In this document: one piece after another, positions 1-64,000 of the stretch
Position numbering within the stretch: the first letter of the stretch is position 1
Layout: each line of letters begins with the position of its first letter
Assembly: GCF_021729845.1 (NCBI RefSeq)
Contig: NZ_CP063397.1
Span: 1,564,001-1,628,000 of the forward strand
DNA length: 64,000 nt
Origin: Rhizobium sp. SL42
GTDB lineage: Bacteria > Pseudomonadota > Alphaproteobacteria > Rhizobiales > Rhizobiaceae
Direction: 5' to 3'
Notes under the pieces: generated by a model
Told to the model about the DNA's origin: nothing
Seen by the model: only the letters and a program-made list of their open reading frames with translations
Databases searched by the model: none
Program-made: the position numbers and the translations under genes

Positions 1-83
1 TGGAAAAAAGTGGCGATGGCAAAGGCGGCCATCAGGCCGCCGACAAGCAGCATCAGCTGCATGGAAATCTTGAGGCGGTTCAT
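1..83 (-). CDS. N-terminal fragment of a membrane-anchored signalling protein, probably a chemoreceptor
   Basis: An ATG at 83 reads leftward off the window edge for 27 codons. The peptide begins MNRLKISMQLMLLVGG and continues as an uninterrupted hydrophobic stretch. This positively charged start followed by one transmembrane helix resembles the first membrane segment of the chemoreceptors elsewhere in this window. Only the anchor is visible, so a histidine kinase or another one-pass sensor is equally possible. The gene is partial because it is cut by the window end. Confidence 0.5.
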   Translation of the reverse strand, partial: MNRLKISMQLMLLVGGLMAAFAIATFF

Positions 84-433
84 AAACCCTCGCAGGATCG
101 GAAGTGAGAGCTGTTGTCCGTCGTGCCCGCTCAAGGTCGATGATGACGGAGGCCGCTTGAGTCTCGCTGCCGATGCTGCATTGCATTGTCGGTAAACTAC
201 GTATCAAATATTAATAAAATAATAGGCGCCGATGTAGGTCACTCCCTTGCTTGCAAGCCTTGATCCGCGAGCCCGAACTTGCACTGCCTGTACTTGTGCT
301 GCCCGACCCCCGCGCCGTCTGGCGGCAGGAAATGCAAACGCTCCGGACATCCCGGAGCGTTTGTCCGCATTCGCGCGGCAGCCCGCTCAGCCTGGATCGT
401 GCGGCTGGATTTGGGCAAGGGTAGCTGAAACAG
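84..433. other. intergenic stretch, no gene seen
   Basis: This 350-bp gap lies upstream of the leftward fragment at 1-83 and downstream of the leftward gene at 434-880. Short open frames in it lack ribosome-binding sites and recognisable products. It should hold the promoter of the left-edge gene, around 90-240, where an AT-rich patch occurs at 200-225. It also holds the hairpin listed at 336-362. Confidence 0.6.
336..362 (-). terminator. intrinsic terminator of the HPE1-like gene
   Basis: An 11-bp perfect stem (AAACGCTCCGG with its complement, 336-346/352-362) and a 5-base loop lie about 70 bases past the stop of the leftward gene. On the minus strand the stem ends in GTTT followed by a moderately T-rich stretch. 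The symmetry also permits rightward termination. Confidence 0.6.
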
Positions 434-880
434 TCACTTCAGGCGCAGGTCGAAACCGGCGGTATCGAGATCAAGCTTGCCATCTGCGGGCGGCGCCACG
501 TTGACGGCTGCAGTGGTTGCCTCATGGTCGATCTGCCCGGCAGATGGCGCGTTGCCAGCAATCACCATCGAGCCATTGGTCGACCAGCCCTCTGCAGAGC
601 TCATGATCACGACCGGCGAGCCGCCGAGCCAGCTTTCAATCCGCTTCAGCTTTTTCTCGCCGCCGACATCGAGGATTTCCGCGGTTTGCGAGCCGCTTGG
701 GACGGTCGGAACCTGATAGGCGTGTTTGTCTTTCTTCACCTGCGGGGGCGGGCAGTTCGGGCAGGCGATCGCCGTGATGCTGTGCGCTTGCGTCGGCGTG
801 CCGCTGATGACCTCGATCGATGAGGCGAAAGCGGGGCTCGTGCCTGCAAGCAACATGGCCGTCAAAAGAAACTTGCGCAT
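434..880 (-). CDS. exported HPE1-like small protein
   Basis: This 148-residue protein has a clear Sec signal peptide: MRKF, a hydrophobic stretch, and cleavage near AFAS-S at about residue 20. The mature start contains a CPNCPPP element typical of rhizobial proteins annotated as having a 'plant virulence effector HPE1-like domain'. That assignment is from memory of the family's N-terminal pattern and was not searched. The rest is polar with no catalytic motif I recognise. GAGGAA sits upstream of the ATG at good spacing. The protein is likely periplasmic or secreted. The family name does not establish a virulence role, and the function is unknown. Confidence 0.65.
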   Translation of the reverse strand: MRKFLLTAMLLAGTSPAFASSIEVISGTPTQAHSITAIACPNCPPPQVKKDKHAYQVPTVPSGSQTAEILDVGGEKKLKRIESWLGGSPVVIMSSAEGWSTNGSMVIAGNAPSAGQIDHEATTAAVNVAPPADGKLDLDTAGFDLRLK

Positions 881-1005
881 CTCGTATTCCTCGGATTGTT
901 CACGAGGACCCTAGCGCCGCTTTCTTTCGATCCGGTCAGAGGGAATGGTAAAATTTGAACGAATGCGCAATTTTCCGGCAGGTCACCCTGGATGTGCCTC
1001 TTCGC

Positions 1006-2277
1006 TCAGGCTTTTTCCCGCGCGATCGCCTGCCAGCCGATATCGCGGCGGCTGAAGCCATTGTCCCAGGAAACCGCATCGACCAGCGCATAGGCGGCAG
1101 CCTGTGCTTCCGCCACGGTCCGGCCCGTTGCAGTCGCGTTGAGAACCCGGCCGCCGGTGGCGACCAGCTGGCCGTCTTTCGATGCCGTACCGGCATGAAA
1201 CACCTTGGCGCCGTTCGTGGCTGCGGGAATGGCGGCGATCGGCGTGTTCTTGGCATAGCTGCCCGGATAGCCCTTGGAGGCTAGAACCACGGTGAGTGCC
1301 GGATCGTCGCTCCATTCGGCAGAAACCTGGTCGAGCGTGCCCATGGCTGAGGCATGCAGGATTGGCAAAAGATCGCTCTTCAGCCGCATCATCAGCACCT
1401 GGCATTCCGGGTCGCCGAAACGCACATTGTATTCGATCAGCTCCGGGCCTTTTGCCGTGATCATCAGGCCGGCGAAGAACACGCCGGAAAACGGCATGCC
1501 GAGTTCCGCCATGCCGCGCATGGTCGGCTCGATGATCTCCTTCATCGTCCGCTCGACCATGCCGGCTGTCATCACCGGGGCGGGCGAATAGGCGCCCATG
1601 CCGCCGGTGTTCGGGCCGGTATCGCCGTCGCCGACGCGCTTGTGGTCCTGGGCGGTGGCAAGCGGCAAAAGCGTCTTGCCATCGGACAGGCAGAAGAAGC
1701 TCGCTTCCTCGCCGTCGAGATAGGCTTCGACCACGACTTCCGCGCCGGCCGCGCCGAACGCGCCTTCAAAGCAGTCGTCGATGGCAGCAAGTGCCTCCTC
1801 GACGGTCATCGCGACCGTCACGCCCTTGCCGGCGGCCAGGCCATCGGCCTTGATCACGATCGGCGCGCCCTGTTCGCGCACATAGGCCTTGGCCTTCGGC
1901 GCATTGTTGAAGCGCTGATAGGCGCCGGTCGGGATGTTGAAGCGGGCGCAGATATCCTTGGTGAAACCCTTGGAGCCCTCCAGCTGGGCGGCGGCGGCCG
2001 ACGGCCCGAAGACCGCAATGCCCTCGGCGCGCAGCACGTCGGCAAGGCCCGCTACCAGAGGCGCTTCCGGCCCGACGACAACGAAGTCGATCAGGTTTTC
2101 CTTGCAGAAGCCAACGACCGCGTCATGATCCTCGACAGTGACCGAAACCAGTTCTGCATGCTCGGCAATGCCCGGATTGCCGGGAGCGGCATAAAGTTTG
2201 GAGAGCAGGGGAGACTGGGCAATTTTCCAGGCCAGCGCATGTTCGCGTCCGCCCGAACCGATCAACAGAACCTTCAT
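1006..2277 (-). CDS. purD: phosphoribosylamine-glycine ligase (GARS)
   Basis: PurD joins 5-phosphoribosylamine and glycine using ATP, the second step of de novo purine synthesis in the cytoplasm. The 423-residue product has the usual family length. The N-terminal [11 protein letters not shown] signature lies at residues 7-17, the ATP-grasp element [10 protein letters not shown] at 143-152, and the [10 protein letters not shown] metal/ATP-site motif in the C-terminal half. The start at MKVLLIG is chosen because GGAGG lies about 7 bases upstream. An in-frame extension to 2337 lacks a ribosome-binding site and family similarity. The gene stands alone, divergent from tex. Confidence 0.96.
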
Positions 2278-2440
2278 TGCCCGACCTCCGATTGCCTTGG
2301 ATAGGCGGCGGTTAAGGGGGAAGGGGGCAAAGGTCAAGGAAAAACCCGGAACTGCCGTATTCCTGTGGAGGGGTGGAGCACTTTGTTGCCTTCACTGCTG
2401 TCGCGGCTATGGTCGCCGCTTGAAAGACTGGAGAATTCCC

Positions 2441-4759
2441 ATGGCCGACGACATCAAATCCATTGCAGCCCTGATTGCGACCGAGATCAATGCCCGCCCC
2501 GATCAGGTGGTGTCGGCGGTCGGTCTGCTGGACGAGGGCGCAACCGTTCCCTTCATCGCCCGCTACCGCAAGGAAGTGACGGGCGGCCTGGACGATACGC
2601 AGCTGCGCAACCTCGCCGAACGGCTGATCTACCTGCGTGAGCTGGCCTCCCGTCGCAAGGCGATCGTCGAGAGCATCACCTCGCAGGACAAGATGACCGA
2701 CGAGCTGGCGCGCAAGATTGCGCTGGTGGCAACCAAGGCGGAGCTTGAGGATATCTATCTGCCCTTCAAGCCCAAGCGCCGCACCCGCGCCGAGATCGCC
2801 CGCGAAAAGGGCCTGCAGCCGCTGGCCGACGCGATCTGGGCCGACCGCTCCGCCGATCCGCAGGTGCTGGCTGCCGCCTATGTCACCCCTGATGTGCCGG
2901 ACGTGAAGGCAGCGCTGGAAGGTGCCCGCGACATCATCGCCGAACTGATCTCGGAAAATGCCGATCTGCTCGGCCGCCTGCGCAACGACATGAAGGACCG
3001 CGCGATCCTTTACTCCAAGGTTGTCGAGGGCAAGGAAGCGGCCGGCGAGAAATTCGCCGACTATTTCGCCCATTCCGAACGTTGGGCAACGGTGGCCGGC
3101 CACCGGGTACTCGCCATGCTGCGCGGCTGGAACGAGGAATTCCTCACCCTGTCGATCGAGGTCGACCGCGACGATCCATCACCGGTGAAGCCGTCGCAGC
3201 GCACGATCGCAGCCGCCTATGACATTGCCGCCAAAGGCCTGGCCGACAAATGGCTTATGGATGTCGCGGGATGGACCTGGCGGGTGAAGCTCTCGGTATC
3301 GCTGTCGCTCGACCTGATGCGCGACCTGCGCGAACGGGCCGAGGAAGAGGCGATCCATGTCTTTGCCCGCAACCTGAAAGACCTGCTGCTGGCGGCTCCC
3401 GCCGGCTCGCGCCCGACCATGGGCCTCGACCCGGGCATCCGCACCGGCGTCAAGGTCGCCGTGGTCGACGGCACGGGCAAGGTGCTCGACACCTCGACCG
3501 TCTATCCCTTCCAGCCGCGCAACGACGTGCGGGGTGCCCAGGTTGAACTGGCCTCGCTGATCCGCAAGCACGGTATCGAGCTGATCGCCATCGGCAACGG
3601 CACCGGCAGCCGCGAGACGGAAAAGCTGGTCGCCGACATGCTGGCGCAGTTTCCGGCCACAGCCCCGAAGCCGACCAAGGTCATCGTCTCGGAAGCCGGT
3701 GCCTCGGTCTATTCGGCGTCGGAAACTGCGGCGAAGGAATTCCCCAATCTTGACGTCTCGCTGCGCGGCGCCGTGTCTATCGCCCGCCGTCTGCAGGACC
3801 CGCTTGCCGAACTCGTCAAGATCGAGCCGAAGTCGATCGGCGTCGGCCAATACCAGCACGATGTCGACCAGGGTCGTCTCGGTCGCTCGCTCGACGCCGT
3901 CGTCGAAGACGCTGTGAATGCGGTCGGCGTCGATCTTAACACGGCATCCGCGCCGCTGCTCGCCCGCGTCTCGGGTCTGGGCGGCTCGATTGCCGAGGCC
4001 ATCGTCAGCCATCGCGACCAGACCGGTCCGTTTCAAAGCCGCAAGGATCTGCTCAAGGTTGCCCGCCTCGGCGCCCGCACCTTCGAACAATGCGCCGGCT
4101 TCCTGCGCATCCCGAACGGCAAGGAGCCACTCGACGCCTCGTCCGTTCACCCGGAAGCCTATGGTGTGGCAAAAAAGATCGTCGCCGCCTGTGGTCGCGA
4201 TCTGCGCGCTCTCATGGGTGATAGCGCCACGTTGAAGGCGCTTGATCCGAAACGTTTCATCGACGAGCAGTTCGGCCTGCCGACGGTCAAGGACATCCTC
4301 GCCGAACTGGAAAAGCCCGGCCGCGACCCGCGCCCGAGCTTCAAGACCGCCACCTTTGCCGATGGTGTCGAGGAGATCTCCGACCTGAAGGTCGGCATGT
4401 TGCTCGAAGGCACCGTGACCAATGTCGCCGCCTTCGGCGCCTTCGTCGATATCGGCGTGCATCAGGATGGGCTCGTGCATGTCTCCCAGCTCGCCGATCG
4501 CTTCGTCAAGGACCCCCATGAGGTCGTCAAGGCCGGCGATGTCGTCAAGGTCCGTGTCGTCGAGTTCGATGTGAAGCGCAAGCGTATCGCGCTCACAATG
4601 CGCAAGGATGGCGGAGAAGCCCAGGCTCCATCTCCGCGTGGCGATACGCGCGGCAACGCCAATGCCATGCGCCACGCCAATGCCAAGCCGCCCAAGCCGG
4701 AAACGCCGGCCGTTGGCGGCTTCGGCGCGGCGCTGGCCGAGGCCATGCGCAAGAAATAA
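2441..4759 (+). CDS. tex: Tex-family RNA-binding protein
   Basis: Tex is a cytoplasmic nucleic-acid-binding protein implicated in transcription and RNA turnover. The 772-residue product shows the full architecture: a helical N-terminal Tex domain (about 1-200), a YqgF/RuvC-like fold beginning [17 protein letters not shown] near residue 326, helix-hairpin-helix repeats near 495-555, and a C-terminal S1 domain starting at [10 protein letters not shown] near 648 ([19 protein letters not shown]). A short basic low-complexity tail follows. The start MADDIKS follows GGAG with good spacing; the longer upstream frame overlaps the purD promoter. A strong terminator follows the stop. Confidence 0.95.
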
Positions 4760-4773
4760 TACTCGCCGAACGA

Positions 4774-4802
4774 AAAGGCCGGAGCGTTTCGCTCCGGCCT
4801 TT
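4774..4802 (+). terminator. terminator of tex, probably bidirectional
   Basis: A 12-bp perfect stem (AAAGGCCGGAGC with its complement, 4774-4785/4791-4802) has a GTTTC loop, begins 15 bases after the tex stop, and is flanked by A and T tracts. It can also end leftward transcription of the zinc-finger gene that stops at 4846. Confidence 0.85.
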
Positions 4803-4845
4803 CAAGTGTCCAAGCTACCTTTGTGCTCAAGCGCGCGCCGGGGTG

Positions 4846-5175
4846 TTACCGGCCTTGTCGTCCGGCGGCACATTCCTGGCAAAACGGCGTATGCGGCACG
4901 GCCGCAAGTCGTGCGGCAGCAATCGGTTGCCCGCAGGTCACGCAGGTGCCGAAGGTTCCGCCGTCGATCCGGTCGAGCGCCGCGTCGATGGCCCGAAGCT
5001 CCGCTTCCCCGACCTGGCCGAACTCTTCCAGCACTTCGTCATTTTCGGTTTCGGTTGCCCGCTCCTCGCTGTCTGCGCTGCGCTGCTGGCCAAGGTCGTC
5101 ATCGATCCTGGTCAGCCGCGCCTCGATCTCCGCCTTCCGCTTGGTCAGGATGCGTTCGTAGCCTGCGATATCCAT
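4846..5175 (-). CDS. DksA/TraR-family C4 zinc-finger protein
   Basis: This 109-residue protein has an N-terminal coiled coil (about 1-70, rich in E, R and L) followed by a C4 zinc finger, CVTCGQPI...FCQEC. It matches the short DksA/TraR class that binds the RNA polymerase secondary channel to modulate stringent-type responses. It is shorter than canonical DksA (about 150 residues), so a distinct role is possible. The start MDIAGYE is preceded by GGAGG. It sits 37 bases downstream of the universal stress gene in the same direction, so co-transcription under stress is plausible. Confidence 0.85.
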   Translation of the reverse strand: MDIAGYERILTKRKAEIEARLTRIDDDLGQQRSADSEERATETENDEVLEEFGQVGEAELRAIDAALDRIDGGTFGTCVTCGQPIAAARLAAVPHTPFCQECAAGRQGR

Positions 5176-5212
5176 GGGCGTCCTCCGAACTTTCTTGTTG
5201 TTGTAGTTTGTG

Positions 5213-5623
5213 TCAGCGGTCCACCAGGACCGAGACCTTCGAGTGGCGCACAACCCGGTCTGCGGTCGCGCCGATGAAGTAGTTCGAATAGTCAGGAACA
5301 TGCGAAGCGACAATGATCAGGTCTGCCGAATGATCTTCGGATGCAGCCAGGATTTCGCGGGCCGGGGCCCCGGAGCGGATCTCGATCCTTGCCGCGATCG
5401 CTGTCTTTTCTTTCAGTTCGACCAGCTGTGCCTTCGCATCCTTGATCGCGCCTTCGATCAGGTCCACCGGCACGTCGATGGCCAGATAGCCGGGCAGATC
5501 CTCGACAACGGTCAGAAGCACGATCTCGCCGCCGGCATCCAGAAGCGACGCCGCCTTGCGCAGGCTTTTCTCTCCCTTGTCGAGCGCCGCAGGGTCTACC
5601 GGTACAATGATCTTCTTATACAT
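5213..5623 (-). CDS. universal stress protein, UspA family
   Basis: This 136-residue single-Usp-domain protein begins MYKKIIVPVD with the characteristic first strand and aspartate. Later it carries ADLIIVASHVP and ends with the nucleotide-contact region GATADRVVRHSKVSVLV. The GATADRVVRHS segment approximates the ATP-binding G-x2-G-x9-G(S/T) pattern, so ATP binding is plausible but incomplete by eye. Two adjacent ATGs exist; the inner one fits the AAGGAG spacing better. An FNR/FixK-type palindrome lies about 85 bases upstream, suggesting induction at low oxygen. Confidence 0.88.
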   Translation of the reverse strand: MYKKIIVPVDPAALDKGEKSLRKAASLLDAGGEIVLLTVVEDLPGYLAIDVPVDLIEGAIKDAKAQLVELKEKTAIAARIEIRSGAPAREILAASEDHSADLIIVASHVPDYSNYFIGATADRVVRHSKVSVLVDR

Positions 5624-5704
5624 CATGGTCTCCTTTATCGCGACGCCTTTCAACGGCGTTTCCGCTCGATGCGCTGACAATGGTCCCGCGACCTGAAAGC
5701 CGCA

Positions 5705-5718
5705 TTGATCAGGATCAA
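5705..5718 (-). promoter_or_regulatory. FNR/FixK-type box upstream of the Usp gene
   Basis: TTGATCAGGATCAA is a perfect TTGAT-N4-ATCAA palindrome, the consensus of FNR, FnrL and FixK in alphaproteobacteria. Its centre is about 86 bases upstream of the Usp start. If the box lies at -41.5, the transcript would have a 40-45 base leader. It is farther (about 140 bases) from the divergent VOC gene, so Usp is the likelier target. Confidence 0.7.
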
Positions 5719-5851
5719 ATTTTCACATGGCGACATCGTCAACAAATGTCGAACGATAAGTCGAAAAGATGTCATCTATCGTGAACGATCGAGAGGGCGC
5801 ATATAGGTGGCATCACGCCACAGAGAGCGGACCGAAATAGGAGCCATGACC

Positions 5852-6727
5852 ATGACCGATGTCGCTGCAGCCACGGACGACAGTTTCGCCCTCACTCGTC
5901 CGGTGCATGTCGGACGGACCCATCTGGTGGTGACCGACCTTGCGACCGTCAGCGATTTCTATCAGACGATACTTGGCCTTTCGGTAATCGAAAAGAGCGC
6001 CTCCGGCGTCGTTCTGGGTGTCGCCGGAAAGCCGCTGTTGACCTTGACCACGCGCGGCGACGTGGCGCGTGCGCCGCGCAATGCCGCTGGTCTCTTTCAC
6101 ACCGCCTTCCTGATGCCCAGCCGACAGGAACTCGCCCATTGGCTTGCCCATTCAGCCCATCGCCATATCCGGCTTGACGGTGCCAGCGACCATCTGGTCA
6201 GCGAGGCGATCTATCTGTCCGACCCGGAAGGCAATGGCATCGAGATCTATGCCGACCGCAAGCCGGGTGATTGGACCTATCATGCCGATGGTACAGTACA
6301 GATGGCAACCGAACGCCTGGACCTGCAGTCATTGTATGACAGCGCGCCCAAGACCGAGTGGGGTGGCATGGCGCCGGATGCGGCCATCGGTCATATGCAT
6401 CTGCAGGTCGGCAACGTACCGGAAGCCGATCGTTTCTACGAAGGTGTTCTTGGCCTGAAGAAGATGGCGAGCTATCCCGGCGCGAGCTTCTTTGCCTCCG
6501 GTGCCTATCACCACCACATCGCCGCCAATGTCTGGAACAGCCGCAATGCCGGCGCCCGTTCTGGCGCCATGAGCGGGCTCTCGGATTATTCCCTGGTTTT
6601 CAACGACAAGCCGAGCCTCGACACGGTTCTGGCGACCCTGGAGGGCCTGGAAATCCCGGTGACCCGGACGGCCGAAGGCTACAGCCTGAGAGATCCCTGG
6701 GGCATCGGCATCACACTCGCCGCCTGA
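5852..6727 (+). CDS. two-domain VOC (glyoxalase/extradiol dioxygenase) family protein, CatE-like
   Basis: This 291-residue protein contains two vicinal-oxygen-chelate modules (about 20-135 and 165-290), the layout of CatE-type ring-cleaving dioxygenases. In module one the metal ligands look complete: GRTHLVV (His), LFHTAF (His) and NGIEIYAD (Glu). In module two the histidines are present (IGHMHLQV, HHHIA), but the final acidic position reads DPWGIGITL, so that Glu is replaced. The metal site is therefore probably in module one. The substrate is unknown. AGGAG sits 8 bases before the chosen ATG; another in-frame ATG at 5846 is too close to it. Confidence 0.85.
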   Translation: MTDVAAATDDSFALTRPVHVGRTHLVVTDLATVSDFYQTILGLSVIEKSASGVVLGVAGKPLLTLTTRGDVARAPRNAAGLFHTAFLMPSRQELAHWLAHSAHRHIRLDGASDHLVSEAIYLSDPEGNGIEIYADRKPGDWTYHADGTVQMATERLDLQSLYDSAPKTEWGGMAPDAAIGHMHLQVGNVPEADRFYEGVLGLKKMASYPGASFFASGAYHHHIAANVWNSRNAGARSGAMSGLSDYSLVFNDKPSLDTVLATLEGLEIPVTRTAEGYSLRDPWGIGITLAA

Positions 6728-6744
6728 CTTTGATCCATCGCCAT

Positions 6745-6769
6745 GGAACCCCCGGCAGGCTCGCGCGTT
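6745..6769 (+). promoter_or_regulatory. EcfG/RpoE2-type general-stress promoter
   Basis: GGAAC at 6745-6749, 16 bases, then CGTT at 6766-6769 matches the alphaproteobacterial EcfG (RpoE2) consensus GGAAC-N16/17-CGTT. It ends about 20 bases before the AI-2E-type permease start, giving a short leader that carries the GGGGG ribosome-binding site. It matches the element upstream of the BA14K gene. Confidence 0.6.
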
Positions 6770-6790
6770 TGCTGGCAGCGCAAGGGGGAT

Positions 6791-7963
6791 ATGACGATGG
6801 AATCGAGACCGGAAGGAGAAAGCTCGGCGAGCGATGCCTATGCAATGTCGCGCATGTCGCCGATGGAAAGGGAAGCATTCCGGGCCATGCAGAAGCGGCG
6901 ATATACGCCGCATCGCGTCAAGGTGCGCAAGACCGGTCTTGATTTCGCGCTCGCCTGGTCGGTCATCGGAATTTTCACCGTCATGGGCGTCGCGGCAATC
7001 TATCTGGCCTCGGCCGTTCTGATGCCGCTGACCCTGGCGATCGTTGTCGGCCTCATCCTGGGGCTTGCGGCCGACAAGCTGGGCAATCTCGGCATTCCCC
7101 CGATGATGACCGCGTTCATCCTGTCGAGCCTGTTTGCTGGTCTGCTGCTGTTTGTCGGCAGCGCCCTTGCCGCGCCGCTCAGCGATCTGGCGAGCCGCGG
7201 CCCAGCGATGATCGAACAGGCTGTCGACCAGTTGATGCCGCGGCTCGAGCGGATCTCCTGGCTCAAGCGTCCGATCGAGGCGATGACCAGCGGTCCGGTC
7301 ACGCCGGAAGCCATGCTGGAAAACAGCGGTGCGGTTCTGTCGACCGTGGCCGTCGGCATCACGCCTGCCCTTGTGCAGACATTGATCTTCTTTGGCGGCC
7401 TGATGTTGTTTCTCGGCAGTCGCCTCTCGCTGCGCAAGGCGCTGATCATCGGCTTCAAGGACCGGGCACGCCGTTTGGCCGCGATCCGGACCCTGAACTC
7501 GATCGAACGGGCCCTCGGCTTCTATTTCGCCACGGCCATCGTCCTTTATGCCGCCTCGGCGGTAGTCGCGGCCGCGGCCGCGATGGTCGGCGGGCTTGGC
7601 AATGCCCTGCTGTGGGGCCTGTTTGCATTTCTTGCCAGTTTCGTCCCCTTTCTCGGCATTACGCTGATCACCTTGTCCATGGCGGTCGCGGGACTGCTCG
7701 TCCAAGACAGCATCCTGATCGGTCTCCTGCCGGCGATCGTCTACTTCACCGTGCACGGTATCATCGAAAACCTCGTCACCCCCGCTGTGATGGGGCGCCG
7801 CCTGGAAATCAACTCCTTCATGGTCTTTGTCGCCATCGTGTTCTGGACATGGATGTGGGGAGCCATCGGCGCCATGCTCGCTGTGCCGCTCTCGCTGATC
7901 GTGATCACGATCGCCAACGAGTTGCTGCCGCAGACAAAGCTTCAGCCCAAGCTGCCGGGCTGA
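6791..7963 (+). CDS. AI-2E family (PerM/UPF0118) transporter
   Basis: This polytopic inner-membrane protein of about 390 residues has a soluble basic N-terminus (1-55) and about eight hydrophobic segments: two near 60-110, one near 120-145, and several between 195 and 380. It includes FFGGLMLFLGSRL, LLWGLFAFLASFVPFLG and the family element VHGIIENLVTPAVMGRRLEINSF (shown here only as a region near residue 320). Family members export or import diverse solutes, and AI-2 transport is proven for few, so the substrate is open. ATG 6791 or 6797 could be used; the latter has better spacing to AAGGGGG. An EcfG-type promoter sits just upstream. Confidence 0.85.
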   Translation: MTMESRPEGESSASDAYAMSRMSPMEREAFRAMQKRRYTPHRVKVRKTGLDFALAWSVIGIFTVMGVAAIYLASAVLMPLTLAIVVGLILGLAADKLGNLGIPPMMTAFILSSLFAGLLLFVGSALAAPLSDLASRGPAMIEQAVDQLMPRLERISWLKRPIEAMTSGPVTPEAMLENSGAVLSTVAVGITPALVQTLIFFGGLMLFLGSRLSLRKALIIGFKDRARRLAAIRTLNSIERALGFYFATAIVLYAASAVVAAAAAMVGGLGNALLWGLFAFLASFVPFLGITLITLSMAVAGLLVQDSILIGLLPAIVYFTVHGIIENLVTPAVMGRRLEINSFMVFVAIVFWTWMWGAIGAMLAVPLSLIVITIANELLPQTKLQPKLPG

Positions 7964-7985
7964 GTAGGCTGATAGTCGAGCGGCC

Positions 7986-9911
7986 CTACGACGCCAGCCG
8001 GTGCGATTCCGCCTGGAGGTAGTTCATCGCATCGAGACCGGCCATCGGACGGCCGAAGTAAAAGCCCTGGACCTGATGGATGCCGGCTGCGCGCACGGCT
8101 TCCAGGTCGAAATCGGATTCCACACCCTCGGCCAGGCATTCGATGCCCAGGCTCATCGACAGGTCAGAAATGGCGCGCAGGATGTTTCCGCCCACGCCAT
8201 CGTCTTCGCGCAGGCGCAGCACGAAATTCCTGTCAGTCTTCAGCTTGTGCAGCGGGAAACGATTGATATAGCCAAAATTCGAATAGCCGGAGCCGAAGTC
8301 GTCGAGCGCGATCAGGCACCCCATGCCGGCCAGCAGTTCCAGACTGTCGCGGGCGCGGTCGAAATCCGACATGACGGCGGTCTCGGTGATTTCGAAGATC
8401 ACCCGGTTGGGTTCGATATTGCTGTCGCGCACGATGTGCACGACATTGCTGATCGATCGAGGCGACATGAGATCGTTAGCAGACAGGTTGAAGGATAGCT
8501 TGACATTGTGCGGCCATGTCGCCGCCGTGGACAGTGCCTTTTGCAGCAGCACGGAGGTCATGCGTTCGATCAGGCCGGAACGCTCGGCGGCAGGAATGAA
8601 TGTCGAGGGCGAAACCGGCCCGAGTGTCGGGCTGTTCCAGCGTGCCAGTGCCTCGAAGCCGATCGTCCTGCCGGTATTGATATCGATTTGCGGCTGGTAG
8701 ACGAGCGACATTTCCTTGGCGAGGTCGCAGTTGCGCAGCGTCTGGTCGATGCGGCCGACATCCTTCATTGCGGCCTCATGGCTGGCCGAGAAGATCACCA
8801 CGTCGCCGCGGGTCGCACGCTTTGCGCTGTAGAGGGCATGGTCGGCACGCTCGTACAACTGGTTGGCCGTGCTTCCATGGGTCGGACAATGCGCAAAGCC
8901 TGCCGATGCGGAAATGGCAATGCTCAGGCTGTCGAGGATAAACGGCTCCCGCATGCCGTTGCACAGCCGTTCGCCCAGCGCCTGTACTTCGCTCTGGCCC
9001 GCGATGTCCGGCACGATCAGCGCAAATTCATCCCCGCCCAGACGGGCGATGAAACAGTCGCCGGACAAGGCTGCGCGCAGACGCTCTGCAACCTCCGTCA
9101 ACAACCTGTCGCCCGTGACATGGCCATAGAGATCGTTGACCGGCTTGAAGCCGTCCAGATCGATGATGCCCATGTAGAAGCCGGAGGTCGTCACGTTTGC
9201 CTTTGTCAGCGCACGATCGAGTTCTATGAAGAAGCTGCGCCGGCTCGGCAGCCCGGTCAGCGTATCGAAATCAGCGAGCACTTCCGCCTTGCGCCGCAGG
9301 TCGTCGGCCATCGTCCTTGCCGCGACCGCCTTCAGGATGGCCGTGCGCATCAGCCATGCCATGCCGAGCGCGGCAAAGGTGCCGGCAAGGCCGATAAACG
9401 CATACTGTAGAAAGACGTCCGGCCCGGCTTTGTGGGCGAGCCAAAGCATTGTCGCCAGAGACAGGGCGGAGCCGATAACGATCACCCTGGCGCTCACGGC
9501 CGATGTCGAAATCACCAGCACCAGCAGGACGAAGTAGACGAGCTTGTGTTCTTCGAAATGGATCGAAAGATATGTCACGATATTCACATACATCGCCAGA
9601 TGCATGCTGAGGCCGATCAGTTCCAGTTTTCCGTGGCTGAGATCGCCTTGCAGGCTGCGCAGAAGAGACAGCGCCAGCAGGACGGTTGCCAGCGACATGC
9701 CCGTCAGAATGATCTGTTCCGTGCCGGTCTCGGCGAAAAAATGCGCGATGGTAATCAGCGTGTAATAGACGATGGCCGGCAGGAGAAAGCCGCGAATGAT
9801 CGGCGCGAAGGCTTCGGCAACGCCGTTGTGGAAGCGCTGGCGCGCGTCTTGAGTTGCGTGCTTGTCATTCGGCAGGGCCGAGAGCGGCGATGCGTTCAAT
9901 GATTGATCCAT
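7986..9911 (-). CDS. membrane GGDEF-EAL cyclic-di-GMP protein
   Basis: This 641-residue protein has a membrane sensor of about five to six helices (40-195), a GGDEF domain (about 212-375) and an EAL domain (about 390-630). The cyclase motif LGGDEF at 291-296 is intact, but the RxxD inhibitory site before it reads LSGD, so product inhibition is probably absent. The EAL domain keeps FEALARW, the EITET glutamate, LDDFGSGYSN, LKTDRNF, AEGVES and QGFYFGRP, so phosphodiesterase activity is plausible. Both activities may be possible, with the net direction set by the sensor. It converges with the permease gene. No strong ribosome-binding site is seen. Confidence 0.93.
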   Translation of the reverse strand: MDQSLNASPLSALPNDKHATQDARQRFHNGVAEAFAPIIRGFLLPAIVYYTLITIAHFFAETGTEQIILTGMSLATVLLALSLLRSLQGDLSHGKLELIGLSMHLAMYVNIVTYLSIHFEEHKLVYFVLLVLVISTSAVSARVIVIGSALSLATMLWLAHKAGPDVFLQYAFIGLAGTFAALGMAWLMRTAILKAVAARTMADDLRRKAEVLADFDTLTGLPSRRSFFIELDRALTKANVTTSGFYMGIIDLDGFKPVNDLYGHVTGDRLLTEVAERLRAALSGDCFIARLGGDEFALIVPDIAGQSEVQALGERLCNGMREPFILDSLSIAISASAGFAHCPTHGSTANQLYERADHALYSAKRATRGDVVIFSASHEAAMKDVGRIDQTLRNCDLAKEMSLVYQPQIDINTGRTIGFEALARWNSPTLGPVSPSTFIPAAERSGLIERMTSVLLQKALSTAATWPHNVKLSFNLSANDLMSPRSISNVVHIVRDSNIEPNRVIFEITETAVMSDFDRARDSLELLAGMGCLIALDDFGSGYSNFGYINRFPLHKLKTDRNFVLRLREDDGVGGNILRAISDLSMSLGIECLAEGVESDFDLEAVRAAGIHQVQGFYFGRPMAGLDAMNYLQAESHRLAS

Positions 9912-10151
9912 GAAGAAAGCAGTCCAGTTGCAATAGGCGCACGCAGCAGAATCGTATTGAACGTGCTTTCATAGCAACCCAGATCACAACCGGATCCATT
10001 CATCACAAAGGAATATCAGGGAAGTCTTTAGGAATAGAAAACAATTGCTCGGGCGCTGGGCCAAAGTTTAGACACGGATTTTCGATGTCATCTCAGTGTC
10101 ACGGCGACTGTGTAGAGCGCGCATACTGAAACGCATGTGTTGAAATCGTAT

Positions 10152-10994
10152 ATGTCGCAAGAATCTCCTGTTTTGCGCCTCGGCGTCATTACCGATCCGC
10201 AGTATGCCGCGCTGCCTCCGCATCCACAGTTGAACCGACACTACGCAAGGAGCCTGGAAAAGCTTTCCCAGGCAGTGGATTGTTTCAACACCATGCCTTT
10301 GCATGCGGTCGTCGTTCTGGGTGATCTGATCGATCGCGGCTTCGAGAATTTCGCCCCGGTTCTGGCTGAATTGGACCGTTTGCGACACCCGCGCATCCTG
10401 CTGCCGGGCAATCACGACTTCGCGGTGGTCCAGGAGCGACTTGGCGAGATCCACCAGGTGCTGGCCATGCCCGCCCCCTATCACGACCTGTCGATCAACG
10501 GCATTCGCATTATCGTCACCGATGGCAACGAGATCTCGCTTTTCGCATTGGCCGAAGGCGATCCGCGGCGCATCGAAGCGCAGGCACGCCTTGCCGCCAT
10601 GAAGGCGGCGGGTGCCGTCAACGCGATGGACTGGAATGGCGGCATGAGCGCAAGCCAGACCGCGTGGCTGGCGCTTCGGCTCAAGGACGCCGAGGCCGCG
10701 GGCGAGAAGGTCATCGTGCTGGGCCACTATCCGATCCATCCGTTCTCGGATCACTGCCTCTGGCAGGCCGAAGACCTGGCGCGCATGTTGGCCGGATCTC
10801 CGGCTGCCATCGCCTATCTTTGCGGCCACGATCATGCCGGCAACTACGGCCTGCTTGGAGCCACACATTTCATCAATTTCTGCGGCATGGTCGACACCGA
10901 GTTCGACAACGCCTTCGCCGTGCTCGACCTTTATCCCGACCGGATCGAGATCGAGGGTTTTGGTCGCGAACAGAGCCGCCGACTTGCCCTCTAG
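10152..10994 (+). CDS. calcineurin-like metallophosphoesterase, ADP-ribose/CDP-alcohol diphosphatase-like
   Basis: This cytoplasmic protein of about 280 residues has all the binuclear metallophosphoesterase motifs in order: DPQY (in place of DxH), GDLIDRG, GNHD, GHYP and GHDHAG. The DxQ first motif and the GHDHAGNYG element are features of Mn-dependent ADP-ribose/CDP-alcohol diphosphatases, which hydrolyse nucleoside diphosphate conjugates. A GTG at 10137 is in frame, but the ATG at 10152 gives a better protein start; neither has a strong ribosome-binding site. Its last four bases overlap the convergent YafY-type regulator. Confidence 0.85.
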   Translation: MSQESPVLRLGVITDPQYAALPPHPQLNRHYARSLEKLSQAVDCFNTMPLHAVVVLGDLIDRGFENFAPVLAELDRLRHPRILLPGNHDFAVVQERLGEIHQVLAMPAPYHDLSINGIRIIVTDGNEISLFALAEGDPRRIEAQARLAAMKAAGAVNAMDWNGGMSASQTAWLALRLKDAEAAGEKVIVLGHYPIHPFSDHCLWQAEDLARMLAGSPAAIAYLCGHDHAGNYGLLGATHFINFCGMVDTEFDNAFAVLDLYPDRIEIEGFGREQSRRLAL

Positions 10995-11695
10995 GCTGAT
11001 GCCGCATTTGCGGCGCCGCTCGCCCAGCCGCTCGTCCAAATGGCGCGCAAACGGTCGCCTTCGCCCTTGAAAAAGCGGTCCTGCGTCTTGCACTCAATGA
11101 TGCGCTCGCTGCGGAAATTGCGGATCGCCTGCCGCAACTCGCACCAGGCAACCAGATTGACGGACTGCGCATAATAGATCAGCGCCAGCGGCTTTATCAT
11201 CCGGCGACTGGCCTCGCCTCGATCATCGCGATAGTCGATCCGCAGCACCTGTTCGTTGCGTATCGCTGTGCGCACCTGTTCCAGCTCGAAATCCTTCGGC
11301 ATCTGCGGCGGCGAGCCCCAGGCATAAAGCGTGGCGGATTGCAGGCTCTGCCGCAGGGGTTCCGGCACCGCGCCGGCGATCTTCCGGTTCACCGATTCCG
11401 CCGAGCGCCTGAGCGAGGTGTCGCCGCTGCGCTCGAGCATCTGCAATCCGAGCACGATTGCTTCCGTTTCCTCGACGGTGAACATCAAGGGTGGCAGATC
11501 GAAACCTGGACGGAGGATATAACCCAGTCCGCGCTCCCCCTCGATCGGAACGCGCATCGCCTGTAGAGCGGCGATGTCGCGGTAGATCGACCGCATGGTG
11601 ACTTCGAGCTGGTCGGCAATGCTTTGCGCTGTCACCGCGGCGCGGGAAAGCTTCAGGATTTGGATGATCTCGAACAGCCGCGACGCCTTGCGCAT
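10991..11695 (-). CDS. YafY-type HTH/WYL-domain transcriptional regulator
   Basis: This 234-residue regulator has an N-terminal winged HTH of the DeoR/HTH_11 type (about 1-60: TAQSIADQLEVTMRSIYRDI) and a central-to-C-terminal WYL-like domain (about 140-220: RIDYRDDRGEASRR, KPLALIYYAQSVNLVAWCE). WYL domains bind small ligands or nucleic acid. A strong AGGAGGG precedes the ATG. The gene diverges from a LysE-family exporter with a 9-bp inverted repeat between them, so it probably controls that exporter and itself. Confidence 0.9.
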   Translation of the reverse strand: MRKASRLFEIIQILKLSRAAVTAQSIADQLEVTMRSIYRDIAALQAMRVPIEGERGLGYILRPGFDLPPLMFTVEETEAIVLGLQMLERSGDTSLRRSAESVNRKIAGAVPEPLRQSLQSATLYAWGSPPQMPKDFELEQVRTAIRNEQVLRIDYRDDRGEASRRMIKPLALIYYAQSVNLVAWCELRQAIRNFRSERIIECKTQDRFFKGEGDRLRAIWTSGWASGAANAASA

Positions 11696-11711
11696 GTCGC
11701 CCTCCTTGTCT

Positions 11712-11735
11712 CTCCTGACACTATGCTGTCAGGAG
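11712..11735. promoter_or_regulatory. inverted repeat, likely operator of the YafY-type regulator
   Basis: CTCCTGACA and its exact complement TGTCAGGAG are separated by 6 bases. The palindrome lies 17 bases upstream of the regulator start and about 80 bases upstream of the exporter start. Position and symmetry fit a dimer-binding operator controlling both divergent genes. Confidence 0.6.
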
Positions 11736-11816
11736 CCATTCTGTATGCAGCGGGTAACAAATTGATTGTTTGAAACAAAAGTCCTAGCCGTTGAATTCCG
11801 TACCAAGGATACTGAC

Positions 11817-12446
11817 ATGAACTACGCAGAAAATCTCTGGCTTTTTCTTTTGCTGCTGACGGGTATCGTGGTCGTGCCAGGCATGGACATGATCTATGTC
11901 CTGGCGAGCGCTCTTTCCGGCGGCAAGCGCGCCGGATTGGCCGCAACCACCGGAATGATGGCCGGAGGTGCGATCCACACGATCTTCGGTACGCTCGGCA
12001 CGGGTGCGCTGGTGGCGCTGGTGCCTCAGCTTTTTACCCCGCTGCTGATCGTCGGCGCTGCCTACATGGTCTGGATCGGCATCTCGCTGGTTCGCAGTTC
12101 CATCACCGTCGAGGCCGTCCAGACCGGTGCCGCCAGGCGTCTTTCGTCGACATTTGGCCAGGCCCTGGCCACCTGTCTGCTCAATCCCAAGGCTTATCTC
12201 TTCGTGATTGCCGTCTTTCCGCAGTTCCTCAAACCGCAATATGGATCGCTGCTCATGCAGGGCACGGTCATGGGACTGATGACGATGGCCGTGCAGGGCG
12301 TGGTGTATGGCAGCGTTGCGCTCGCGGGCCATGGTGCCCGTCACGCGCTGGTGGCAAACCCCGGCGTCACCAGGGCCATTGGCCGTGGCGCGGGCCTGCT
12401 TCTGATTGCCGCTGCGATCTTTACCCTGGCGCATGAACTGCGGTAG
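11817..12446 (+). CDS. LysE/RhtB-family amino-acid exporter
   Basis: This 209-residue inner-membrane protein has about six hydrophobic helices. The family hallmark near the first helix reads VVVPGMDMIYVLASAL (PGP-type loop, here PGM), and LLNPKAYLFVIAVFPQF matches the conserved NPK element near residue 120. Family members export amino acids or related small metabolites by proton antiport; the substrate cannot be told here. The ATG at 11817 follows AAGGA. Expression is probably set by the divergent YafY-type regulator. Confidence 0.88.
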   Translation: MNYAENLWLFLLLLTGIVVVPGMDMIYVLASALSGGKRAGLAATTGMMAGGAIHTIFGTLGTGALVALVPQLFTPLLIVGAAYMVWIGISLVRSSITVEAVQTGAARRLSSTFGQALATCLLNPKAYLFVIAVFPQFLKPQYGSLLMQGTVMGLMTMAVQGVVYGSVALAGHGARHALVANPGVTRAIGRGAGLLLIAAAIFTLAHELR

Positions 12447-12621
12447 CGCAGAGAGCCCCGCTTGGTTTGCAGTGCAGGCCGATCTGTCATGAATATCAGA
12501 TGATTGATGCTCCGTCGCATGATCACCGCTTTGTGACTTCATTCCGCCAGTCCAAACCTGCAAACATCCCCATGCTCGAAGCTAACGTCGGTCCGCCGGC
12601 AAACTCCGTGGGAGAATGGGA

Positions 12622-13065
12622 ATGAAGTTGAAGCTCGTTTTGACGGCCGCTGCGGCCATCTGTCTTGGCGTGACGGTGGCCATCGCGGCGGGTGAGCCGC
12701 AGGTTGTCCGTCAGGAAATGATGAAAAAGACCGGCGGCGCCATGGGTGCCCTGGCGGCGATCGCCAAAGGCGAAAAGCCGTTCGATGCAGAGGTCGTCAA
12801 GGCTTCGCTGACCACCATGGTCGAGGTTGGCAAGACATTCCCCGACCAGTTCCCGGCCGGCTCGGAAACCGGTCTTGAAACGGAAGCCAGCCCGAAGATC
12901 TGGGAAAACATGGACGACTTCAAGTCGAAGTCGATGGCCCTGGCGACTGCTGCCGAAGCGCAGCTCGCCGCTCTGCCTGCCGATCAGGCCGGCGTCGGTG
13001 CGGTGATGAAGGCCGTCGGTGGGACCTGCGGCACCTGTCACGAGACCTACCGCCTGAAGAAATAA
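12622..13065 (+). CDS. cytochrome c'
   Basis: This 147-residue precursor has a Sec signal peptide ending near AIAAGE. The mature part is a predicted four-helix bundle with one C-terminal haem motif, GTCGTCHETYRLKK (CxxCH). A near-C-terminal CxxCH in a helical protein of this size is the cytochrome c' pattern: a periplasmic high-spin haem protein that binds NO or CO. The ATG at 12622 is preferred over 12616 by spacing to GGGAG. It precedes a diheme cytochrome c in the same direction, separated by a hairpin. Confidence 0.92.
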   Translation: MKLKLVLTAAAAICLGVTVAIAAGEPQVVRQEMMKKTGGAMGALAAIAKGEKPFDAEVVKASLTTMVEVGKTFPDQFPAGSETGLETEASPKIWENMDDFKSKSMALATAAEAQLAALPADQAGVGAVMKAVGGTCGTCHETYRLKK

Positions 13066-13075
13066 GCATTCGGCG

Positions 13076-13100
13076 CGCCCGACGGTTTAACTGTCGGGCG
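13076..13100 (+). terminator. hairpin after the cytochrome c' gene
   Basis: An 8-bp GC-rich stem (CGCCCGAC with its complement, 13076-13083/13093-13100) begins 10 bases after the stop. No T-run follows, so it may be a partial terminator or an RNA-stabilising hairpin that makes expression of the two cytochromes unequal. Confidence 0.45.
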
Positions 13101-13151
13101 ACTGTCCGTTTCGGCCCGTTTGGGGCAGCGTGATTCTTGCGGAGGCTCTGG

Positions 13152-14069
13152 ATGGTTTCGAAATGGGTCAAGGGCCTTGTCGGCCTGTCGGTCATCGGCG
13201 CCCTGGGTGCGGGCGGATTTCTCGTCGTCACCGCACCCGCGCGCCAGGACCCATCTGTCTGGGCCGGGCTCGGTGAACCGGATCTTGCCCATGGCCGGGA
13301 GGTGTTTTTTGCCGGCGGCTGTACCAGCTGTCATACGCCGGCCGGCAGCGCGGGCGATGCGCGTTTGATCCTGTCGGGCGGCGCGCCGATCCACAGCCCG
13401 TTCGGCACCTTCCATGCACCAAACATCTCCAGCAGCCAGACGGCCGGCATCGGCGCCTGGACACTTGCCGAATTCGGTGATGCCATGACCCGCGGCGTCG
13501 GGCGTCGGGGCGAGCATCTGTATCCATCCTTCCCCTATGGCTCCTACTCGCGCATGTCGGCGAAGGACGTCAACGACCTGTTCGGCTTCATCAAGACACT
13601 GCCGGCGAGCGACGCCGTGGCGCCGGCGCATGAATTGCCGTTCCCCTTCAATATCCGCCAGTCCCTCGGCGGCTGGAAATTTCTCTATTTTACCGACGAG
13701 CCGCGCGTGGCGTTGACCGACGCCAGCGACATGGTCAAGCGGGGCCAGTATCTGGTCGAAGGCCCCGGCCATTGCGGCGAATGCCATACCCCGCGCGACA
13801 TGCTCGGCGGCTTCAGGGGCGGCCAGTGGCTGGCCGGTGGTCCCAATCCGGAAGGCGAGGGGACCATCCCCAACATCACGCCAGGCTCGAAGAGCATCGG
13901 ATCCTGGAGCGAGTCGGATATCGCAACCTATCTCGAAACCGGCTTTACCCCGGACTTCGACAGCGTCGGCGGCACGATGGTCGAGGTGCAGAAGAACATG
14001 GCCGAACTGCCAGCCAGCGACAGAGAGGCGATTGCGGCCTATCTCAAAGCCATTCCCGCGATACAATGA
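13152..14069 (+). CDS. membrane-anchored diheme cytochrome c
   Basis: This 305-residue protein has an N-terminal hydrophobic anchor or signal (about 5-30) and two c-type haem motifs, CTSCH near residue 58 and CGECH near 212. Each lies in its own cytochrome domain, with methionine-containing ligand regions downstream. The domain order resembles diheme electron-transfer subunits that accept electrons from periplasmic dehydrogenases. No dehydrogenase gene is adjacent, so the partner is unknown. GGAGG precedes the ATG; a TTG start upstream is less likely. Probably co-transcribed with cytochrome c'. Confidence 0.9.
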   Translation: MVSKWVKGLVGLSVIGALGAGGFLVVTAPARQDPSVWAGLGEPDLAHGREVFFAGGCTSCHTPAGSAGDARLILSGGAPIHSPFGTFHAPNISSSQTAGIGAWTLAEFGDAMTRGVGRRGEHLYPSFPYGSYSRMSAKDVNDLFGFIKTLPASDAVAPAHELPFPFNIRQSLGGWKFLYFTDEPRVALTDASDMVKRGQYLVEGPGHCGECHTPRDMLGGFRGGQWLAGGPNPEGEGTIPNITPGSKSIGSWSESDIATYLETGFTPDFDSVGGTMVEVQKNMAELPASDREAIAAYLKAIPAIQ

Positions 14070-14188
14070 TTTGCGAGCGGCGGGCGCCTCTCGCCCTTGC
14101 CCGCCGCCGCGGATTGAAACCGTCGCCTCAAGCATCGCGCAAGCCAGCACCGTCATCATGCAATCCACGAAATGATTTCGGAGGATTC

Positions 14189-14413
14189 ATGAGCATCGAA
14201 CGTCGGCGGATGGAATCGGCAATCCGCTCGCTGCTCGACAATTATCCTGATCCCGCCCTGCATCGCTGGGTGGACGAGACGGTGCGTGCCTTCGAAAGAC
14301 GTCTTTCGGCCATTGTCGATCCGCGCGAGCGCGATCATGCCCAGCAGGCGGCGCTTATTCTGATCAAGACAACCTTGCAGAAATGGTCGGAAAAGCCGCC
14401 CGTGCGCCATTGA
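14189..14413 (+). CDS. small hypothetical protein
   Basis: This 74-residue protein is soluble and helical by composition, rich in Arg, Glu and Ala, starting MSIERRRMESAIRSLLDNYP. GGAGG is 6 bases before the ATG, which is the main support for it being a gene. No family is recognised. It follows the diheme cytochrome by about 120 bases and may be independently expressed. Confidence 0.6.
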   Translation: MSIERRRMESAIRSLLDNYPDPALHRWVDETVRAFERRLSAIVDPRERDHAQQAALILIKTTLQKWSEKPPVRH

Positions 14414-14460
14414 GCCTGGCTTTGGGTTGCCGGCTTTCCCGACCATGTTGCTGACTGGTC

Positions 14461-14997
14461 CTATCCCGCCGCACTGCGGGAATCCCGCTTCGCCTGTGCG
14501 GCCGCCGCGGCCGCGCGCAGGCGTCCCCGTTCAGCGGGGCGGACAAGGCTCTTGTAGCGTTTGGATTCGATGGCTCGCATGCCGGCATGCGCATGGCGCG
14601 AATTGTAGCTGTCGTCTCGCTCGACCTTGGCACTCTGCTTCAAGGCCAGGGCGGCGCGCATGTTCTCGACCAGTTGCACCTTGCCCTGCATTTTCTGGCG
14701 GCGGGCATGTTCGCCATTCAGCCGGCGCATGCTCATGGCCAGGATTTCGAGCTTGCCTCTTGTGCCGACATCCTTCCTGACCGGCTCTACGCCTTTCGCC
14801 GCAGCCTTGCCGCGCAACTCGCGGGTCTGGCGGTGAGCCTCGGTCTTGGCGCGATTGCGTCTGTCACGAACCTGTTTCAGCAGTTTGGTCAGGTCGGCAT
14901 CGTTCAACTGCTGAACCGCGGGGTGGTGGGACTGCTGAACCAGATGCCACTCCTCCTCGGTCAGCAACCGCTCTTCCTGTTTGCGCGAAATCGCCAT
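14461..14997 (-). CDS. hypothetical basic, probably coiled-coil protein
   Basis: This 178-residue protein is strongly charged (Lys, Arg, Glu, Gln) with a predicted long helical middle (EEEWHLVQQSHH, then LTKLLKQVRDRRNRAK) and an Ala/Arg-rich C-terminus. No signal peptide or membrane helix is seen. The start MAISRKQEE is supported by GGAGGAGG at ideal spacing; the upstream in-frame extension is unsupported. The basic tail could bind nucleic acid, but that is conjecture. The family is not recognised. Confidence 0.7.
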   Translation of the reverse strand: MAISRKQEERLLTEEEWHLVQQSHHPAVQQLNDADLTKLLKQVRDRRNRAKTEAHRQTRELRGKAAAKGVEPVRKDVGTRGKLEILAMSMRRLNGEHARRQKMQGKVQLVENMRAALALKQSAKVERDDSYNSRHAHAGMRAIESKRYKSLVRPAERGRLRAAAAAAQAKRDSRSAAG

Positions 14998-15215
14998 GTA
15001 CGCCTCCTCCGTTTTTTGCTGTCGTGTCGTTGATCCAGATGTTTGAAATGGGGACAGGTCGGCGTTCGACCGATAAACGCGTTTCAAGGCTTCGGTTAAG
15101 CGCCGCCACGCATGCTGCAAGGGCCGTCAGCCTTGCAGTGTCAAACATACGCTTGCGCGATGGCCTCGACAAGAACGCAGCGCATCGGACCAAGGCCCGG
15201 AAGGTCTCGAAAAGG

Positions 15216-15776
15216 TCAGGCGCCCGTGGCGGTCGGCTCCGGGGCGGGCGGATAAAAGCGCAGGGCGACCTTTGCCTCAGACAGGCGGCGATGCAGCTTG
15301 GCCTGTTCCCGCAGCGGCCAGGAATCATAGAGCAGGATGTTCAGCGGATGCCACAGGGCAACCCATCCGACGATAATCGCGCCTTCCTCCAGGAAATGCG
15401 AGATACGGCCGTAGGATGTCAGCGCAGAAACGGCCTGGCCGAACACAAGACACAAGGCAAGCACCGCGAGACCGAGCAACAGGGCCCGGCGCCCGGTACG
15501 CAGAAGTTCGCGCAACTGGTGTTCGACAACCCCGTGGCTGTAGAGGAAATAGTTCGAAATCGCCCGATCGAGGCTCTGGACCTCCGCCTGCGAGGCCGCG
15601 TCTTCGGGCAGATGAACCGTGATCTGGATCGGTTGCTTTTTCGGCATCAGGCTTGCGTGCCGGGTAATGTATTCGATTGCATCCTGCGACAATTCCCGGC
15701 CCCTGAACGGATAGGGATCCAGCGTTTCGAAGATCTGGGAAACGTGTTCAAGGCGCATTTCCACGGCATCGTCCAT
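15216..15776 (-). CDS. hypothetical membrane protein with two helices
   Basis: This 186-residue protein has an acidic soluble N-terminal region (1-90) followed by two hydrophobic segments: about 97-117 (ALLLGLAVLALCLVFGQAVS) and about 130-150 (GAIIVGWVALWHPLNILLY). A basic tail follows. GGAGG precedes the ATG. The layout of N-terminal soluble domain, helical hairpin and short tail suggests an inner-membrane protein with cytoplasmic ends. No family or motif is recognised. Confidence 0.7.
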   Translation of the reverse strand: MDDAVEMRLEHVSQIFETLDPYPFRGRELSQDAIEYITRHASLMPKKQPIQITVHLPEDAASQAEVQSLDRAISNYFLYSHGVVEHQLRELLRTGRRALLLGLAVLALCLVFGQAVSALTSYGRISHFLEEGAIIVGWVALWHPLNILLYDSWPLREQAKLHRRLSEAKVALRFYPPAPEPTATGA

Positions 15777-15946
15777 CGCAGACCTCCCCGGTTCAAGTCG
15801 TCCGAGAGGCTAGCGCGAAGCCTGTCGGATATACCACCGATTTCTTGCTGGACGGATGCTGCACCATGGCGCGGTCATCAATCAGGGTCGTTAGTCGGCC
15901 GCATGGGCATGTCGGCTAGTGCGTGCCCATGCCGTTGCCGCATGGT

Positions 15947-16474
15947 TCAGGCAGCCTTGATCTCGATCTTCTTTTCACTGCTGACCGCTTCGGCGGTCTT
16001 CGGCAGCGTCACGCTGAGCAGGCCTTTGGAAAAAGTCGCCTCGATCTTGTCCCGATCGATACCGTCGGGCAGGGCAAAGCTCCGCTGGAACGAGCCGTAG
16101 CGCCGCTCCGAAAGATGATAGTCTTTCTTGTCTTCGCTCTTCTCTTCGGATTTCTCGCCGCGGATCGTCAGGACACCGTTGGCAACCTTCACCTCGACGC
16201 TTTTGTCGTCCATGCCGGGCAGCTCGGCCGTAACTTCGTAGAAGCCGTCCTTTTCGATCATGTCGACCGCTGGCGCGACCTTCCATGGGAAGGCTGACGG
16301 ATCGAGACTGCGCAACCCTCGAGCGACGGGTGCTCCCAACGAAAACGGATGGAAGTCGGTGAACAGCCGGTCTATCTCCTGGCGCAGTGTATCAAGCGCT
16401 GCCCAAGGACGATCCGTGATCGATGTCTGCGGATTTTCGGTGGTGATCGGAAGCTTTTTGACTGAATCATTCAT
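15947..16474 (-). CDS. small heat-shock protein, Hsp20 family
   Basis: This 175-residue protein holds an alpha-crystallin domain (about 65-165): VDMIEKDGFYEVTAELPGM, ANGVLTIRGEK, RRYGSFQRSFALPDGID and FSKGLLSVTLPK. The class A/C type ATP-independent chaperone holds unfolding proteins in oligomers. The C-terminal tail KKIEIKAA carries the I-x-I anchor that bridges subunits. The ATG at 16474 fits the AGGAG spacing better than 16480. A heat-shock-type promoter is listed at 16565-16590. Confidence 0.95.
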   Translation of the reverse strand: MNDSVKKLPITTENPQTSITDRPWAALDTLRQEIDRLFTDFHPFSLGAPVARGLRSLDPSAFPWKVAPAVDMIEKDGFYEVTAELPGMDDKSVEVKVANGVLTIRGEKSEEKSEDKKDYHLSERRYGSFQRSFALPDGIDRDKIEATFSKGLLSVTLPKTAEAVSSEKKIEIKAA

Positions 16475-16564
16475 GGTCATCACTCCTCGTTGATCTTGAT
16501 GCCCGCAGCCGATGTTGCGGAACATCTGCCTCTGAATTGTCAATCCAATATTAGCCAAAGACGC

Positions 16565-16590
16565 AAATCAGGTCATTGACTACGGTCAAG
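16565..16590 (-). promoter_or_regulatory. candidate RpoH (sigma-32) promoter of hsp20
   Basis: On the minus strand CTTGAC is followed after 12 bases by CCTGATTT, close to the heat-shock pattern CTTGA-N11/16-CCNNATNT. It lies about 90 bases upstream of the hsp20 start. The match is imperfect in the -10 half and is judged mainly by gene identity. Confidence 0.4.
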
Positions 16591-16745
16591 CGGCGGAGCA
16601 TTTGCCTTGGCATCATGGCGCGGCCGGTGCGCCATGCGGCGCGTCCGATTGCGGCTTTCCATGCATAAGCCCTGCAGTCTGCAAGGCACAGAACCTCGCC
16701 GCAGGACGGCTGGCTGCCGCTCAATCCTGGAGACTTGCCCAGGCG

Positions 16746-17330
16746 TCAGCCGACGGCGCCATGCGGCAGATGTTCGTTGGCAAACACCGCGATCTCGTCT
16801 TCCGCTTCGCTGCTCCACAGATCCAGCGCCTTGAGGATCTCCATGGTGAAGGTGATCGGGGAATTGCCGGGCGCCGTGATCACCTTGCCGTCCGACACGG
16901 CCTGAGGCTGGTCGCGGTAGAGTGCTGCGCCTCCGTAGCCCGGATATTTCTGGTGCGAGGCAAGACGGTTGCCGGTATGGGCCACGTCGTTGAGGATGCC
17001 TGTCGCCGCAAGCGCGCTCGCCGCAGCGCAGATCCCGCCCACCACCTTGCCCGAGCCGTGAAATTCACGGGCCTTTGCGGTGAAGTCAGGTGCGTTGCCT
17101 TTTTCCCAGATGAGGCCGCCCGGAATGATCAGCGCGTCAAACGCCTCTGCATCGAATGCATCATAGGCGAGATCGGGCGTGACTTTCAGTCCGCCCATCG
17201 ACGTGACCGGCCGGCCGTCGGGCGAAGCGGTCCGGATCTCGACGCCGAGATACGACCGCGCCACCGCCATCAACAGCGCGCATTCCCAATCGGCGAAGTC
17301 TTCGGTCAGCGCAATGGCTATGCGAGTCAT
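16746..17330 (-). CDS. DJ-1/PfpI-superfamily protein (type 1 glutamine amidotransferase-like)
   Basis: This 194-residue cytoplasmic protein has the DJ-1/PfpI flavodoxin-like fold. DALIIPGGLIWEKG precedes the nucleophile elbow, where GGICAAAS carries the probable catalytic cysteine near residue 100. The superfamily includes chaperones, deglycase-like and glyoxalase-like enzymes; which activity applies cannot be read. The start MTRIAIAL is chosen by spacing to GGGAGAG. It lies 32 bases downstream of a GNAT gene in the same direction, likely one operon. Confidence 0.85.
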   Translation of the reverse strand: MTRIAIALTEDFADWECALLMAVARSYLGVEIRTASPDGRPVTSMGGLKVTPDLAYDAFDAEAFDALIIPGGLIWEKGNAPDFTAKAREFHGSGKVVGGICAAASALAATGILNDVAHTGNRLASHQKYPGYGGAALYRDQPQAVSDGKVITAPGNSPITFTMEILKALDLWSSEAEDEIAVFANEHLPHGAVG

Positions 17331-17362
17331 CGACATCTCTCCCTTCAGCTTGGCACCCACGG

Positions 17363-17851
17363 TTACGAAAGGCGCTGAATGTAGCGCATGCCGGTCACCG
17401 GGCGCGGTACGAAATCCATGTGTTCGTAGAACCGGTGAGCCGCCACATTACCGGTCGCGGCGCCAACCGAAAGGTAATCGCAGCCGGACTGTACGGCGAT
17501 GTCGCGGGCGCGGGCAACCAGATGTTGGCCGATGCCGTTGCCGCGCTGGCCGTCCCGGACGAACAGATGATGCAGGTCCATGCCGCGTTTGCCTTCGTCG
17601 GCCCTGTAGAGCGGCACGAGTATGGCGTAGCCGATCAGGCCTTCGCCGCCATCGGCAACCAGGGCGGTGATCCAGGGCAGGGCGCCGAACAGGTCGCGCT
17701 CGAGCGTTTCTGGGGTCATCGCCGAGGCATCGCCGTGATGGGCGGAAAGCGCCTTTATCATGTCGTTGAGTTGTGGCAGGTCCTGGCGCCGGGCATGGCG
17801 GATCACCACGACGGGCGGGCGCGGCAGCGTAGCTTCGGTATCTTCGGTCAT
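17363..17851 (-). CDS. GNAT-family N-acetyltransferase
   Basis: This 162-residue protein has the GNAT fold with the acetyl-CoA pyrophosphate loop RDGQRGNGIGQHL (Q/R-x-x-G-x-G) near residue 105, followed by the late motif GAATGNVAAHRFYEHMDF near 130-147. GNATs transfer acetyl from acetyl-CoA to an amine; the substrate is unknown. It is probably transcribed with the downstream DJ-1/PfpI gene. Confidence 0.9.
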   Translation of the reverse strand: MTEDTEATLPRPPVVVIRHARRQDLPQLNDMIKALSAHHGDASAMTPETLERDLFGALPWITALVADGGEGLIGYAILVPLYRADEGKRGMDLHHLFVRDGQRGNGIGQHLVARARDIAVQSGCDYLSVGAATGNVAAHRFYEHMDFVPRPVTGMRYIQRLS

Positions 17852-17900
17852 TTTCGCTTCCCTTTTTTATGTGCCGTCAGGGGAAGCTGCGTTTTTTAAA

Positions 17901-17928
17901 CAACAAGGCCGCCTGACGGCGGCCTGTT
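17901..17928 (-). terminator. intrinsic terminator of the merR-cupin operon
   Basis: GGCCGCC pairs with GGCGGCC across TGAC, extended by AACA/TGTT. On the minus strand it is followed by TTGTTGTTT. It lies about 130 bases past the cupin stop codon. Confidence 0.8.
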
Positions 17929-18059
17929 GACAAAGTGATCTGTCGAGCCGCCGGTTACCGGTAGGCCCAAAAATACGTGCAGGAGATGGTTGCGCGTGCG
18001 TCGATCATGAAATTGAGATGCGCCGAATTCAATCGATTGTCAATGGCGATCGCTGTGGA

Positions 18060-18518
18060 TCATCGCGCTATCTCATTCCCCGCCCTGTCGGTCAGCCGCT
18101 TGTCGAAATTTACCTTGGTGAGCAGCATGTCCTTCTGGGTATAGTGCACCACATCATCCGGCAAGCGGGTGCCGACGACGAGATAAATGGCATCGACCGC
18201 AGAACGGTTTTCCAGGCAATGGCCGATGGCCACGCCAGCCTTGAAGGTCGCGGCGTCGCCGGCCTGCATTTCAGTCACGTCATCACCTTCGAGCAGCGTT
18301 ACCCGGCCTGACACCACGAAGATGAACTCGTCCTCCCGCTCGTGCCAGTGCTGGTGCGACGAGCGTGAACCGGGCGGCAGAGTCTCGAGGAAGGCGCCAA
18401 ATTGTGTCAGCCCGCCGACATCGCTGAGAAGTCGCGCCGAATAGGGGCCGAGTTCGGCATGGATACCCTCCGCCTTGCCTTCTTCAAGCGCCGCATCCTG
18501 TTGCCTGATCACCGGCAT
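18060..18518 (-). CDS. cupin-domain protein
   Basis: This 152-residue single-cupin protein has metal motif 1, SSHQHWHEREDEFIFVVSG (H-x-H-x4-E), near residue 60 and motif 2, VAIGHCLENRS (G-x-x-H), near 103. The fold suits dioxygenase, isomerase or ligand-sensing roles. The start MPVIRQQD follows GAGG. It lies 10 bases after the MerR regulator stop, so it is cotranscribed and may act in the same metal response. The C-terminal extension (TQKDMLLTKVNFDKR) occurs in cupins of unassigned function. Confidence 0.85.
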   Translation of the reverse strand: MPVIRQQDAALEEGKAEGIHAELGPYSARLLSDVGGLTQFGAFLETLPPGSRSSHQHWHEREDEFIFVVSGRVTLLEGDDVTEMQAGDAATFKAGVAIGHCLENRSAVDAIYLVVGTRLPDDVVHYTQKDMLLTKVNFDKRLTDRAGNEIAR

Positions 18519-18528
18519 TGCCGAATCC

Positions 18529-18942
18529 TCAATGTTCGTGTTCGCAAAGGCCGTGGTCGGACAGCGCGCGGATGACATAACAATCGCCGACGATATGGCC
18601 TTCGCAATGGGAGACGATGCGGGTCAGTTCGTCTTCAAGCTTGCGCAGCTTGGCGATCTTGTCGCGAACATCCGCCAGTTGTTCGCGGGCGATCTGGTCG
18701 GCCGTGCCGCAGGGCTCTTCCGGATGGCGGCTGAGCGTCAGAAGCTCGCGGATTGCCTCGATCGGGAAGCCGAGGTCACGCGCATGGCGAATAAAGGCCA
18801 GCTGGTCGAGCTCGGCTTTTTCATAGCGTCGCTGGTTTCCCTCGGTGCGGTCGGGGGCCGAGATCAAGCCCATCTGCTCGTAGTAGCGGATGGTCGGCAC
18901 CTTGACGCCCGTGCGGCGGGAAAGATCGCCAATCGAGTACAT
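18529..18942 (-). CDS. MerR-family regulator, probably metal-responsive
   Basis: This 137-residue protein begins MYSIGDLSRRTGVKVPTIRYYE, the MerR winged HTH, with a following long dimerisation helix. Cysteines lie near the end of that helix and in the tail (EEPCGT, SHCEGH, GDCYV, GLCEHEH). They resemble the thiol ligands of zinc/cadmium/lead-type MerR sensors. The tail also adds His and Glu. It faces a His-rich cation transporter across a MerR-type 19-bp-spacer promoter. Zinc or another divalent ion is the best guess. Confidence 0.9.
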   Translation of the reverse strand: MYSIGDLSRRTGVKVPTIRYYEQMGLISAPDRTEGNQRRYEKAELDQLAFIRHARDLGFPIEAIRELLTLSRHPEEPCGTADQIAREQLADVRDKIAKLRKLEDELTRIVSHCEGHIVGDCYVIRALSDHGLCEHEH

Positions 18943-18957
18943 TGCTGAAAATACCTC

Positions 18958-18988
18958 TTGAACCTCTAGTCGCTATAGATCCTAGAAA
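18958..18988 (+). promoter_or_regulatory. MerR-type promoter of the cation transporter
   Basis: TTGAAC (18958-18963) and TAGAAA (18983-18988) are separated by exactly 19 bases, the overlong spacer typical of MerR-activated promoters. The spacer holds an imperfect dyad (ACCTCTAG ... CTATAGAT) where the regulator would bind and underwind the DNA. Confidence 0.7.
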
Positions 18989-19024
18989 CGAAACAGGACG
19001 AGATCAAGCAGGAAAGGAAATCTC

Positions 19025-19759
19025 ATGAGCGCCTCTTGCGGCCATAGCCACGGCCCCTTCGACGGCATGTCGGACACCTACAAGCGCCGCCTCTGGCTGG
19101 TGATCGCCATCAATGCCGGGATGTTCTTCATCGAGATGACCGCCGGCCAGCTGGCTCGGTCCCAGGCATTGCAGGCGGACGCTCTGGATTTCTTCGCCGA
19201 TGCCGTGACCTATGGCATTTCGCTCGCCGTCATTGGCGCGTCGATCCGCGTGCGAACGACGGCCGCTGCTGCCAAGGGCCTCAGCCTGTTCGTGATGGGG
19301 CTTTGGGTATTCGGTTCCACGCTTTACCGCGTCTTCTACATGAACCTGCCGGAAGCACCGGTCATGGGCGCCATCGGCTTTCTGGCGCTGATTGCCAATG
19401 TTGCCAGTGTCTTGCTTCTGATGAACTACAAGGATGGCGATGCCAATGTACGGTCTGTCTGGCTATGCTCGCGCAATGATGCGATCGGCAATGTTATTGT
19501 CATGATTGCCGCCATCGGGGTCTGGGGCACCGCCACCGCATGGCCGGACCTGATCGTGGCGGCCATCATGGCGGGTCTGTTCCTGACCTCTTCGATCCAG
19601 ATCCTGCAGCAGTCCTGGATGGAGTGGCAGCAGGGTGGCCATCAAGCGGGTCACCATGCGGATGAGCATGGTGTTCAGGATGCGGTGCCTGTCATGGCTG
19701 AATGCTGCGCGGATCATGCCCATCACCACCACCACGAGGGGCATCGGCACAAGCACTGA
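19025..19759 (+). CDS. CDF-like cation efflux protein with His-rich tail
   Basis: This 244-residue inner-membrane protein has about five to six helices. Helix 2 carries ADALDFFADAVTYG (D-x3-D type) and helix 5 SRNDAIGNVIV, the positions of the cation diffusion facilitator transport site. The usual HxxxD is varied, as in a short subclass. N-terminal CGHSHG and C-terminal CCADHAHHHHHEGHRHKH form metal-binding stretches. It probably exports zinc or a similar ion by proton antiport. The ribosome-binding site is AAGGAAA. It is controlled by the divergent MerR protein. Confidence 0.85.
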   Translation: MSASCGHSHGPFDGMSDTYKRRLWLVIAINAGMFFIEMTAGQLARSQALQADALDFFADAVTYGISLAVIGASIRVRTTAAAAKGLSLFVMGLWVFGSTLYRVFYMNLPEAPVMGAIGFLALIANVASVLLLMNYKDGDANVRSVWLCSRNDAIGNVIVMIAAIGVWGTATAWPDLIVAAIMAGLFLTSSIQILQQSWMEWQQGGHQAGHHADEHGVQDAVPVMAECCADHAHHHHHEGHRHKH

Positions 19760-19783
19760 CAGTCCTGTCCGCGATCGCGCATG

Positions 19784-19813
19784 AAAAAACCGGCCGGGTT
19801 GCCCTGGCCGGTT
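19784..19813 (-). terminator. terminator of the 105-residue gene, probably shared with the transporter
   Basis: AACCGGCC and its complement (19788-19795/19806-19813) close a 10-base loop. On the minus strand a run of six T follows; on the plus strand it lies 28 bases after the transporter stop. Confidence 0.8.
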
Positions 19814-19835
19814 GTGTGGATGCTGTCCTTGAAGC

Positions 19836-20153
19836 TCAGAATTCGGCGTAGTCCGACAGGTCGTATTCGCGGTACGCCGCTTCGACCTGCTGCGACACCG
19901 AGTTGGAAGCACGCTCGTCGCTGTTGGCGGTCGCGGACTCTGCCGTCAGCGAAGCCTTGCGTCCGCCTTCGACGGTCCAGAGCGCCGAAGCAAGCTGGTT
20001 CGACAGCAACGTGCTGGAAAACGTGTTGGGGCTGCCGGTGCGGGCCTTCGAGCTCGTGCTGGTATCCGGCGCAGCATCATCGGCATCGGTCGTGCTCGGC
20101 ACGTAGCGATTCTGATAGGAATAGTTGCTGCTAAGACCGCTATCGATCCTCAT
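19836..20153 (-). CDS. small hypothetical protein
   Basis: This 105-residue protein is rich in Ser, Thr, Ala and Asn with a tyrosine-containing start (MRIDSGLSSNYSYQNRYVP) and an acidic end (REYDLSDYAEF). It has no signal peptide or membrane helix. A GAGG-type ribosome-binding site and its own terminator support expression. The composition suggests a partly disordered protein. No family is recognised. Confidence 0.6.
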   Translation of the reverse strand: MRIDSGLSSNYSYQNRYVPSTTDADDAAPDTSTSSKARTGSPNTFSSTLLSNQLASALWTVEGGRKASLTAESATANSDERASNSVSQQVEAAYREYDLSDYAEF

Positions 20154-20371
20154 GGCGGACGCCTCGGTTGAAAGAATTAACCATTTGTTAACCTTTGAAC
20201 CTTGCGCGAAGCTTGCGTGTTGCGCCGCAAGAGCGAGATTTGGCCTTGCGCGAAGCCCCGGCTAGGACTACGGCCCCGCCGAATCATGGGTGCGTGGAAT
20301 TCATTTTTTAGAAGTCGCGCAAGCAATCACAAAAAGGCACCCGTGAAAGCTTGCACGTCTCCAAAGACGGA

Positions 20372-22480
20372 TCACATCTTGCCCGCGACCTTGATCGCGA
20401 ACGCATATTCAAACGCAATCTCCTCCAGCCGCTGGAAACGGCCGGACTTGCCGCCGTGACCGGCTGCCATATTGGTCTTGAGCAGGAAGGGACCGGCATC
20501 CGGCGCATGCTCGCGCAGCTTGGCAATCCATTTGGTCGGCTCCCAATAGGTCACGCGTGGATCGGTCAGGCCCGAAAGCGCAAGGATCGGCGGATAAGCC
20601 TTGGCGGCGACATTGTCATAGGGCGAGTAGGCGGCGATCCAGTTGTATTGCTCGACGGATTCGATCGGATTGCCCCATTCCGGCCATTCCGGTGGCGTCA
20701 GCGGCAGAGTGTCGTCCAGCATTGTGTTGAGCACGTCGACAAACGGCACGGCCGCGATGATGCCAGCGAATTTCTCCGGAGCCATGTTGGCGATCGCGCC
20801 CATCAGCATGCCGCCGGCCGAGCCGCCCTCGGCGATGATGTTTTCATAAACCGTGTATTTCTCCGCCACGAGGTGCTCGGCTGCCGCGATGAAATCCTTG
20901 AAGGTATTCGCCTTCTTTTCCATCTTGCCGTCTTCGTACCAGGCGAATCCCTTGTCTTTACCGCCGCGGATATGGGCGATTGCGTAGACGAAGCCACGAT
21001 CGGCGAGCGACAGGCAATTGGTGTTGAAGCCGGCCGGAATGGTGATGCCATAGGCGCCGTAACCATAGAGCAGGCAGGGTGCCGAGCCGTCGAGTTTGGT
21101 GTCGCGACGATAGAGCAGGGTGACTGGCACGTCGACCCCGTCATGCGCCTTGGCGAAGACGCGACGGGTGATGTAGTCGTCCGGGTTGTGACCCGACGGA
21201 ACTTCCTGCGTCTTCAAAAGCGTGCGCTCGCGCGTCGCCATGTTGTAGTCGAACAACTGGCTTGGCGTCGTCATCGAGGAATAGGAAAAGCGGATGACGT
21301 CGGTGTCATATTCCGCCGAGCCGGAAAGCCCGAGCGAATAGGCCTCCTCGGCAAAGGCGATGGAATGCTCGTCGCCGGATTTGCGGTCGCGGATCATGAT
21401 CACCGGCAGGCCTTCGCGGCGCTCGAGCCAGACGAGGTGTCGCGCAAAGGCCATGTGGCTGAGGATCAGCCGGCCCGGTTCGTGCGGCACGACCTCTTTC
21501 CAGTTTTCCTTGCCCGGAGCCGTGACCGGTGCCTCGACGATCTTGAAGTCCTTGGCGTCGCCGGCATTGGTCAGGATGTAGAAGACGTCGCCGCCTTCGG
21601 TCATCGCATACTCGATGCCTTCCTCGCGCTCGGCGACAAGTTGCGGCTCGGCGGTCAGGTCCTTGGTCGAAAGCAGGCGGTATTCCGAGGTCTCGTGGTC
21701 GTGGATGTCGATATAGATGAAGTCGTCGAGTAGCGAGCCGCCGACCCCCATGAAGAAGCCGGGATCCTTCTCTTCGTAGACCAGCCGGTCGGAAGATTGC
21801 GGCTCACCCACGATATGGTGGAAGACCTTCGACGGCCGGTGGTTTTCGTCCTGAAGCGTATAGAAGAAGCTCTTGCCGTCCGGCGCCCAGACGCCACCGC
21901 CGGCGGTGTTCTCCAGCACATCCTCGAGATCCTGCTTGGTGGCCAAATCGCGGATGCGCAGGGTGTAATATTCCGAGCCCTTGTCGTCATAGCCCCAGAT
22001 GCCGAAGGCATGATCGGTCGTATGGTCGATGCCCGACAGACGGAAATAATCCTTGCCTTCCGCCTCCTTGTCGCCGTCGAGCAGAAGATCGCGTAGCGCC
22101 TCGTCCTTCGGGTCGCCATCGCGCGGAATGCGGAAATAGCGCGGCTGTTCACCGCCGGTGACGAAGGCCGAGCCATAGGCAAACGGGCCGTCCTTCATCG
22201 GGATGGACGAATCGTCCTCCTTGATCCGGCCCTTCATCTCGTCGAACAGGGTCTTCTGCAGGCCCTTGGTATCGGCCATCGCCGCTTCCATATGAGCATT
22301 TTCCGCCTCGAGATAGCTGCGGATTTCCGGATCGAGGATCGAGGTGTCCTTGAACATCTGCTGCCAGTTGTCGGCGCGCAGCCAGCCATAGTCGTCGGTG
22401 CGGGTGATCCCGTGGCGGGTGTCGCTCACGGGCTTCCTGGCAACAGTCGGCGGGCTGGGCAGGTTCTTGAAGATGGACAA
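20372..22480 (-). CDS. ptrB: oligopeptidase B (prolyl oligopeptidase family, S9A)
   Basis: This 702-residue serine peptidase cuts short peptides after basic residues in the cytoplasm. The N-terminal half is a beta-propeller that gates access. The C-terminal alpha/beta-hydrolase carries the nucleophile elbow AEGGSAGGML (Ser near 540), the acid at SGLTDPRV (near 625) and the His at AAGHGGKSGRF (near 672). YGAYG and HIRGGKDKG, conserved in the family, are present. Length fits the family (about 690-710). It precedes nothing obvious in an operon; the aminotransferase gene ends 90 bases upstream in the same direction. Confidence 0.93.
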   Translation of the reverse strand: MSIFKNLPSPPTVARKPVSDTRHGITRTDDYGWLRADNWQQMFKDTSILDPEIRSYLEAENAHMEAAMADTKGLQKTLFDEMKGRIKEDDSSIPMKDGPFAYGSAFVTGGEQPRYFRIPRDGDPKDEALRDLLLDGDKEAEGKDYFRLSGIDHTTDHAFGIWGYDDKGSEYYTLRIRDLATKQDLEDVLENTAGGGVWAPDGKSFFYTLQDENHRPSKVFHHIVGEPQSSDRLVYEEKDPGFFMGVGGSLLDDFIYIDIHDHETSEYRLLSTKDLTAEPQLVAEREEGIEYAMTEGGDVFYILTNAGDAKDFKIVEAPVTAPGKENWKEVVPHEPGRLILSHMAFARHLVWLERREGLPVIMIRDRKSGDEHSIAFAEEAYSLGLSGSAEYDTDVIRFSYSSMTTPSQLFDYNMATRERTLLKTQEVPSGHNPDDYITRRVFAKAHDGVDVPVTLLYRRDTKLDGSAPCLLYGYGAYGITIPAGFNTNCLSLADRGFVYAIAHIRGGKDKGFAWYEDGKMEKKANTFKDFIAAAEHLVAEKYTVYENIIAEGGSAGGMLMGAIANMAPEKFAGIIAAVPFVDVLNTMLDDTLPLTPPEWPEWGNPIESVEQYNWIAAYSPYDNVAAKAYPPILALSGLTDPRVTYWEPTKWIAKLREHAPDAGPFLLKTNMAAGHGGKSGRFQRLEEIAFEYAFAIKVAGKM

Positions 22481-22570
22481 GGTGATTTCCTTCCGGAATT
22501 GGAACAGGCAGTTCAGCGAGAGATAGAGAGGCTGGCCGCCGCGATCAAGGCGCGGCCAAAGCTTACATGC

Positions 22571-23458
22571 TCAGCCGTCCGTGCTCTGCGACGACTTTGC
22601 CCAGTCCATGTAGAGATCGAGCGCCTTGCGGGTCACAGGTCCCTCCTGCAGTTGCAGGTCATCGAGCCGTGTCACCGGCACCACCTTGGAATAGTTGCCG
22701 GTCTGGAAGATCTCGTCGGCATTCAGGAAGTCCTCGACAGACAGCGTCGCCTCGCGCACCTCGAAGCCTGCATGGCGCAAGAGGCCGATGACCCGGGCAC
22801 GGGTGATGCCGGCCAGGAAGGTGCGGTTTGCCGCCGGCGTATAGACGATACCGTCCTTGACCATGAACACGTTGGAGGAGGCGGTCTCCACCACATTGCC
22901 GTTCATGTCGCGCACCAGCGCATTGTCGAAGCCACGCTTGCGAGCATCGATGATCATCCGACCGGAATTGGGGTAGAGGCTGCCGGTCTTGGCATCAGTC
23001 ATCGCGCATTCGGGCGTCGGGCGGCGGAATGGCGACAGCGTCAGCGACGACGGTTTTGCCGCGTGCATCGGGGCCTCGAACAGGCAGAGCGCAAACCGCG
23101 TCGATTCCGGATCGGCGGCGACAACCGAGCCGGCCTGGCCATGTTCGGCCCAGTACATCGGCTTGATGTAAATGGCAGTCTTTCCGTCGAACTTGCCGAT
23201 GCCTTCCCAGGCGAGGCGTTCGATCTCGCTGGCGTCGACCGTCGCCTTCAAGCCCATGTTTTCCGCCGAGCGATTGACCCGCTGGCAATGCAGGTCGAGA
23301 TCCGGCGCGATGTCGTCGAACCAGCGGGCGCCGTCGAATACCGTCGAACCCAACCACATGGCATGTGAGGTCGGCCCGATCAGCGGCGGATTGCCGGCAA
23401 ACCAGTCGCCATCGACATAGGTGAATGTGGTCGTGCGGGCAGAGGAATCGACAGCCAT
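22571..23458 (-). CDS. class IV aminotransferase, branched-chain type
   Basis: This 295-residue PLP enzyme resembles branched-chain aminotransferases: GSTVFDGARWF near the start, the PLP-lysine region MTDAKTGSLYPNSG near residue 156, ALVRDMNGNVVETASSNVFMV, then the phosphate-binding FLAGITRARVIGLL. These catalyse the last step of Leu/Ile/Val synthesis and the first of their breakdown. D-amino-acid aminotransferase and aminodeoxychorismate lyase share the fold, so the exact substrate is not certain. AGGAG precedes the ATG. Confidence 0.88.
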   Translation of the reverse strand: MAVDSSARTTTFTYVDGDWFAGNPPLIGPTSHAMWLGSTVFDGARWFDDIAPDLDLHCQRVNRSAENMGLKATVDASEIERLAWEGIGKFDGKTAIYIKPMYWAEHGQAGSVVAADPESTRFALCLFEAPMHAAKPSSLTLSPFRRPTPECAMTDAKTGSLYPNSGRMIIDARKRGFDNALVRDMNGNVVETASSNVFMVKDGIVYTPAANRTFLAGITRARVIGLLRHAGFEVREATLSVEDFLNADEIFQTGNYSKVVPVTRLDDLQLQEGPVTRKALDLYMDWAKSSQSTDG

Positions 23459-23786
23459 CAGAGGTCTCCTGTTCTCGTTGCCGAGGAGGAAAGTCTCCTG
23501 GCCGGCTCAGGTCAAGGAGAAAGTGCCGTGTCTATGGGTAAAGCTTGCATGGCGTTGGAAATACCCGGAACACTGACGGAATTTTGACGAAAAATCAGAA
23601 GCTTGCCTGATCGATCGATCAATATGCGTGATCGGTCTGCACGCTCCCGGATCATTGGCGCGAATGGTGATTCCACAGTGAAGATCACCGCCTTGGTTAA
23701 AGATCCCGTAACGCATTCCTGCAATATTGATCCAGTTCGCCTCCGCCGCTGCGGGGCTTTGTATTGCGTATAGTCTGGGGTCCATC

Positions 23787-24584
23787 ATGCGAAATGCCGC
23801 CCGTGCCATCGTCTTGTCTTCCTGCGTCCTGGCTTTTGCCGGTCAGGCGAAAGCCGAAGGATTCTGGTCGGGAAACTGGTATCTGACGCTGGGCGGCTCC
23901 GGCATTTCCGCGCCGAAATTCGAAGGTGCCAAGGACAACAAGCTGTTCTTTTCGCCGATCATTTCGCTCGGCCGTGGCAACCAGCCGCGCTTCAGCTCGC
24001 GCAATGACAGCGCCTCCTTCGCCATTTATGATACCGACGTCCTGCGTGCCGGTATCGCCGGCAAGTTCATCCCCGGCCGCGATGCCGGCGATGCGGACGA
24101 ACTGATTGGCCTTTCCGAGATCAAGTGGGGCGGGGAACTCGGCGGCTTCGCTGATGTCTACGTCACCGACTACCTGCGCGCCCGTGCCGAACTGCGCCAG
24201 GGCATTCGCAGCCATGACGGCCTTGTCGCCGATCTTGCGCTCGATGCCTTCACCGATATCGCCCCGGATCTGCGCATTTCCGGTGGTCCGCGCGCCACCT
24301 ATGCGACGAGCGGCTATACCAAGGCCTATTACGGCGTCGATGCCGGTGAATCTGCAGCCTCGGGCCTCAGTGAATATCACCCGGATGGTGGTTTCACATC
24401 CGTCGGTGCCGGCGCGGCGATCACCTGGGATGCCACCGAAAAACTGCAGATGAGCGCATTTACCGAATACAAGCGCCTGACCGGTCCCGCGGCCGACAGC
24501 AGCCTGGTCGAGGAACGTGGCAGCAAGAACCAGCTGACATTCGGCGTTTCGGCCAGCTACAAGTTCGGCTTCAGCCTCGATTGA
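23787..24584 (+). CDS. MipA/OmpV-family outer-membrane protein
   Basis: This 265-residue precursor has a signal peptide (MRNAARAIVLSSC..., cleavage near GQAKAEG). The mature region has alternating strands ending in an aromatic residue, VSASYKFGFSLD. The start GNWYLTLGGSG, the GAKDNKLFFSPIISLGRG element and the closing strand fit the MipA/OmpV barrel family. Roles range from murein-synthesis scaffold to porin-like. The ATG at 23787 is used because the longer frame begins with an unlikely TTG. Confidence 0.88.
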   Translation: MRNAARAIVLSSCVLAFAGQAKAEGFWSGNWYLTLGGSGISAPKFEGAKDNKLFFSPIISLGRGNQPRFSSRNDSASFAIYDTDVLRAGIAGKFIPGRDAGDADELIGLSEIKWGGELGGFADVYVTDYLRARAELRQGIRSHDGLVADLALDAFTDIAPDLRISGGPRATYATSGYTKAYYGVDAGESAASGLSEYHPDGGFTSVGAGAAITWDATEKLQMSAFTEYKRLTGPAADSSLVEERGSKNQLTFGVSASYKFGFSLD

Positions 24585-24681
24585 GACACCGGCATGTCTG
24601 CCGGGCGCTGTGCTGATTTTTCGCGGTTGCTGACCGGCATCGCGGTTTTCTTGGCCGCCGCCATGCTCTATCACTGGCGTC

Positions 24682-25635
24682 ATGAACAGTTCAGCCGACC
24701 ACCACGATCGCGTTATCGACGCTCCTTCCGACAACTGGGTCTACCGCGCGTTGCCGCGCTGGCTCTGGCCCTTCGCCCAGCTCGCCCGCTGGGACCGGCC
24801 GATCGGCTGGCAATTGCTGATGTGGCCGTGTTTCTGGTCCTCGGCACTGGCGGCCAACGTGCTGGCTGCCGACGACCGGCTGAACCCGACGCTGTTCGTC
24901 TTTCACCTCGCTTTGTTCTTTCTCGGCGCGGTCGCCATGCGCGGTGCCGGCTGCACCTATAACGATCTCGTCGACCATGAGATCGATGACAAGGTTGCGC
25001 GCACCCGCTCGCGTCCCTTGCCGTCCGGCCGCGTGTCGCGCCGCGATGCCAAGATCTTCATGGGGCTTCAGGCGCTGGTCGGGCTTGCAGTTCTGCTCTG
25101 CTTCAACATGTTTTCGATTGTCCTGGGCATAGCCTCGCTGGCGGTCGTGGCGATCTATCCCTTTGCCAAGCGCTTTACCGACTGGCCGCAGTTCTTTCTC
25201 GGCCTGGCCTTTTCCTGGGGCGGGCTGATGGGCTGGGCGGGCCTGCATGGCAACCTGTCGCTCGCCGCTGTCCTGCTCTATTGCGGCGCCGTCGCCTGGA
25301 CCATCGGTTATGACACGATCTATGCCCATCAGGACAAGGAGGACGACGCACTCGTTGGCGTGCGGTCCACGGCGCGCCTGTTCGGTGAACAAACGAAACT
25401 CTGGCTCGCCGGTCTTTACGGTCTGACGTTGCTGTTGCTTCTCGTCTCCTTTGTCATGGCGGGCGCCGGCTTTCCTGCCATTCTCGGCCTGATGATCGCC
25501 GGTGGGCTGTTTGCATGGCAGATCAAGGTCCTCGACATCGATGACGGCGCTCAGTGCCTTGCGCTGTTCAAGTCGAACAACCGCGTCGGAGCGATCATTT
25601 TCCTCGGCCTGCTTCTGGCGCTTCCTTTCGCCTGA
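24682..25635 (+). CDS. ubiA: 4-hydroxybenzoate polyprenyltransferase
   Basis: UbiA attaches the polyprenyl tail to 4-hydroxybenzoate in ubiquinone synthesis. This 317-residue membrane protein has about eight to nine helices and the two Asp-rich Mg-diphosphate motifs, AGCTYNDLVDHEIDDKVARTR (near residues 88-108) and YDTIYAHQDKEDD (near 210-222), with the conserved RPLPSG between. Length and motifs are typical. It begins about 100 bases after the MipA gene. Confidence 0.95.
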   Translation: MNSSADHHDRVIDAPSDNWVYRALPRWLWPFAQLARWDRPIGWQLLMWPCFWSSALAANVLAADDRLNPTLFVFHLALFFLGAVAMRGAGCTYNDLVDHEIDDKVARTRSRPLPSGRVSRRDAKIFMGLQALVGLAVLLCFNMFSIVLGIASLAVVAIYPFAKRFTDWPQFFLGLAFSWGGLMGWAGLHGNLSLAAVLLYCGAVAWTIGYDTIYAHQDKEDDALVGVRSTARLFGEQTKLWLAGLYGLTLLLLLVSFVMAGAGFPAILGLMIAGGLFAWQIKVLDIDDGAQCLALFKSNNRVGAIIFLGLLLALPFA

Positions 25636-25686
25636 AATCAAACGTGATGCCCTTTGCCGGGCGGGCGCATTGCGATCAACCGCAAA

Positions 25687-25703
25687 ATAGGGTACCCCCC
25701 TAT
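25687..25703 (+). promoter_or_regulatory. DmeR/RcnR-class operator
   Basis: ATAGGG and CCCTAT flank TACCC, an inverted repeat with a G/C-tract core as used by RcnR/CsoR-class repressors. It ends 3 bases before the dmeR start codon, leaving no room for a Shine-Dalgarno sequence. Repressor binding would cover the transcription start. Confidence 0.7.
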
Positions 25704-25706
25704 ACT

Positions 25707-25985
25707 ATGAGCCATACACACAAACATCAGGCAAAGCTGCTGGCCCGTGTCCGAAGGATGAAAGGTCAGTTGGAGGCGATCGAAACCGCGTTGCTGGCCA
25801 AGGCACCCTGCGCCCAGATCCTCAATCAGGTCGCGTCCGTGCGTGGTGCCATCGGCGGTCTGACTGCGGAACTGATCGAGGATCACATTCGCGAGCATCT
25901 CGTTGATCCCGATCACGAGGCCGATGCGGCCAAGGCGAAAAACGCCGCAGAACTCATCGATGTCATCAGGAGCTATCTCAAATGA
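25707..25985 (+). CDS. dmeR: DmeR, metal-sensing repressor of the RcnR/CsoR family
   Basis: This 92-residue all-helical repressor starts MSHTHKHQAKLLARVRRMKGQ. The N-terminal His residues and the single cysteine in KAPCAQILNQ with downstream His (EDHIREHL) supply the Ni/Co-type ligand set. DmeR represses dmeRF and releases DNA on binding nickel or cobalt. Its stop overlaps the dmeF start (ATGA), showing tight coupling. No ribosome-binding site precedes the ATG, so translation may be leaderless. Confidence 0.9.
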   Translation: MSHTHKHQAKLLARVRRMKGQLEAIETALLAKAPCAQILNQVASVRGAIGGLTAELIEDHIREHLVDPDHEADAAKAKNAAELIDVIRSYLK

Positions 25986-27028
25986 GCGGCCACGAAGACC
26001 ACCACACGCATTCCCATCCACACCCGCACCACCATGGGCACGGGCCCAACCATCCGCACCGGGCGATGCCGCAGGGTGTTGGACGGCTCGCCAGCCGACA
26101 TGCCCATGTCTTTCTCGGCGCGGATCACGATCGCAATGCGCGCCGCACATGGATTGTCATCGCCATCACCGCAACGATGATGGTCGCGGAAATCGCCGGC
26201 GGTGTTCTTTTCGGCTCCATGGCGCTGCTTGCCGATGGCTGGCACATGGCGACCCATGCCGGCGCAATTTTGATTGCGGCCCTTGCCTATCGTTTTGCCC
26301 GTCGCAATGCCGACAACGGCAGATTTACCTTCGGCACCGGCAAGGTGGGGGATCTGGCTGGCTTCGCCAGCGCCATCGTCCTGGCCATGGTGGCGCTGCT
26401 GATCGGCTGGGAAAGCCTGTCGAGGTTCAGGGCGCCCGTGTCGATCAATTTTTCCGAGGCGATCATCGTCGCGTCGGTCGGTCTAGTGGTAAATCTGGTC
26501 TGCGCCGTTCTCCTGCATGAAGGCGGCCACTCCCATGCTCCCCATGATCATGGTGATCACCACGGCGACCACCATGTCCATCATTACGGGCATGACGGCA
26601 ATCTCCGTGCGGCCTATGTGCATGTGCTGGCCGACGCGTTGACCTCGGTCCTGGCGATTGCCGCACTGATCTTCGGCAGTGTCTATGGCTGGCTTTGGCT
26701 CGACCCGGCGATCGGCCTTGTCGGTACGCTGATTATCGGCCGCTGGGCATTCGCTCTGATGCGCCAGTCGGGATCTGTGTTGTTGGACTACACGCCGCGC
26801 GATGCGCCTCTGTCGGAAGAAATCCGCGATATCATCGAGGGCGAGGGGGCTGAAATCGCAGACTTGCATGTCTGGCAGCTCGGTCCCGGCCATCATGGCG
26901 CGATCGTCTCGCTGTCCGCCGATGCACCGAAACCGCCCTCTCACTACCGTGAAAAGCTTGCTGCCCTGACGGCGCTTTCGCATGTCACGGTCGAAGTCGA
27001 GTGGCACGGATCAGCACGCCTGGCGTGA
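25982..27028 (+). CDS. dmeF: DmeF, cobalt/nickel cation diffusion facilitator
   Basis: This 348-residue inner-membrane exporter starts with a His-rich cytoplasmic segment (HHTHSHPHPHHHGHG) and has six helices. The helix 2 site is ALLADGWHMATHA and the helix 5 site is HVLADALTSVL (HxxxD). A second His cluster (HGDHHGDHHVHH) lies in the cytoplasmic loop between helices 4 and 5. A cytoplasmic CDF domain (about 270-345) follows. DmeF exports Co(II) and Ni(II) using the proton gradient. Co-transcribed with dmeR. Confidence 0.93.
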   Translation: MSGHEDHHTHSHPHPHHHGHGPNHPHRAMPQGVGRLASRHAHVFLGADHDRNARRTWIVIAITATMMVAEIAGGVLFGSMALLADGWHMATHAGAILIAALAYRFARRNADNGRFTFGTGKVGDLAGFASAIVLAMVALLIGWESLSRFRAPVSINFSEAIIVASVGLVVNLVCAVLLHEGGHSHAPHDHGDHHGDHHVHHYGHDGNLRAAYVHVLADALTSVLAIAALIFGSVYGWLWLDPAIGLVGTLIIGRWAFALMRQSGSVLLDYTPRDAPLSEEIRDIIEGEGAEIADLHVWQLGPGHHGAIVSLSADAPKPPSHYREKLAALTALSHVTVEVEWHGSARLA

Positions 27029-27045
27029 TCTGAGACACAAACGGC

Positions 27046-27073
27046 AAGGCCCGGAAGTTGCCTTCCGGGCCTT
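27046..27073. terminator. bidirectional terminator between dmeF and the DUF6101-type gene
   Basis: A 12-bp perfect stem (AAGGCCCGGAAG with its complement) with a 4-base loop lies 18 bases after dmeF and 25 bases after the convergent gene. Confidence 0.8.
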
Positions 27074-27097
27074 GATATGTTCCGTCTTGGGACGAAA

Positions 27098-27670
27098 TCA
27101 GCTACGCGCGATGATTTCCTTGCCGGAAATCTTCATGGTTACACCCAGCGAGCCGGTCGTGCGGCGGACCAGGAAGCGCGGGCGGCGCTCAGCGAAATAG
27201 GAATGGCGTCGGCGCGGTTGCGTATCGCGGGTGCGCACGTCGCCGATATGATCCTCCAGCGGCCGGGCAACGCCGTCAGCCTCGACCATCAGCATCGGAA
27301 TGCGGAAGGCATCAGACCAGCCGCGCCAGTCGGCAGCGATATCGCAGAGGTCATGGGCCACGAGCAACGGGATGCACAGATCCGGATCGTCGTGATGCAG
27401 CTCGAGGGTAACCGTCACTTCGCCGTCGCCATGGTCGATCGCCCGGGCTGCAACGCCTTTGAAGGCGCGGGCCGGCAGTGCGAAGGAGAGGGGAAGGCCG
27501 CTGCCCGGAAGGATCTTGCGCAGGACGGCGCCGCGTTCATCGATGGTGATTGTCACATCGCCTAAGGAGCCGTGCAATGCGTAGGAAACCTGCTGGGGGA
27601 ACCGTGCCGGATCCAGTCGCAGAGTGCTTCCTGCCCAGTCGGGCTTCATAACCGTGTTCGTCATCTTCAT
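27098..27670 (-). CDS. DUF6101-type conserved hypothetical protein
   Basis: This 190-residue soluble protein is beta-rich in the first two thirds (VSYALHGSLGDVTITID, GEVTVTLELHHDD). It has a basic C-terminal segment, RRRHSYFAERRPRFLVRRTTG, typical of an alphaproteobacterial family I recall as DUF6101. The function is unknown. A GGG-type ribosome-binding site precedes the ATG; a second ATG two codons in is possible. Confidence 0.7.
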   Translation of the reverse strand: MKMTNTVMKPDWAGSTLRLDPARFPQQVSYALHGSLGDVTITIDERGAVLRKILPGSGLPLSFALPARAFKGVAARAIDHGDGEVTVTLELHHDDPDLCIPLLVAHDLCDIAADWRGWSDAFRIPMLMVEADGVARPLEDHIGDVRTRDTQPRRRHSYFAERRPRFLVRRTTGSLGVTMKISGKEIIARS

Positions 27671-28052
27671 GCTACCCTTGTTTTACCCGAGAGCGCGTCA
27701 TGTGCTCGTCTGTTTGGGACTTCTCGTCCTCTGTAGGGGCAACATAGCCAGCGGCTGTTCGAGACAGCTTAAAAATCGCGGTAAAAAAAACCTTGCAGTC
27801 TCAAATGGTTAGTTTTGTCGTACCGCGCAGGGTTGCTGAAATGTGAAAATCGGCACCGATCTATTCCAGATCGATACAGGTGCGGGAACGGGGTGATGTG
27901 ATGCTGCAGGAGCCTAGCGCATCCTGTCCGATGCGGGACCGATGTGCCGAAAAGCGCATTCGAAACGCTTCTTCACGAAGTTATAAAGCTCCGTGCAAGG
28001 ATTATGGCGCATTATACGATTCGTATGATTGGATTTTGCTGCCGAGGACGCG
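27671..28052. other. divergent intergenic region, no gene seen
   Basis: This 382-bp gap lies between the divergent DUF6101-type and DUF1217 genes and must hold both promoters. An A-tract at 27783-27790 and a near-palindrome ATACGATTCGTAT at 28015-28027, about 25 bases before the DUF1217 start, are the only structures I noticed. The 63-codon open frame at 27880-28071 lacks coding character. Confidence 0.55.
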
Positions 28053-30239
28053 ATGGTTTCCACGTATTTGAGCTATGATCTCGCGACGCGGGATTTGAAG
28101 TCGAGCCTGAACCGTGTCGCCTCCGATAGCCAGGTAGCGCGCGAAACCGCGTATTTCGAAGAGAATATCGGCAACGTCACGTCCGTGGACGAATTCCTCG
28201 ACGACTATCGCCTCTATTCCTTTGCAATGAAGGCCTACGGTCTCGAAGAGATGACCTATGCCAAGGCCTATATGAAAAAGGTCCTGGAAAGCGATCTCAA
28301 CGAAAGCACCAGCTTCGCCAACGTTTTGTCCGACGATCGTTATCGCAATTTCGCCGCAGCCTTCCAGTTCACCGGCCAGACCAAGGATTCCCAGACGTCG
28401 GCACAGGAGACCAAGCTGCTTGCGCTGCTGGACGAGCAGCTCGTTGCCGAAAACGACGCGATCGAGACCGAAACGTATTACTACGAGTCGGTGATCGACA
28501 CCGTCACGTCGGCCGACAGCCTGGTCAAGAACACCCGTTTGTTCAACTATGTGCTCGACGCCTATGGCATTGACGGCACGTATTATACCAAGGAACATTT
28601 CACCAAGATCCTGACCAGCGATCTCAGTGACAGCACAAGCTACGTGAACCAGTTGGTGGAGAATGACGCGTCGAATTCGGCGGCCTTCCTCAAAATGGCC
28701 CAGGCGTTCAGCTTCAATACCGATGGCTCCCTATCCGGCACGACGGCCCAGACCGCCGAACAGAAGGAAAGCACGGTTGCTCTCTATATCGAGGAAGAGC
28801 AGACCTACGCCTCGGAATATTATCTGCAGCGCGAGAAGGCCTACTATACCGCCCAGATCGCCAATGTAACCACGGTCGAGGATATCACCGGCGACGAGCG
28901 GCTGTTCAACTACGTCAAGACAGCCCTGGAACTTGATAGCACGGTCACGGCATCCGTGTTCAAGTCGATCGTGACCAGCGACGTCAGTGCCTCGAGCAAC
29001 TACGCCATCACCAATGGCGGCAGCGCATGGGTCGCGGTTGCGCAAAAGTTCAATTTCGGCACGGATGGCAACGTCCAGACCGGCTATTCGGCACAGGGCA
29101 GTGCCCAGCTTGCGTCGACGCATACCGGCTTTGCCGAGTTTTACGATGACGAAAGCGAAGAGATGAAGACGTCGACCATCGACTACTTCACCGAAAAGAT
29201 GGCCGAGATCACCAGTGTCGACGATCTCTTGGACAACAGTTCGCTTCGCCTGATGCTGCAGCGCGCTTTCGGATTTGAAGGAGACGAATTCACCAATTCG
29301 GAGCTGCGCAAGGTTCTGACAAGCGACGTCACGGATCCGAACAGCTACGCCAACAAGTCGAAGGATTCGCGCCTGATCGAAATGGCGACCTTGTTCAACT
29401 TCGACAGCGAAGGTGAAGCCAAGGCGCCGTTGCAGGCGCAGAACCAAGCGACTGCGACCAATATCGCCAAGGACTACATCGTCAAGCAGATCCTCTACCT
29501 GGAGGGTGACGAGCAGACGACGGCCAAGGAAGCGGCCACCAAGGAATCGGAATATTATCAGGAGCAGATCGCCAGCATTCGGACCGCTGACGAACTCCTG
29601 GCCGATCGTCGGGTCGTTGATGTCGTGCTCGGCGCCTTTGGTTTCGACGGCGACGAGGTGACGGACGACTTCCTCAAGCAGCTGTTTGCGTCGGATCTCG
29701 AGGATCCAAAGAGCTTTGCGAACCAGCAGACCGATGCCAAATGGGCGGAATTGCTCGCGTCCTTCAATTTCGACAGCGAGGGCAACCTGACGGATGACAC
29801 CGTCGGCACGGTACAGCAACGCGGCGACACGCTCGAAACCATCAATCTCTATTTGCGCCAGACGTTTGAAGAAAGCGAAGGCGAAAGTAATCAGGGTGTT
29901 CGCCTGGCGCTGTATTTCGAGCGCACGGCACCGACACTGACCGACGCCTATGACCTGATCGCGGATGAAGCGCTGCTGGAAGTCTTCCGCACGACATTCG
30001 GCTATTCGGAAGAGTTCTCCAATATGGACGTCGACATGCAGGCCAAGATTGTCGAGGACAATATCACGCTGTCGGATTTCCAGGATCCGGAAAAGATGGA
30101 GCGCTTCCTGCAGCGCTACACGGCCATGTATGACACCGAGAATGCCAGTTACGACACCTCCGCACTGACAATTCTCCAGGGCAGCGGCGGCGGCATTTCC
30201 GCCGATCTTCTGACCAGCCTTGCCGGCTTGAAATACTAG
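28053..30239 (+). CDS. six-repeat DUF1217 protein
   Basis: This 728-residue acidic protein is built of about six diverged copies of a unit of about 100-120 residues. Each unit runs Y-[FY]-x-x-x-I-x-x-[IV]-[TR]-[ST]-x-[DE]-x-[IL], then a 'RLFNYVLDAYGID'-like helix, then 'KILTSDLSDSTSYVNQ', then an F-x-F motif often followed by D-[ST]-[DE]-G. Units begin near residues 29, 149, 267, 379, 503 and 618. DUF1217 proteins are found in rhizobial flagellar clusters, so a motility link is possible, but no flagellar gene is near. There is no classical signal peptide or membrane helix. A strong terminator follows. Confidence 0.85.
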   Translation: MVSTYLSYDLATRDLKSSLNRVASDSQVARETAYFEENIGNVTSVDEFLDDYRLYSFAMKAYGLEEMTYAKAYMKKVLESDLNESTSFANVLSDDRYRNFAAAFQFTGQTKDSQTSAQETKLLALLDEQLVAENDAIETETYYYESVIDTVTSADSLVKNTRLFNYVLDAYGIDGTYYTKEHFTKILTSDLSDSTSYVNQLVENDASNSAAFLKMAQAFSFNTDGSLSGTTAQTAEQKESTVALYIEEEQTYASEYYLQREKAYYTAQIANVTTVEDITGDERLFNYVKTALELDSTVTASVFKSIVTSDVSASSNYAITNGGSAWVAVAQKFNFGTDGNVQTGYSAQGSAQLASTHTGFAEFYDDESEEMKTSTIDYFTEKMAEITSVDDLLDNSSLRLMLQRAFGFEGDEFTNSELRKVLTSDVTDPNSYANKSKDSRLIEMATLFNFDSEGEAKAPLQAQNQATATNIAKDYIVKQILYLEGDEQTTAKEAATKESEYYQEQIASIRTADELLADRRVVDVVLGAFGFDGDEVTDDFLKQLFASDLEDPKSFANQQTDAKWAELLASFNFDSEGNLTDDTVGTVQQRGDTLETINLYLRQTFEESEGESNQGVRLALYFERTAPTLTDAYDLIADEALLEVFRTTFGYSEEFSNMDVDMQAKIVEDNITLSDFQDPEKMERFLQRYTAMYDTENASYDTSALTILQGSGGGISADLLTSLAGLKY

Positions 30240-30291
30240 TTCGGCATCATTCGGTCAGCGCTGTTGGCGCTATCGGATATGATCGTGATCT

Positions 30292-30324
30292 AAATCTGCC
30301 GCGACTTGCCGGCAGATTTTTTTT
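30292..30324 (+). terminator. terminator of the DUF1217 gene
   Basis: AAATCTGCCG and its exact complement (30292-30301/30310-30319) close an 8-base loop and run directly into about eight T. It lies 53 bases after the stop. Confidence 0.92.
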
Positions 30325-30330
30325 GAACTA

Positions 30331-30356
30331 TCGATGTATTCACTGGGATATATCGA
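30331..30356 (+). promoter_or_regulatory. ModE-type operator of modABC
   Basis: TCGATGTAT and ATATATCGA form a 9-bp inverted repeat with one mismatch and an 8-base spacer, resembling ModE/MopA boxes (CGNTATATA...TATATNNCG). It lies immediately upstream of modA, where bound ModE would block transcription when molybdate is plentiful. Confidence 0.75.
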
Positions 30357-30369
30357 AGTGGAGATGTGC

Positions 30370-31170
30370 GTGACGAAAAAGTTTTGGAAACGAATGGCAG
30401 GTGGCAGCCGTGTAGCCGTTGCTCTGGCTGCATTTTTGGCAGCCCCGCTGGCCGCTTTCGCCGCTGAACCGGTGACGGTATTTGCAGCCGCAAGTCTCAA
30501 GGAAACCGTCGAGAAAATCGCGAACGACTGGAAGACGGAGACGGGAAACGACGTGCGCCTGTCCTTTGCCGGCAGCTCCGCGCTGGCCAAGCAGATCGAG
30601 GAAGGTGCCCCCGCCGATCTCTTCATTTCGGCCGATCTGAAATGGATGGATCACCTCGACAAGGCCGGCAAGATCAAGTCCGATAGCCGGGTCAACCTGC
30701 TCGGCAACCGCATCGTGCTGGTCGCACCGAAGGGCTCGACCCTGACCGCCAGTATCGCACCCGGGTTCCCGCTTGCCGCGCTTCTGGGTGACGGCCGTCT
30801 GGCCATGGCCAATGTCGAAGCCGTGCCCGCCGGAACCTATGGCAAATCGGCCCTGGAAAATCTCGGCGTCTGGAACACAGTGAAGGACAAGGTTGCGCAG
30901 GCCGAAAACGTCCGTGCCGCGCTGCTTCTCGTATCGCGCGCCGAAGCACCTCTCGGTATCGTCTATGAGACCGATGCCAAGGTCGATCCCGCGGTTACCA
31001 TCCTCGACCGGTTCCCGGAGGACAGCCACAAGCCGATCGTCTATCCGGCAGCCTTGACGGCTGAGAGCGCAAACGCGGACTCCGCCGCATTCCTCGCTTA
31101 CTTGCAGGGTGCCCAGGCGCATGCCATCTTCACCGAAGCAGGCTTTACTGTCCTTGCCAAAACGAACTGA
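30370..31170 (+). CDS. modA: molybdate ABC transporter, periplasmic binding protein
   Basis: ModA captures molybdate (and tungstate) in the periplasm. The mature protein begins after a signal peptide (cleavage near AAFAAEP) with VTVFAAASLKETVEKI. SFAGSSALAKQIEEGAPADLFISAD follows as the oxyanion-binding serine loop, then GNRIVLVAPKGS. The GTG at 30370 is chosen because GGAG precedes it and the ModE-type operator occupies 30331-30356, making the ATG at 30334 unlikely. About 266 residues, normal for the family. First gene of modABC. Confidence 0.93.
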   Translation: MTKKFWKRMAGGSRVAVALAAFLAAPLAAFAAEPVTVFAAASLKETVEKIANDWKTETGNDVRLSFAGSSALAKQIEEGAPADLFISADLKWMDHLDKAGKIKSDSRVNLLGNRIVLVAPKGSTLTASIAPGFPLAALLGDGRLAMANVEAVPAGTYGKSALENLGVWNTVKDKVAQAENVRAALLLVSRAEAPLGIVYETDAKVDPAVTILDRFPEDSHKPIVYPAALTAESANADSAAFLAYLQGAQAHAIFTEAGFTVLAKTN

Positions 31171-31244
31171 CCCGAACGGACGAGCCACCGCAATTGACCG
31201 TTGGAAATTGATCGGGGCTTGGAGACTGCAATCAGGATGACCGC

Positions 31245-31937
31245 GTGACGCTGACAGCTGAGGAATGGACCGCTATGCTGCTCAGCCTGAAGGTCGCGGC
31301 CGTCGCCGTGGCCTTTTCGCTGCCTGTGGGCATCGCTGTAGCCTGGTTGCTGTCGCGCCGTGAGTTCTGGGGCAAGACGCTGCTCAACGGTCTGGTCCAT
31401 CTTCCGCTGATCATGCCGCCGGTGGTGACCGGCTATCTGTTGCTCATCACCTTCGGTCGCAAGGGCAGTGTCGGCATGCTTCTCGAAAGCTGGTTCGGCC
31501 TCGTCTTTTCCTTTCGCTGGACAGGGGCTGCCCTTGCCGCTGCCGTCATGGGTTTCCCGCTTCTTGTGCGTTCCATTCGGCTGTCCATGGATGCCGTGGA
31601 TCGCCGGCTGGAAGCCGCTGCCTCCACGCTTGGAGCACCGCCGGCCTATGTCTTCCTGACCGTGACCCTGCCGCTGATCCTGCCGGGCATCGCCGCCGGT
31701 GCAATATTGTCCTTTGCCAAGGCGATGGGCGAATTCGGTGCGACGATCACCTTCGTGTCCAACATTCCCGGCGAAACCCAGACCCTGGCGAGTGCCATCT
31801 ACACCTACACCCAGGTGCCAGGTGGTGATGTTGCGGCCATGCGTCTGACCCTGATCTCGATTGCCGTTTCCTTTGCCGCCCTGATTGCCTCCGAAGTTCT
31901 CGCCCGCCGACTGGCCGCACGCATGGGAGACGCATGA
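31245..31937 (+). CDS. modB: molybdate ABC transporter, permease
   Basis: This 230-residue inner-membrane permease has about five to six helices and the EAA-type ATPase contact loop, EAAASTLGAPPAYVFLTVTLP, near residues 124-144. The GTG start is preceded by AGGA. The stop overlaps the modC start by four bases. ModB forms the channel dimer for molybdate delivered by ModA. Confidence 0.94.
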   Translation: MTLTAEEWTAMLLSLKVAAVAVAFSLPVGIAVAWLLSRREFWGKTLLNGLVHLPLIMPPVVTGYLLLITFGRKGSVGMLLESWFGLVFSFRWTGAALAAAVMGFPLLVRSIRLSMDAVDRRLEAAASTLGAPPAYVFLTVTLPLILPGIAAGAILSFAKAMGEFGATITFVSNIPGETQTLASAIYTYTQVPGGDVAAMRLTLISIAVSFAALIASEVLARRLAARMGDA

Positions 31938-33022
31938 TGCTGGACATCGCCATCCGCCATGTGCAGGGCAGTTTTTCCCTGGAGGCAGATCTACAGATCG
32001 GCGAAGGCCTGACAGCGCTGTTTGGCCCTTCCGGCTCCGGCAAGACGACGCTGATCAATCTGGTCGCAGGCCTTGTCCGTCCGGGCAAGGGACAGATCCG
32101 GCTTTCGGGCGAAACCTGGAGCGACAGCGATCGTGGTGTCTTCCTGCCTCCCCATCGCCGGCGCATCGGCTATGTATTTCAGGAGCCACGGCTCTTTCCG
32201 CATATGACGGTGCGCCAGAACCTTGCCTATGGCGAACGCCTCTTGCCGCGCATCGAACGGCGGGAAAGCCTGCCGCGCGTCGCCGATCTGTTGCGGATTT
32301 CCGCCTTGCTGGATCGCCGTCCGCAACATCTGTCGGGTGGAGAAAAGCAGCGCGTGGCGCTGGGTCGCGCCCTGATGGCGAGCCCGCGGCTGCTGCTGAT
32401 GGATGAGCCGCTGTCGGCGCTCGACAGCGAACTGAAGCTGCAGATCCTGCCGGATATCGAGCGCATCCGCGACGCGGTCGGCATTCCGATCCTTTATGTC
32501 AGCCATTCGGTCGAGGAGGTCGCGCGGCTGGCTACCCGCGTCGTCGTCCTTGAACGCGGCAAGACCATCGCCATCGGCGCGCCGGATACAGTTCTATCGA
32601 GCGTTCCTCGCGGTGCCGGCGCCTTGCCGGCCGGCAATTTCATTGCCGCGACCATCACCGCCCATCATCAGGCCGACGGACTGACCGAAGCGCTGTCCAG
32701 TGCAGGCCCCCTGTTTCTCCGGGCGGTCGAACTACCGCCCGGTACCGAAATCCGCGTCTTTGTCCCCGTCGCCGATATCGTCCTTGCCACCGCCGAGGTG
32801 AGCGGCCTGTCGGCGCTCAATCGCCTGGCGGGCCGAATCACAGATATCCAGCGGGAAAACGGCTCGGCCGTCGCAGTCGTGGTCGATTGCAGCGGCGAGC
32901 CCATGGTCGTCGAGGTCACCCGCCGTTCGGCAACCCAGCTTGGGCTCGCCATCGGCAAGCCGGTACATCTTCTGTTCAAGACGGTATCGATTGCGCGGGA
33001 AGGCTTGTTTCGGCGGGGCTGA
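31934..33022 (+). CDS. modC: molybdate ABC transporter, ATPase with MOP domain
   Basis: This 362-residue ATPase has Walker A GPSGSGKTT (31-39), the Q-loop at YVFQEPRLFPHM, signature LSGGEKQRVALGRAL, Walker B LLLMDEPLSALD and switch His at YVSHSVEEV. The C-terminal part (about 290-355) is a MOP/TOBE-like regulatory domain that can bind oxyanion and tune transport. It ends two bases before the convergent single-domain ModE gene. Confidence 0.95.
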   Translation: MMLDIAIRHVQGSFSLEADLQIGEGLTALFGPSGSGKTTLINLVAGLVRPGKGQIRLSGETWSDSDRGVFLPPHRRRIGYVFQEPRLFPHMTVRQNLAYGERLLPRIERRESLPRVADLLRISALLDRRPQHLSGGEKQRVALGRALMASPRLLLMDEPLSALDSELKLQILPDIERIRDAVGIPILYVSHSVEEVARLATRVVVLERGKTIAIGAPDTVLSSVPRGAGALPAGNFIAATITAHHQADGLTEALSSAGPLFLRAVELPPGTEIRVFVPVADIVLATAEVSGLSALNRLAGRITDIQRENGSAVAVVVDCSGEPMVVEVTRRSATQLGLAIGKPVHLLFKTVSIAREGLFRRG

Positions 33023-33023
33023 C

Positions 33024-33410
33024 TTACTCGACGTCCGGCTTTTCCGGCGCTCCGGTTTCAAATTCCCGGTTCATTGCCTCCTCGAGCCAGTCGAGATCCG
33101 CCGTCAGGGCCTTTCGGCTCTCGCTGTCCATTCGCCGGCAACAGGCAAGCAATCGCTCGCCAAACGGCGTCAGCCCGGCGCCGCCGCCGCTCTTGCCGCC
33201 ATGGCGGGTGAAGATCGATGGTTCGACGAACATGCGGTTGATCTCGTCGGCAAGCAGCCATGCCCGGCGGTAGGACATGCCGATCGCAGCGCCCGCCGCC
33301 CTAATCGACCCATGCTCGCCGATCAGCGCCAGAAGCTCTGCCTTGCCCGGACCGAGACGCGCTCCGTTGGCAAGGTCGATCCTGAGCGTCAGGCGCGTGT
33401 CCCTTGTCAT
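33024..33410 (-). CDS. single-domain ModE-like winged-helix regulator
   Basis: This 128-residue protein consists only of the ModE/LysR-type winged HTH: LLALIGEHGSIRAAGAAIGMSYRRAWLLADEIN (region near 26-58), then the basic wing with HGGKSGGGAGLTPFG. The C-terminal MOP domains that bind molybdate in E. coli ModE are absent. It faces modC end to end and probably binds the operator at 30331. It starts two bases after the stop of an FAD-linked oxidase gene, so it is expressed from that operon rather than from modABC. Confidence 0.85.
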   Translation of the reverse strand: MTRDTRLTLRIDLANGARLGPGKAELLALIGEHGSIRAAGAAIGMSYRRAWLLADEINRMFVEPSIFTRHGGKSGGGAGLTPFGERLLACCRRMDSESRKALTADLDWLEEAMNREFETGAPEKPDVE

Positions 33411-33412
33411 CT

Positions 33413-34840
33413 TCAGTCGAGCACCTTGCCGGGGTTCATGATGCCTTCGGGGTCGAAAGCCTGCTTGATCCGCCGCATCAGTTCGGTCTCGATCGCCGGC
33501 CGGCTGGCGGACAGCTCGTCGCGCTTCAATTGTCCGACACCATGTTCGGCGGAAATCGAGCCGTTGTGCTTGTGCACGATCCCGTGCACCACGGCGTTCA
33601 TTTCGCGCCAGCGGCCGATGAAGTCAGCCTTGTCGGCGCCGACCGGCTGGCTGATATTGTAATGGATATTGCCGTCGCCGAGATGACCGAAAGCGCAGAT
33701 GCGGGCGTCCGGCATCACGCGGCGCACGGCCTCGTCCGCTTCGCTCAGAAAGGCTGGAATGCGCGACACGGGCACCGAGACGTCATGCTTGATCGAGCCG
33801 CCTTCCGGCCGCTGTGCCTCCGACATGCTCTCGCGCAAATGCCAGAACGCTTCCTGCTGCGCAAGCGAGCTGGCGATCGCGGCGTCTTCGATCAGGCCGG
33901 CCTCGAAGGCATCTTCGAGCAGAGCCTGGATCATCGCATCGGCCGTCTCGGCAGAATCGGAGGTGGAAATGTCGATCAGAACATACCAGGCATGGGCCGA
34001 GGGCAGGGGATCGCGCACGCCAGGGATATGCTTCGTGGTGAACTCGATGCCGAGGCGCGGCATCAGTTCGAAGCCGGTCAGTGCCGTGCCGCAATGCTGC
34101 GATGCCTTTTCGAACAGCGCCAGCGCCTGTGCAGGGCTATCGAGACCGGCAAAGGCCACCTGCTTGCCGCGCGGGCGCGGATACATCTTCAACACCGCGC
34201 CTGTAATGATGCCGAGCGTGCCTTCCGCCCCAATGAACAGGTCGCGCAGGTCATAGCCGCTATTGTCCTTTTTCAGTCGGCGCAATCCGTCCCAGATCTC
34301 GCCGGTCGGCAGGACCACTTCGAGCCCGAGGCAGAGCTGGCGCATGTTGCCATAGGCAAGCACGGCTGTGCCGCCGGCATTGGTCGACAGATTGCCACCA
34401 ATCCGGCAGGACCCTTCTGAGCCGAGCGACAGGGGAAACAGCCGGTCATGCTCTTCCGCCGCCTTCTGCACGCTTGCCAGGACACAGCCGCCGTCGACGA
34501 TGATCACATCGGCAAGCGCATCGACTTCGCGGATCCTGTTCATCCGCTCCAGTGACAGCAGAACGTCGTCGCTGCCCTCGCGCGGAACCTGCCCACCGAC
34601 AAGGCCGGTGCCGCCGCTGACCGGGACGATCGGCGTTCCTGTCGCGCTGGCGAGTTTCAGGATCGCCGAAACCTCCGCCGTGGAAGCCGGCTTCAGCACC
34701 AGCGGCGACGAGCCATGATAAAGCCCACGATTTTCGGTGAGGTATGGTTTGATGTCGTCCTGCAGGACCAGCGCATGGGCTTCCCCAACGATATCGATGA
34801 AGGCGCGCAGCGTCTCGGCTCGCGTCAATGTCATGCTCAT
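33413..34840 (-). CDS. FAD-linked oxidase, D-lactate/D-2-hydroxyglutarate dehydrogenase family
   Basis: This 475-residue flavoenzyme has an FAD-binding PCMH domain (about 40-220: TPIVPVSGGTGLVGGQVP, LGSEGSCRIGGNLSTNAGG, FIGAEGTLGIITGA). The C-terminal oxidase domain carries FGHLGDGNIHYNIS and ISAEHGVGQLKRDEL. These motifs belong to enzymes oxidising D-2-hydroxyacids such as D-lactate or D-2-hydroxyglutarate; the exact substrate is undetermined. Its start overlaps the tsaC stop (ATGA), and the ModE-like gene follows directly. Confidence 0.9.
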   Translation of the reverse strand: MSMTLTRAETLRAFIDIVGEAHALVLQDDIKPYLTENRGLYHGSSPLVLKPASTAEVSAILKLASATGTPIVPVSGGTGLVGGQVPREGSDDVLLSLERMNRIREVDALADVIIVDGGCVLASVQKAAEEHDRLFPLSLGSEGSCRIGGNLSTNAGGTAVLAYGNMRQLCLGLEVVLPTGEIWDGLRRLKKDNSGYDLRDLFIGAEGTLGIITGAVLKMYPRPRGKQVAFAGLDSPAQALALFEKASQHCGTALTGFELMPRLGIEFTTKHIPGVRDPLPSAHAWYVLIDISTSDSAETADAMIQALLEDAFEAGLIEDAAIASSLAQQEAFWHLRESMSEAQRPEGGSIKHDVSVPVSRIPAFLSEADEAVRRVMPDARICAFGHLGDGNIHYNISQPVGADKADFIGRWREMNAVVHGIVHKHNGSISAEHGVGQLKRDELSASRPAIETELMRRIKQAFDPEGIMNPGKVLD

Positions 34841-35832
34841 GCACTGTTTCCTTCCGCGTCACGCGGGGCGGCTGCCCGCACCAGCCGATCGTTGATTGCC
34901 TCGCCGAGCCCATGATCCGGAATGGCGACGACTGCGATGCCTTGCGCTCCGCTTGCGTCTGCTCGTTTCAGGTAGTCGAACAGATTGGCTGCTGCCTCTG
35001 CCAGATCTCCCGCCGGGCTGAGGTTCAACACCATGACGGCGTCGGCTTCTCCGCTGATCGGTGTGCTGCCGAATGCCACAAGCGCCTCATCTTTCGCGAC
35101 GGAAGTGGCGTTCAGCCGCACGGTGGTATCGGGCGCATAATGCGAGGCTAGCATGCCGGGGGCTTCGATGATTGCGGTACCGGCGACCTTGGGGCGCTCG
35201 ACAGTGACGCCTGCAAAGGCCTCTATGGCTTCAACGGAAATACCACCCGGTCGCAGCAGGCGTATTTGCCCGTCCTCGATCTTCAGAATGGTCGATTCAA
35301 CCCCGACTTCGCAGGCTCCGCCGTCGATCACAAGATCGATCTTGCTGCCCAGATCGTCATCGACATGGGCTGCCGTTGTCGGGCTGATCCTGCCGGAGGA
35401 ATTGGCGCTCGGTGCGGCGAGCGGCCGGCCGAAATGCCGGATCAGGTGGCCGGTGAAGCCGACCGGTACACGGATGCCGACGCTGTCCAGGCCGGCTGTC
35501 GCCAGTGGGTGGATGTCGCTTTCCGGTTTCAGCGGCAAGACCAGCGTCAGCGGCCCCGGCCAGAATTGTTCGGCCAGCCTGCGCGAAAGCGGATCGAAAT
35601 CTGCGTGCTGCTCGGCCATTTCGAGGTTGGCCATGTGGCAGATCAGCGGATTGAAGCGCGGCCGGCCCTTGGTCTGATAGATGCTGGCAATCGCAGCTGG
35701 ATTGGTTGCATCAGCAGCAAGGCCATAGACGGTCTCGGTCGGGATTGCCACCGGACGGCCGAGCGCAAGAATGACCGACGCGGCGTTGATCGCCTCATCC
35801 ATGCCGCTGCCGATTGCGATGATCCGGGCCAT
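34837..35832 (-). CDS. tsaC: L-threonylcarbamoyladenylate synthase (Sua5 type)
   Basis: This enzyme makes threonylcarbamoyl-AMP for the t6A modification of ANN-decoding tRNAs. The 331-residue form has the YrdC domain (about 10-200: PTETVYGLAADA, KGRPRFNPLICH, GPLTLVLP, SANSSGRISPT) plus a C-terminal Sua5 domain (about 230-325). It is therefore the long Sua5/TsaC2 class. It is the first gene of a three-gene operon. Confidence 0.94.
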   Translation of the reverse strand: MARIIAIGSGMDEAINAASVILALGRPVAIPTETVYGLAADATNPAAIASIYQTKGRPRFNPLICHMANLEMAEQHADFDPLSRRLAEQFWPGPLTLVLPLKPESDIHPLATAGLDSVGIRVPVGFTGHLIRHFGRPLAAPSANSSGRISPTTAAHVDDDLGSKIDLVIDGGACEVGVESTILKIEDGQIRLLRPGGISVEAIEAFAGVTVERPKVAGTAIIEAPGMLASHYAPDTTVRLNATSVAKDEALVAFGSTPISGEADAVMVLNLSPAGDLAEAAANLFDYLKRADASGAQGIAVVAIPDHGLGEAINDRLVRAAAPRDAEGNSA

Positions 35833-36054
35833 GTCCCTGCCTTGTTAGCTTTGTTCCCTGTGTCCTTAGCGTGTTCCAACATGCGCGATCAAATGCCTTT
35901 TTTGATGAGCGTAAGCATACATTGTTCCACAGTAAATTTTGAGGGGAATTGGCACCGCTAAAATTTTATATATCGATGTAACCGAAATAAAGAATTCTTC
36001 TGCGTATAGTCACCGGCAACGAGACAAAAGCCGACTCAAGCCGGGAAGCCACAG

Positions 36055-37134
36055 ATGCAGCAAGTCAAGAATCCTGCCTCCAGCATTGCGCTTCGTGTGG
36101 CAACCGCCATGCATCAGATGGGCATTGACGGGCTTCCCCGCAATTATGAGCTGGTCTACGAGGCCTATGCGGGCAGCAATCCCGAACTGGTCCGCGAATT
36201 CATTGCGCTCGGCAAGCTGAAGAGCCAGGAAGCGCTCGACGAGTTGGGCCGCAAATATCTGCCTCATCATCATGAGGATGGCTTGCTGAGCCGCCAGAGT
36301 GGTCAGGTTCGCGCTGAAATGAGCAATTTCATCAATCTGCTCAATGAGGAAAAGATTTCCCTGACCGACTATGGCCGAGTCATCGGCAATGCCTCGAAAA
36401 CCATCCTTACGGAAGCCGATCTTGAAGGAACACCGCTCGGCCAGTCGATCAAGGCACTGAAGGCCGCGACCGAACGGCGCGCGCATCAGAACAGCAATGT
36501 CGTGCGTGCCGTGGTCGACAAGACCGCATCGCTGGCCGATATGCAGCGCGAGGCCGATGAGGCCGAGGCGGCGAAGTTCGTCGATCCGCTCACGCGCCTT
36601 GCCAGCCGCCGCGCCTTCAACAAGGCCGTGGCCAAGATCTATGCCAACCCGGACATGCCGGTTCTGTGCGGCGTCGCCGTCGGTGAAATCGACGATTTTG
36701 CCCGTATCCAGGAGCAGATGGGGCCGGCTGTTGCCGAACGTTTCCTGATGCAGGTTGCCAAGGTTCTGGAAGCGGTTTCCGGCGGCGGCGATCTTGCCTG
36801 CCGCTTCGATGCCGGCCGCTTCGGGCTGTTGCTCTACACGTCCGACGAGGATGAGGTCAGCCGCGTCATCGAGCTGGTGCGCGCCAAGCTGAAGGCCACG
36901 GCCTTTGTCGGCTCCTCGACCGGCCGCGCTCCGGGCCAGATGGCCATGTCCTTCGGGGTGTGTTTTTCCGAGCAGGCGCCGAACGCCTTCGACTTCACCA
37001 ATTTCGCCGAGAAGGCGCTGTCGACATCCAAGGCCAATGGCGGCGATACCGTCACGATCTACGGCGCCAACGACTATGCCTCCAAGGACTGGCTGATCTA
37101 CAAGAACAAGCCGGTCGGCGGCTTCGGCGCCTGA
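36055..37134 (+). CDS. degenerate GGDEF-domain protein
   Basis: This 359-residue soluble protein has an N-terminal helical region (1-170) and a C-terminal GGDEF-like fold (about 175-335: VDPLTRLASRRAFNKAV, VAVGEIDDFARIQEQMG). The active-site loop reads CRFDAGRFGLLLY, so GGDEF is replaced by DAGRF. The RxxD inhibitory site is also missing (SGGGD). Diguanylate cyclase activity is therefore unlikely; a binding or scaffold role is more plausible. The ATG is the first Met after a weak ribosome-binding site. Confidence 0.85.
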   Translation: MQQVKNPASSIALRVATAMHQMGIDGLPRNYELVYEAYAGSNPELVREFIALGKLKSQEALDELGRKYLPHHHEDGLLSRQSGQVRAEMSNFINLLNEEKISLTDYGRVIGNASKTILTEADLEGTPLGQSIKALKAATERRAHQNSNVVRAVVDKTASLADMQREADEAEAAKFVDPLTRLASRRAFNKAVAKIYANPDMPVLCGVAVGEIDDFARIQEQMGPAVAERFLMQVAKVLEAVSGGGDLACRFDAGRFGLLLYTSDEDEVSRVIELVRAKLKATAFVGSSTGRAPGQMAMSFGVCFSEQAPNAFDFTNFAEKALSTSKANGGDTVTIYGANDYASKDWLIYKNKPVGGFGA

Positions 37135-37153
37135 CAGCGAGAGGGCCCGGCGT

Positions 37154-37759
37154 CTAAAGCTTGGCGATGATCTTACGAATTTCCGTATCCCGCGCGCCGA
37201 GCATCAGCACGTTGCGCAGCGCTTCCTTCGGATCGTGGGTGCGAAACAGCAAGCCGTTGTCACGGATCGACCTGTCGACCACCATCGCCTTCTGCTCGGT
37301 CTCCGGCTTGATCGCCACGGCAAAATACATGCGCGTGTAGCTTTGCCGGATCTGTTCGAAGAACTGCTCGGTCCCGCCGATTTCGGCAAAGAAATTGGCA
37401 ATGTAGAAGGCCCATTTCACGTCGGCATATTGGGCGAAGTTGGTGCGCGCCGCCGTGACGTGACAGTAGCCGAGATGCGGACTGTCATCGAGGGTCTTGT
37501 GGAAGATCATCTTCGGAAACTGGATCGACCGGTGGAAGCCGTTGATCCGGCTGTGGGTGGTCTCCGCCGCCGTTTCCAGCCGGCGTCCGGTGCGAACGGC
37601 AACCTCCGCATAGGTGAGGTAGCGCTTTTCCTCCGCCAGCCAGTCATCGCGATGGCGCGAGATACGGCCGGTGCGCAGGAATTCCGTGTGCGCGGCCTTG
37701 CTCGCGGTCGCGCTTTTGTCGGGGACTCTCGGGGCCGCGTAATATCGAAGTTTTTGCAT
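37154..37759 (-). CDS. conserved hypothetical protein
   Basis: This 201-residue soluble protein starts MQKLRYYAAPRVP. It has a Thr/Arg-rich helical first part (FLRTGRISRHRDDWLAEEKRY) and a mixed alpha/beta second part (KWAFYIANFFAEIGG, LLFRTHDPKEALRNVLMLG). It is likely a cytoplasmic Rhizobiales-specific protein; I do not recognise a family with certainty. The start is the Met giving the best-looking domain; an in-frame extension reaches 38068 without support. A near-match to an EcfG promoter (GGAAC-N16-CGTG) lies about 110-130 bases upstream. Confidence 0.65.
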   Translation of the reverse strand: MQKLRYYAAPRVPDKSATASKAAHTEFLRTGRISRHRDDWLAEEKRYLTYAEVAVRTGRRLETAAETTHSRINGFHRSIQFPKMIFHKTLDDSPHLGYCHVTAARTNFAQYADVKWAFYIANFFAEIGGTEQFFEQIRQSYTRMYFAVAIKPETEQKAMVVDRSIRDNGLLFRTHDPKEALRNVLMLGARDTEIRKIIAKL

Positions 37760-38125
37760 GTCGAGGCTCTGACGGTTACTGGCTCGGTACGCCGATATTA
37801 CAGCGACATGGTTAATCATGATTTGCAGGCACTGTGACCTCTTGAGGTTTCGCGAGGCTTGCCGCAGTGCACGTTGGTTGACGCAACTCGTTCCGCTCTG
37901 ATGATTTCTTCCGGGTGCGACAGACATTGGCGGCCAATCGCCTCGAATTGTCATTTTGCGCCATTGCAATAGTTTCGGGCGCCACCGATCTCCTCTATCT
38001 CCAAGAAAATACACATCATTTTTGAGGGGCGCGCTTTTTGCGCCTTTGCGCGGGCATGTCGCAAACATTCCCGGCGGTGTCGTTTCGCAACGCAGTACCG
38101 GACTGCCGCCTGTGTTTAGATATCT
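37760..38125. other. divergent regulatory region, no gene seen
   Basis: This gap lies between the leftward hypothetical gene and the riboswitch leader of gbcAB and must contain both promoters. TTTGCG and CGCAAA (38045-38050/38060-38065) form an inverted repeat about 60 bases before the riboswitch, a possible operator of unknown factor. No open frame here looks coding. Confidence 0.5.
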
Positions 38126-38307
38126 GCAAGCTCGAGGTGCCGCCCTGCTAGGGAGGGTGGGAAATCGGGAAGCCGGTCAAAATCCGGCGCTGCCCCCGCA
38201 ACGGTGGTGGAGATAGACGTAACGGCAAAAGGCCACTGGGAAGGTCCTGGGAAGGCGCCGAACGTGTCTGGCAACGGACGTCTCCAGAGCCCGGAAACCA
38301 GCCTTGA
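38126..38307 (+). ncRNA. cobalamin (AdoCbl) riboswitch
   Basis: All core elements are in order: GAGGTGCC near 38132, the GGGAAATCGGGAAGCCGGT segment, AATCCGGCGCTGCCCCCGCA leading to ACGGT, then GGCCACTGGGAAGG with GGGAAGGC, and the closing B12 box AGAGCCCGGAAACCAGCC (38286-38303). This is the classic class-I cobalamin aptamer. Between it and the Rieske gene lie a hairpin (GGTCGC/GCGACC, 38323-38339) and a second around the CCC-TTTTC-GGG at 38357-38367. These could act as the expression platform, probably controlling translation, since no terminator T-run follows. Confidence 0.95.
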
Positions 38308-38419
38308 AGCAATGATATTTGAGGTCGCGGTGGGCGACCGGAGATAGCCGTGATCGCCCTTTTCGGGTCGATTGGTGCTGCGCTCCTGTTCCATCGCCGG
38401 TGAAACGAACGAGGACGAC

Positions 38420-39664
38420 ATGGATCTGCACAGCACGGTATTGCGGCAGTTGAAGAACCGCCGGGAAGGCTTCAGCCTGGAGCAGCCTTTCTACATCGAT
38501 CAGGATTATTTCAAGCTCGACATGGAGCAGATCTGGTATCGCGACTGGCTGTTTATCGGCCATGACTGCGAGATCCCGCGCGCCGGCAACTATTTCACCG
38601 CCCAGGTCGGCGACTATCCGATCGTCATGGTACGCGGCAAGGACCAGGTGATCCGCGCCTTCCACAATACCTGCCGCCACCGCGGTCACCGCGTCTGCAC
38701 CTCGGACCGCGGCGCCTCCGCCAAGCTCGTCTGTCCCTATCACAACTGGACCTATGATCTCGACGGCTCGCTGGTCTTCGCCCGCCAGATGGGTGAAACC
38801 TTCGACAAGAACGAGTTCGGTCTGAAGCCTGTTCATTGCGAAAGTGTAGGCGGTTACATCTTCATCTGCCTCGCCAACGAGCCTGCCGATTTCGCACCGG
38901 TCCGTGCATCGATCGAACCCTACATGAAGCCGCATCGGCTGTCAGAGGCCAAGGTCGCTCATCGCAGCACGATCATCGAAAAGGGCAACTGGAAGCTCGT
39001 CTGGGAGAACAACCGCGAGTGCTACCACTGCGCCAGCAACCATCCTGAACTCTGCCGCACCTACCCGGAAGCCCCGACGGCAACCGGCGTCCAGGGCGCC
39101 GGTGACGATCCGGTCATCGCCGAACACTGGCTGCGTTGCGAGGCCGCAGGCCTGCCGAGCACGTTCAAGATCGACCCGAGCGGCCAGTTCCGCACCGCCC
39201 GCATGCCGCTGATCCAGGAAGCCGAGAGCTACACGATGTCCGGCAAGCGCGCCGTCAGGCGGCCGCTGTCCGACGACGTCTCGACCTCGCACATTGGCAC
39301 CATGCTTCTGTTCCACTATCCGTCGACCTGGAACCACATTCTCGTCGATCACGCGATCTCATTCCGCGTCACCCCCCTGTCTGCCGAAGAGACGGCCGTC
39401 ACCACCACGTGGCTGGTACACAAGGACGCAGTCGAAGGCGTCGACTATGACCTCGAGGAACTGACCCATGTCTGGGAAATGACCAATGACCAGGACCGCT
39501 CGATCGTCGAGGAAAATGCCTTCGGCATCCGGTCCCCGGCTTATGAGCCTGGCCCCTATTCGGTCGAGCATGAAGGTGGCGTCATGCAGTTCGTCGACTG
39601 GTACACGACCTTCATGATCAACCGTCTCCAGGGTGAAAAGACTCGCCTGTCCGCGGTCGCGTGA
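38420..39664 (+). CDS. gbcA: Rieske oxygenase component, glycine betaine demethylase GbcA-like
   Basis: This 414-residue alpha subunit has a Rieske 2Fe-2S centre (C85, H87 in CRHRGH; C105, H108 in CPYHNW). Its mononuclear iron site is at NNRECYHCASNHPEL (H203, H208), with a later Asp in TNDQDRS. HKDAVEGVDYD, NDQDR and YEPGPYS match GbcA, which demethylates glycine betaine to dimethylglycine and formaldehyde. Stachydrine and carnitine oxygenases are relatives, so the substrate needs proof. The ATG at 38420 is 112 bases after a cobalamin riboswitch. GbcB follows one base after the stop. Confidence 0.88.
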   Translation: MDLHSTVLRQLKNRREGFSLEQPFYIDQDYFKLDMEQIWYRDWLFIGHDCEIPRAGNYFTAQVGDYPIVMVRGKDQVIRAFHNTCRHRGHRVCTSDRGASAKLVCPYHNWTYDLDGSLVFARQMGETFDKNEFGLKPVHCESVGGYIFICLANEPADFAPVRASIEPYMKPHRLSEAKVAHRSTIIEKGNWKLVWENNRECYHCASNHPELCRTYPEAPTATGVQGAGDDPVIAEHWLRCEAAGLPSTFKIDPSGQFRTARMPLIQEAESYTMSGKRAVRRPLSDDVSTSHIGTMLLFHYPSTWNHILVDHAISFRVTPLSAEETAVTTTWLVHKDAVEGVDYDLEELTHVWEMTNDQDRSIVEENAFGIRSPAYEPGPYSVEHEGGVMQFVDWYTTFMINRLQGEKTRLSAVA

Positions 39665-39665
39665 G

Positions 39666-40751
39666 ATGAACATGATGCTCGCTCCCTATCGCCACGTTGA
39701 TGAAATGCGCCCCTGGTCCGACCGGGAGCATCTGCTGGAATGCGTCGCCGTCACGCCGGAAGCCCCCGACGTGATGACGTTCACCTTCCGGCCGAACAAG
39801 CCGGGCCTGTGGTTCCGCTATCAGCCCGGCCAGTTCGTTACGCTGGAGATCCCGGTCTCGAACGAGCCGGTGATGCGCACCTATACGCTGTCGTCCAGCC
39901 CGTCGCGGCCCTACACGATCGCGATCACGGTCAAGGCGCAGAAGGACTCGATCGGGACGCGCTGGATGTTCGACAACCTGAAGCCCGGCATGGCACTGAA
40001 GGCGATCGGCCCGCTCGGCGATTTCTCCTATGCCCGTCATCCGGGCCGGAAATACCTGTTCATCTCGGCCGGCTCCGGCATCACTCCGATGATGTCGATG
40101 AGCCGCGACATGGGCGACCGCTCGCCCGACAGCGACATCGCCTTCCTGCATTGTGCCCGCTCGCCCGACGACATCATCTTTCGTTGGGAACTGGAAGCCA
40201 AGGCGCGCGACATGCCGCATTTCACGCTCGGCTTCATCATCGAACAGCTCGGCCGAGGCCAGCTTTGGTCAGGCTTGAAGGGCCGTATCGACAAGGCGAA
40301 GATCGCGCTTCTGGCCCCGGATTTTCTCGAACGCACGGTCTTCTGTTGCGGGCCTGAGCCGTTCATGGCGACGGTGCGCGAGGCCCTGTCCGGTGCCGGC
40401 TTCGACATGAGCCAGTATCACGAGGAGACTTTCCAGCCGGCCAAGCCGCAGCCGCCGATCGTCGTTGCCGATCATTCGGATGGCGAGCAGCCGACCAAGG
40501 TCACGTTTGCCATGTCCGGCAAGAACGGACTCTGCGCGCCAGGCCATACGGTACTTCAGGCAGCCCGCTCCTCCGGCGTGCGCATCGGTGCGGCATGCGA
40601 ATCCGGCCTCTGCGGCACCTGCAAGGTGCTCAAGATTTCCGGCGAGGTCGAGATGGAACACAATGGCGGCATCCTCGACGAGGAAATCGACGAGGGCTAC
40701 ATCCTCGCCTGCTGTTCGCGGCCGAAGGGCGATATCGAAATCGAAGCGTGA
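39666..40751 (+). CDS. gbcB: Rieske oxygenase reductase component, GbcB-like
   Basis: This 361-residue reductase moves electrons from NAD(P)H to GbcA. FAD binding is at MRTYTLSSSP (near 78) with RYQPGQ-type PGQFVTLEIP before it. Nucleotide binding is at FISAGSGITPMMSM (near 136) and VFCCGPEPFM (near 225). A C-terminal plant-type 2Fe-2S ferredoxin (about 275-361) carries ACESGLCGTCK and the distal ILACCSRP cysteine. This domain order (FNR then ferredoxin) is that of GbcB. Start at ATG 39666; ATGs at 39672 and 39675 are alternatives. Confidence 0.9.
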   Translation: MNMMLAPYRHVDEMRPWSDREHLLECVAVTPEAPDVMTFTFRPNKPGLWFRYQPGQFVTLEIPVSNEPVMRTYTLSSSPSRPYTIAITVKAQKDSIGTRWMFDNLKPGMALKAIGPLGDFSYARHPGRKYLFISAGSGITPMMSMSRDMGDRSPDSDIAFLHCARSPDDIIFRWELEAKARDMPHFTLGFIIEQLGRGQLWSGLKGRIDKAKIALLAPDFLERTVFCCGPEPFMATVREALSGAGFDMSQYHEETFQPAKPQPPIVVADHSDGEQPTKVTFAMSGKNGLCAPGHTVLQAARSSGVRIGAACESGLCGTCKVLKISGEVEMEHNGGILDEEIDEGYILACCSRPKGDIEIEA

Positions 40752-40776
40752 TCTCTGCCAGACGATGGCGATCATC

Positions 40777-40808
40777 AGGGCGCGCCGCTTGTCGGGTGCG
40801 CCCTTTTT
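40777..40808 (+). terminator. terminator of gbcAB
   Basis: AGGGCGC and its complement (40777-40783/40798-40804), extended by inner pairs, run into five T. It lies 25 bases after the gbcB stop. Confidence 0.85.
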
Positions 40809-40852
40809 CGTGGCGTGATTTTCCCCACTTTATCGTTCTTTCGCAAGGCGAT

Positions 40853-40877
40853 GGAACAAACGGAACAGCCATCCGTT
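40853..40877 (+). promoter_or_regulatory. EcfG/RpoE2-type promoter of the BA14K gene
   Basis: GGAAC (40853-40857), 16 bases, CGTT (40874-40877) matches the alphaproteobacterial general-stress consensus. The start codon lies about 185 bases downstream, leaving a long leader of roughly 175 bases whose content I cannot assign. Confidence 0.6.
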
Positions 40878-41062
40878 GACAGGCAATCGCGGTCGTTGAC
40901 CGCGGCCAACCGGACCGCGCAAACACAAGAAGTTTTAGAATAAAACCAATGTTAATGCTGGGTTCAGGATGAAGCCGATACTTTTCATTTCAGGATCAGC
41001 AGTCTCAAGGGCATGGGCCGGGACACCAAGCTGGTCGCGAAAAACCGCAGGGAGAAAGTCGC

Positions 41063-41500
41063 ATGAAGACTGCATTCAATCGTCTGGCCGGTCTCGTACT
41101 GGCTGCCGCTGTTGGCTTCACCGGCATCGTGCCGGCACAGGCCATGAGCCTGCCGCGCGCGCCTGTCGAAGCAAGCTCCGACGTCGCCCAGGTCCAGTAT
41201 CGTCGTCGTGAGTATCGCCGCCACTATAACGGCCATCACTATCACAACGGCCATCGTGGCTATTCGCACCGCAGGCCCGGTTATCGCTATTACAACGGCG
41301 CCTGGTTCCCGCTGGCCGCCTTCGCAGCCGGTGCGATGATCGGCGGCGCCGTCGCTGCGCAGCCGCGGGTAAGTGCCGGTGGCATCAATCCGAGCCACTA
41401 CCAGTGGTGCGCCAACCGCTACCGCTCGTACGACAGCCGCAGCAACACGTTCCAGCCCTACAATGGTCCGCGTCAGCAGTGCCTGTCGCCCTACTATTGA
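41063..41500 (+). CDS. BA14K-family exported protein
   Basis: This 145-residue precursor has a signal peptide ending near VPAQAMS, an Arg/His/Tyr-rich middle (YRRREYRRHYNGHHYHNGHRGY) and a hydrophobic AAFAAGAMIGGAVAA stretch. It ends with the BA14K signature HYQWCANRYRSYDSRSNTFQPYNGPRQQC (region 113-141). BA14K proteins are periplasmic/outer-envelope proteins of Rhizobiales, with lectin-like activity reported in Brucella. Ribosome-binding site GGGAG. Likely part of the general stress response through the EcfG-type promoter. Confidence 0.93.
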   Translation: MKTAFNRLAGLVLAAAVGFTGIVPAQAMSLPRAPVEASSDVAQVQYRRREYRRHYNGHHYHNGHRGYSHRRPGYRYYNGAWFPLAAFAAGAMIGGAVAAQPRVSAGGINPSHYQWCANRYRSYDSRSNTFQPYNGPRQQCLSPYY

Positions 41501-41552
41501 GCCAATACCTCTCTGATCGGCGTGCCCGAACAGCTCGCCCCGTCAGCGCTTC

Positions 41553-41577
41553 AATGCCCGGCCTCGTGCCGGGCATT
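41553..41577. terminator. terminator shared by the BA14K and CorA-type genes
   Basis: A 10-bp perfect stem (AATGCCCGGC with its complement) with loop CTCGT lies about 50 bases past the BA14K stop and 30 bases past the convergent transporter stop. Confidence 0.8.
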
Positions 41578-41606
41578 GTCGTTTCGGCCCGGGCGTTCAG
41601 CCTGCG

Positions 41607-42602
41607 CTACAGGATGCCCGCACGCCGCAGGAGATACCAGGCGGCGGCAATCGAGATGACGATGAAGCCGATCGCGAAGATTGTGCCATCGGCCTCCGCC
41701 GCAAACGGCAGGTTGGATGTGTTCATGCCGAAAAAGCCGGTGACCAGGGACGGCGGGAGCAGGAAGGCCGTCATCAGAGACAGGATATAAAGGTGCCGGT
41801 TTGTCTCCGAGGTCAGCTTGGAGTCGATTTCCTCATGCAGCAACCGGGCGCGTTCCTGCAGTGCATGCACGTCGTGATCCACGGCTTCCAGCCTTGCCGT
41901 CAGCCGTTGCGCCACCTCGTCGAAGCCGAAGGGCATGTCCTCGTCGTCGCTGGCCGCGGCGCGGCGCATCAGCGACAGCATGGTGCGCAAGTGACGGTAG
42001 AGCCGAACAACCACCCGTCGGACAGGAGCAAGCCGGCGCCGCTCGTCGCGCAACTCGCTGTCATAGACGAAGTCCTCGATCGCGTTCAGTTCCTCGGTCA
42101 GTTCGATCACCACCGAAATAATGCCGCGCTGGAACTCGGCGACAAGTGTCTCGAACAGATGCATGGGACTGCGATATTTCGCGGAGTTCTTTTCCACCGC
42201 GGCCCGGACCCGGTCGATCGAGCGGATCGGCTGCAGTCTGGTGGTGATGATGAACCGATCGGACAGCGCAAAGTGCAGCCAGGCGAGGTCGCGTGTCTCC
42301 TTGTCGAACTCCCGCTGGAAGTCGACGAGGGTGCCGAACACCATCTGGTCGTCCACCGTCAAGGCGGCATGCGTGTCATGCGTGGTCAACACGGAGCGCG
42401 CCTGCTCCGTCAGCCATTCGAAGCCGTCGAGAAGAGCCCCGACGCGCGCATCCGCAATGTTGAGATGCAGCCACAGAAATCCCGGACCGTCAGCCAGCAG
42501 TGCCGGCGTGACGTCGGCTGGAAGCCGTGTTGCCGCACCGGATGCAGGATCGATCCGATAACCCCAGACAAGGCCGGGCAAAGCGTGAATGGCATTGAGC
42601 AT
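41607..42602 (-). CDS. CorA/ZntB-family divalent cation transporter
   Basis: This 331-residue protein has a large cytoplasmic alpha/beta funnel (1-265) and two C-terminal helices. The first ends with the family selectivity motif, FFGMNTSNLPF (GMN near residue 293). The second is IFAIGFIVISIAAAWYLLRR. The family forms pentameric Mg, Co or Zn channels. The early WLHLNIAD and the sequence after GMN favour the ZntB-like branch, so zinc is possible, but the ion is not settled. Confidence 0.9.
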   Translation of the reverse strand: MLNAIHALPGLVWGYRIDPASGAATRLPADVTPALLADGPGFLWLHLNIADARVGALLDGFEWLTEQARSVLTTHDTHAALTVDDQMVFGTLVDFQREFDKETRDLAWLHFALSDRFIITTRLQPIRSIDRVRAAVEKNSAKYRSPMHLFETLVAEFQRGIISVVIELTEELNAIEDFVYDSELRDERRRLAPVRRVVVRLYRHLRTMLSLMRRAAASDDEDMPFGFDEVAQRLTARLEAVDHDVHALQERARLLHEEIDSKLTSETNRHLYILSLMTAFLLPPSLVTGFFGMNTSNLPFAAEADGTIFAIGFIVISIAAAWYLLRRAGIL

Positions 42603-42659
42603 GGGCGTGTCCTTCGGGGTACGCGGCGGTTGGCGGGACCTGTGCGAAGCGGAAAACGC

Positions 42660-42687
42660 AAAAAGCGCGCCGGTTGAACCGGCGCGC
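42660..42687 (-). terminator. terminator of phoX
   Basis: GCGCGCCGGTT pairs with AACCGGCGCGC (42665-42675/42677-42687). On the minus strand it is followed by TTTTTGCGTTTT. It lies about 25 bases after the phoX stop. Confidence 0.88.
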
Positions 42688-42711
42688 CTCGGGATCGTCT
42701 AGTGCGAGGGC

Positions 42712-44622
42712 TTAGCCAATTCTGGCATTGTCTTCGCGCTTGACGGCGACGATTGTCGAACGTGGCAACTTGCCTTCGCCATCAGGGAAGGGGGCGTTCG
42801 GGTGCTGGATGCCGACGAACATCGTCCGCTTATCGCCTGTCCAGGTCATGCCGGTCACTTCGCCGCCCTTCGGGCCGGTGAGGAAGCGCTCGATGCGGCC
42901 GGTGGCCGGATCGCCGGCGAGCATCTGGTTGTTGCCCTGGCCGATAAAGTCGCCTTCGTTCGAATCTTCACCGTCCGTCTGGATCCACAAGAGGCCTGTG
43001 CTGTCGAACATCATGCCGTCCGGCGAGTTGAACATGTTACCGGAATTGATGTTGGACGAACCGGCATAGGCGCCGTCCTTGTGCACGTCCGGATTGCCGG
43101 CCATGACGAACAGGTCCCACTTGAACTTGCCATCGGCATGGTCGTCGTTTTCCGGATACCAGCGCACGATCTGACCGAACTCGTTGCCTTCGCGCGGGTT
43201 GGCGGCATTGATTTCCATCACGTCGCCGCCGGCATTGGTGCGCATCTTGCCGTCCTTGAGAACGGCGCGGTGCGAATTGTTGGTCAGTGCGCAATAGGCT
43301 TCGATCGCAACCGGGTTGACCGCGACCCATTCCGGGCGGTCCATGGTGGTCGCGCCGACCTTCGAGGCGGCCTGGCGGGTGAAGACGCAGATCTCGTCCA
43401 TCTTCATGCCTGTGGTTTCTTCCGTCAGCGCCAGCCATTCGCCGGTGCCTTCGTCGGAGAACTTGGCGACGTAGAGCGTGCCTTCGTCGAGCAGCTTGGA
43501 TGTGTCGCTACCCGGGACGTAGATGCCGGTGGAAACGAACTTGTAGAGGAATTCGCCACGCTCGTCGTCGCCCATATAGACGACCACGCGGCCATCGCGG
43601 GCCACCACGACGGCTGCGTTTTCATGCTTGATCCGGCCAAGCGCGGTGCGCTTGATCGGCGTCGAGGACGCATTCGACGGATCGATCTCGACGACAAAGC
43701 CGGCGCGGCGCGGTTCGTTCGGGTTCTTCGACACGTCGAAGCGCTCGTCGAACTGCTCGTAGCCGTAGCGGGTCTCGGCGGCAATGCCGTAGCGCTTGAA
43801 GTCGTCCGGCATCTTGAAGTTTGCGTCTGTGGAGCCGAAATAGCCGTTGAAGTTTTCTTCGCAGGTGAGGTAGGTGCCCCACGGTGTCTTGCCGGCGCCG
43901 CAGTTGTTGAAGGTCCCGAGACAGTCGACACCGGCAGGATCCGCAGCCGTCTTGACGAGGTCGGAGCCGGCGGCAGGACCGGACAGCTTCATCGGCGTGT
44001 TGTGGTGGATGCGGCGGTTGAACGGGCTGTCGAGCACGATTTCCCAGCCATCAGCGCCTTCGGCCACTTCCATGACGGTCACGCCCTGCATGTTCTGCAG
44101 GATCTTCACGTCGTCGAGGCTCTTGGGCATGCCCTTTTCATTGTTGGGCAGGTTGGTCTCGTTGTTCACATATTCATGGTTGACGGCAATCACCTGATGG
44201 GTGCCGATCAGGAAGCTCTCCATGCCGTCGGTGTTTTCACCGAACACCTTGTCGGAGGCTTCGAGCGAAACGCCGTTGACCGGGTCGATATCGGCAACGT
44301 TGGAAAACAGTGGCTGGCCCCACTTGGCAAGCGGCCTCCAGCTATAACCTTCCGGCACGTGGATGGTCGTGTCGGTGGCAATGGCGATCGGCTTGAACGG
44401 GAAGCGCGAGGCGGCTTCCTGGGCCTGTGCGGAAGTCGAGTTCATCAGGTTGCCGACGGAGCCCATGGCGACAGCGGCCGAGCCCATGGCCAGGACGCCG
44501 AGAAAGCCGCGGCGGGAAATGGCGCGTTCGACGACTTCGTCGAAATCGGTAGTGGCGGGTGGCGGGTTCTGCAACTCGTCCCATTCGTCCCAGGACAGAT
44601 GGTTCGTATTTGTGTCGCTCAT
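42712..44622 (-). CDS. phoX: PhoX-family alkaline phosphatase (DUF839)
   Basis: This 636-residue protein has a twin-arginine signal: ISRRGFLGVLAMGSAAVAM at residues 35-53, with cleavage near SAQAQE. The mature beta-propeller shows PhoX features: GTHQVIAVNHEYVNNE, GVDCLGTFNNCGAGKTPWGTYLTCEENF (residue region about 225-252), RIKHENA, FNSPDGMMFD and TWTGDKRTMFVGIQHP. PhoX uses Ca and Fe to release phosphate from organic esters in the periplasm or outside the cell. A triple Pho box upstream supports induction by phosphate starvation. GGAGG precedes the ATG. Confidence 0.93.
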   Translation of the reverse strand: MSDTNTNHLSWDEWDELQNPPPATTDFDEVVERAISRRGFLGVLAMGSAAVAMGSVGNLMNSTSAQAQEAASRFPFKPIAIATDTTIHVPEGYSWRPLAKWGQPLFSNVADIDPVNGVSLEASDKVFGENTDGMESFLIGTHQVIAVNHEYVNNETNLPNNEKGMPKSLDDVKILQNMQGVTVMEVAEGADGWEIVLDSPFNRRIHHNTPMKLSGPAAGSDLVKTAADPAGVDCLGTFNNCGAGKTPWGTYLTCEENFNGYFGSTDANFKMPDDFKRYGIAAETRYGYEQFDERFDVSKNPNEPRRAGFVVEIDPSNASSTPIKRTALGRIKHENAAVVVARDGRVVVYMGDDERGEFLYKFVSTGIYVPGSDTSKLLDEGTLYVAKFSDEGTGEWLALTEETTGMKMDEICVFTRQAASKVGATTMDRPEWVAVNPVAIEAYCALTNNSHRAVLKDGKMRTNAGGDVMEINAANPREGNEFGQIVRWYPENDDHADGKFKWDLFVMAGNPDVHKDGAYAGSSNINSGNMFNSPDGMMFDSTGLLWIQTDGEDSNEGDFIGQGNNQMLAGDPATGRIERFLTGPKGGEVTGMTWTGDKRTMFVGIQHPNAPFPDGEGKLPRSTIVAVKREDNARIG

Positions 44623-44677
44623 GGTTGACCTCCGAGGTTTGATTGGAATGGTTCCAGCCTTGGGTTAGTCAGTCGCG

Positions 44678-44706
44678 ATGACAGTCATGTGACGAACGGG
44701 TGACGG
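44678..44706 (-). promoter_or_regulatory. triple Pho box of phoX
   Basis: On the minus strand CCGTCAC, TCGTCAC and CTGTCAT are spaced by exactly four bases each, giving the 11-bp periodicity of PhoB sites (CTGTCAT-N4-CTGTCAT). The last unit is a perfect consensus. It lies 56 bases upstream of the phoX ATG. Confidence 0.85.
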
Positions 44707-44758
44707 CAATGCATATCAGGCGTGGCTCAGCAACCGGCCGTCAGCGCCCGCAGTGACG

Positions 44759-45856
44759 CTAGGCCATGGCCCGCAACGCCGCCGAGAAGCAGATCAGGGC
44801 AAACACCGCCGGCACACTGAACCGGATGGTGGCGCGGATCGCCGGCTCCAGGTGGCTGTATCGCGCTTTGCCGGGATAGTTGGCATAGATCAGCACGATG
44901 TCGAGTAGAAGCACGAGGATCAGGTAGAAATAGCCGAGCGAGACCATGAAGGCGATCGGCGAGTTCATCGAGATCGAGCCGGGAAAGCTCGATTCGTAGG
45001 TGAAGCTCAGCGCCGCCAGCGCCAGCAGCGCCGAATAGGTGATTGGCGCCTTGTCACCGATCAGGCTGACCTTGGCCCAGAGGATGAAGATCGAGACAGA
45101 CATGACCGCAAGGAAGGGCACGAAGATCGGCAGGACGAAATATTGCCAGTCGCGCTCGACGGTCGCTGTCGCAAGAACCCGCACGAAAGGCCGCGCATTC
45201 CAGCCGTGGAAACGCTCCATCACCACGTCGAGCGCATGCGCCGTCCAGTTGGTCGCGGAAATGTCCTTTTCGATCGCCGAAAGTTCCCGGTCGATGTCGT
45301 TCATCACATAGATCATCTGCTCGGCCGGATAGCGCGGCGAGACCATGGAGAGCGTCAGGCGCTGCTGGTCGAAGGGAAAGGTCGTCATGTCGATGCCGAC
45401 CCGGAAATCGGCATCGAGCCGGCGGATCCGCGTCACCGTTCCGTCGGCGCGCAGGGTCAGTGCCGTCGACTGGGTGCGTGGTTCGCTGATCTGGTTCTCG
45501 ATCTCCGTGCCCGGTGTCCACATCGCCGCGAGCCTGTCCGTGGCTTCCTGGCCGACATAGTCGAAGCGGTTGAACCCGGTGATCTTCGGATCGAAGGCCT
45601 CGCCGGGATTGGTCCAGCGCTCGGTGACCTCGATCATCATCGAGGCTTCCCCGAGCGTCTCGTTGATGCGCGACACGTTGAGGACCCGGATCGACAGATG
45701 CACCGGAAGCGGCAGGTAGACGCCGGAGGGTAGCGGCCTGGCGCTTTCTTCGGCCAGAAGCGGGAAGGCGGCGATCAGCGACAGCCAGAGCGCCAGAGCC
45801 ATGCGCCAAAAGGCAAGCGCTGGGTGAGGGAACGGCAGGGCCGGTCGCGATCTCAC
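44759..45856 (-). CDS. prokaryotic pentameric ligand-gated ion channel homologue
   Basis: This 365-residue protein has the Cys-loop-receptor/GLIC plan: a signal peptide (about 13-35), a beta-sandwich extracellular domain (about 45-238) and four helices (M1 240-262, M2 270-289, M3 299-324, M4 343-364). The diagnostic loop reads TTFPFDQQRLTLS (158-170), matching the FPFDxQ core that lacks flanking cysteines in bacterial forms. M1 has the conserved proline (VLPIFVPFLAVMS). Start is a GTG overlapping the Cache gene stop (GTGA), so translation is coupled. Ion selectivity and ligand cannot be read from sequence. Confidence 0.88.
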   Translation of the reverse strand: MRSRPALPFPHPALAFWRMALALWLSLIAAFPLLAEESARPLPSGVYLPLPVHLSIRVLNVSRINETLGEASMMIEVTERWTNPGEAFDPKITGFNRFDYVGQEATDRLAAMWTPGTEIENQISEPRTQSTALTLRADGTVTRIRRLDADFRVGIDMTTFPFDQQRLTLSMVSPRYPAEQMIYVMNDIDRELSAIEKDISATNWTAHALDVVMERFHGWNARPFVRVLATATVERDWQYFVLPIFVPFLAVMSVSIFILWAKVSLIGDKAPITYSALLALAALSFTYESSFPGSISMNSPIAFMVSLGYFYLILVLLLDIVLIYANYPGKARYSHLEPAIRATIRFSVPAVFALICFSAALRAMA

Positions 45857-47010
45857 ATCTCGTCTCCCTCGATGCGCCGTTTGCCATGCTCTGCCGCCAG
45901 CGCGTCGATCGCCTGGCGCAGGTCTGCGAATTCCTTGAGCCCGCTGCTGTCCGGCGCGTGGCCACCCTCAGAGCCGGCCGCCACGGCGGTCGCATGGGCT
46001 GCAAGCGCGCCGAGCGGCCGCAGCACAAGCCCCCGGACGGCGATCATCACCACGCCATAGCCGGCGAGCAGGCCGATCAGGCCGACGGCAACCGCTGCGA
46101 TCACGGCGCGGTTGAAGCCGCTGTCGATCTCCGAAATGTCGCGGGCGATGAAGATCGTGCCGATCATCCGGCCCGAATAGTCGAGCAGCGGCTGGGCAAA
46201 GGTGCCGAAGCGCTTGCCGTCGATGCGCGCTTCCGCCTGGACCGGCGAGCGCTGGAGGCCGATGGCGCCCTGCCGGTGCAATTGCTCGAACAGCGCGGAA
46301 TTGGTGGCCGATTCCTGCACTAGTCCGGCGCTGTCCTTGGCGATTGTCTGGTCCTTGGGCGTAAATCCGGACATGGCCGGGCTGAGAAAAAGGGCGAAGT
46401 CGGCGCCGGAGGCGGATTTCGCCAGATCCATCAGTTTCTTGAGGTCGACGCCAACCTCGAAGGTTCCGATCAGCGTCTCACCCTCTGCAACCGGCGCCAC
46501 TGCGCGCAGGCTGAGGCCGGCCAGTCCCACCTCCAGCCCTTTCTGCAATTGCCGGCTGCGATTGGCGGCCAGGATCATCGGCCGGATGCTGGAGAGATCC
46601 TGCCCGAAATTCTTCGGATCCTGCACGCGCAGGAAGCTCTTGATGTCGGCGGAATGGAAATGCAGCATGTTGACGCCGGCTTCGCTGGCCAGCGCCTGAT
46701 AGCTCGGCTTGAGATAGCGAGTCAGGCTGTCGCGATCGCCGGCCTTGAACATGCCGACGACCAGTGGATCGCGGGCAATCTGCATCGCATGGGTGGCCGA
46801 GAGGCTTGCCGCCTGCTCCATCGACGAGGTGAGAAGCAGAGCCGTCACCTGCATTTCGCGGCTCTTGCTGGCGGCAAGCTGTGCCTGGTTTCCGCCGATC
46901 ACGACCGCGCCGCCGATGGCAAAGACAAGGCCGATGCAGAGCGCCGTGACGAGCGCGAGGGTTTTGTCCACAGTCATGGGAATCCGGAAGGTTGGCAGCG
47001 GCGGGAACAT
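45853..47010 (-). CDS. Cache-domain (dCache_3-like) membrane receptor without output domain
   Basis: This 385-residue protein has helix 1 (about 18-40), a periplasmic double-Cache region (about 45-295) and helix 2 (301-326). A HAMP-like segment follows (326-375), then only about ten residues. MLHFHSADIKSFLRVQDPKNFGQDLS and the following IRPMILAAN...GLEVGLAGLSLRAVAPV (region 115-174) are typical of dCache_3 sensors. No methyl-accepting, kinase or GGDEF domain follows. The gene runs straight into the ligand-gated channel gene with a GTGA overlap. ATG 47010 is used; ATG 46977 and an extension to 47181 are alternatives. Confidence 0.85.
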   Translation of the reverse strand: MFPPLPTFRIPMTVDKTLALVTALCIGLVFAIGGAVVIGGNQAQLAASKSREMQVTALLLTSSMEQAASLSATHAMQIARDPLVVGMFKAGDRDSLTRYLKPSYQALASEAGVNMLHFHSADIKSFLRVQDPKNFGQDLSSIRPMILAANRSRQLQKGLEVGLAGLSLRAVAPVAEGETLIGTFEVGVDLKKLMDLAKSASGADFALFLSPAMSGFTPKDQTIAKDSAGLVQESATNSALFEQLHRQGAIGLQRSPVQAEARIDGKRFGTFAQPLLDYSGRMIGTIFIARDISEIDSGFNRAVIAAVAVGLIGLLAGYGVVMIAVRGLVLRPLGALAAHATAVAAGSEGGHAPDSSGLKEFADLRQAIDALAAEHGKRRIEGDEM

Positions 47011-47186
47011 TTTCCGTAGGACAAGTCGCAGTGACGGCAAACAGCCAAGTTTGGGCCAATATCGGGCAAGCTTTGGGTGGATTGAGCCCGCTTCAGCGCC
47101 TTGTCTGCCTCCCAGGCGACCGGTGATGGTGGCCAAGACGAGAGGCATGCGATGACCGCCGGCCAGCGCCGCGCCATGCAAATAGT

Positions 47187-47202
47187 TTGACGTTTACGTA
47201 AA
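47187..47202 (+). promoter_or_regulatory. candidate LiuR-type operator
   Basis: TTGACGTTTACGTAAA, with core ACGTTTACGT, resembles sites of MerR-type LiuR regulators of branched-chain amino-acid and fatty-acid breakdown. It lies about 90 bases upstream of the acyl-CoA dehydrogenase start. The match is by memory of the consensus. Confidence 0.5.
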
Positions 47203-47289
47203 AATCAATTAGCCAGAGTGGGAAGCTTCGCACATCCTGGGTGGGGGATGATGGCGGGCAGTTGCACGGAAGATGTGGAGGAGAATGCC

Positions 47290-49068
47290 ATGTACAAGGC
47301 GCCCGTGGAGGAGATTGCGTTCACCTTGAAGCATGTGGCCGGTTTGGCCAAGTCCATCGATGAAGGAAAGCTCGGCGACCTGAGCGACGACCTTGTCGAT
47401 GCCATTCTGTCGGAAGCCGGACGCTTTGCCTCTGATGAAGTGGCGCCGCTCGCCGAAATCGGCGACAGGCAGGGCGCCCGTCTGGTCGATGGCAAGGTTG
47501 TCGTGCCCGATGGCTGGGCCGACCTCTATCGCCACTGGGCCGAGGGCGGCTGGAATTCGCTGACTGCATCGGAAGACTTCGGCGGGCAGGCATTGCCGCA
47601 TATGCTCAATGTCGCAGCACTCGAAATGTGGAACTCGGGCTCGATGGCCTTCGCGCTCGGCCCGACGCTGACAATGGGTGCGGTCGACGCGGTCACGGTC
47701 CATGGCGCAGACAGCCTCAAGCAGACCTATCTTCCGAAGATGGTCTCCGGCGAATGGACCGGCACGATGAACTTGACCGAGCCGCATGCCGGCTCCGACC
47801 TCGGCGTGATGAAGTCGCGCGCCGAGCGCCGCGACGACGGCACTTACCGCATCTTCGGCCAGAAGATCTTCATCACCTGGGGCGAACACGAGATCACGGA
47901 GAACATCATCCATCTTGTTCTCGCCCGCCTGCCCGATGCGCCGGCCGGCACGCGCGGCATCTCGCTCTTCCTCGTGCCGAAGTTCCTCGTCAATGCCGAC
48001 GGCTCGCTCGGGGCCCGCAACGACCTCCACTGCCATTCGCTGGAACACAAGCTCGGCATCCACGGTTCGCCGACCTGCACCATGATCTATGGCGACGGCA
48101 AATATGGCGATGAACCGGGTGCGATCGGCTATCTGATCGGCGAGGAAAACAAGGGCCTCAACTGCATGTTCACGATGATGAACAATGCCCGCCTTGCGGT
48201 CGGCATGCAGGGCGTTGCGATCTGCGAGGCCGCCACCCAGAAGGCCGTGCAATATGCGAAGGACCGCACCCAGGGCAAAGCCCCGGGCTGGACTGGTCAG
48301 GGAATGAGCCCGATCATCGAGCACCCGGACGTCGCCCGCATGCTGGTGACGATGAAGGCGCTGACGCAAGGCGCCCGCGCCATCTGCTATACTTGCGCCC
48401 ACGCCACCGACATGAGCCATCATGAGGAGGGTGACGCAGCCCGCCACTGGGCCGAACGTGCGGCCTTGCTGACCCCGATCGCCAAGAGCTTTGCCACCGA
48501 TGCCGGCGTCGAAGTGGCCTCGCTCGGCATTCAGACCCATGGCGGCATGGGCTTTATCGAGGAAACCGGTGCCGCCCGCTTCTGGCGCGACAGCCGCATT
48601 GCCCCGATCTACGAGGGCACCAACGGCATCCAGGCCGCCGACCTCGTCACCCGCAAGCTGCCGCTCTCGGGTGGCGCCCAGGTGCGCGGCTTCATCTCCG
48701 AGTTGAAGGACATCGTCGGGGCTGTCCGCGCCTCCAATCTCGGTGGCTTCGGAGAGACTGCAGGCCGCCTGGCCGCGAGCCTCGCTGATCTCGATGAGAC
48801 GACGGGATGGCTGCTGGCCCAGTTGGCCGCAGGCAATGCCACCGCCGCTCTCTCTGGCGCCACGCCCTACCAGCGTCTCTTCGGCCTGGTGCTGACGGGC
48901 GTCTATCTCGCCAAGGGCGCTCTGGCCGACGAGGAGCACGGCCGCGACAACCGCCTCGCGCTCTGCCGCTTCGCCGCCGAAAACATCATTGCTGAAACGG
49001 CAGCCCTGAAGGACCGCGTCATCAATGGTGCCGCGAGCCTCGAGGCGGCGCGGGTCTTGTTCGCATGA
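47290..49068 (+). CDS. acyl-CoA dehydrogenase, DmdC-like long form
   Basis: This 592-residue FAD enzyme is longer than classical acyl-CoA dehydrogenases (about 380) because of an N-terminal segment and a C-terminal acidic extension, as in 3-methylmercaptopropionyl-CoA dehydrogenase (DmdC) relatives. Motifs include GTMNLTEPHAGSDLGVMK (flavin), FGQKIFITWGEHE, and IYEGTNGIQAADLVTRKL at the C-terminus with the Glu of the active site. Substrate may be a fatty acyl-CoA rather than MMPA-CoA. GAGGAG precedes MYKAPVEE. An enoyl-CoA hydratase follows. Confidence 0.92.
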   Translation: MYKAPVEEIAFTLKHVAGLAKSIDEGKLGDLSDDLVDAILSEAGRFASDEVAPLAEIGDRQGARLVDGKVVVPDGWADLYRHWAEGGWNSLTASEDFGGQALPHMLNVAALEMWNSGSMAFALGPTLTMGAVDAVTVHGADSLKQTYLPKMVSGEWTGTMNLTEPHAGSDLGVMKSRAERRDDGTYRIFGQKIFITWGEHEITENIIHLVLARLPDAPAGTRGISLFLVPKFLVNADGSLGARNDLHCHSLEHKLGIHGSPTCTMIYGDGKYGDEPGAIGYLIGEENKGLNCMFTMMNNARLAVGMQGVAICEAATQKAVQYAKDRTQGKAPGWTGQGMSPIIEHPDVARMLVTMKALTQGARAICYTCAHATDMSHHEEGDAARHWAERAALLTPIAKSFATDAGVEVASLGIQTHGGMGFIEETGAARFWRDSRIAPIYEGTNGIQAADLVTRKLPLSGGAQVRGFISELKDIVGAVRASNLGGFGETAGRLAASLADLDETTGWLLAQLAAGNATAALSGATPYQRLFGLVLTGVYLAKGALADEEHGRDNRLALCRFAAENIIAETAALKDRVINGAASLEAARVLFA

Positions 49069-49072
49069 AGTA

Positions 49073-49206
49073 TCCACCTCCCCCTTGAGGGGGGAGGTCG
49101 CCGCGCAAGCGGCGGGTGGGGGTGACCTCGCCAAGACCAGTAATGTCGTTGTTCACCCCGCCCCGGAGCTTCGCTCCGACCCTCCCCCTCAAGGGGAGGG
49201 TGGGGA
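49073..49206. repeat. pair of inverted REP-like elements
   Basis: Copy A (49073-49124) and copy B (49154-49206) are the same unit of about 52 bases in opposite orientation. Each has one hairpin with a run of C, TTGA loop and run of G (ACCTCCCCC/GGGGGAGGT in A; ACCCTCCCC/GGGGAGGGT in B), then a second short hairpin (GCCGCGCAAGCGGC in A; CGGAGCTTCGCTCCG in B), then a GGGGTG end. The pair separates the acyl-CoA dehydrogenase and enoyl-CoA hydratase genes. Confidence 0.8.
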
Positions 49207-49223
49207 CACCCTAGGAAACCGAG

Positions 49224-49982
49224 ATGACCGACCACATCCAGATCACCCGCCCAGACACCCATCCCGGCGTGCTCGTCCTGCGCTTCAACCGCCCGGACAA
49301 GAAGAACGCCATCACCCAGGCCATGTACCAGAAGCTCACCGCCGGTCTCCTCGAAGGCGAGGCGGACGAGAGCATCCGCGCTATCGTCTTCCTCGGCTCG
49401 GAAGGCTGTTTCTCGGCCGGCAACGACATGGCCGATTTCCTCGGCTTCGCCATGGCCGGCGCCGTGGGTGAACCCGCTGCCTTCGGCCTTTTGAAGGCGT
49501 TGACCGAAGTCACCAAGCCGCTGGTCTCCGGCGTCGATGGCCTCGCCATCGGCATCGGCACCACGCTGCACATGCATTGCGACCTGACGATTGCCTCCGA
49601 CCGCAGTCTGTTCAAGACCCCCTTCGTTGATCTCGCCCTGGTGCCGGAGGCAGCTTCCAGCCTGATCGCGCCGCGCATCATGGGCCACCAGCGCGCTTTT
49701 GCCATGCTCGCCGCCAGCGAAGGGTTCTCCGCCGAACAAGCGCGGGAAGCCGGGCTGATCTGGAAAGTGGTCGCGCCGGATCAGGTCGAGGCCGAAACGC
49801 TGAAAATCGCCGCTTCGCTCGCCGCAAAGCCGCCGGCTGCGATGAAGATCGCGCGCGCCCTGGTCAAGGGAAATCCGGACGAGATCCGCGCTCGCATGCA
49901 GGAAGAACTGGTGCATTTTGTCGCCCAGCTGAAGAGTGTGGAGGCTCGCGCAGCCTTCGAAGCGTTCATGAAAGGCCGGTAG
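49224..49982 (+). CDS. enoyl-CoA hydratase/isomerase (crotonase family)
   Basis: This 252-residue crotonase has RFNRPDKKNAIT near residue 20, the oxyanion loop FSAGNDMADFL near 65, and GVDGLAIGIGTTLHMHCDLTIAS near 105-127 with the second oxyanion glycine. The late acidic position is at FVDLALVPEAAS (Glu near 144). It likely hydrates or isomerises 2-enoyl-CoA esters, alongside the upstream acyl-CoA dehydrogenase in beta-oxidation. The start follows a weak GA-rich site. Confidence 0.9.
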   Translation: MTDHIQITRPDTHPGVLVLRFNRPDKKNAITQAMYQKLTAGLLEGEADESIRAIVFLGSEGCFSAGNDMADFLGFAMAGAVGEPAAFGLLKALTEVTKPLVSGVDGLAIGIGTTLHMHCDLTIASDRSLFKTPFVDLALVPEAASSLIAPRIMGHQRAFAMLAASEGFSAEQAREAGLIWKVVAPDQVEAETLKIAASLAAKPPAAMKIARALVKGNPDEIRARMQEELVHFVAQLKSVEARAAFEAFMKGR

Positions 49983-50210
49983 TCTCGGCGCGCGCTGAGT
50001 GGCAAATGACATTTGTCATTTTATTTTTCAGCGTGAGCTTTTGCTTAAATTCCTCTTAATTCTCTCGGCCTATTCATGGGTGAATAGCGATCCTAAAGGA
50101 TTGCGGCATCGACATGACGTCGCTCGCTTTCCACCCATGACCCAGTGGCACTGTCCGGCCAGGATGCGTTTGCGCGCCTGAGCGCCGGATGTGATTTCAG
50201 GAATTTCCCA

Positions 50211-52304
50211 GTGAACGCCCGTTCAAACCTCATGACCAAAATCCTGCTGGTCGCGTCCCTTGTGGTCGTGGCCGCTCTGACCGGCTTCTCGGTCTATATC
50301 GACAGCCTTCAGCGCCGTGCCGCGACCGACGCCGTCGAAAGTGAGATCAACTCCTCCGGCCTTCAGGCCTCGCAGAGCATCTCCAACTGGTTGGGCGCCC
50401 GCGTCATGCTGACCGAACTGGCCGGCAATGCCGCCTCCAAGGCAAGCGACGCAGCCGGCATCGCGGCCGCCTTCGACAATCCCGTGCTGATCCGCGAATT
50501 CATGTCGACCTATGTCGGCGACGAGCAGGGCGTGTTCACCTCCGTGCCGAACCAGCCGCTGCCGGAAGGTTACGATCCGCGCAAGCGCCCGTGGTATCAG
50601 GACGCGGTCAAGGCCGACAAGATGGTCCTGACCGATCCTTATGCCGATGCGTCGACCGGCAACCTGATCATCAGCGCCGCCATGCCGGTCAAGCGCGACG
50701 GCAAGCTCTTCGGCGTCGCAGCCAGCGACTTCTCGCTGACATCCCTGGTCGACATGGTGAAATCCGTCGACATGGGCGGCAAGGGCTCGGCTTTCCTCGT
50801 CAAGGCTGACGGCACCATTCTGGTCCATGCCGACAATGCGCTCGTGACCAAGAAGCTCGCCGATGCCTTCCCGTCCAATACGCCGGTGATCGGCAACGGC
50901 ATCAGCGAAAGCACGTTTGCCGACACATCCGTGCTGGTCAGCTTCCTGCCGATCAAGGGCCTGCCGATGGGAGACTGGTATCTCGGCGTCACCGTCGACA
51001 GCGATCTGGCCTATGCCAGCATCGGACAGTTCCGGGTGGCCGCCACCATCGCCACGATCATCGGCGTCATCGCCATGACCGCGGTACTCGCAGCCCTGCT
51101 GTCGCGCCTCGTCGTGCGCCCGGTGGTCGACATGACCGGTGTCATGGGCAAGCTCGCCGGCGGTGATGTCTCGGCGGATATTCCAGGCACCGACCGCGTC
51201 GATGAAATCGGCCAGATGGCAGCCGCCGTCGCCGTCTTCCGCGACAACATCATCGAACGCGGACGCCTGGCCCGCGAGGCGGACGAGACCCGCACGACGA
51301 CCGACCAGGAACGTCGCGAGCGTGAAGCCCTCAAGGCCCGCGAGGCTGAGCAGGTATCCTTTGCGGTGCAGGCGCTGGCCGATGGCCTTGGCCGTCTTGC
51401 CAATGGTGATCTGGTCCATCGGATCGAGACACCGTTTGCCGGCGATCTCGATCGCCTGCGCGCCGATTTCAACAATTCGGTGACCAAGCTGCATGACGCA
51501 CTGGCCATGGTCGGCCGCAATGCCCGCGCCATCGACAGTGGTGCGACCGAAATCCGCTCGTCTGCCGACAATCTCGCCCGCCGCACCGAGCAGCAGGCCG
51601 CCTCCGTCGAGCAGACCGCGGCAGCCCTTGAAGAGATCACCACCACGGTCAAGGACAGCGCCCATCGTGCCGAGGAAGTCGGTCAGCTGGTCACCCGTGC
51701 CCGTGGCGGCGCGGAAAAGTCCGGCGAGATCGTCCAGCGTGCCGTCGGCGCCATGCAGGGCATCGAAAAGTCGTCCGGCGAGATCTCCAACATCATCGGT
51801 GTGATCGACGAGATCGCGTTCCAGACCAATCTTCTGGCCCTGAACGCCGGCGTTGAAGCAGCCCGCGCCGGTGAAGCCGGCAAGGGATTTGCCGTCGTCG
51901 CGCAGGAAGTGCGCGAACTTGCCCAGCGCTCGGCCAATGCCGCAAAGGAGATCAAGACGCTGATCGGCGCGTCGGGAGATCAGGTGCGGGCCGGCGTGGA
52001 ACTGGTCAATCTGACCGGTCAGGCGCTGGAAGTGATCGTCCGCGAAGTCCAGGAGATCAATGGCCATGTCAATGCGATCGTGACCGCGTCGCGCGAACAG
52101 TCGACCGGCCTGTCGGAGATCAACACCGCCGTCAACACCATGGACCAGGGCACCCAGCAGAACGCTGCCATGGTCGAGGAGCAGACGGCGGCAAGCCATG
52201 GCCTTGCAACGGAAGCCGCCGCCCTGACAGGCCTGCTGGCCCAGTTCCGCATCGATGAGCGGGCGAACGTGCAGGAGACGCGCAATCGCCGCTTCGCGGC
52301 CTGA
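50211..52304 (+). CDS. methyl-accepting chemotaxis protein with amino-acid-type dCache_1 domain
   Basis: This 697-residue receptor (GTG start, AGGA 8 bases upstream) has helix 1 (9-28), a periplasmic dCache_1 domain (35-270), helix 2 (near 283-305), HAMP segments, then a long methyl-accepting coiled coil with tip [20 protein letters not shown]. The ligand pocket carries Y121, R126, W128, Y129 (YDPRKRPWY) and D173, the set of the dCache_1AA amino-acid sensor motif. No C-terminal CheR pentapeptide. In the 228-base upstream gap CTATTCA-TGGG-TGAATAG (50070-50087) is a perfect hairpin or operator. Confidence 0.95.
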
Positions 52305-52338
52305 AAACGCTCGATACAGGCTCACGAGAGACGCAGGA

Positions 52339-52360
52339 ACGGCACCCATCGCGGTGCCGT
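52339..52360 (+). terminator. terminator of the dCache chemoreceptor gene
   Basis: ACGGCACC and its complement (52339-52346/52353-52360) close a 6-base loop 35 bases after the stop, with a T-rich stretch following. Confidence 0.7.
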
Positions 52361-52470
52361 TTCCATTTAGCCTCCTCTTCACTCATCGGTTCAGTTTCTG
52401 TTCACCGGTTCTGCGGATAGTGGTCGCACAGATGTCCGTCTCATGCGTTGATCGGGACGGAGCGTGAAAA

Positions 52471-52800
52471 ATGTTCGAGGTTGCCATGTTGCGTGTGTTC
52501 TGCGTTGCCCTATGCCTGGCCTGCATTGGCCTGTCGCCCGTCGTTGGCCCAGCCCAAGCGGGTGGCCGGACCCAGACCGATCTGCAACTGGTGAATGACA
52601 ACAATGATGTCATCATCCAGAGCCAGTCCCGGCGCCAGAGGCAGCCGGGCGTCCGGCCGCAGCGCTACTATTGTGTCATACCGCCTTCGGGCACCCGCAA
52701 CGGCGGGGCCGAGGCCTCCTGCCCGGCAAGTCCCGGCCGCGTCGGCGGCAGTTGCCGCTGCGCCAACGCCACCGGATCGGGCATCCTGCAGACCTACTGA
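52471..52800 (+). CDS. small exported cysteine-containing protein
   Basis: This 109-residue precursor has a signal peptide (hydrophobic 7-25, cleavage near GPAQAGG). The mature part begins with a polar Asn/Gln-rich segment (LVNDNNDVIIQSQSRR) and then YYCVIPPSG, EASCPASPG and GSCRCANATG: four cysteines, probably two disulphides in the periplasm. The ATG has GGAG 8 bases upstream. No family is recognised. Confidence 0.65.
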   Translation: MFEVAMLRVFCVALCLACIGLSPVVGPAQAGGRTQTDLQLVNDNNDVIIQSQSRRQRQPGVRPQRYYCVIPPSGTRNGGAEASCPASPGRVGGSCRCANATGSGILQTY

Positions 52801-52843
52801 GCCATATATCCGGCATGTCTTGACCGGCTCATTCCGTGCCGGT

Positions 52844-54397
52844 TCACCCAGCGCCAATCGGATTGATATCACCGACGAAGCGTACGAGATCGGCCATGGT
52901 GAAGTGGCCGGGCGTCTCGCCTGGCAGATCGGGCACCCAGTTTGACCTTTGCCAGAGGAACGAATTCTCGTCTCCGTGCACCAGCCCGAGAAAGGTTTCG
53001 GCGATGATCGTCGAACCGACAGGCCCCAGCCGTTCACCCTTGTGCAACTGCTCCGCCTCTTTCAGGATGTAGTACCAGAGCGGCGTCCGCTTGTGGAAGC
53101 CGTGGCGGGCGGCGACCGCGCCATCCGGGCCGCTGGAGAGCATGGCCTGGCTCAAAGGCGCGATGCCCATGGCCAGACAGACGTCCTGGCTGGACGGCAG
53201 GCCGATCTGCACGCCGCGCCTCAGATTCCGGAACGGCAACACGAATTCGCGCGCCTCCGGTATCGTCATGTCGGCCGGATGCCCGGGCAGCTGGTGCAAT
53301 TCGGGGATGATGAACGGATCGATGCGGCGCGACATGTTGAGCGTGAACGTGGGGTCTGCCAGTGTGCCGAGGTCGAAGAAGCGGCGCCAGTCGATCACCC
53401 AGTTCGAGGGCAGGCTGCGCAAGGGTCCAAGCGGGGTCGGCGGGACGCCCGGCGCGAGGTCGCCGACGATCTGGCCGGATTTGCCGGTGAAATTGAACAG
53501 CAGGTTGAGCGTGCCGTCGGCAAGACCTCCCGGCCGGAAGACGGCGTTGTGGCTGTAGGACTGGCGCACCATCGAATGTCCGTTGCGATAGGCCGCAGCG
53601 GCAAACTCGGCCGGCATGTAGGGCTTGGCGCGAAAGCGGTAGAAACGGCGTCCTTCTTTCTTGATCCGTCGAACCAGCCCGGGTTCGGTCAGTCGCTCGA
53701 CGAAATCGAACAGCACGATCCACTGGTAGTGCCAGGTGACGACGCGTCGCGCCTCGTGGAAAAGATCGAGCCCTTTCAGGCCGGGCCTGCTGGCCTCGAT
53801 TTCATCGACCACTTTGTTGTGAAATTTCAGCATCAGCAGGTGGAACTGCGCCACCAGCAGGTTCTCGTCATTGCGCTCGTCGAAGATCAGCGCATGGCCG
53901 TGGCTGTTGCGGGGCAGATCGTTCGGCAGATCAGGAATCCGCGCTGTAACCAGGCCGGGTGAATCCAGCGCTTTGCCGATCAGGAAACGAGGTCCCGGTG
54001 GGTCGGTCAGGCCATCCTTCGCATAGAGATAGGGATGGATGCCCGGTCCGTCGCCATAGAGCGAGTCGAGATCGAGTGCCGGCGAGCGGAAGTTGGTGGT
54101 CGCCAGCGGGTCGGCCTTCTGTTGCTTGAGCGGCGTCGTATCGAGCGTGATGTCGTGATCGACGAACTGCCCCAGATAGGTATATCCGGCCGGAATATTC
54201 GGATTGTCTCCCGCATCGCCTTTGACGTCCTTCATCGCGAACGCCAGCTCGAACAGCGCATCCTCGCTGGCCACAAGTGGCGGCAGATGGGGGAACATCA
54301 GACCGAATTTTCCCGGATCGGCATTTCCGGCAAGCGCCATCAACGAGGCGCGTTTCATCCCGCGGACACCGTGTCCGTGCATCGCAATTTCCGCCAT
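52844..54397 (-). CDS. animal-type haem peroxidase
   Basis: This 517-residue protein belongs to the peroxidase-cyclooxygenase superfamily. The distal histidine is at YLGQFVDHDITLD (H81) and the proximal histidine is in EFAAAAYRNGHSMVRQSYS (near 295). RLTEPGLV and the helix with ENLLVAQFHLLMLKFHNKVVDEI (region 192-215) are also typical. No signal peptide is visible, so it is either cytoplasmic or exported by a non-Sec route. Bacterial members are little studied. GGGAG precedes MAEIAMHG. It stands alone between chemoreceptor and RNA-methylase genes. Confidence 0.9.
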   Translation of the reverse strand: MAEIAMHGHGVRGMKRASLMALAGNADPGKFGLMFPHLPPLVASEDALFELAFAMKDVKGDAGDNPNIPAGYTYLGQFVDHDITLDTTPLKQQKADPLATTNFRSPALDLDSLYGDGPGIHPYLYAKDGLTDPPGPRFLIGKALDSPGLVTARIPDLPNDLPRNSHGHALIFDERNDENLLVAQFHLLMLKFHNKVVDEIEASRPGLKGLDLFHEARRVVTWHYQWIVLFDFVERLTEPGLVRRIKKEGRRFYRFRAKPYMPAEFAAAAYRNGHSMVRQSYSHNAVFRPGGLADGTLNLLFNFTGKSGQIVGDLAPGVPPTPLGPLRSLPSNWVIDWRRFFDLGTLADPTFTLNMSRRIDPFIIPELHQLPGHPADMTIPEAREFVLPFRNLRRGVQIGLPSSQDVCLAMGIAPLSQAMLSSGPDGAVAARHGFHKRTPLWYYILKEAEQLHKGERLGPVGSTIIAETFLGLVHGDENSFLWQRSNWVPDLPGETPGHFTMADLVRFVGDINPIGAG

Positions 54398-54541
54398 GAC
54401 AATCTCCCTGATGCTCCGCGCGCATATGCGGCGGATGCAATCATGGGGCGAAATCAGGGACTGCGCAAGCGACTGAAATGCACGCAAAAGACGTATCTGC
54501 GTGCAGTCAGATCCGGTATTGCGATGGTAGCCTGGGCCGGT

Positions 54542-55792
54542 TCAGCCCTTGGTCAGGGTGGCGACCGCCTCCACATGCGGCGACCAGAGGAACTGGTCTA
54601 TCGGGGTTACCTGGTCGATCCTGTAGCCGCCGGCGATGAGGATTGACAGGTCGCGGGCCAGCGTCAGCGGATTGCAGCTGATCGCCACGATCTTCTTCAC
54701 CTGCGATTTCGCCAGCTCGGCGCATTGCGCTTCGGCACCGGCGCGCGGAGGGTCGAACACCACCGCATCGAAATGCTTGAATTCCGATGTCATCAGCGGC
54801 CGGCGGAACAGGTCGCGCCGTTCGACGCTGAAGGTTTTCAGGCCCTGCGTCATGCGAGCGCCCTGATCCAGCGCCTTGATTGCCTTCTCGTCGCCCTCCA
54901 CGGCATGCACTTGCGCCTTGCGGGCAATGCGCAGTCCGAATGTGCCGATCCCGGCAAATAGGTCCGCGACCCGCTTGGCCTTGCCGATATGGGCAATGGC
55001 GATCTCCGCCATCTTTTCTTCCGCTTCCAGTGTCGCCTGGGTGAATCCGCCCGGCGGCAGCGAAACCCGCGCCCCGCCAAAATCCAGCATCGGCTTGTGC
55101 GGCTCGATGACGATCTCGCCATTGGCCGAAACGCGGGCGATGTCGCGCAGCCTGATCACCGCATCGCTGACGGCACGCCGTTCGCGATCGCCCAGACCGC
55201 CGCGCAGGCCGTCGAGTGAAATGTCGAGGCCCGTCAGCGTCTCCGTGACCGTCAGGCGGAAGGCATCGGAGCCGCAAGCCTTGGCGATGATCTTCAGAGC
55301 GTCGAGCCGGGAGATGATCCCGTTCGACGCGATGGGACATTCCTCGATCGGCACGACATGATGAGTCTCGGCCTGGTTGATGCCGATGACCAGATCCTTC
55401 TCGCGCCGACGCACGGTAAACACGATCCGGCGGCGCTGGTGCGCATGCGCCTCGACCATCTCGCTGACCGGTGCCTCTATGCCCTTGGATTGCAGTGCCG
55501 CGATCAGGATCTGCCGCTTGAAGGCATTGTAGGCGGGCTTCGCCAGATGCTGCATCGAACAGCCGCCGCAGGTGCCGCCGACGCCGTCGGGGCCGAAATG
55601 TTTGCATATCGGCGCGATCCGGTCCGGCGAGGTCGTGGCAAAGGACATGACGGTGCCCTCGCTCTTCACTTGCGCGATCGACACGGTTTCGCCGGGCAGC
55701 GCGAAAGGCACGAAGATCGGCCCGATTTCGCCATGCGCAACGCCATCACCCTTGGCGCCGAGGCTCGAAATGGTCACGGTCTCGGCGCTCAT
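54542..55792 (-). CDS. rlmD: 23S rRNA uracil-C5 methyltransferase (RlmD/RumA type)
   Basis: This 416-residue enzyme has a TRAM-like N-terminus, the iron-sulphur cysteines GGTCGGCSMQH (near 80), SAM motif VADLFAGIGTFGLRIARK (near 272-289), DPPRAGAE, and the catalytic cysteine at AISCNPLTLARD (near 372). It methylates a uracil C5 in RNA; 23S versus tRNA target cannot be separated by eye. The start overlaps the tlyA stop by four bases. Confidence 0.9.
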   Translation of the reverse strand: MSAETVTISSLGAKGDGVAHGEIGPIFVPFALPGETVSIAQVKSEGTVMSFATTSPDRIAPICKHFGPDGVGGTCGGCSMQHLAKPAYNAFKRQILIAALQSKGIEAPVSEMVEAHAHQRRRIVFTVRRREKDLVIGINQAETHHVVPIEECPIASNGIISRLDALKIIAKACGSDAFRLTVTETLTGLDISLDGLRGGLGDRERRAVSDAVIRLRDIARVSANGEIVIEPHKPMLDFGGARVSLPPGGFTQATLEAEEKMAEIAIAHIGKAKRVADLFAGIGTFGLRIARKAQVHAVEGDEKAIKALDQGARMTQGLKTFSVERRDLFRRPLMTSEFKHFDAVVFDPPRAGAEAQCAELAKSQVKKIVAISCNPLTLARDLSILIAGGYRIDQVTPIDQFLWSPHVEAVATLTKG

Positions 55793-56595
55793 TCGGCGTC
55801 CTCGTCCATGTCGACATCGGTATCGTCACCGGCGTCTTCGTCGAGTGGCTTTCGCCCGGCCAGCAGGAACTCCTCATTACCGTCGCCGCCGGCGATCGGC
55901 GAGGCGATCAGGCCAAGACTGGTCCAGCCCATGTCTTCCGTCAGCCAGCGTTCGAGCTCGGCGGCCACCAGCGGTGCGGTTTCCGGCGCCTTCAACAGGC
56001 CAGCCTTGCTGATCGCGTCGCGACCAGCTTCGAACTGCGGCTTGACCAGAAGCAGGCAATGGGCGCCCGGCTCGGCAATCTCCAGCGCTGGCACCAGCGC
56101 CAGCTTGAGCGAAATGAACGAGACATCCGAGACGATGAAATCGATCTCCCGGTTGTCGATATCCTCCGGCTCCATGTAGCGGGCGTTGAGGCCCTCGATA
56201 TTGGTGACGCGCGGATCCGACGCCAGGCGTGGATGAAACTGGTCGTGGCCGACATCGACGGAGGTCACATGCGCGGCCCCGCGCTTCAGCAGCACTTCGG
56301 TGAAGCCACCTGTCGAGGCGCCGATATCGAGGCAGTCGCAGCCTTCGGGCGACAGGCCGAAATGATCGAGGCCGGCCACCAGCTTCAGCGCCGCGCGCGA
56401 GACATAGTCCTGTGCCGGGTCGTCGATGGTGAAGACATGTGTGGCGGCAAACACCAGGCTCGGCTTGCTCACCACCTTGCCGTCGACCTTGACGGTTCCC
56501 CGCTGGATGGCATCGCGGGCGCGCGAGCGGCTGGCAAAAAGGTCGAGGGCGACCAGCAACTGGTCGAGGCGTTGGGGCTCGGGAAGATCTGTCAT
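55789..56595 (-). CDS. tlyA: TlyA-family rRNA methyltransferase
   Basis: This 268-residue protein has an N-terminal S4 RNA-binding domain (RLDQLLVALDLFASRSRARDAI, residues 9-30) and an RrmJ/FtsJ methyltransferase domain with SAM motif CLDIGASTGGFTEVLL (near 87-102), DVGHDQF and LLVKPQFEAGR. TlyA enzymes 2'-O-methylate rRNA and affect capreomycin sensitivity. The acidic C-terminal tail (DEDAGDDTDVDMDEDAE) is unusual. It starts a two-gene operon with rlmD. Confidence 0.92.
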   Translation of the reverse strand: MTDLPEPQRLDQLLVALDLFASRSRARDAIQRGTVKVDGKVVSKPSLVFAATHVFTIDDPAQDYVSRAALKLVAGLDHFGLSPEGCDCLDIGASTGGFTEVLLKRGAAHVTSVDVGHDQFHPRLASDPRVTNIEGLNARYMEPEDIDNREIDFIVSDVSFISLKLALVPALEIAEPGAHCLLLVKPQFEAGRDAISKAGLLKAPETAPLVAAELERWLTEDMGWTSLGLIASPIAGGDGNEEFLLAGRKPLDEDAGDDTDVDMDEDAE

Positions 56596-57115
56596 GCCCC
56601 GTCAATGATCCGAGAGGGCCTTCGGCGCAAGTCTTTTGTGCCGATCCGGCCCGCTCTCAGGTCGCATTTCTGCCCTTGTCGGTGCTGGACCCTTGTCGGC
56701 TGCGTCGATTTCTGGTTAATTAGCAATTAATTAATAAAATGACTCTAATGTTCGTATGGGTTTGTACAATAGGATCTCCTCCATCCGCCGCAGACCCGGC
56801 AAAGCATGCAGCCTGCGGAACCTCCTCCTCCCGGACCGCAGACAAGCAGAAGCCCTCCGGTTTCGGGCCCGGAGGGCTTCGGCGTTTTGGGCGCTGTTCT
56901 GTGGCATTGGTGAGGATATCCGTTTTGTTGCCTGCTCACCTGTTTACCTGCTTGCCTTGCCTAAGTCTCGGTGAAGGCTTGTGAAACAAGCGAGGGTAAG
57001 CGTTAGGTAACGCTAAATTAAATCAAATGCATTTTATTGAATGACGAAGCATGAGGGCCGATGGACGGCCAGGTGAGGGACATGACATCCCGGTTTCCCC
57101 ATCGGAGTGTCAAGA
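56596..57115. other. divergent intergenic region with a probable small-RNA gene
   Basis: This 520-base gap separates the divergent tlyA and chemoreceptor genes. It contains an AT-rich patch (56717-56745), a sigma-70-like TACAAT (56765-56770), CU-rich motifs and a 12-bp terminator in the middle, described under the ncRNA entry. The right part (56900-57100) should hold the chemoreceptor promoter. No protein gene is seen. Confidence 0.6.
56777..56890 (+). ncRNA. candidate trans-acting small RNA with anti-Shine-Dalgarno motifs
   Basis: Downstream of TACAAT at 56765-56770, the predicted transcript of about 110 bases has CTCCTCC near its start (56776-56782) and CCTCCTCCTCCC (56821-56832). Between them is a stem CCGCAG/CTGCGG (56788-56793/56813-56818). 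It ends with a 12-bp terminator stem (56849-56860/56869-56880) and GTTTT. Size, CCUCCUCCC-type motifs and an orphan terminator resemble rhizobial alpha-r14/NfeR1 or 'cuckoo' RNAs that mask ribosome-binding sites. The -35 is weak and exact ends are guesses. Confidence 0.5.
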
Positions 57116-59035
57116 ATGAAACGCCCAAGCATAAAAGTGGCCATCATTGCCATGCTGTCTGTCATCACGGTCCTGATCGCGACCCTGTCCTTCGTTTCGC
57201 TGCGCGGCATCGGGACGCTGAACGGCAATACCCGCGAGATCAGTGGCTACTGGATGGAGCGGCTGGTTATTGCACGCACCATCAAGGGCGATTTCAACCT
57301 CTTGCGTCTCGCCTATGCCAAGGAACTGCTGGCTGCATCATCCGACGAGTTAAAACTTGAGACCAATGAGATCGGCAAGGTGGAGGCAGAGCTAGTCAGT
57401 GCCATCAAGACATATGAAAGCGGCATTCGCACCGAACGCGGTCGCGAATTGATCACGAAGTTCAAGCAGTCACTGGCTTCCTATGAACAGCTCGGTGACG
57501 AACTTCATGCCCTCAAGACTGCCGGCAAGGAACAGGAGGCCATAGCACTGCTGAAGACCGGAATGACCGAAGCCGCGAGCAAGGCCAACGCAGACGTGGA
57601 CACGTTGGTCGCTTTCGTCGTCGAACGAGTTCGCGATTTTGCCGCCCAGAGCGAAAGTGCCTACCGTTCCGTTCTTACCTGGACACTTGCCATTGCCAGT
57701 CTGGCGATCGCCGTCGCGGTCGTTGGTGTACTGTTCGCCGTGACCGGTATTGCCAATCCGATCCGCCGGATTGCCGCCTCCATGCGTGTTCTGGCAAGCG
57801 GTGATCTTGCCGCGGAAATTCCCTTTGGTGGCCGCGCTGATGAAATCGGCGATATGGCGTCAGCCGTAGAGGTCTTCCGCCAGGCCGGTCTCGCCAACAA
57901 GGAACTGGAGCGCAAGGCCGAGGAAGCGCGCGCTCGCGAAGGCGCGCAGGATGCCGAAAGCCGCCGTCGCGCCGCTGAGGAGGCAGAAAAGCTGCGTTTC
58001 GCCACGGCCACACTCGGCGACGGGTTGAAGCGTCTGGCGGATGGCGACATTTCCTTCCAGCTGACCGAGGCCTTCGCCCCCGAATACGAGCCCTTGCGCC
58101 AGGATTTCAACGCATCCGTACAGCAGCTGGGCAAGACGATCGCATCCGTCCTGGAAACCGTGCACAGCATCGACAACGGCACGCGCGAGATCGCCTCTGG
58201 CGCCAACGACCTGTCCAAGCGCACCGAACAGCAGGCTGCGGCCCTCGAGGAGACGGCAGCAGCGCTGGACGAGATCACCGTCAATGTCTCGAATTCCTCC
58301 AAGCGCACGGAGGAGGCCCGCTCGGTCGCCATTCTGGCCAATGAAAATACCCTGAAGTCGGTCGAGGTGGTGTCCAATGCCGTCGATGCCATGCAGCGCA
58401 TCGAGCAGGCGTCCAGCCAGATCGCCAACATCATCGGTGTCATCGATGAGATCGCCTTCCAGACCAACCTTCTGGCCCTGAATGCCGGCGTCGAGGCCGC
58501 CCGCGCGGGTGAAGCCGGCAAGGGCTTTGCCGTCGTCGCCCAGGAAGTCCGCGAGCTGGCGCAGCGTTCGGCCAATGCGGCGAAGGAAATCAAAGGCCTG
58601 ATCCAGAACTCCTCGGGTGAGGTCGACAACGGCGTGAAGCTGGTGCGCGATACCGGTGTCGCCCTCAAGGCAATCGGCGATTATGTCTCGCAGATTAACC
58701 AGCTGATGGACGCCATTGCCACCTCTGCCCGCGAACAGTCCACCGGCTTGGCCGAGGTCAATACCGCCGTCAACCAGATGGACCAGACGACGCAGCAGAA
58801 TGCCGCCATGGTCGAGGAATCGACGGCCGCATCCGCCACGCTGGCCCAGGAAGCCGGGCGGCTGCGCAGCCTTGTCGGCCAGTTCAAGTTGTCGGGCCAG
58901 GGCACGGCTGCACCGGCAGCCGCCGATCGCGGCTATGCCGGCACATCCGCTTCTCGTGCTCCGGCAGCCCCGGTGAGGCGCGCCCCGGCTGTGCAGGGCA
59001 ATCTGGCCGTCAAGGAAGAGTGGAGCGAATTCTGA
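57116..59035 (+). CDS. methyl-accepting chemotaxis protein with four-helix-bundle sensor
   Basis: This 639-residue receptor has helix 1 (about 8-28), a helical periplasmic sensor (about 35-185, 4HB_MCP_1-like), helix 2 (near 190-212), and HAMP (about 212-265, [18 protein letters not shown]). The signalling coiled coil has tip [20 protein letters not shown]. It ends EEWSEF, a CheR/CheB-docking pentapeptide-like tail. GGAG precedes the ATG; a GTG three codons earlier is less likely. The ligand is unknown. Confidence 0.95.
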
Positions 59036-59067
59036 TTGCTCCGACGACGGAACGCTGGACCTGAAAG

Positions 59068-59093
59068 CGCCCCCGGTTTGCGGGGGCGTTTTT
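59068..59093 (+). terminator. terminator of the 4HB chemoreceptor gene
   Basis: CGCCCCCG and CGGGGGCG (59068-59075/59081-59088) close a 5-base loop and run into five T, 32 bases after the stop. Confidence 0.9.
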
Positions 59094-59462
59094 CGTTTCC
59101 TCGGGGCGCCGCCCGACCTCTCAGAGGAGCGCTGCCGTGCCGACGACGGTTTGCAGAATTCCCTCGAGAAAGGCGATGACGAAAGCCGACCTGTATGCAG
59201 GCGAAACACGTCGCTGGGGCCGGGCGCCCGGACATTTTGTCGATTGTCCCCAGCCAGCCTTGACAGTCGTCAAAACCGAACGGCGGCGGTAACACCTTGT
59301 AAAGTGGTTTGCGCAAGTATCCGCCCGATCGAAGAGAACCGGCGGTTTTCGACGCGCGTCATGATGTTCGCGCTAGCCCGGATCGGATCATGGACCCGCA
59401 TTATCGGCGCATGTTTGATGCTGCGCATGCCCGCAATCCGCGCGGGCCGGAAGGTTTCCGTT
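59094..59462. other. intergenic leader of the CHASE3-type chemoreceptor, no gene seen
   Basis: This 369-base gap lies between the terminator and the next receptor. The reading frame of that receptor extends back to 59151, but this part lacks a good start or family character and is taken as untranslated. No convincing operator or RNA structure was seen. Confidence 0.55.
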
Positions 59463-61478
59463 ATGTCATTCAAAGACCTGTCCTTGAGCAAGAAACTGAT
59501 TTTGACCTTCTGCGCCATCATGGCCGGTTGTTTCATTGCCTCACTTGTTGTCCTGCTACAGGCCTACGGCGCCAAGTTTGCCTCGCGTGATCAGGATCGC
59601 TCGCAGCGGATCGTCAATCTCGTCGACACTGCTGTTGCGGCCATGCTCGAACAGGCGGTCAACCAGCGCGGCTACCTGCTTGTGCGCAGTGACAGCACGC
59701 TGGCTGCGGTCTCGACCGAGCGCCAGGCACTGGACAAGGCGATCGCCGAAGCCAGGACGGTTGCCGCCGGCGAAGCCGATATCATCCGCTCGCTCGATAC
59801 GATGCGCGCGTCCGCCGACAGCTATGCCAGCGAAGTCGTCGATCCGCAGATGCTCGCGGCCAGAACCAGCGATGCGCCTCTCGCCGAGATCGTTGCCATC
59901 GGGCACAAGGAGACCGGCGGCCAGCTCGACCAGTTCCGAAAGGCCGCAGCCGACATCAAGGCGTTGCTCGCGGCCCGGACAGCTCAAACTCGCGACGCGC
60001 TCGAAGCCGCCCATCTTCAGCTTGAGCTTGCGCTCTTCTTCGGGTCAGCGGTCGCCGGCGTCTTCGCCATCGGCCTGATCTATCTTCTGGCCCGCTCGAT
60101 CGTCACACCGATCACAGGCATGACCGAAGCCATGACCAGCCTTGCTGCCGGCAATCACGCCATTGATGTCCCCGCTGTCGATCGCGGTGACGAGGTCGGC
60201 AAGATGGCCAAGGCCGTTCTGGTCTTCAAGGATGCGGCGATCGAAACCGCCCGCATGGCCGAGGAGCGTCAGTCGATGCGTCAGCAGGTCGAGGCGGAGC
60301 GGCAGAAGACCGAGGCTGAAAAGGCTCGCGAGGCGGAGGAAGTCGGATTTGCCATGGGACAATTGGCCGAAGGCCTGTCCGCGCTCGCCAATGGCGACGT
60401 CGTCTTCCGCCTTAACAAGCCGTTCGCCACCCGTCTCGACAGCCTGCGCGGCAATTTCAACGACTCGCTCGACAAGCTTCAGGCGGCGCTTCATTCGGTC
60501 GGCGCCAACGCCCAGGCGATCAATGCCGGTGCAGCAGAAATCCGCGCTTCGGCCGATGATCTCTCCCGCCGCACCGAGCAGCAGGCAGCGTCCGTCGAGG
60601 AAACCGCCGCCGCCCTCGAACAGGTCACGACCACCGTCAAGGATACCGCAAGACGCGCCGAAAATGTCGGTGAGCTGGTCGCCCGCACCCGTACCGGCGC
60701 CGAGCGTTCCGGCGATGTCGTCCGCAATGCGGTCCAGGCGATGACCGAAATCGAGAAGTCGTCTGGCGCGATCGGCAACATCATCGGCGTCATCGAGGAT
60801 ATCGCCTTCCAGACCAACCTGCTAGCACTGAATGCCGGTGTCGAAGCGGCCCGTGCGGGCGAAGCCGGCAAGGGTTTTGCCGTCGTCGCTCAGGAGGTCC
60901 GCGAACTGGCCCAGCGCTCGGCCAATGCCGCCAAGGAGATCAAGGGACTGATTTCCAACTCCACCACCCATGTCGGCAACGGCGTGTCGCTGGTTGGCGA
61001 AACAGGCATGGAACTGGAAAAGATCGTGTCAGCGGTGCAGGAAATCAGCCAGCACGTCAGCGCGATCGTGACAGCGGCCCGCGAACAGTCGACCGGCCTC
61101 CAGGAAATCAACACTGCCGTCAACGCGATGGATCAGGGCACGCAGCAGAATGCCGCCATGGTCGAGCAGCAGACTGCAGCGTCGCATTCGCTGGCCGCGG
61201 AAGCCGCATCGCTCAACACGCTGCTTGCCCAGTTCCGCCTTGGGCAGGGCCAGCCTGCACAGGGTCAGGCTGGAAAGGGACACGTGTCCCCGGTTCGCGC
61301 TCCCGCTGCCGACTTCCGTCCAGCCGCACCTGTATCGCGCGCCGGATCGCCGAAGATTGCCTCTGCTGCACATCTTGCCGCCCCGTCCCCGGCTCGGGCC
61401 CTGGCCAGCAAGCTCGGCCGCGCCTTCGGTGGTACCGCAGCTCCGGCACAGCCGGAACAGGAGTGGTCGGAGTTCTGA
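59463..61478 (+). CDS. methyl-accepting chemotaxis protein with CHASE3-like sensor
   Basis: This 671-residue receptor starts [14 protein letters not shown] with helix 1 (about 12-36). A helical periplasmic domain (about 40-175) carries [16 protein letters not shown], the CHASE3-type 'RGYLL' element. Helix 2 (about 183-205), HAMP segments and the signalling coiled coil follow, with tip [20 protein letters not shown] (VIED in place of VIDE). A Pro/Ala-rich linker of about 60 residues leads to the C-terminal EWSEF. GGAAGG precedes the ATG. Confidence 0.94.
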
Positions 61479-61664
61479 TCTGCAACCGGGCGTGGGGCGC
61501 GCATATGTGTCCAACGCCCGGTCGTGGAACGACAAACATTGTTTAACAATATCTCTCCTTTTGATGGTCAGATCTCGCATTTTTGAACGGAAAATTAACG
61601 GCAGATGCCGAATTTGTTACCGTTAACATCGCCGCCGGGAGAGCGGCTCTTGCACGGGATCAAT

Positions 61665-63509
61665 ATGTTCAATTCATTGAAGAAACTGCCGCTCTCACTC
61701 CAGATGGCTCTGGGCATCGGCATCGCCGTCGTGGCCATCCAGGCGGCAACTGCCGCCTACGAGATATCGTCAGAGCGCCTGACGCTCACCGACAAGGCCG
61801 CCAAGCGCGGTGACGCTGCCTTGGACATGCTCGAATCGGTCCACACCCAGGCCATGCTGAACCGCAAGGAAGTCGGGGAAGACGACCCTGCCATCGAGAC
61901 ACTCGATGGCACCATGGAGCAGTTCTCCAATTCCGGGGGTAGCGTCAAGCTATGGCTGGTCATGGCACCGAAAGTCATCGATTTCCAGAAGTCGCAAGGC
62001 GAGACCGAATTTGAGGGTCCGCATGACAGTGTCGATCAGCAGGCCATCGCGACCCTCCAGCGTCTGAACAGTCTGGAAGGTGAGCGCTTTCGCATGACCC
62101 GCCCGGTCATTCTCGGGCAGGGCAGCGCGACCGATGAAAAATGTGCCTCCTGTCACACCGCCAAGATGAATATCCAGCCGGGCGAAGTGCTGGGTGTCTA
62201 CAGCGCCGAGGTCGATCTCGCCCCGGAACTTGCCGCCTGGCGCACCAATGCCTGGAAGCGGCTCGGCATCGGTACGGGCGCGCTGGTGCTGATGATCTGT
62301 CTCATGGTCCTGATGCTGCGCATCACGGCAATCAATCCGCTGCGCAAGCTCGCCCGGGCGACACAGGGGCTGGCCAACGGAAACCTCGAAGTCGATGTCG
62401 GCAACGATGATCGGCGTGACGATCTGGGCATCATGGCCCGCGCGCTGGAGATCTTCCGGGACAACCTTCGCCGCACGCGTCAGCTCGAAACTGAAACGCA
62501 GCAGGCCCGGCACGAGGCAGAGGAGCACCGTCTGGCGGTCGAACGCCGAGCGGAAGAAGAGAGTGCCGAAAAGTTGCGTTTCGCGACCGCCGGTCTGGCA
62601 GGTGGTTTGCGCCGGCTTGCGACGGGCGATCTCGCCTTCCAGATAGACGTTCCCTTTGCCGAGAATTTCGAGGCACTCCGTCACGATTTCAATGCGTCCA
62701 TCCGTGAACTGGCCAACACCATGTCCGCGATCCAGAATGCTGCCGGCACGATTGACCAGGGCAGCGGGAACATTGCCGACGGTGCAAGCGAACTGGCCCG
62801 CCGTACGGAGAGCCAGGCAGCCTCTCTGGAACAGACCTCCGCCTCACTGAAGGAGATCAACGACACCGTCCACGCCTCGAACCAGCGGGTGACGGACGCG
62901 CGCGATGTCGCCAAGAGGGCGAACCAGAGCGCGCTCACGTCGGGCAAGGTGGTGACGGAAGCCGAGCAGGCGATGCGGCGGATCGAGGAGAGCGCCCAGC
63001 AGATCTCCAACATCATCGGCGTCATCGACGAGATCGCATTCCAGACGAACCTGCTGGCGCTGAATGCCGGCGTCGAGGCGGCCCGTGCGGGAGAGGCAGG
63101 CAAGGGCTTTGCCGTGGTGGCACAGGAAGTGCGCGAACTTGCCCAGCGCTCCGCAAATGCCGCCAAGGAAATCAAGGCGCTGATCCAGAACTCCACCGCG
63201 CAGGTCGAGAACGGTGTCAAGCTGGTGCATGGCACGGGCGAGACGCTGGTCGAGATCGGTGGTCTCATCCAGACCATCAACGACCATATGGATGCCATCG
63301 CCAAGTTCTCGCACGATCAGTCGAACGGCTTGCGTGACATTGCCGGCGCGGTCGATACCCTGGATGTCGTCACGCAGAAAAATGCCAAAGTCTCTGACCA
63401 GCAGAGCCTCGAGGCGAGCCGCCTCGCGCAGGAAGCGGCCGACTTGCGGGTGATGATCGAGCGGTTCAGGCTGGTGGCGGATCACGCCGCCATACGGCGT
63501 GCCGCCTGA
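61665..63509 (+). CDS. methyl-accepting chemotaxis protein with haem-binding Tll0287-like sensor
   Basis: This 614-residue receptor has helix 1 (about 13-33), a periplasmic sensor (about 40-198) with [22 protein letters not shown] (CxxCH at 160-164), helix 2 (200-220), HAMP (220-275) and a signalling coiled coil with the standard tip. CxxCH in a DUF3365/Tll0287-like domain indicates a covalently bound c-type haem, so redox, oxygen or NO sensing is likely. No C-terminal pentapeptide (ends IRRAA). ATG 61605 is an alternative start. ATTGTT-T-AACAAT (61538-61550) upstream is a possible operator. Confidence 0.92.
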
Positions 63510-63539
63510 CCGCAGGCGATAGACAACCCGAGAAACGAA

Positions 63540-63567
63540 GAAAGCCCGTGGCGTGCCACGGGCTTTC
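63540..63567. terminator. terminator between the haem chemoreceptor and DUF2188 genes
   Basis: A 13-bp perfect stem (GAAAGCCCGTGGC with its complement) with a two-base loop lies 30 bases after the receptor stop and 28 bases after the convergent gene. Confidence 0.85.
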
Positions 63568-63594
63568 TCATTTTAGCCTGTCAGGCGGGCCTTC

Positions 63595-63852
63595 TTATCG
63601 CACTTCGCCAACATCGTCCACGACCGTGGTCTCCGGACGGTCAGCACCGTCGGCATGTTCGTGATGCCAGTTGCCTGCCTCGTCCTGCCAGCTGATCTCG
63701 GCATCGCCATCGGCAAGCTGCTGCGCGCCGGCTGCATGCCGCGCGGCACGAACAGCATCGGCATGCGTGGCGAAGGCCTCCGAATAGACCGCGCCGAGCC
63801 GATAGGCAAAGCCGTCATCATGTGCAACGACGTGATAGGTGACTTTGGCCAT
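63595..63852 (-). CDS. DUF2188-type small protein
   Basis: This 85-residue protein starts MAKVTYHVVAHDDGFAYRLG and continues SEAFATHADAVRAARHAA...EISWQDEAGNWHHEH. This is the DUF2188-like pattern of a small alpha/beta protein with a W-containing second half. The function is unknown. The stop of an upstream membrane-protein gene lies 11 bases before its start, so they are probably one operon. Confidence 0.75.
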   Translation of the reverse strand: MAKVTYHVVAHDDGFAYRLGAVYSEAFATHADAVRAARHAAGAQQLADGDAEISWQDEAGNWHHEHADGADRPETTVVDDVGEVR

Positions 63853-63863
63853 CGCGGTATTCC

Positions 63864-64000
63864 TTAGTGCCAGGACCAGCGGCTGTCGCGCGGGGCAGGC
63901 GTCGATGTTGCCATCAGGTAGCCGATCAGGCCACCGAGGACGCCGATGGTGAGCAATGCAGTCGAGGTCGCGGTCGGATGGCGACGCACCACCCCGGCAA
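63864..64000 (-). CDS. C-terminal fragment of a small membrane protein
   Basis: A leftward frame enters at the window end and stops at 63864. The 44 visible residues include a hydrophobic, glycine-rich helix (ALLTIGVLGGLIGYLMA) and a Trp-containing end, RDSRWSWH. It lies just upstream of the DUF2188 gene in the same direction. A basic VVRRHPT before the helix suggests the DUF883-like or similar C-terminal anchor class, but the family cannot be settled from this piece. Confidence 0.55.
   Translation of the reverse strand, partial: AGVVRRHPTATSTALLTIGVLGGLIGYLMATSTPAPRDSRWSWH

Follow-up and report, generated by a model that had tools for sequence, protein, structure and literature searches.

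A cobalamin riboswitch ahead of a Rieske betaine demethylase-like operon in Rhizobium and its association with a corrinoid methyltransferase system

Why should a cobalamin riboswitch stand ahead of a Rieske oxygenase operon? We address this question in the window, the whole 64,000-nt stretch of Rhizobium sp. SL42 DNA that was analysed, and in relatives that carry the oxygenase gene. Among the genomes compared, the switch is retained almost only where B12-dependent enzymes for a comparable task are also encoded, which makes the oxygenase look like a backup for B12 shortage. We consider it likely that the oxygenase, placed under a B12 riboswitch, replaces a corrinoid system for betaine demethylation without itself requiring B12.

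The riboswitch and the oxygenase operon

A covariance-model search (cmscan) finds a complete cobalamin riboswitch aptamer (RF00174) at 38118-38320 (+). The match spans model positions 1-189 and scores 101.3 bits (gathering score 31.5, E = 3.5e-24); no other match in the window exceeds its gathering score. This bears out the complete aptamer that the initial annotation placed before the operon; the spacing of 112 bases given there is corrected to 99 nt, measured from the 3′ end of the aptamer to the ATG of the oxygenase gene. Also as claimed there, we recognised no cobalamin gene next to the riboswitch when reading the translations of the ORFs at 30000-48000. By their translations, the genes around the operon would encode GGDEF-type, tsaC/ywlC-like, glcD-like, and CorA-like proteins; the glcD-like protein, the sole neighbour checked against Pfam, has FAD_binding_4 and FAD-oxidase_C domains. 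As part of the backup explanation, and as likely as that explanation is as a whole, the RNA would bind cobalamin and switch off the Rieske betaine demethylase when cobalamin is high. Expression at B12 scarcity, which the initial annotation expected, is also predicted by the present reading.

The oxygenase gene (38420-39664, +; 414 aa, ATG start preceded by GAGGA) and the reductase gene (39666-40751, +; 361 aa) lie in tandem. The first encodes a gbcA/stc2-like alpha subunit with Rieske and Ring_hydroxyl_A domains, and the second a gbcB/stc4-like subunit with FAD_binding_6, NAD_binding_1, and Fer2 (2Fe-2S) domains (Pfam). In addition to both oxygenase domains, residues 196-204 (ENNRECYHC) carry an Asn in place of the aromatic Y203 of CntA and a CxxC beside the iron site, which are the marks of group Vb quaternary-ammonium demethylases in the available text of two earlier studies (PMC7948474, PMC10952381).

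The oxygenase reaches 511.9 bits against the GbcA equivalog model NF058607, below the cut-off of 670, and the reductase 380.2 bits against NF058606, below the cut-off of 500; we accordingly rejected an assignment as GbcA by curated model. In the gene tree, built without L228 and L229 (both above the GbcA cut-off), the oxygenase belongs to a clade whose sister group is the Stc2-like proteins. The name gbcAB used in the initial annotation holds, then, for a betaine-demethylase-like operon and not for GbcA itself. Identity is 56% to Stc2-like proteins and 47-48% to gammaproteobacterial GbcA (eight proteins above the GbcA cut-off). The Stc2 label rests partly on an adjoining gene annotated stc4 in L214 and partly on PDB entry 3vca, which we take to be Stc2. 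The motifs FHYPxTWNH and ARMPL of the oxygenase clade are common to Stc2-like proteins and missing from gammaproteobacterial GbcA. They do not decide the substrate, and an assignment from pocket motifs was rejected. Under the backup explanation, the substrate common to the oxygenase and the corrinoid system would most likely be glycine betaine, possibly proline betaine; because the oxygenase is closer to Stc2-like proteins than to GbcA, it need not share its substrate with the corrinoid system. The corrin-related substrate that the initial annotation offered as an alternative is not needed, since the enzyme groups with quaternary-ammonium demethylases.

The leader RNA and the controlled step

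The aptamer is followed directly by a hairpin at 38323-38339 (+; stem GGTCGC/GCGACC, loop GGTGG), which from its position we take to be P13-like. A GGNGG loop with at least five of the six stem pairs occurs in 38 of 42 leaders, and the stems vary among lineages by paired changes. Among the 13 nearest leaders there are one-sided changes only, and the pair count shows no excess over shuffles; the segment 38318-38372 folded alone is no better than shuffles (z = -0.67).

Two modes of control were compared. A terminator-like hairpin followed by TTTT lies at 38332-38363 (+) in the window and is also present in L011, but a similar feature is found in only seven of the 42 leaders and its T-run is interrupted in the close sister L010; since it is not conserved, its function is doubtful. 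The intrinsic-terminator scan of the operon region does not report this hairpin. The scan did find a terminator-like hairpin at the operon end (40777-40804, +), which is weak, as shuffles average 2.4 terminators against the one found. The initial annotation had named an internal terminator combined with a separate downstream gbcA promoter as the arrangement that would speak against it. That arrangement is not clearly present: the terminator-like hairpin is there but poorly conserved, and no sigma-70-like promoter was found in 37900-40900, an absence that counts for little, as the sequence ahead of the riboswitch yielded no such promoter.

The predicted folds point instead to translation. A putative anti-Shine-Dalgarno segment at 38352-38363 (+) is predicted to pair with most of 38408-38419 (base-pair probabilities about 0.6-0.7; positions 38410 and 38415 are exempt and pair elsewhere at 0.3 and 0.2) and so to hide the ribosome-binding site. 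In the Shine-Dalgarno GAGGA (38411-38415, +), four of five bases are predicted to be paired at 0.94-0.99 and the remaining one at 0.21. Pairing of the Shine-Dalgarno with upstream sequence is 0.72 in the 42 riboswitch leaders compared with 0.38 in 38 orthologous switch-less leaders (P = 1.4e-8). A direct duplex test between this site and the leader, weaker than the fold test, gives z < -1.5 in 9/42 versus 1/38 leaders. A consensus fold computed from nine R. tropici-group leaders has the post-aptamer hairpin in competition with a long hairpin and the Shine-Dalgarno free, but with slight covariation (both sides changed in one of 30 pairs). Translation is probably the controlled step, bound ligand masking the ribosome-binding site; terminator control is disfavoured.

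A corrinoid counterpart in the genome and in relatives

The genome has six cobalamin riboswitches, including the oxygenase leader. Four of the others precede B12 or cobalt loci: CbiM (TIGR00123), BluB (TIGR02476), CobW with CobN (PF02492, TIGR02257), and a FecCD-type ABC transporter that we read as serving B12 uptake. The remaining one precedes nrdHIEF (TIGR04170, TIGR00333, TIGR04171; NrdH by reading), which is a B12-independent isozyme also behind a cobalamin riboswitch, a position in which nrd genes are known.

The same genome holds a corrinoid cluster (C1:2688000-2706000) in which OpuAC, a permease, and ProV (333.2 bits, cut-off 326.6) make up a betaine-type ABC transporter. Beside it are an MTTB protein (PF06253, 770.9 bits), a methyl-H4F:corrinoid methyltransferase (395.2 bits, cut-off 259), a BHMT/MtgE homologue (569.6 bits, cut-off 338), an MtgC-like corrinoid protein, DUF1638 and MTHFR-like proteins, and RACo. 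The MtgC-like protein falls below the cut-offs of NF047996 (210.4 of 370 bits) and NF047995 (176.6 of 310 bits); PMC12478193, in its available text, separates the MtgC of aerobes phylogenetically from the anaerobic one. A candidate cobalamin-dependent counterpart is thus present in this genome, its role as counterpart being argued from homology. A second MttB gene lies at C1:1526407-1527945, ahead of a gene for an OYE-type flavoprotein.

We scored two samples of relatives. In the family sample (56 genomes with the gene), riboswitches were counted by Rfam matches alone, because motif scoring, set against cmscan, missed G061 and G057 and miscalled G097. The named sample has 41 entries with the switch (14 checked by cmscan, 27 scored by motifs) and 38 without it (all checked by cmscan); L044, unscorable at a contig edge, was left out. 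Whether or not it carries the switch, the gene has the same syntenic position. A riboswitch precedes it in 37 of the 56 family-sample genomes, among them G042, with RF00174 119 nt before its gene; all 19 riboswitch-less genomes have one to five cobalamin riboswitches elsewhere.

The switch tracks the corrinoid system closely. In the family sample, mtgC is found in 36/37 riboswitch-bearing and 3/19 riboswitch-less genomes (Fisher P = 4e-10; this and the Mann-Whitney tests ignore relatedness), and MttB, searched for in this sample, in the same proportions; by the listed coordinates, MttB lies no more than 6 kb from mtgC in each of the 36. These counts keep G090, G098, and G002, whose genes are Stc2-like; without them, mtgC is in 36/37 versus 1/16. 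In the named sample, scored for mtgC only, the counts are 41/41 and 4/38. Where the gene is present and mtgC absent, the switch is missing in 16 of 17 family-sample genomes (the exception, G094, has the switch without mtgC) and in all 34 scorable entries of the named sample. The opposite exceptions, mtgC without the switch, are L026, L028, L032, L033, and G102, together with the Stc2-like G090 and G098.

The counterpart might, however, be another corrinoid methyltransferase. If the second MttB demethylated proline betaine, the oxygenase would be a B12-controlled stachydrine demethylase, in keeping with its sister relation to Stc2-like proteins and the motifs it shares with them and not with gammaproteobacterial GbcA. 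Matches to this second MttB (E up to 1e-230, identity 74%-100%) occur in 23 of the 37 riboswitch-bearing genomes and in none of the 19 others. It is missing, though, from 14 of the 37, five of these 14 (G014, G042, G047, G117, G140) have a single MttB, linked to mtgC, and the mtgC-linked MttB is present in 36/37; we rejected the second type as the constant partner of the switch and regard this explanation as a minority possibility.

A link to methionine is improbable. MtgC might also serve a split B12-dependent methionine synthase, the oxygenase being turned on for C1 balance or against betaine build-up when methionine synthesis stalls; Ruegeria pomeroyi needs MtgC and MtgD for both tasks (PMC12478193, in the text available), and the BHMT/MtgE homologue lies within the corrinoid cluster, but the oxygenase makes no methionine.

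The initial annotation saw the purpose of the operon in supply: demethylation at low B12 would provide glycine, from which 5-aminolevulinate and the corrin ring are made, as well as C1 units for SAM. Its expectation of an open switch at low B12 is shared, the genome carries CobN and CobW, and a review states that betaine as methyl donor boosts the 5-aminolevulinate precursor and industrial B12 yield (PMC8123684, available text), but the switch follows mtgC and not CobN (22/37 versus 10/19, P = 0.78, with a query at E up to 1e-150 that may miss divergent forms), and ten riboswitch-less genomes have CobN yet no switch before the gene. The supply purpose is therefore not supported and appears very unlikely.

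Shared ancestry, with switch and mtgC both old and jointly lost once or a few times, could produce a false association. The riboswitch-less entries of the named sample are indeed concentrated (29 of 38) in one group of Agrobacterium and R. leguminosarum relatives (support 94), and single-sample tree tests are not significant (named sample: three pairs, P = 0.25-0.5; other sample: five pairs, P = 0.06-0.25, with G042 scored there as riboswitch-less). On the combined gene tree, the oxygenase gene's own quick tree and not a species tree, the switch changes 12 times and mtgC 11 times. With the three Stc2-like genes excluded, eight supported independent pairs comprise on average 6.1 concordant, 0 opposed, and 1.9 without a difference (median P = 0.031, range 0.016-0.125), and a model of dependent evolution is favoured over independence (LR = 38.3, P about 1e-7), with a switch-loss rate of 52.6 without mtgC and 0.43 with it. 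This repetition leaves a false association with little probability.

A B12-independent backup and its known relatives

Underlying the backup explanation are the riboswitch and its operon, a corrinoid cluster encoded in this genome, and the joint occurrence of switch and corrinoid system in relatives, which recurs on the tree. At high cobalamin, the riboswitch would shut off the Rieske oxygenase and its reductase, and betaine would be demethylated by MttB, MtgC, and MtgD with RACo and DUF1638, encoded beside the betaine-type ABC transporter, the methyl group passing to tetrahydrofolate. When cobalamin is scarce, the corrinoid system would fail, the riboswitch would open, and the oxygenase would take over with O2 and NAD(P)H, releasing formaldehyde. 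More broadly, we lean toward the view that B12 supply picks the chemistry of betaine demethylation in rhizobia, methyl transfer or oxidation to formaldehyde, with one RNA switch making the choice and being lost soon after the corrinoid system.

If this holds, osmolyte and carbon catabolism would join the processes under cobalamin riboswitch control, a new isofunctional enzyme pair would be defined, and the rhizobial Rieske betaine demethylase would have a regulatory reason to coexist with the corrinoid route. Strains that depend on B12 (or cobalt) to use betaine, and those that release formaldehyde instead, could also be predicted from sequence. Because betaines are widespread in plants and soils but B12 is patchy, the choice of route has consequences for one-carbon flow, osmolyte use, and B12 cross-feeding. 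For the recently proposed aerobic MtgBCD pathway there is a simple prediction: B12 should turn off the oxygenase stand-in.

In a literature search limited to main texts, with few subscription papers among them, we found nothing that ties a cobalamin riboswitch to gbcAB or to any Rieske betaine demethylase. One paper naming both gbcA and a riboswitch draws no link between them in its available text, and the main text of PMC3766115 contains none of the words "betaine", "rieske", or "dioxygenase".

By analogy, the arrangement would follow the logic of metE and the nrd genes, a B12-independent isozyme behind a B12 riboswitch, as described for metE in the available text of PMC3766115 and PMC2211319. 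As there, the riboswitch stands ahead of the cobalamin-free member of an isofunctional pair within one genome; unlike those pairs, which serve methionine and deoxyribonucleotide synthesis, this one would serve betaine demethylation. The operon resembles GbcAB of Pseudomonas and Chromohalobacter in its tandem oxygenase and reductase and its group Vb signature, and differs in that the oxygenase, 47-48% identical to proteins above the GbcA cut-off, itself scores below it. With the Stc2 stachydrine demethylase of Sinorhizobium meliloti it shares a sister-clade position, 56% identity, and the pocket motifs, whereas the Stc2-like genes of G090, G098, and G002 have no riboswitch in the preceding 800 nt. 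The corrinoid cluster, with its MttB, corrinoid protein, pterin-binding methyltransferase, DUF1638, RACo, and MtgE homologues, resembles MtgBCD, the cobalamin-dependent glycine betaine methyltransferase of aerobic bacteria (Mausz et al. 2025, PMC12478193). That study, in its available text, treats GbcAB as the pathway used by bacteria that lack MtgBCDE; in the present genome, by contrast, GbcAB-like and Mtg-like systems occur together, and the oxygenase bears the riboswitch.

Riboswitch and oxygenase operon

The sole Rfam match above the gathering score in the window is a complete cobalamin riboswitch (RF00174; 38118-38320, 101.3 bits), which bears out the initial annotation of such an element before a betaine-demethylase-like operon. 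The Rieske oxygenase (414 aa) has its ATG at 38420, 99 nt after the riboswitch, and the reductase (361 aa) starts one base past the oxygenase stop. This feature is genuine and is conserved across many genera of the family; the near relatives, judged by the oxygenase gene, are Rhizobiaceae. The genome carrying the window (5.17 Mb, three contigs) has a single gene of this type; two further matches are 30%-32% alike across roughly half the length.

By sequence, the best PDB matches of the oxygenase are 3n0q and 3vca, the latter presumably Stc2. The GbcA model covers most of its length with 511.9 bits, the cut-off being 670. In a tree that included eight of the 10 proteins above this cut-off, the window oxygenase falls in a clade (support 99/97) whose sister contains the S. 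meliloti Stc2-like proteins, and the GbcA proteins above the cut-off lie outside both. Identity to the window oxygenase is 56% for the Stc2-like proteins versus 47%-48% for GbcA. Residues 196-204 (ENNRECYHC) align with the marks of group Vb: Asn where CntA has an aromatic residue, plus a CxxC pair. The named group Vb enzymes in the accessible parts of two papers demethylate glycine betaine or proline betaine (PMC7948474, PMC10952381). A group Vb type of demethylation is thus well supported from sequence, with these two betaines as candidate substrates.

Elsewhere in the window we note a PhoX-type alkaline phosphatase (42712-44622, minus strand; PF05787, 609 bits); a bacterial pentameric-channel homologue with a neurotransmitter-gated ion-channel ligand-binding domain (44759-45856, minus strand; PF02931, 52.1 bits), adjoined by a gene with a dCache_3 sensor domain (45853-47181, minus strand); and a 736-aa protein with five DUF1217 stretches (28029-30239, plus strand).

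Leader structure and mode of control

Directly 3′ of the aptamer, 38 of 42 leaders have a hairpin with a GGNGG loop (at least five of six pairs), whose stems vary by lineage with paired changes (GGTCGC/GCGACC, GATTGC/GCGATC, GACCGC/GCGGTC). The Shine-Dalgarno (SD) sequence of the oxygenase gene is predicted to pair upstream with a mean probability of 0.72 in the 42 switch leaders (>0.7 in 26), versus 0.38 in 38 orthologous switch-less leaders (>0.7 in four). A direct duplex test gave a weaker difference (z < -1.5 in nine of 42 versus one of 38). The consensus fold of the R. tropici group is a long hairpin that leaves the SD free and takes up one strand of the first hairpin together with the anti-SD segment; the two folds are mutually exclusive. 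By prediction, the switch probably acts by hiding or freeing the SD: with ligand bound, the first hairpin would form and the SD would be hidden (off); with ligand absent, the long hairpin would leave it free (on). Control of translation is preferred to terminator control: the window has a terminator-like hairpin, but it is unconserved among the leaders.

Co-occurrence with the corrinoid system

If the oxygenase is a B12-free stand-in for the corrinoid protein MtgC and methyltransferase MttB of B12-dependent betaine demethylation, the switch should be kept where that system is present and lost where it is absent. Among 151 genomes of the family sample, 56 have the oxygenase gene (E up to 1e-120), and an Rfam scan of their leaders found the switch in 37 (window and G042 included; 29 genus codes). 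MttB and mtgC each occur in 36 of these 37 versus three of the 19 switch-less genomes, and lie ≤6 kb apart by listed coordinates in 36 of 36. In the named sample (80 loci, 79 scorable), 41 have the switch, and mtgC accompanies all 41 versus four of the other 38. The samples share four identical gene sequences (136 rows, 132 distinct).

Exceptions to the switch-mtgC rule comprise one switch without mtgC, in G094, which also lacks MttB and whose aptamer (leader L119) scores lowest of the family sample (61.3 bits), and five cases of mtgC without the switch: loci L026, L028, L032, and L033 of the named sample and genome G102. Like G102, the switch-less G090 and G098, both Stc2-like, have MttB and mtgC.

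A quick gene tree of the combined set, with 132 distinct rows of which 128 were counted, requires 12 changes of the switch and 11 of mtgC. Well-supported branches give eight independent pairs. On average, 6.1 of these have mtgC and the switch changing in concert, 1.9 have no difference in mtgC, and none has the two opposed (P: median 0.031, range 0.016-0.125). The test is not significant for the named sample alone (three pairs) or for the family sample alone with G042 scored switch-less (five pairs). Model comparison favors correlated evolution (LR 38.3, 4 df), with switch loss about a hundredfold faster after mtgC loss; models of this kind can overstate a small number of events. Both are missing from Rhizobium lusitanum, Rhizobium sp. 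Leaf306, and the Allorhizobium/A. vitis group, which are nested in groups where most rows have both the switch and mtgC. The gene neighbors are the same with or without the switch, so the oxygenase genes are orthologs; and since all 19 switch-less genomes keep cobalamin riboswitches elsewhere (one to five each), the loss is specific to the oxygenase gene.

The initial annotation had proposed that at low B12 the oxygenase yields glycine for corrin synthesis, and the accessible part of a review speaks for this, attributing the rise in B12 output with betaine to the 5-aminolevulinate precursor (PMC8123684). Were this the purpose, the switch should follow corrin synthesis, but CobN matches (E up to 1e-150, a query that may overlook divergent CobN) show no trend, at 22 of 37 with the switch versus 10 of 19 without (P = 0.78), and we consider the proposal very improbable.

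Riboswitch targets and corrinoid cluster of the genome

According to family models, the six cobalamin riboswitches of the genome precede CbiM; a FecCD-type ABC transporter, read as B12 uptake; BluB; CobW and CobN; NrdE, NrdI, and NrdF of class Ib ribonucleotide reductase; and the Rieske oxygenase operon. Four of these loci concern B12 or cobalt supply. Isozymes of B12-dependent enzymes are a recognized category of target in the accessible part of one source (PMC3766115). In general, nrd genes belong to this isozyme category, and those here would do so if the genome also encodes the B12-dependent NrdJ.

Three MttB (PF06253) proteins are encoded. Near that at C1:2695814 (contig coordinates) are genes for a betaine-type ABC transporter (OpuAC, permease, ProV), a BHMT/MtgE homolog, an MtgC-like corrinoid protein, and DUF1638 and MTHFR-like proteins, with a methyl-H4F:corrinoid methyltransferase and RACo as further members. 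In this region (C1:2688391-2704525; locus L100, 392-16526) the BHMT/MtgE homolog lies directly 3′ of the transporter genes, in line with a proposed coupling of betaine breakdown to methionine synthesis.

A second MttB is followed by an OYE-type flavoprotein (C1:1526407-1530008; locus L101, 8408-12009), and no corrinoid protein was recognized among the ORFs of 18 kb around it. This MttB type accompanies the switch in 23 of 37 genomes and is absent from all 19 switch-less ones; with the flavoprotein it possibly forms a proline-betaine or dimethylglycine route.

The best reading of the switch, oxygenase, and corrinoid system is a new isofunctional enzyme pair under known cobalamin riboswitch logic; our literature search found no report of such a pair under a cobalamin riboswitch. 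The accessible text on the aerobic, cobalamin-dependent demethylation of glycine betaine by Ruegeria pomeroyi has the word "riboswitch" solely in one reference title, on glycine (PMC12478193). The parts it describes for that system are matched by those of the SL42 region at C1:2695814.
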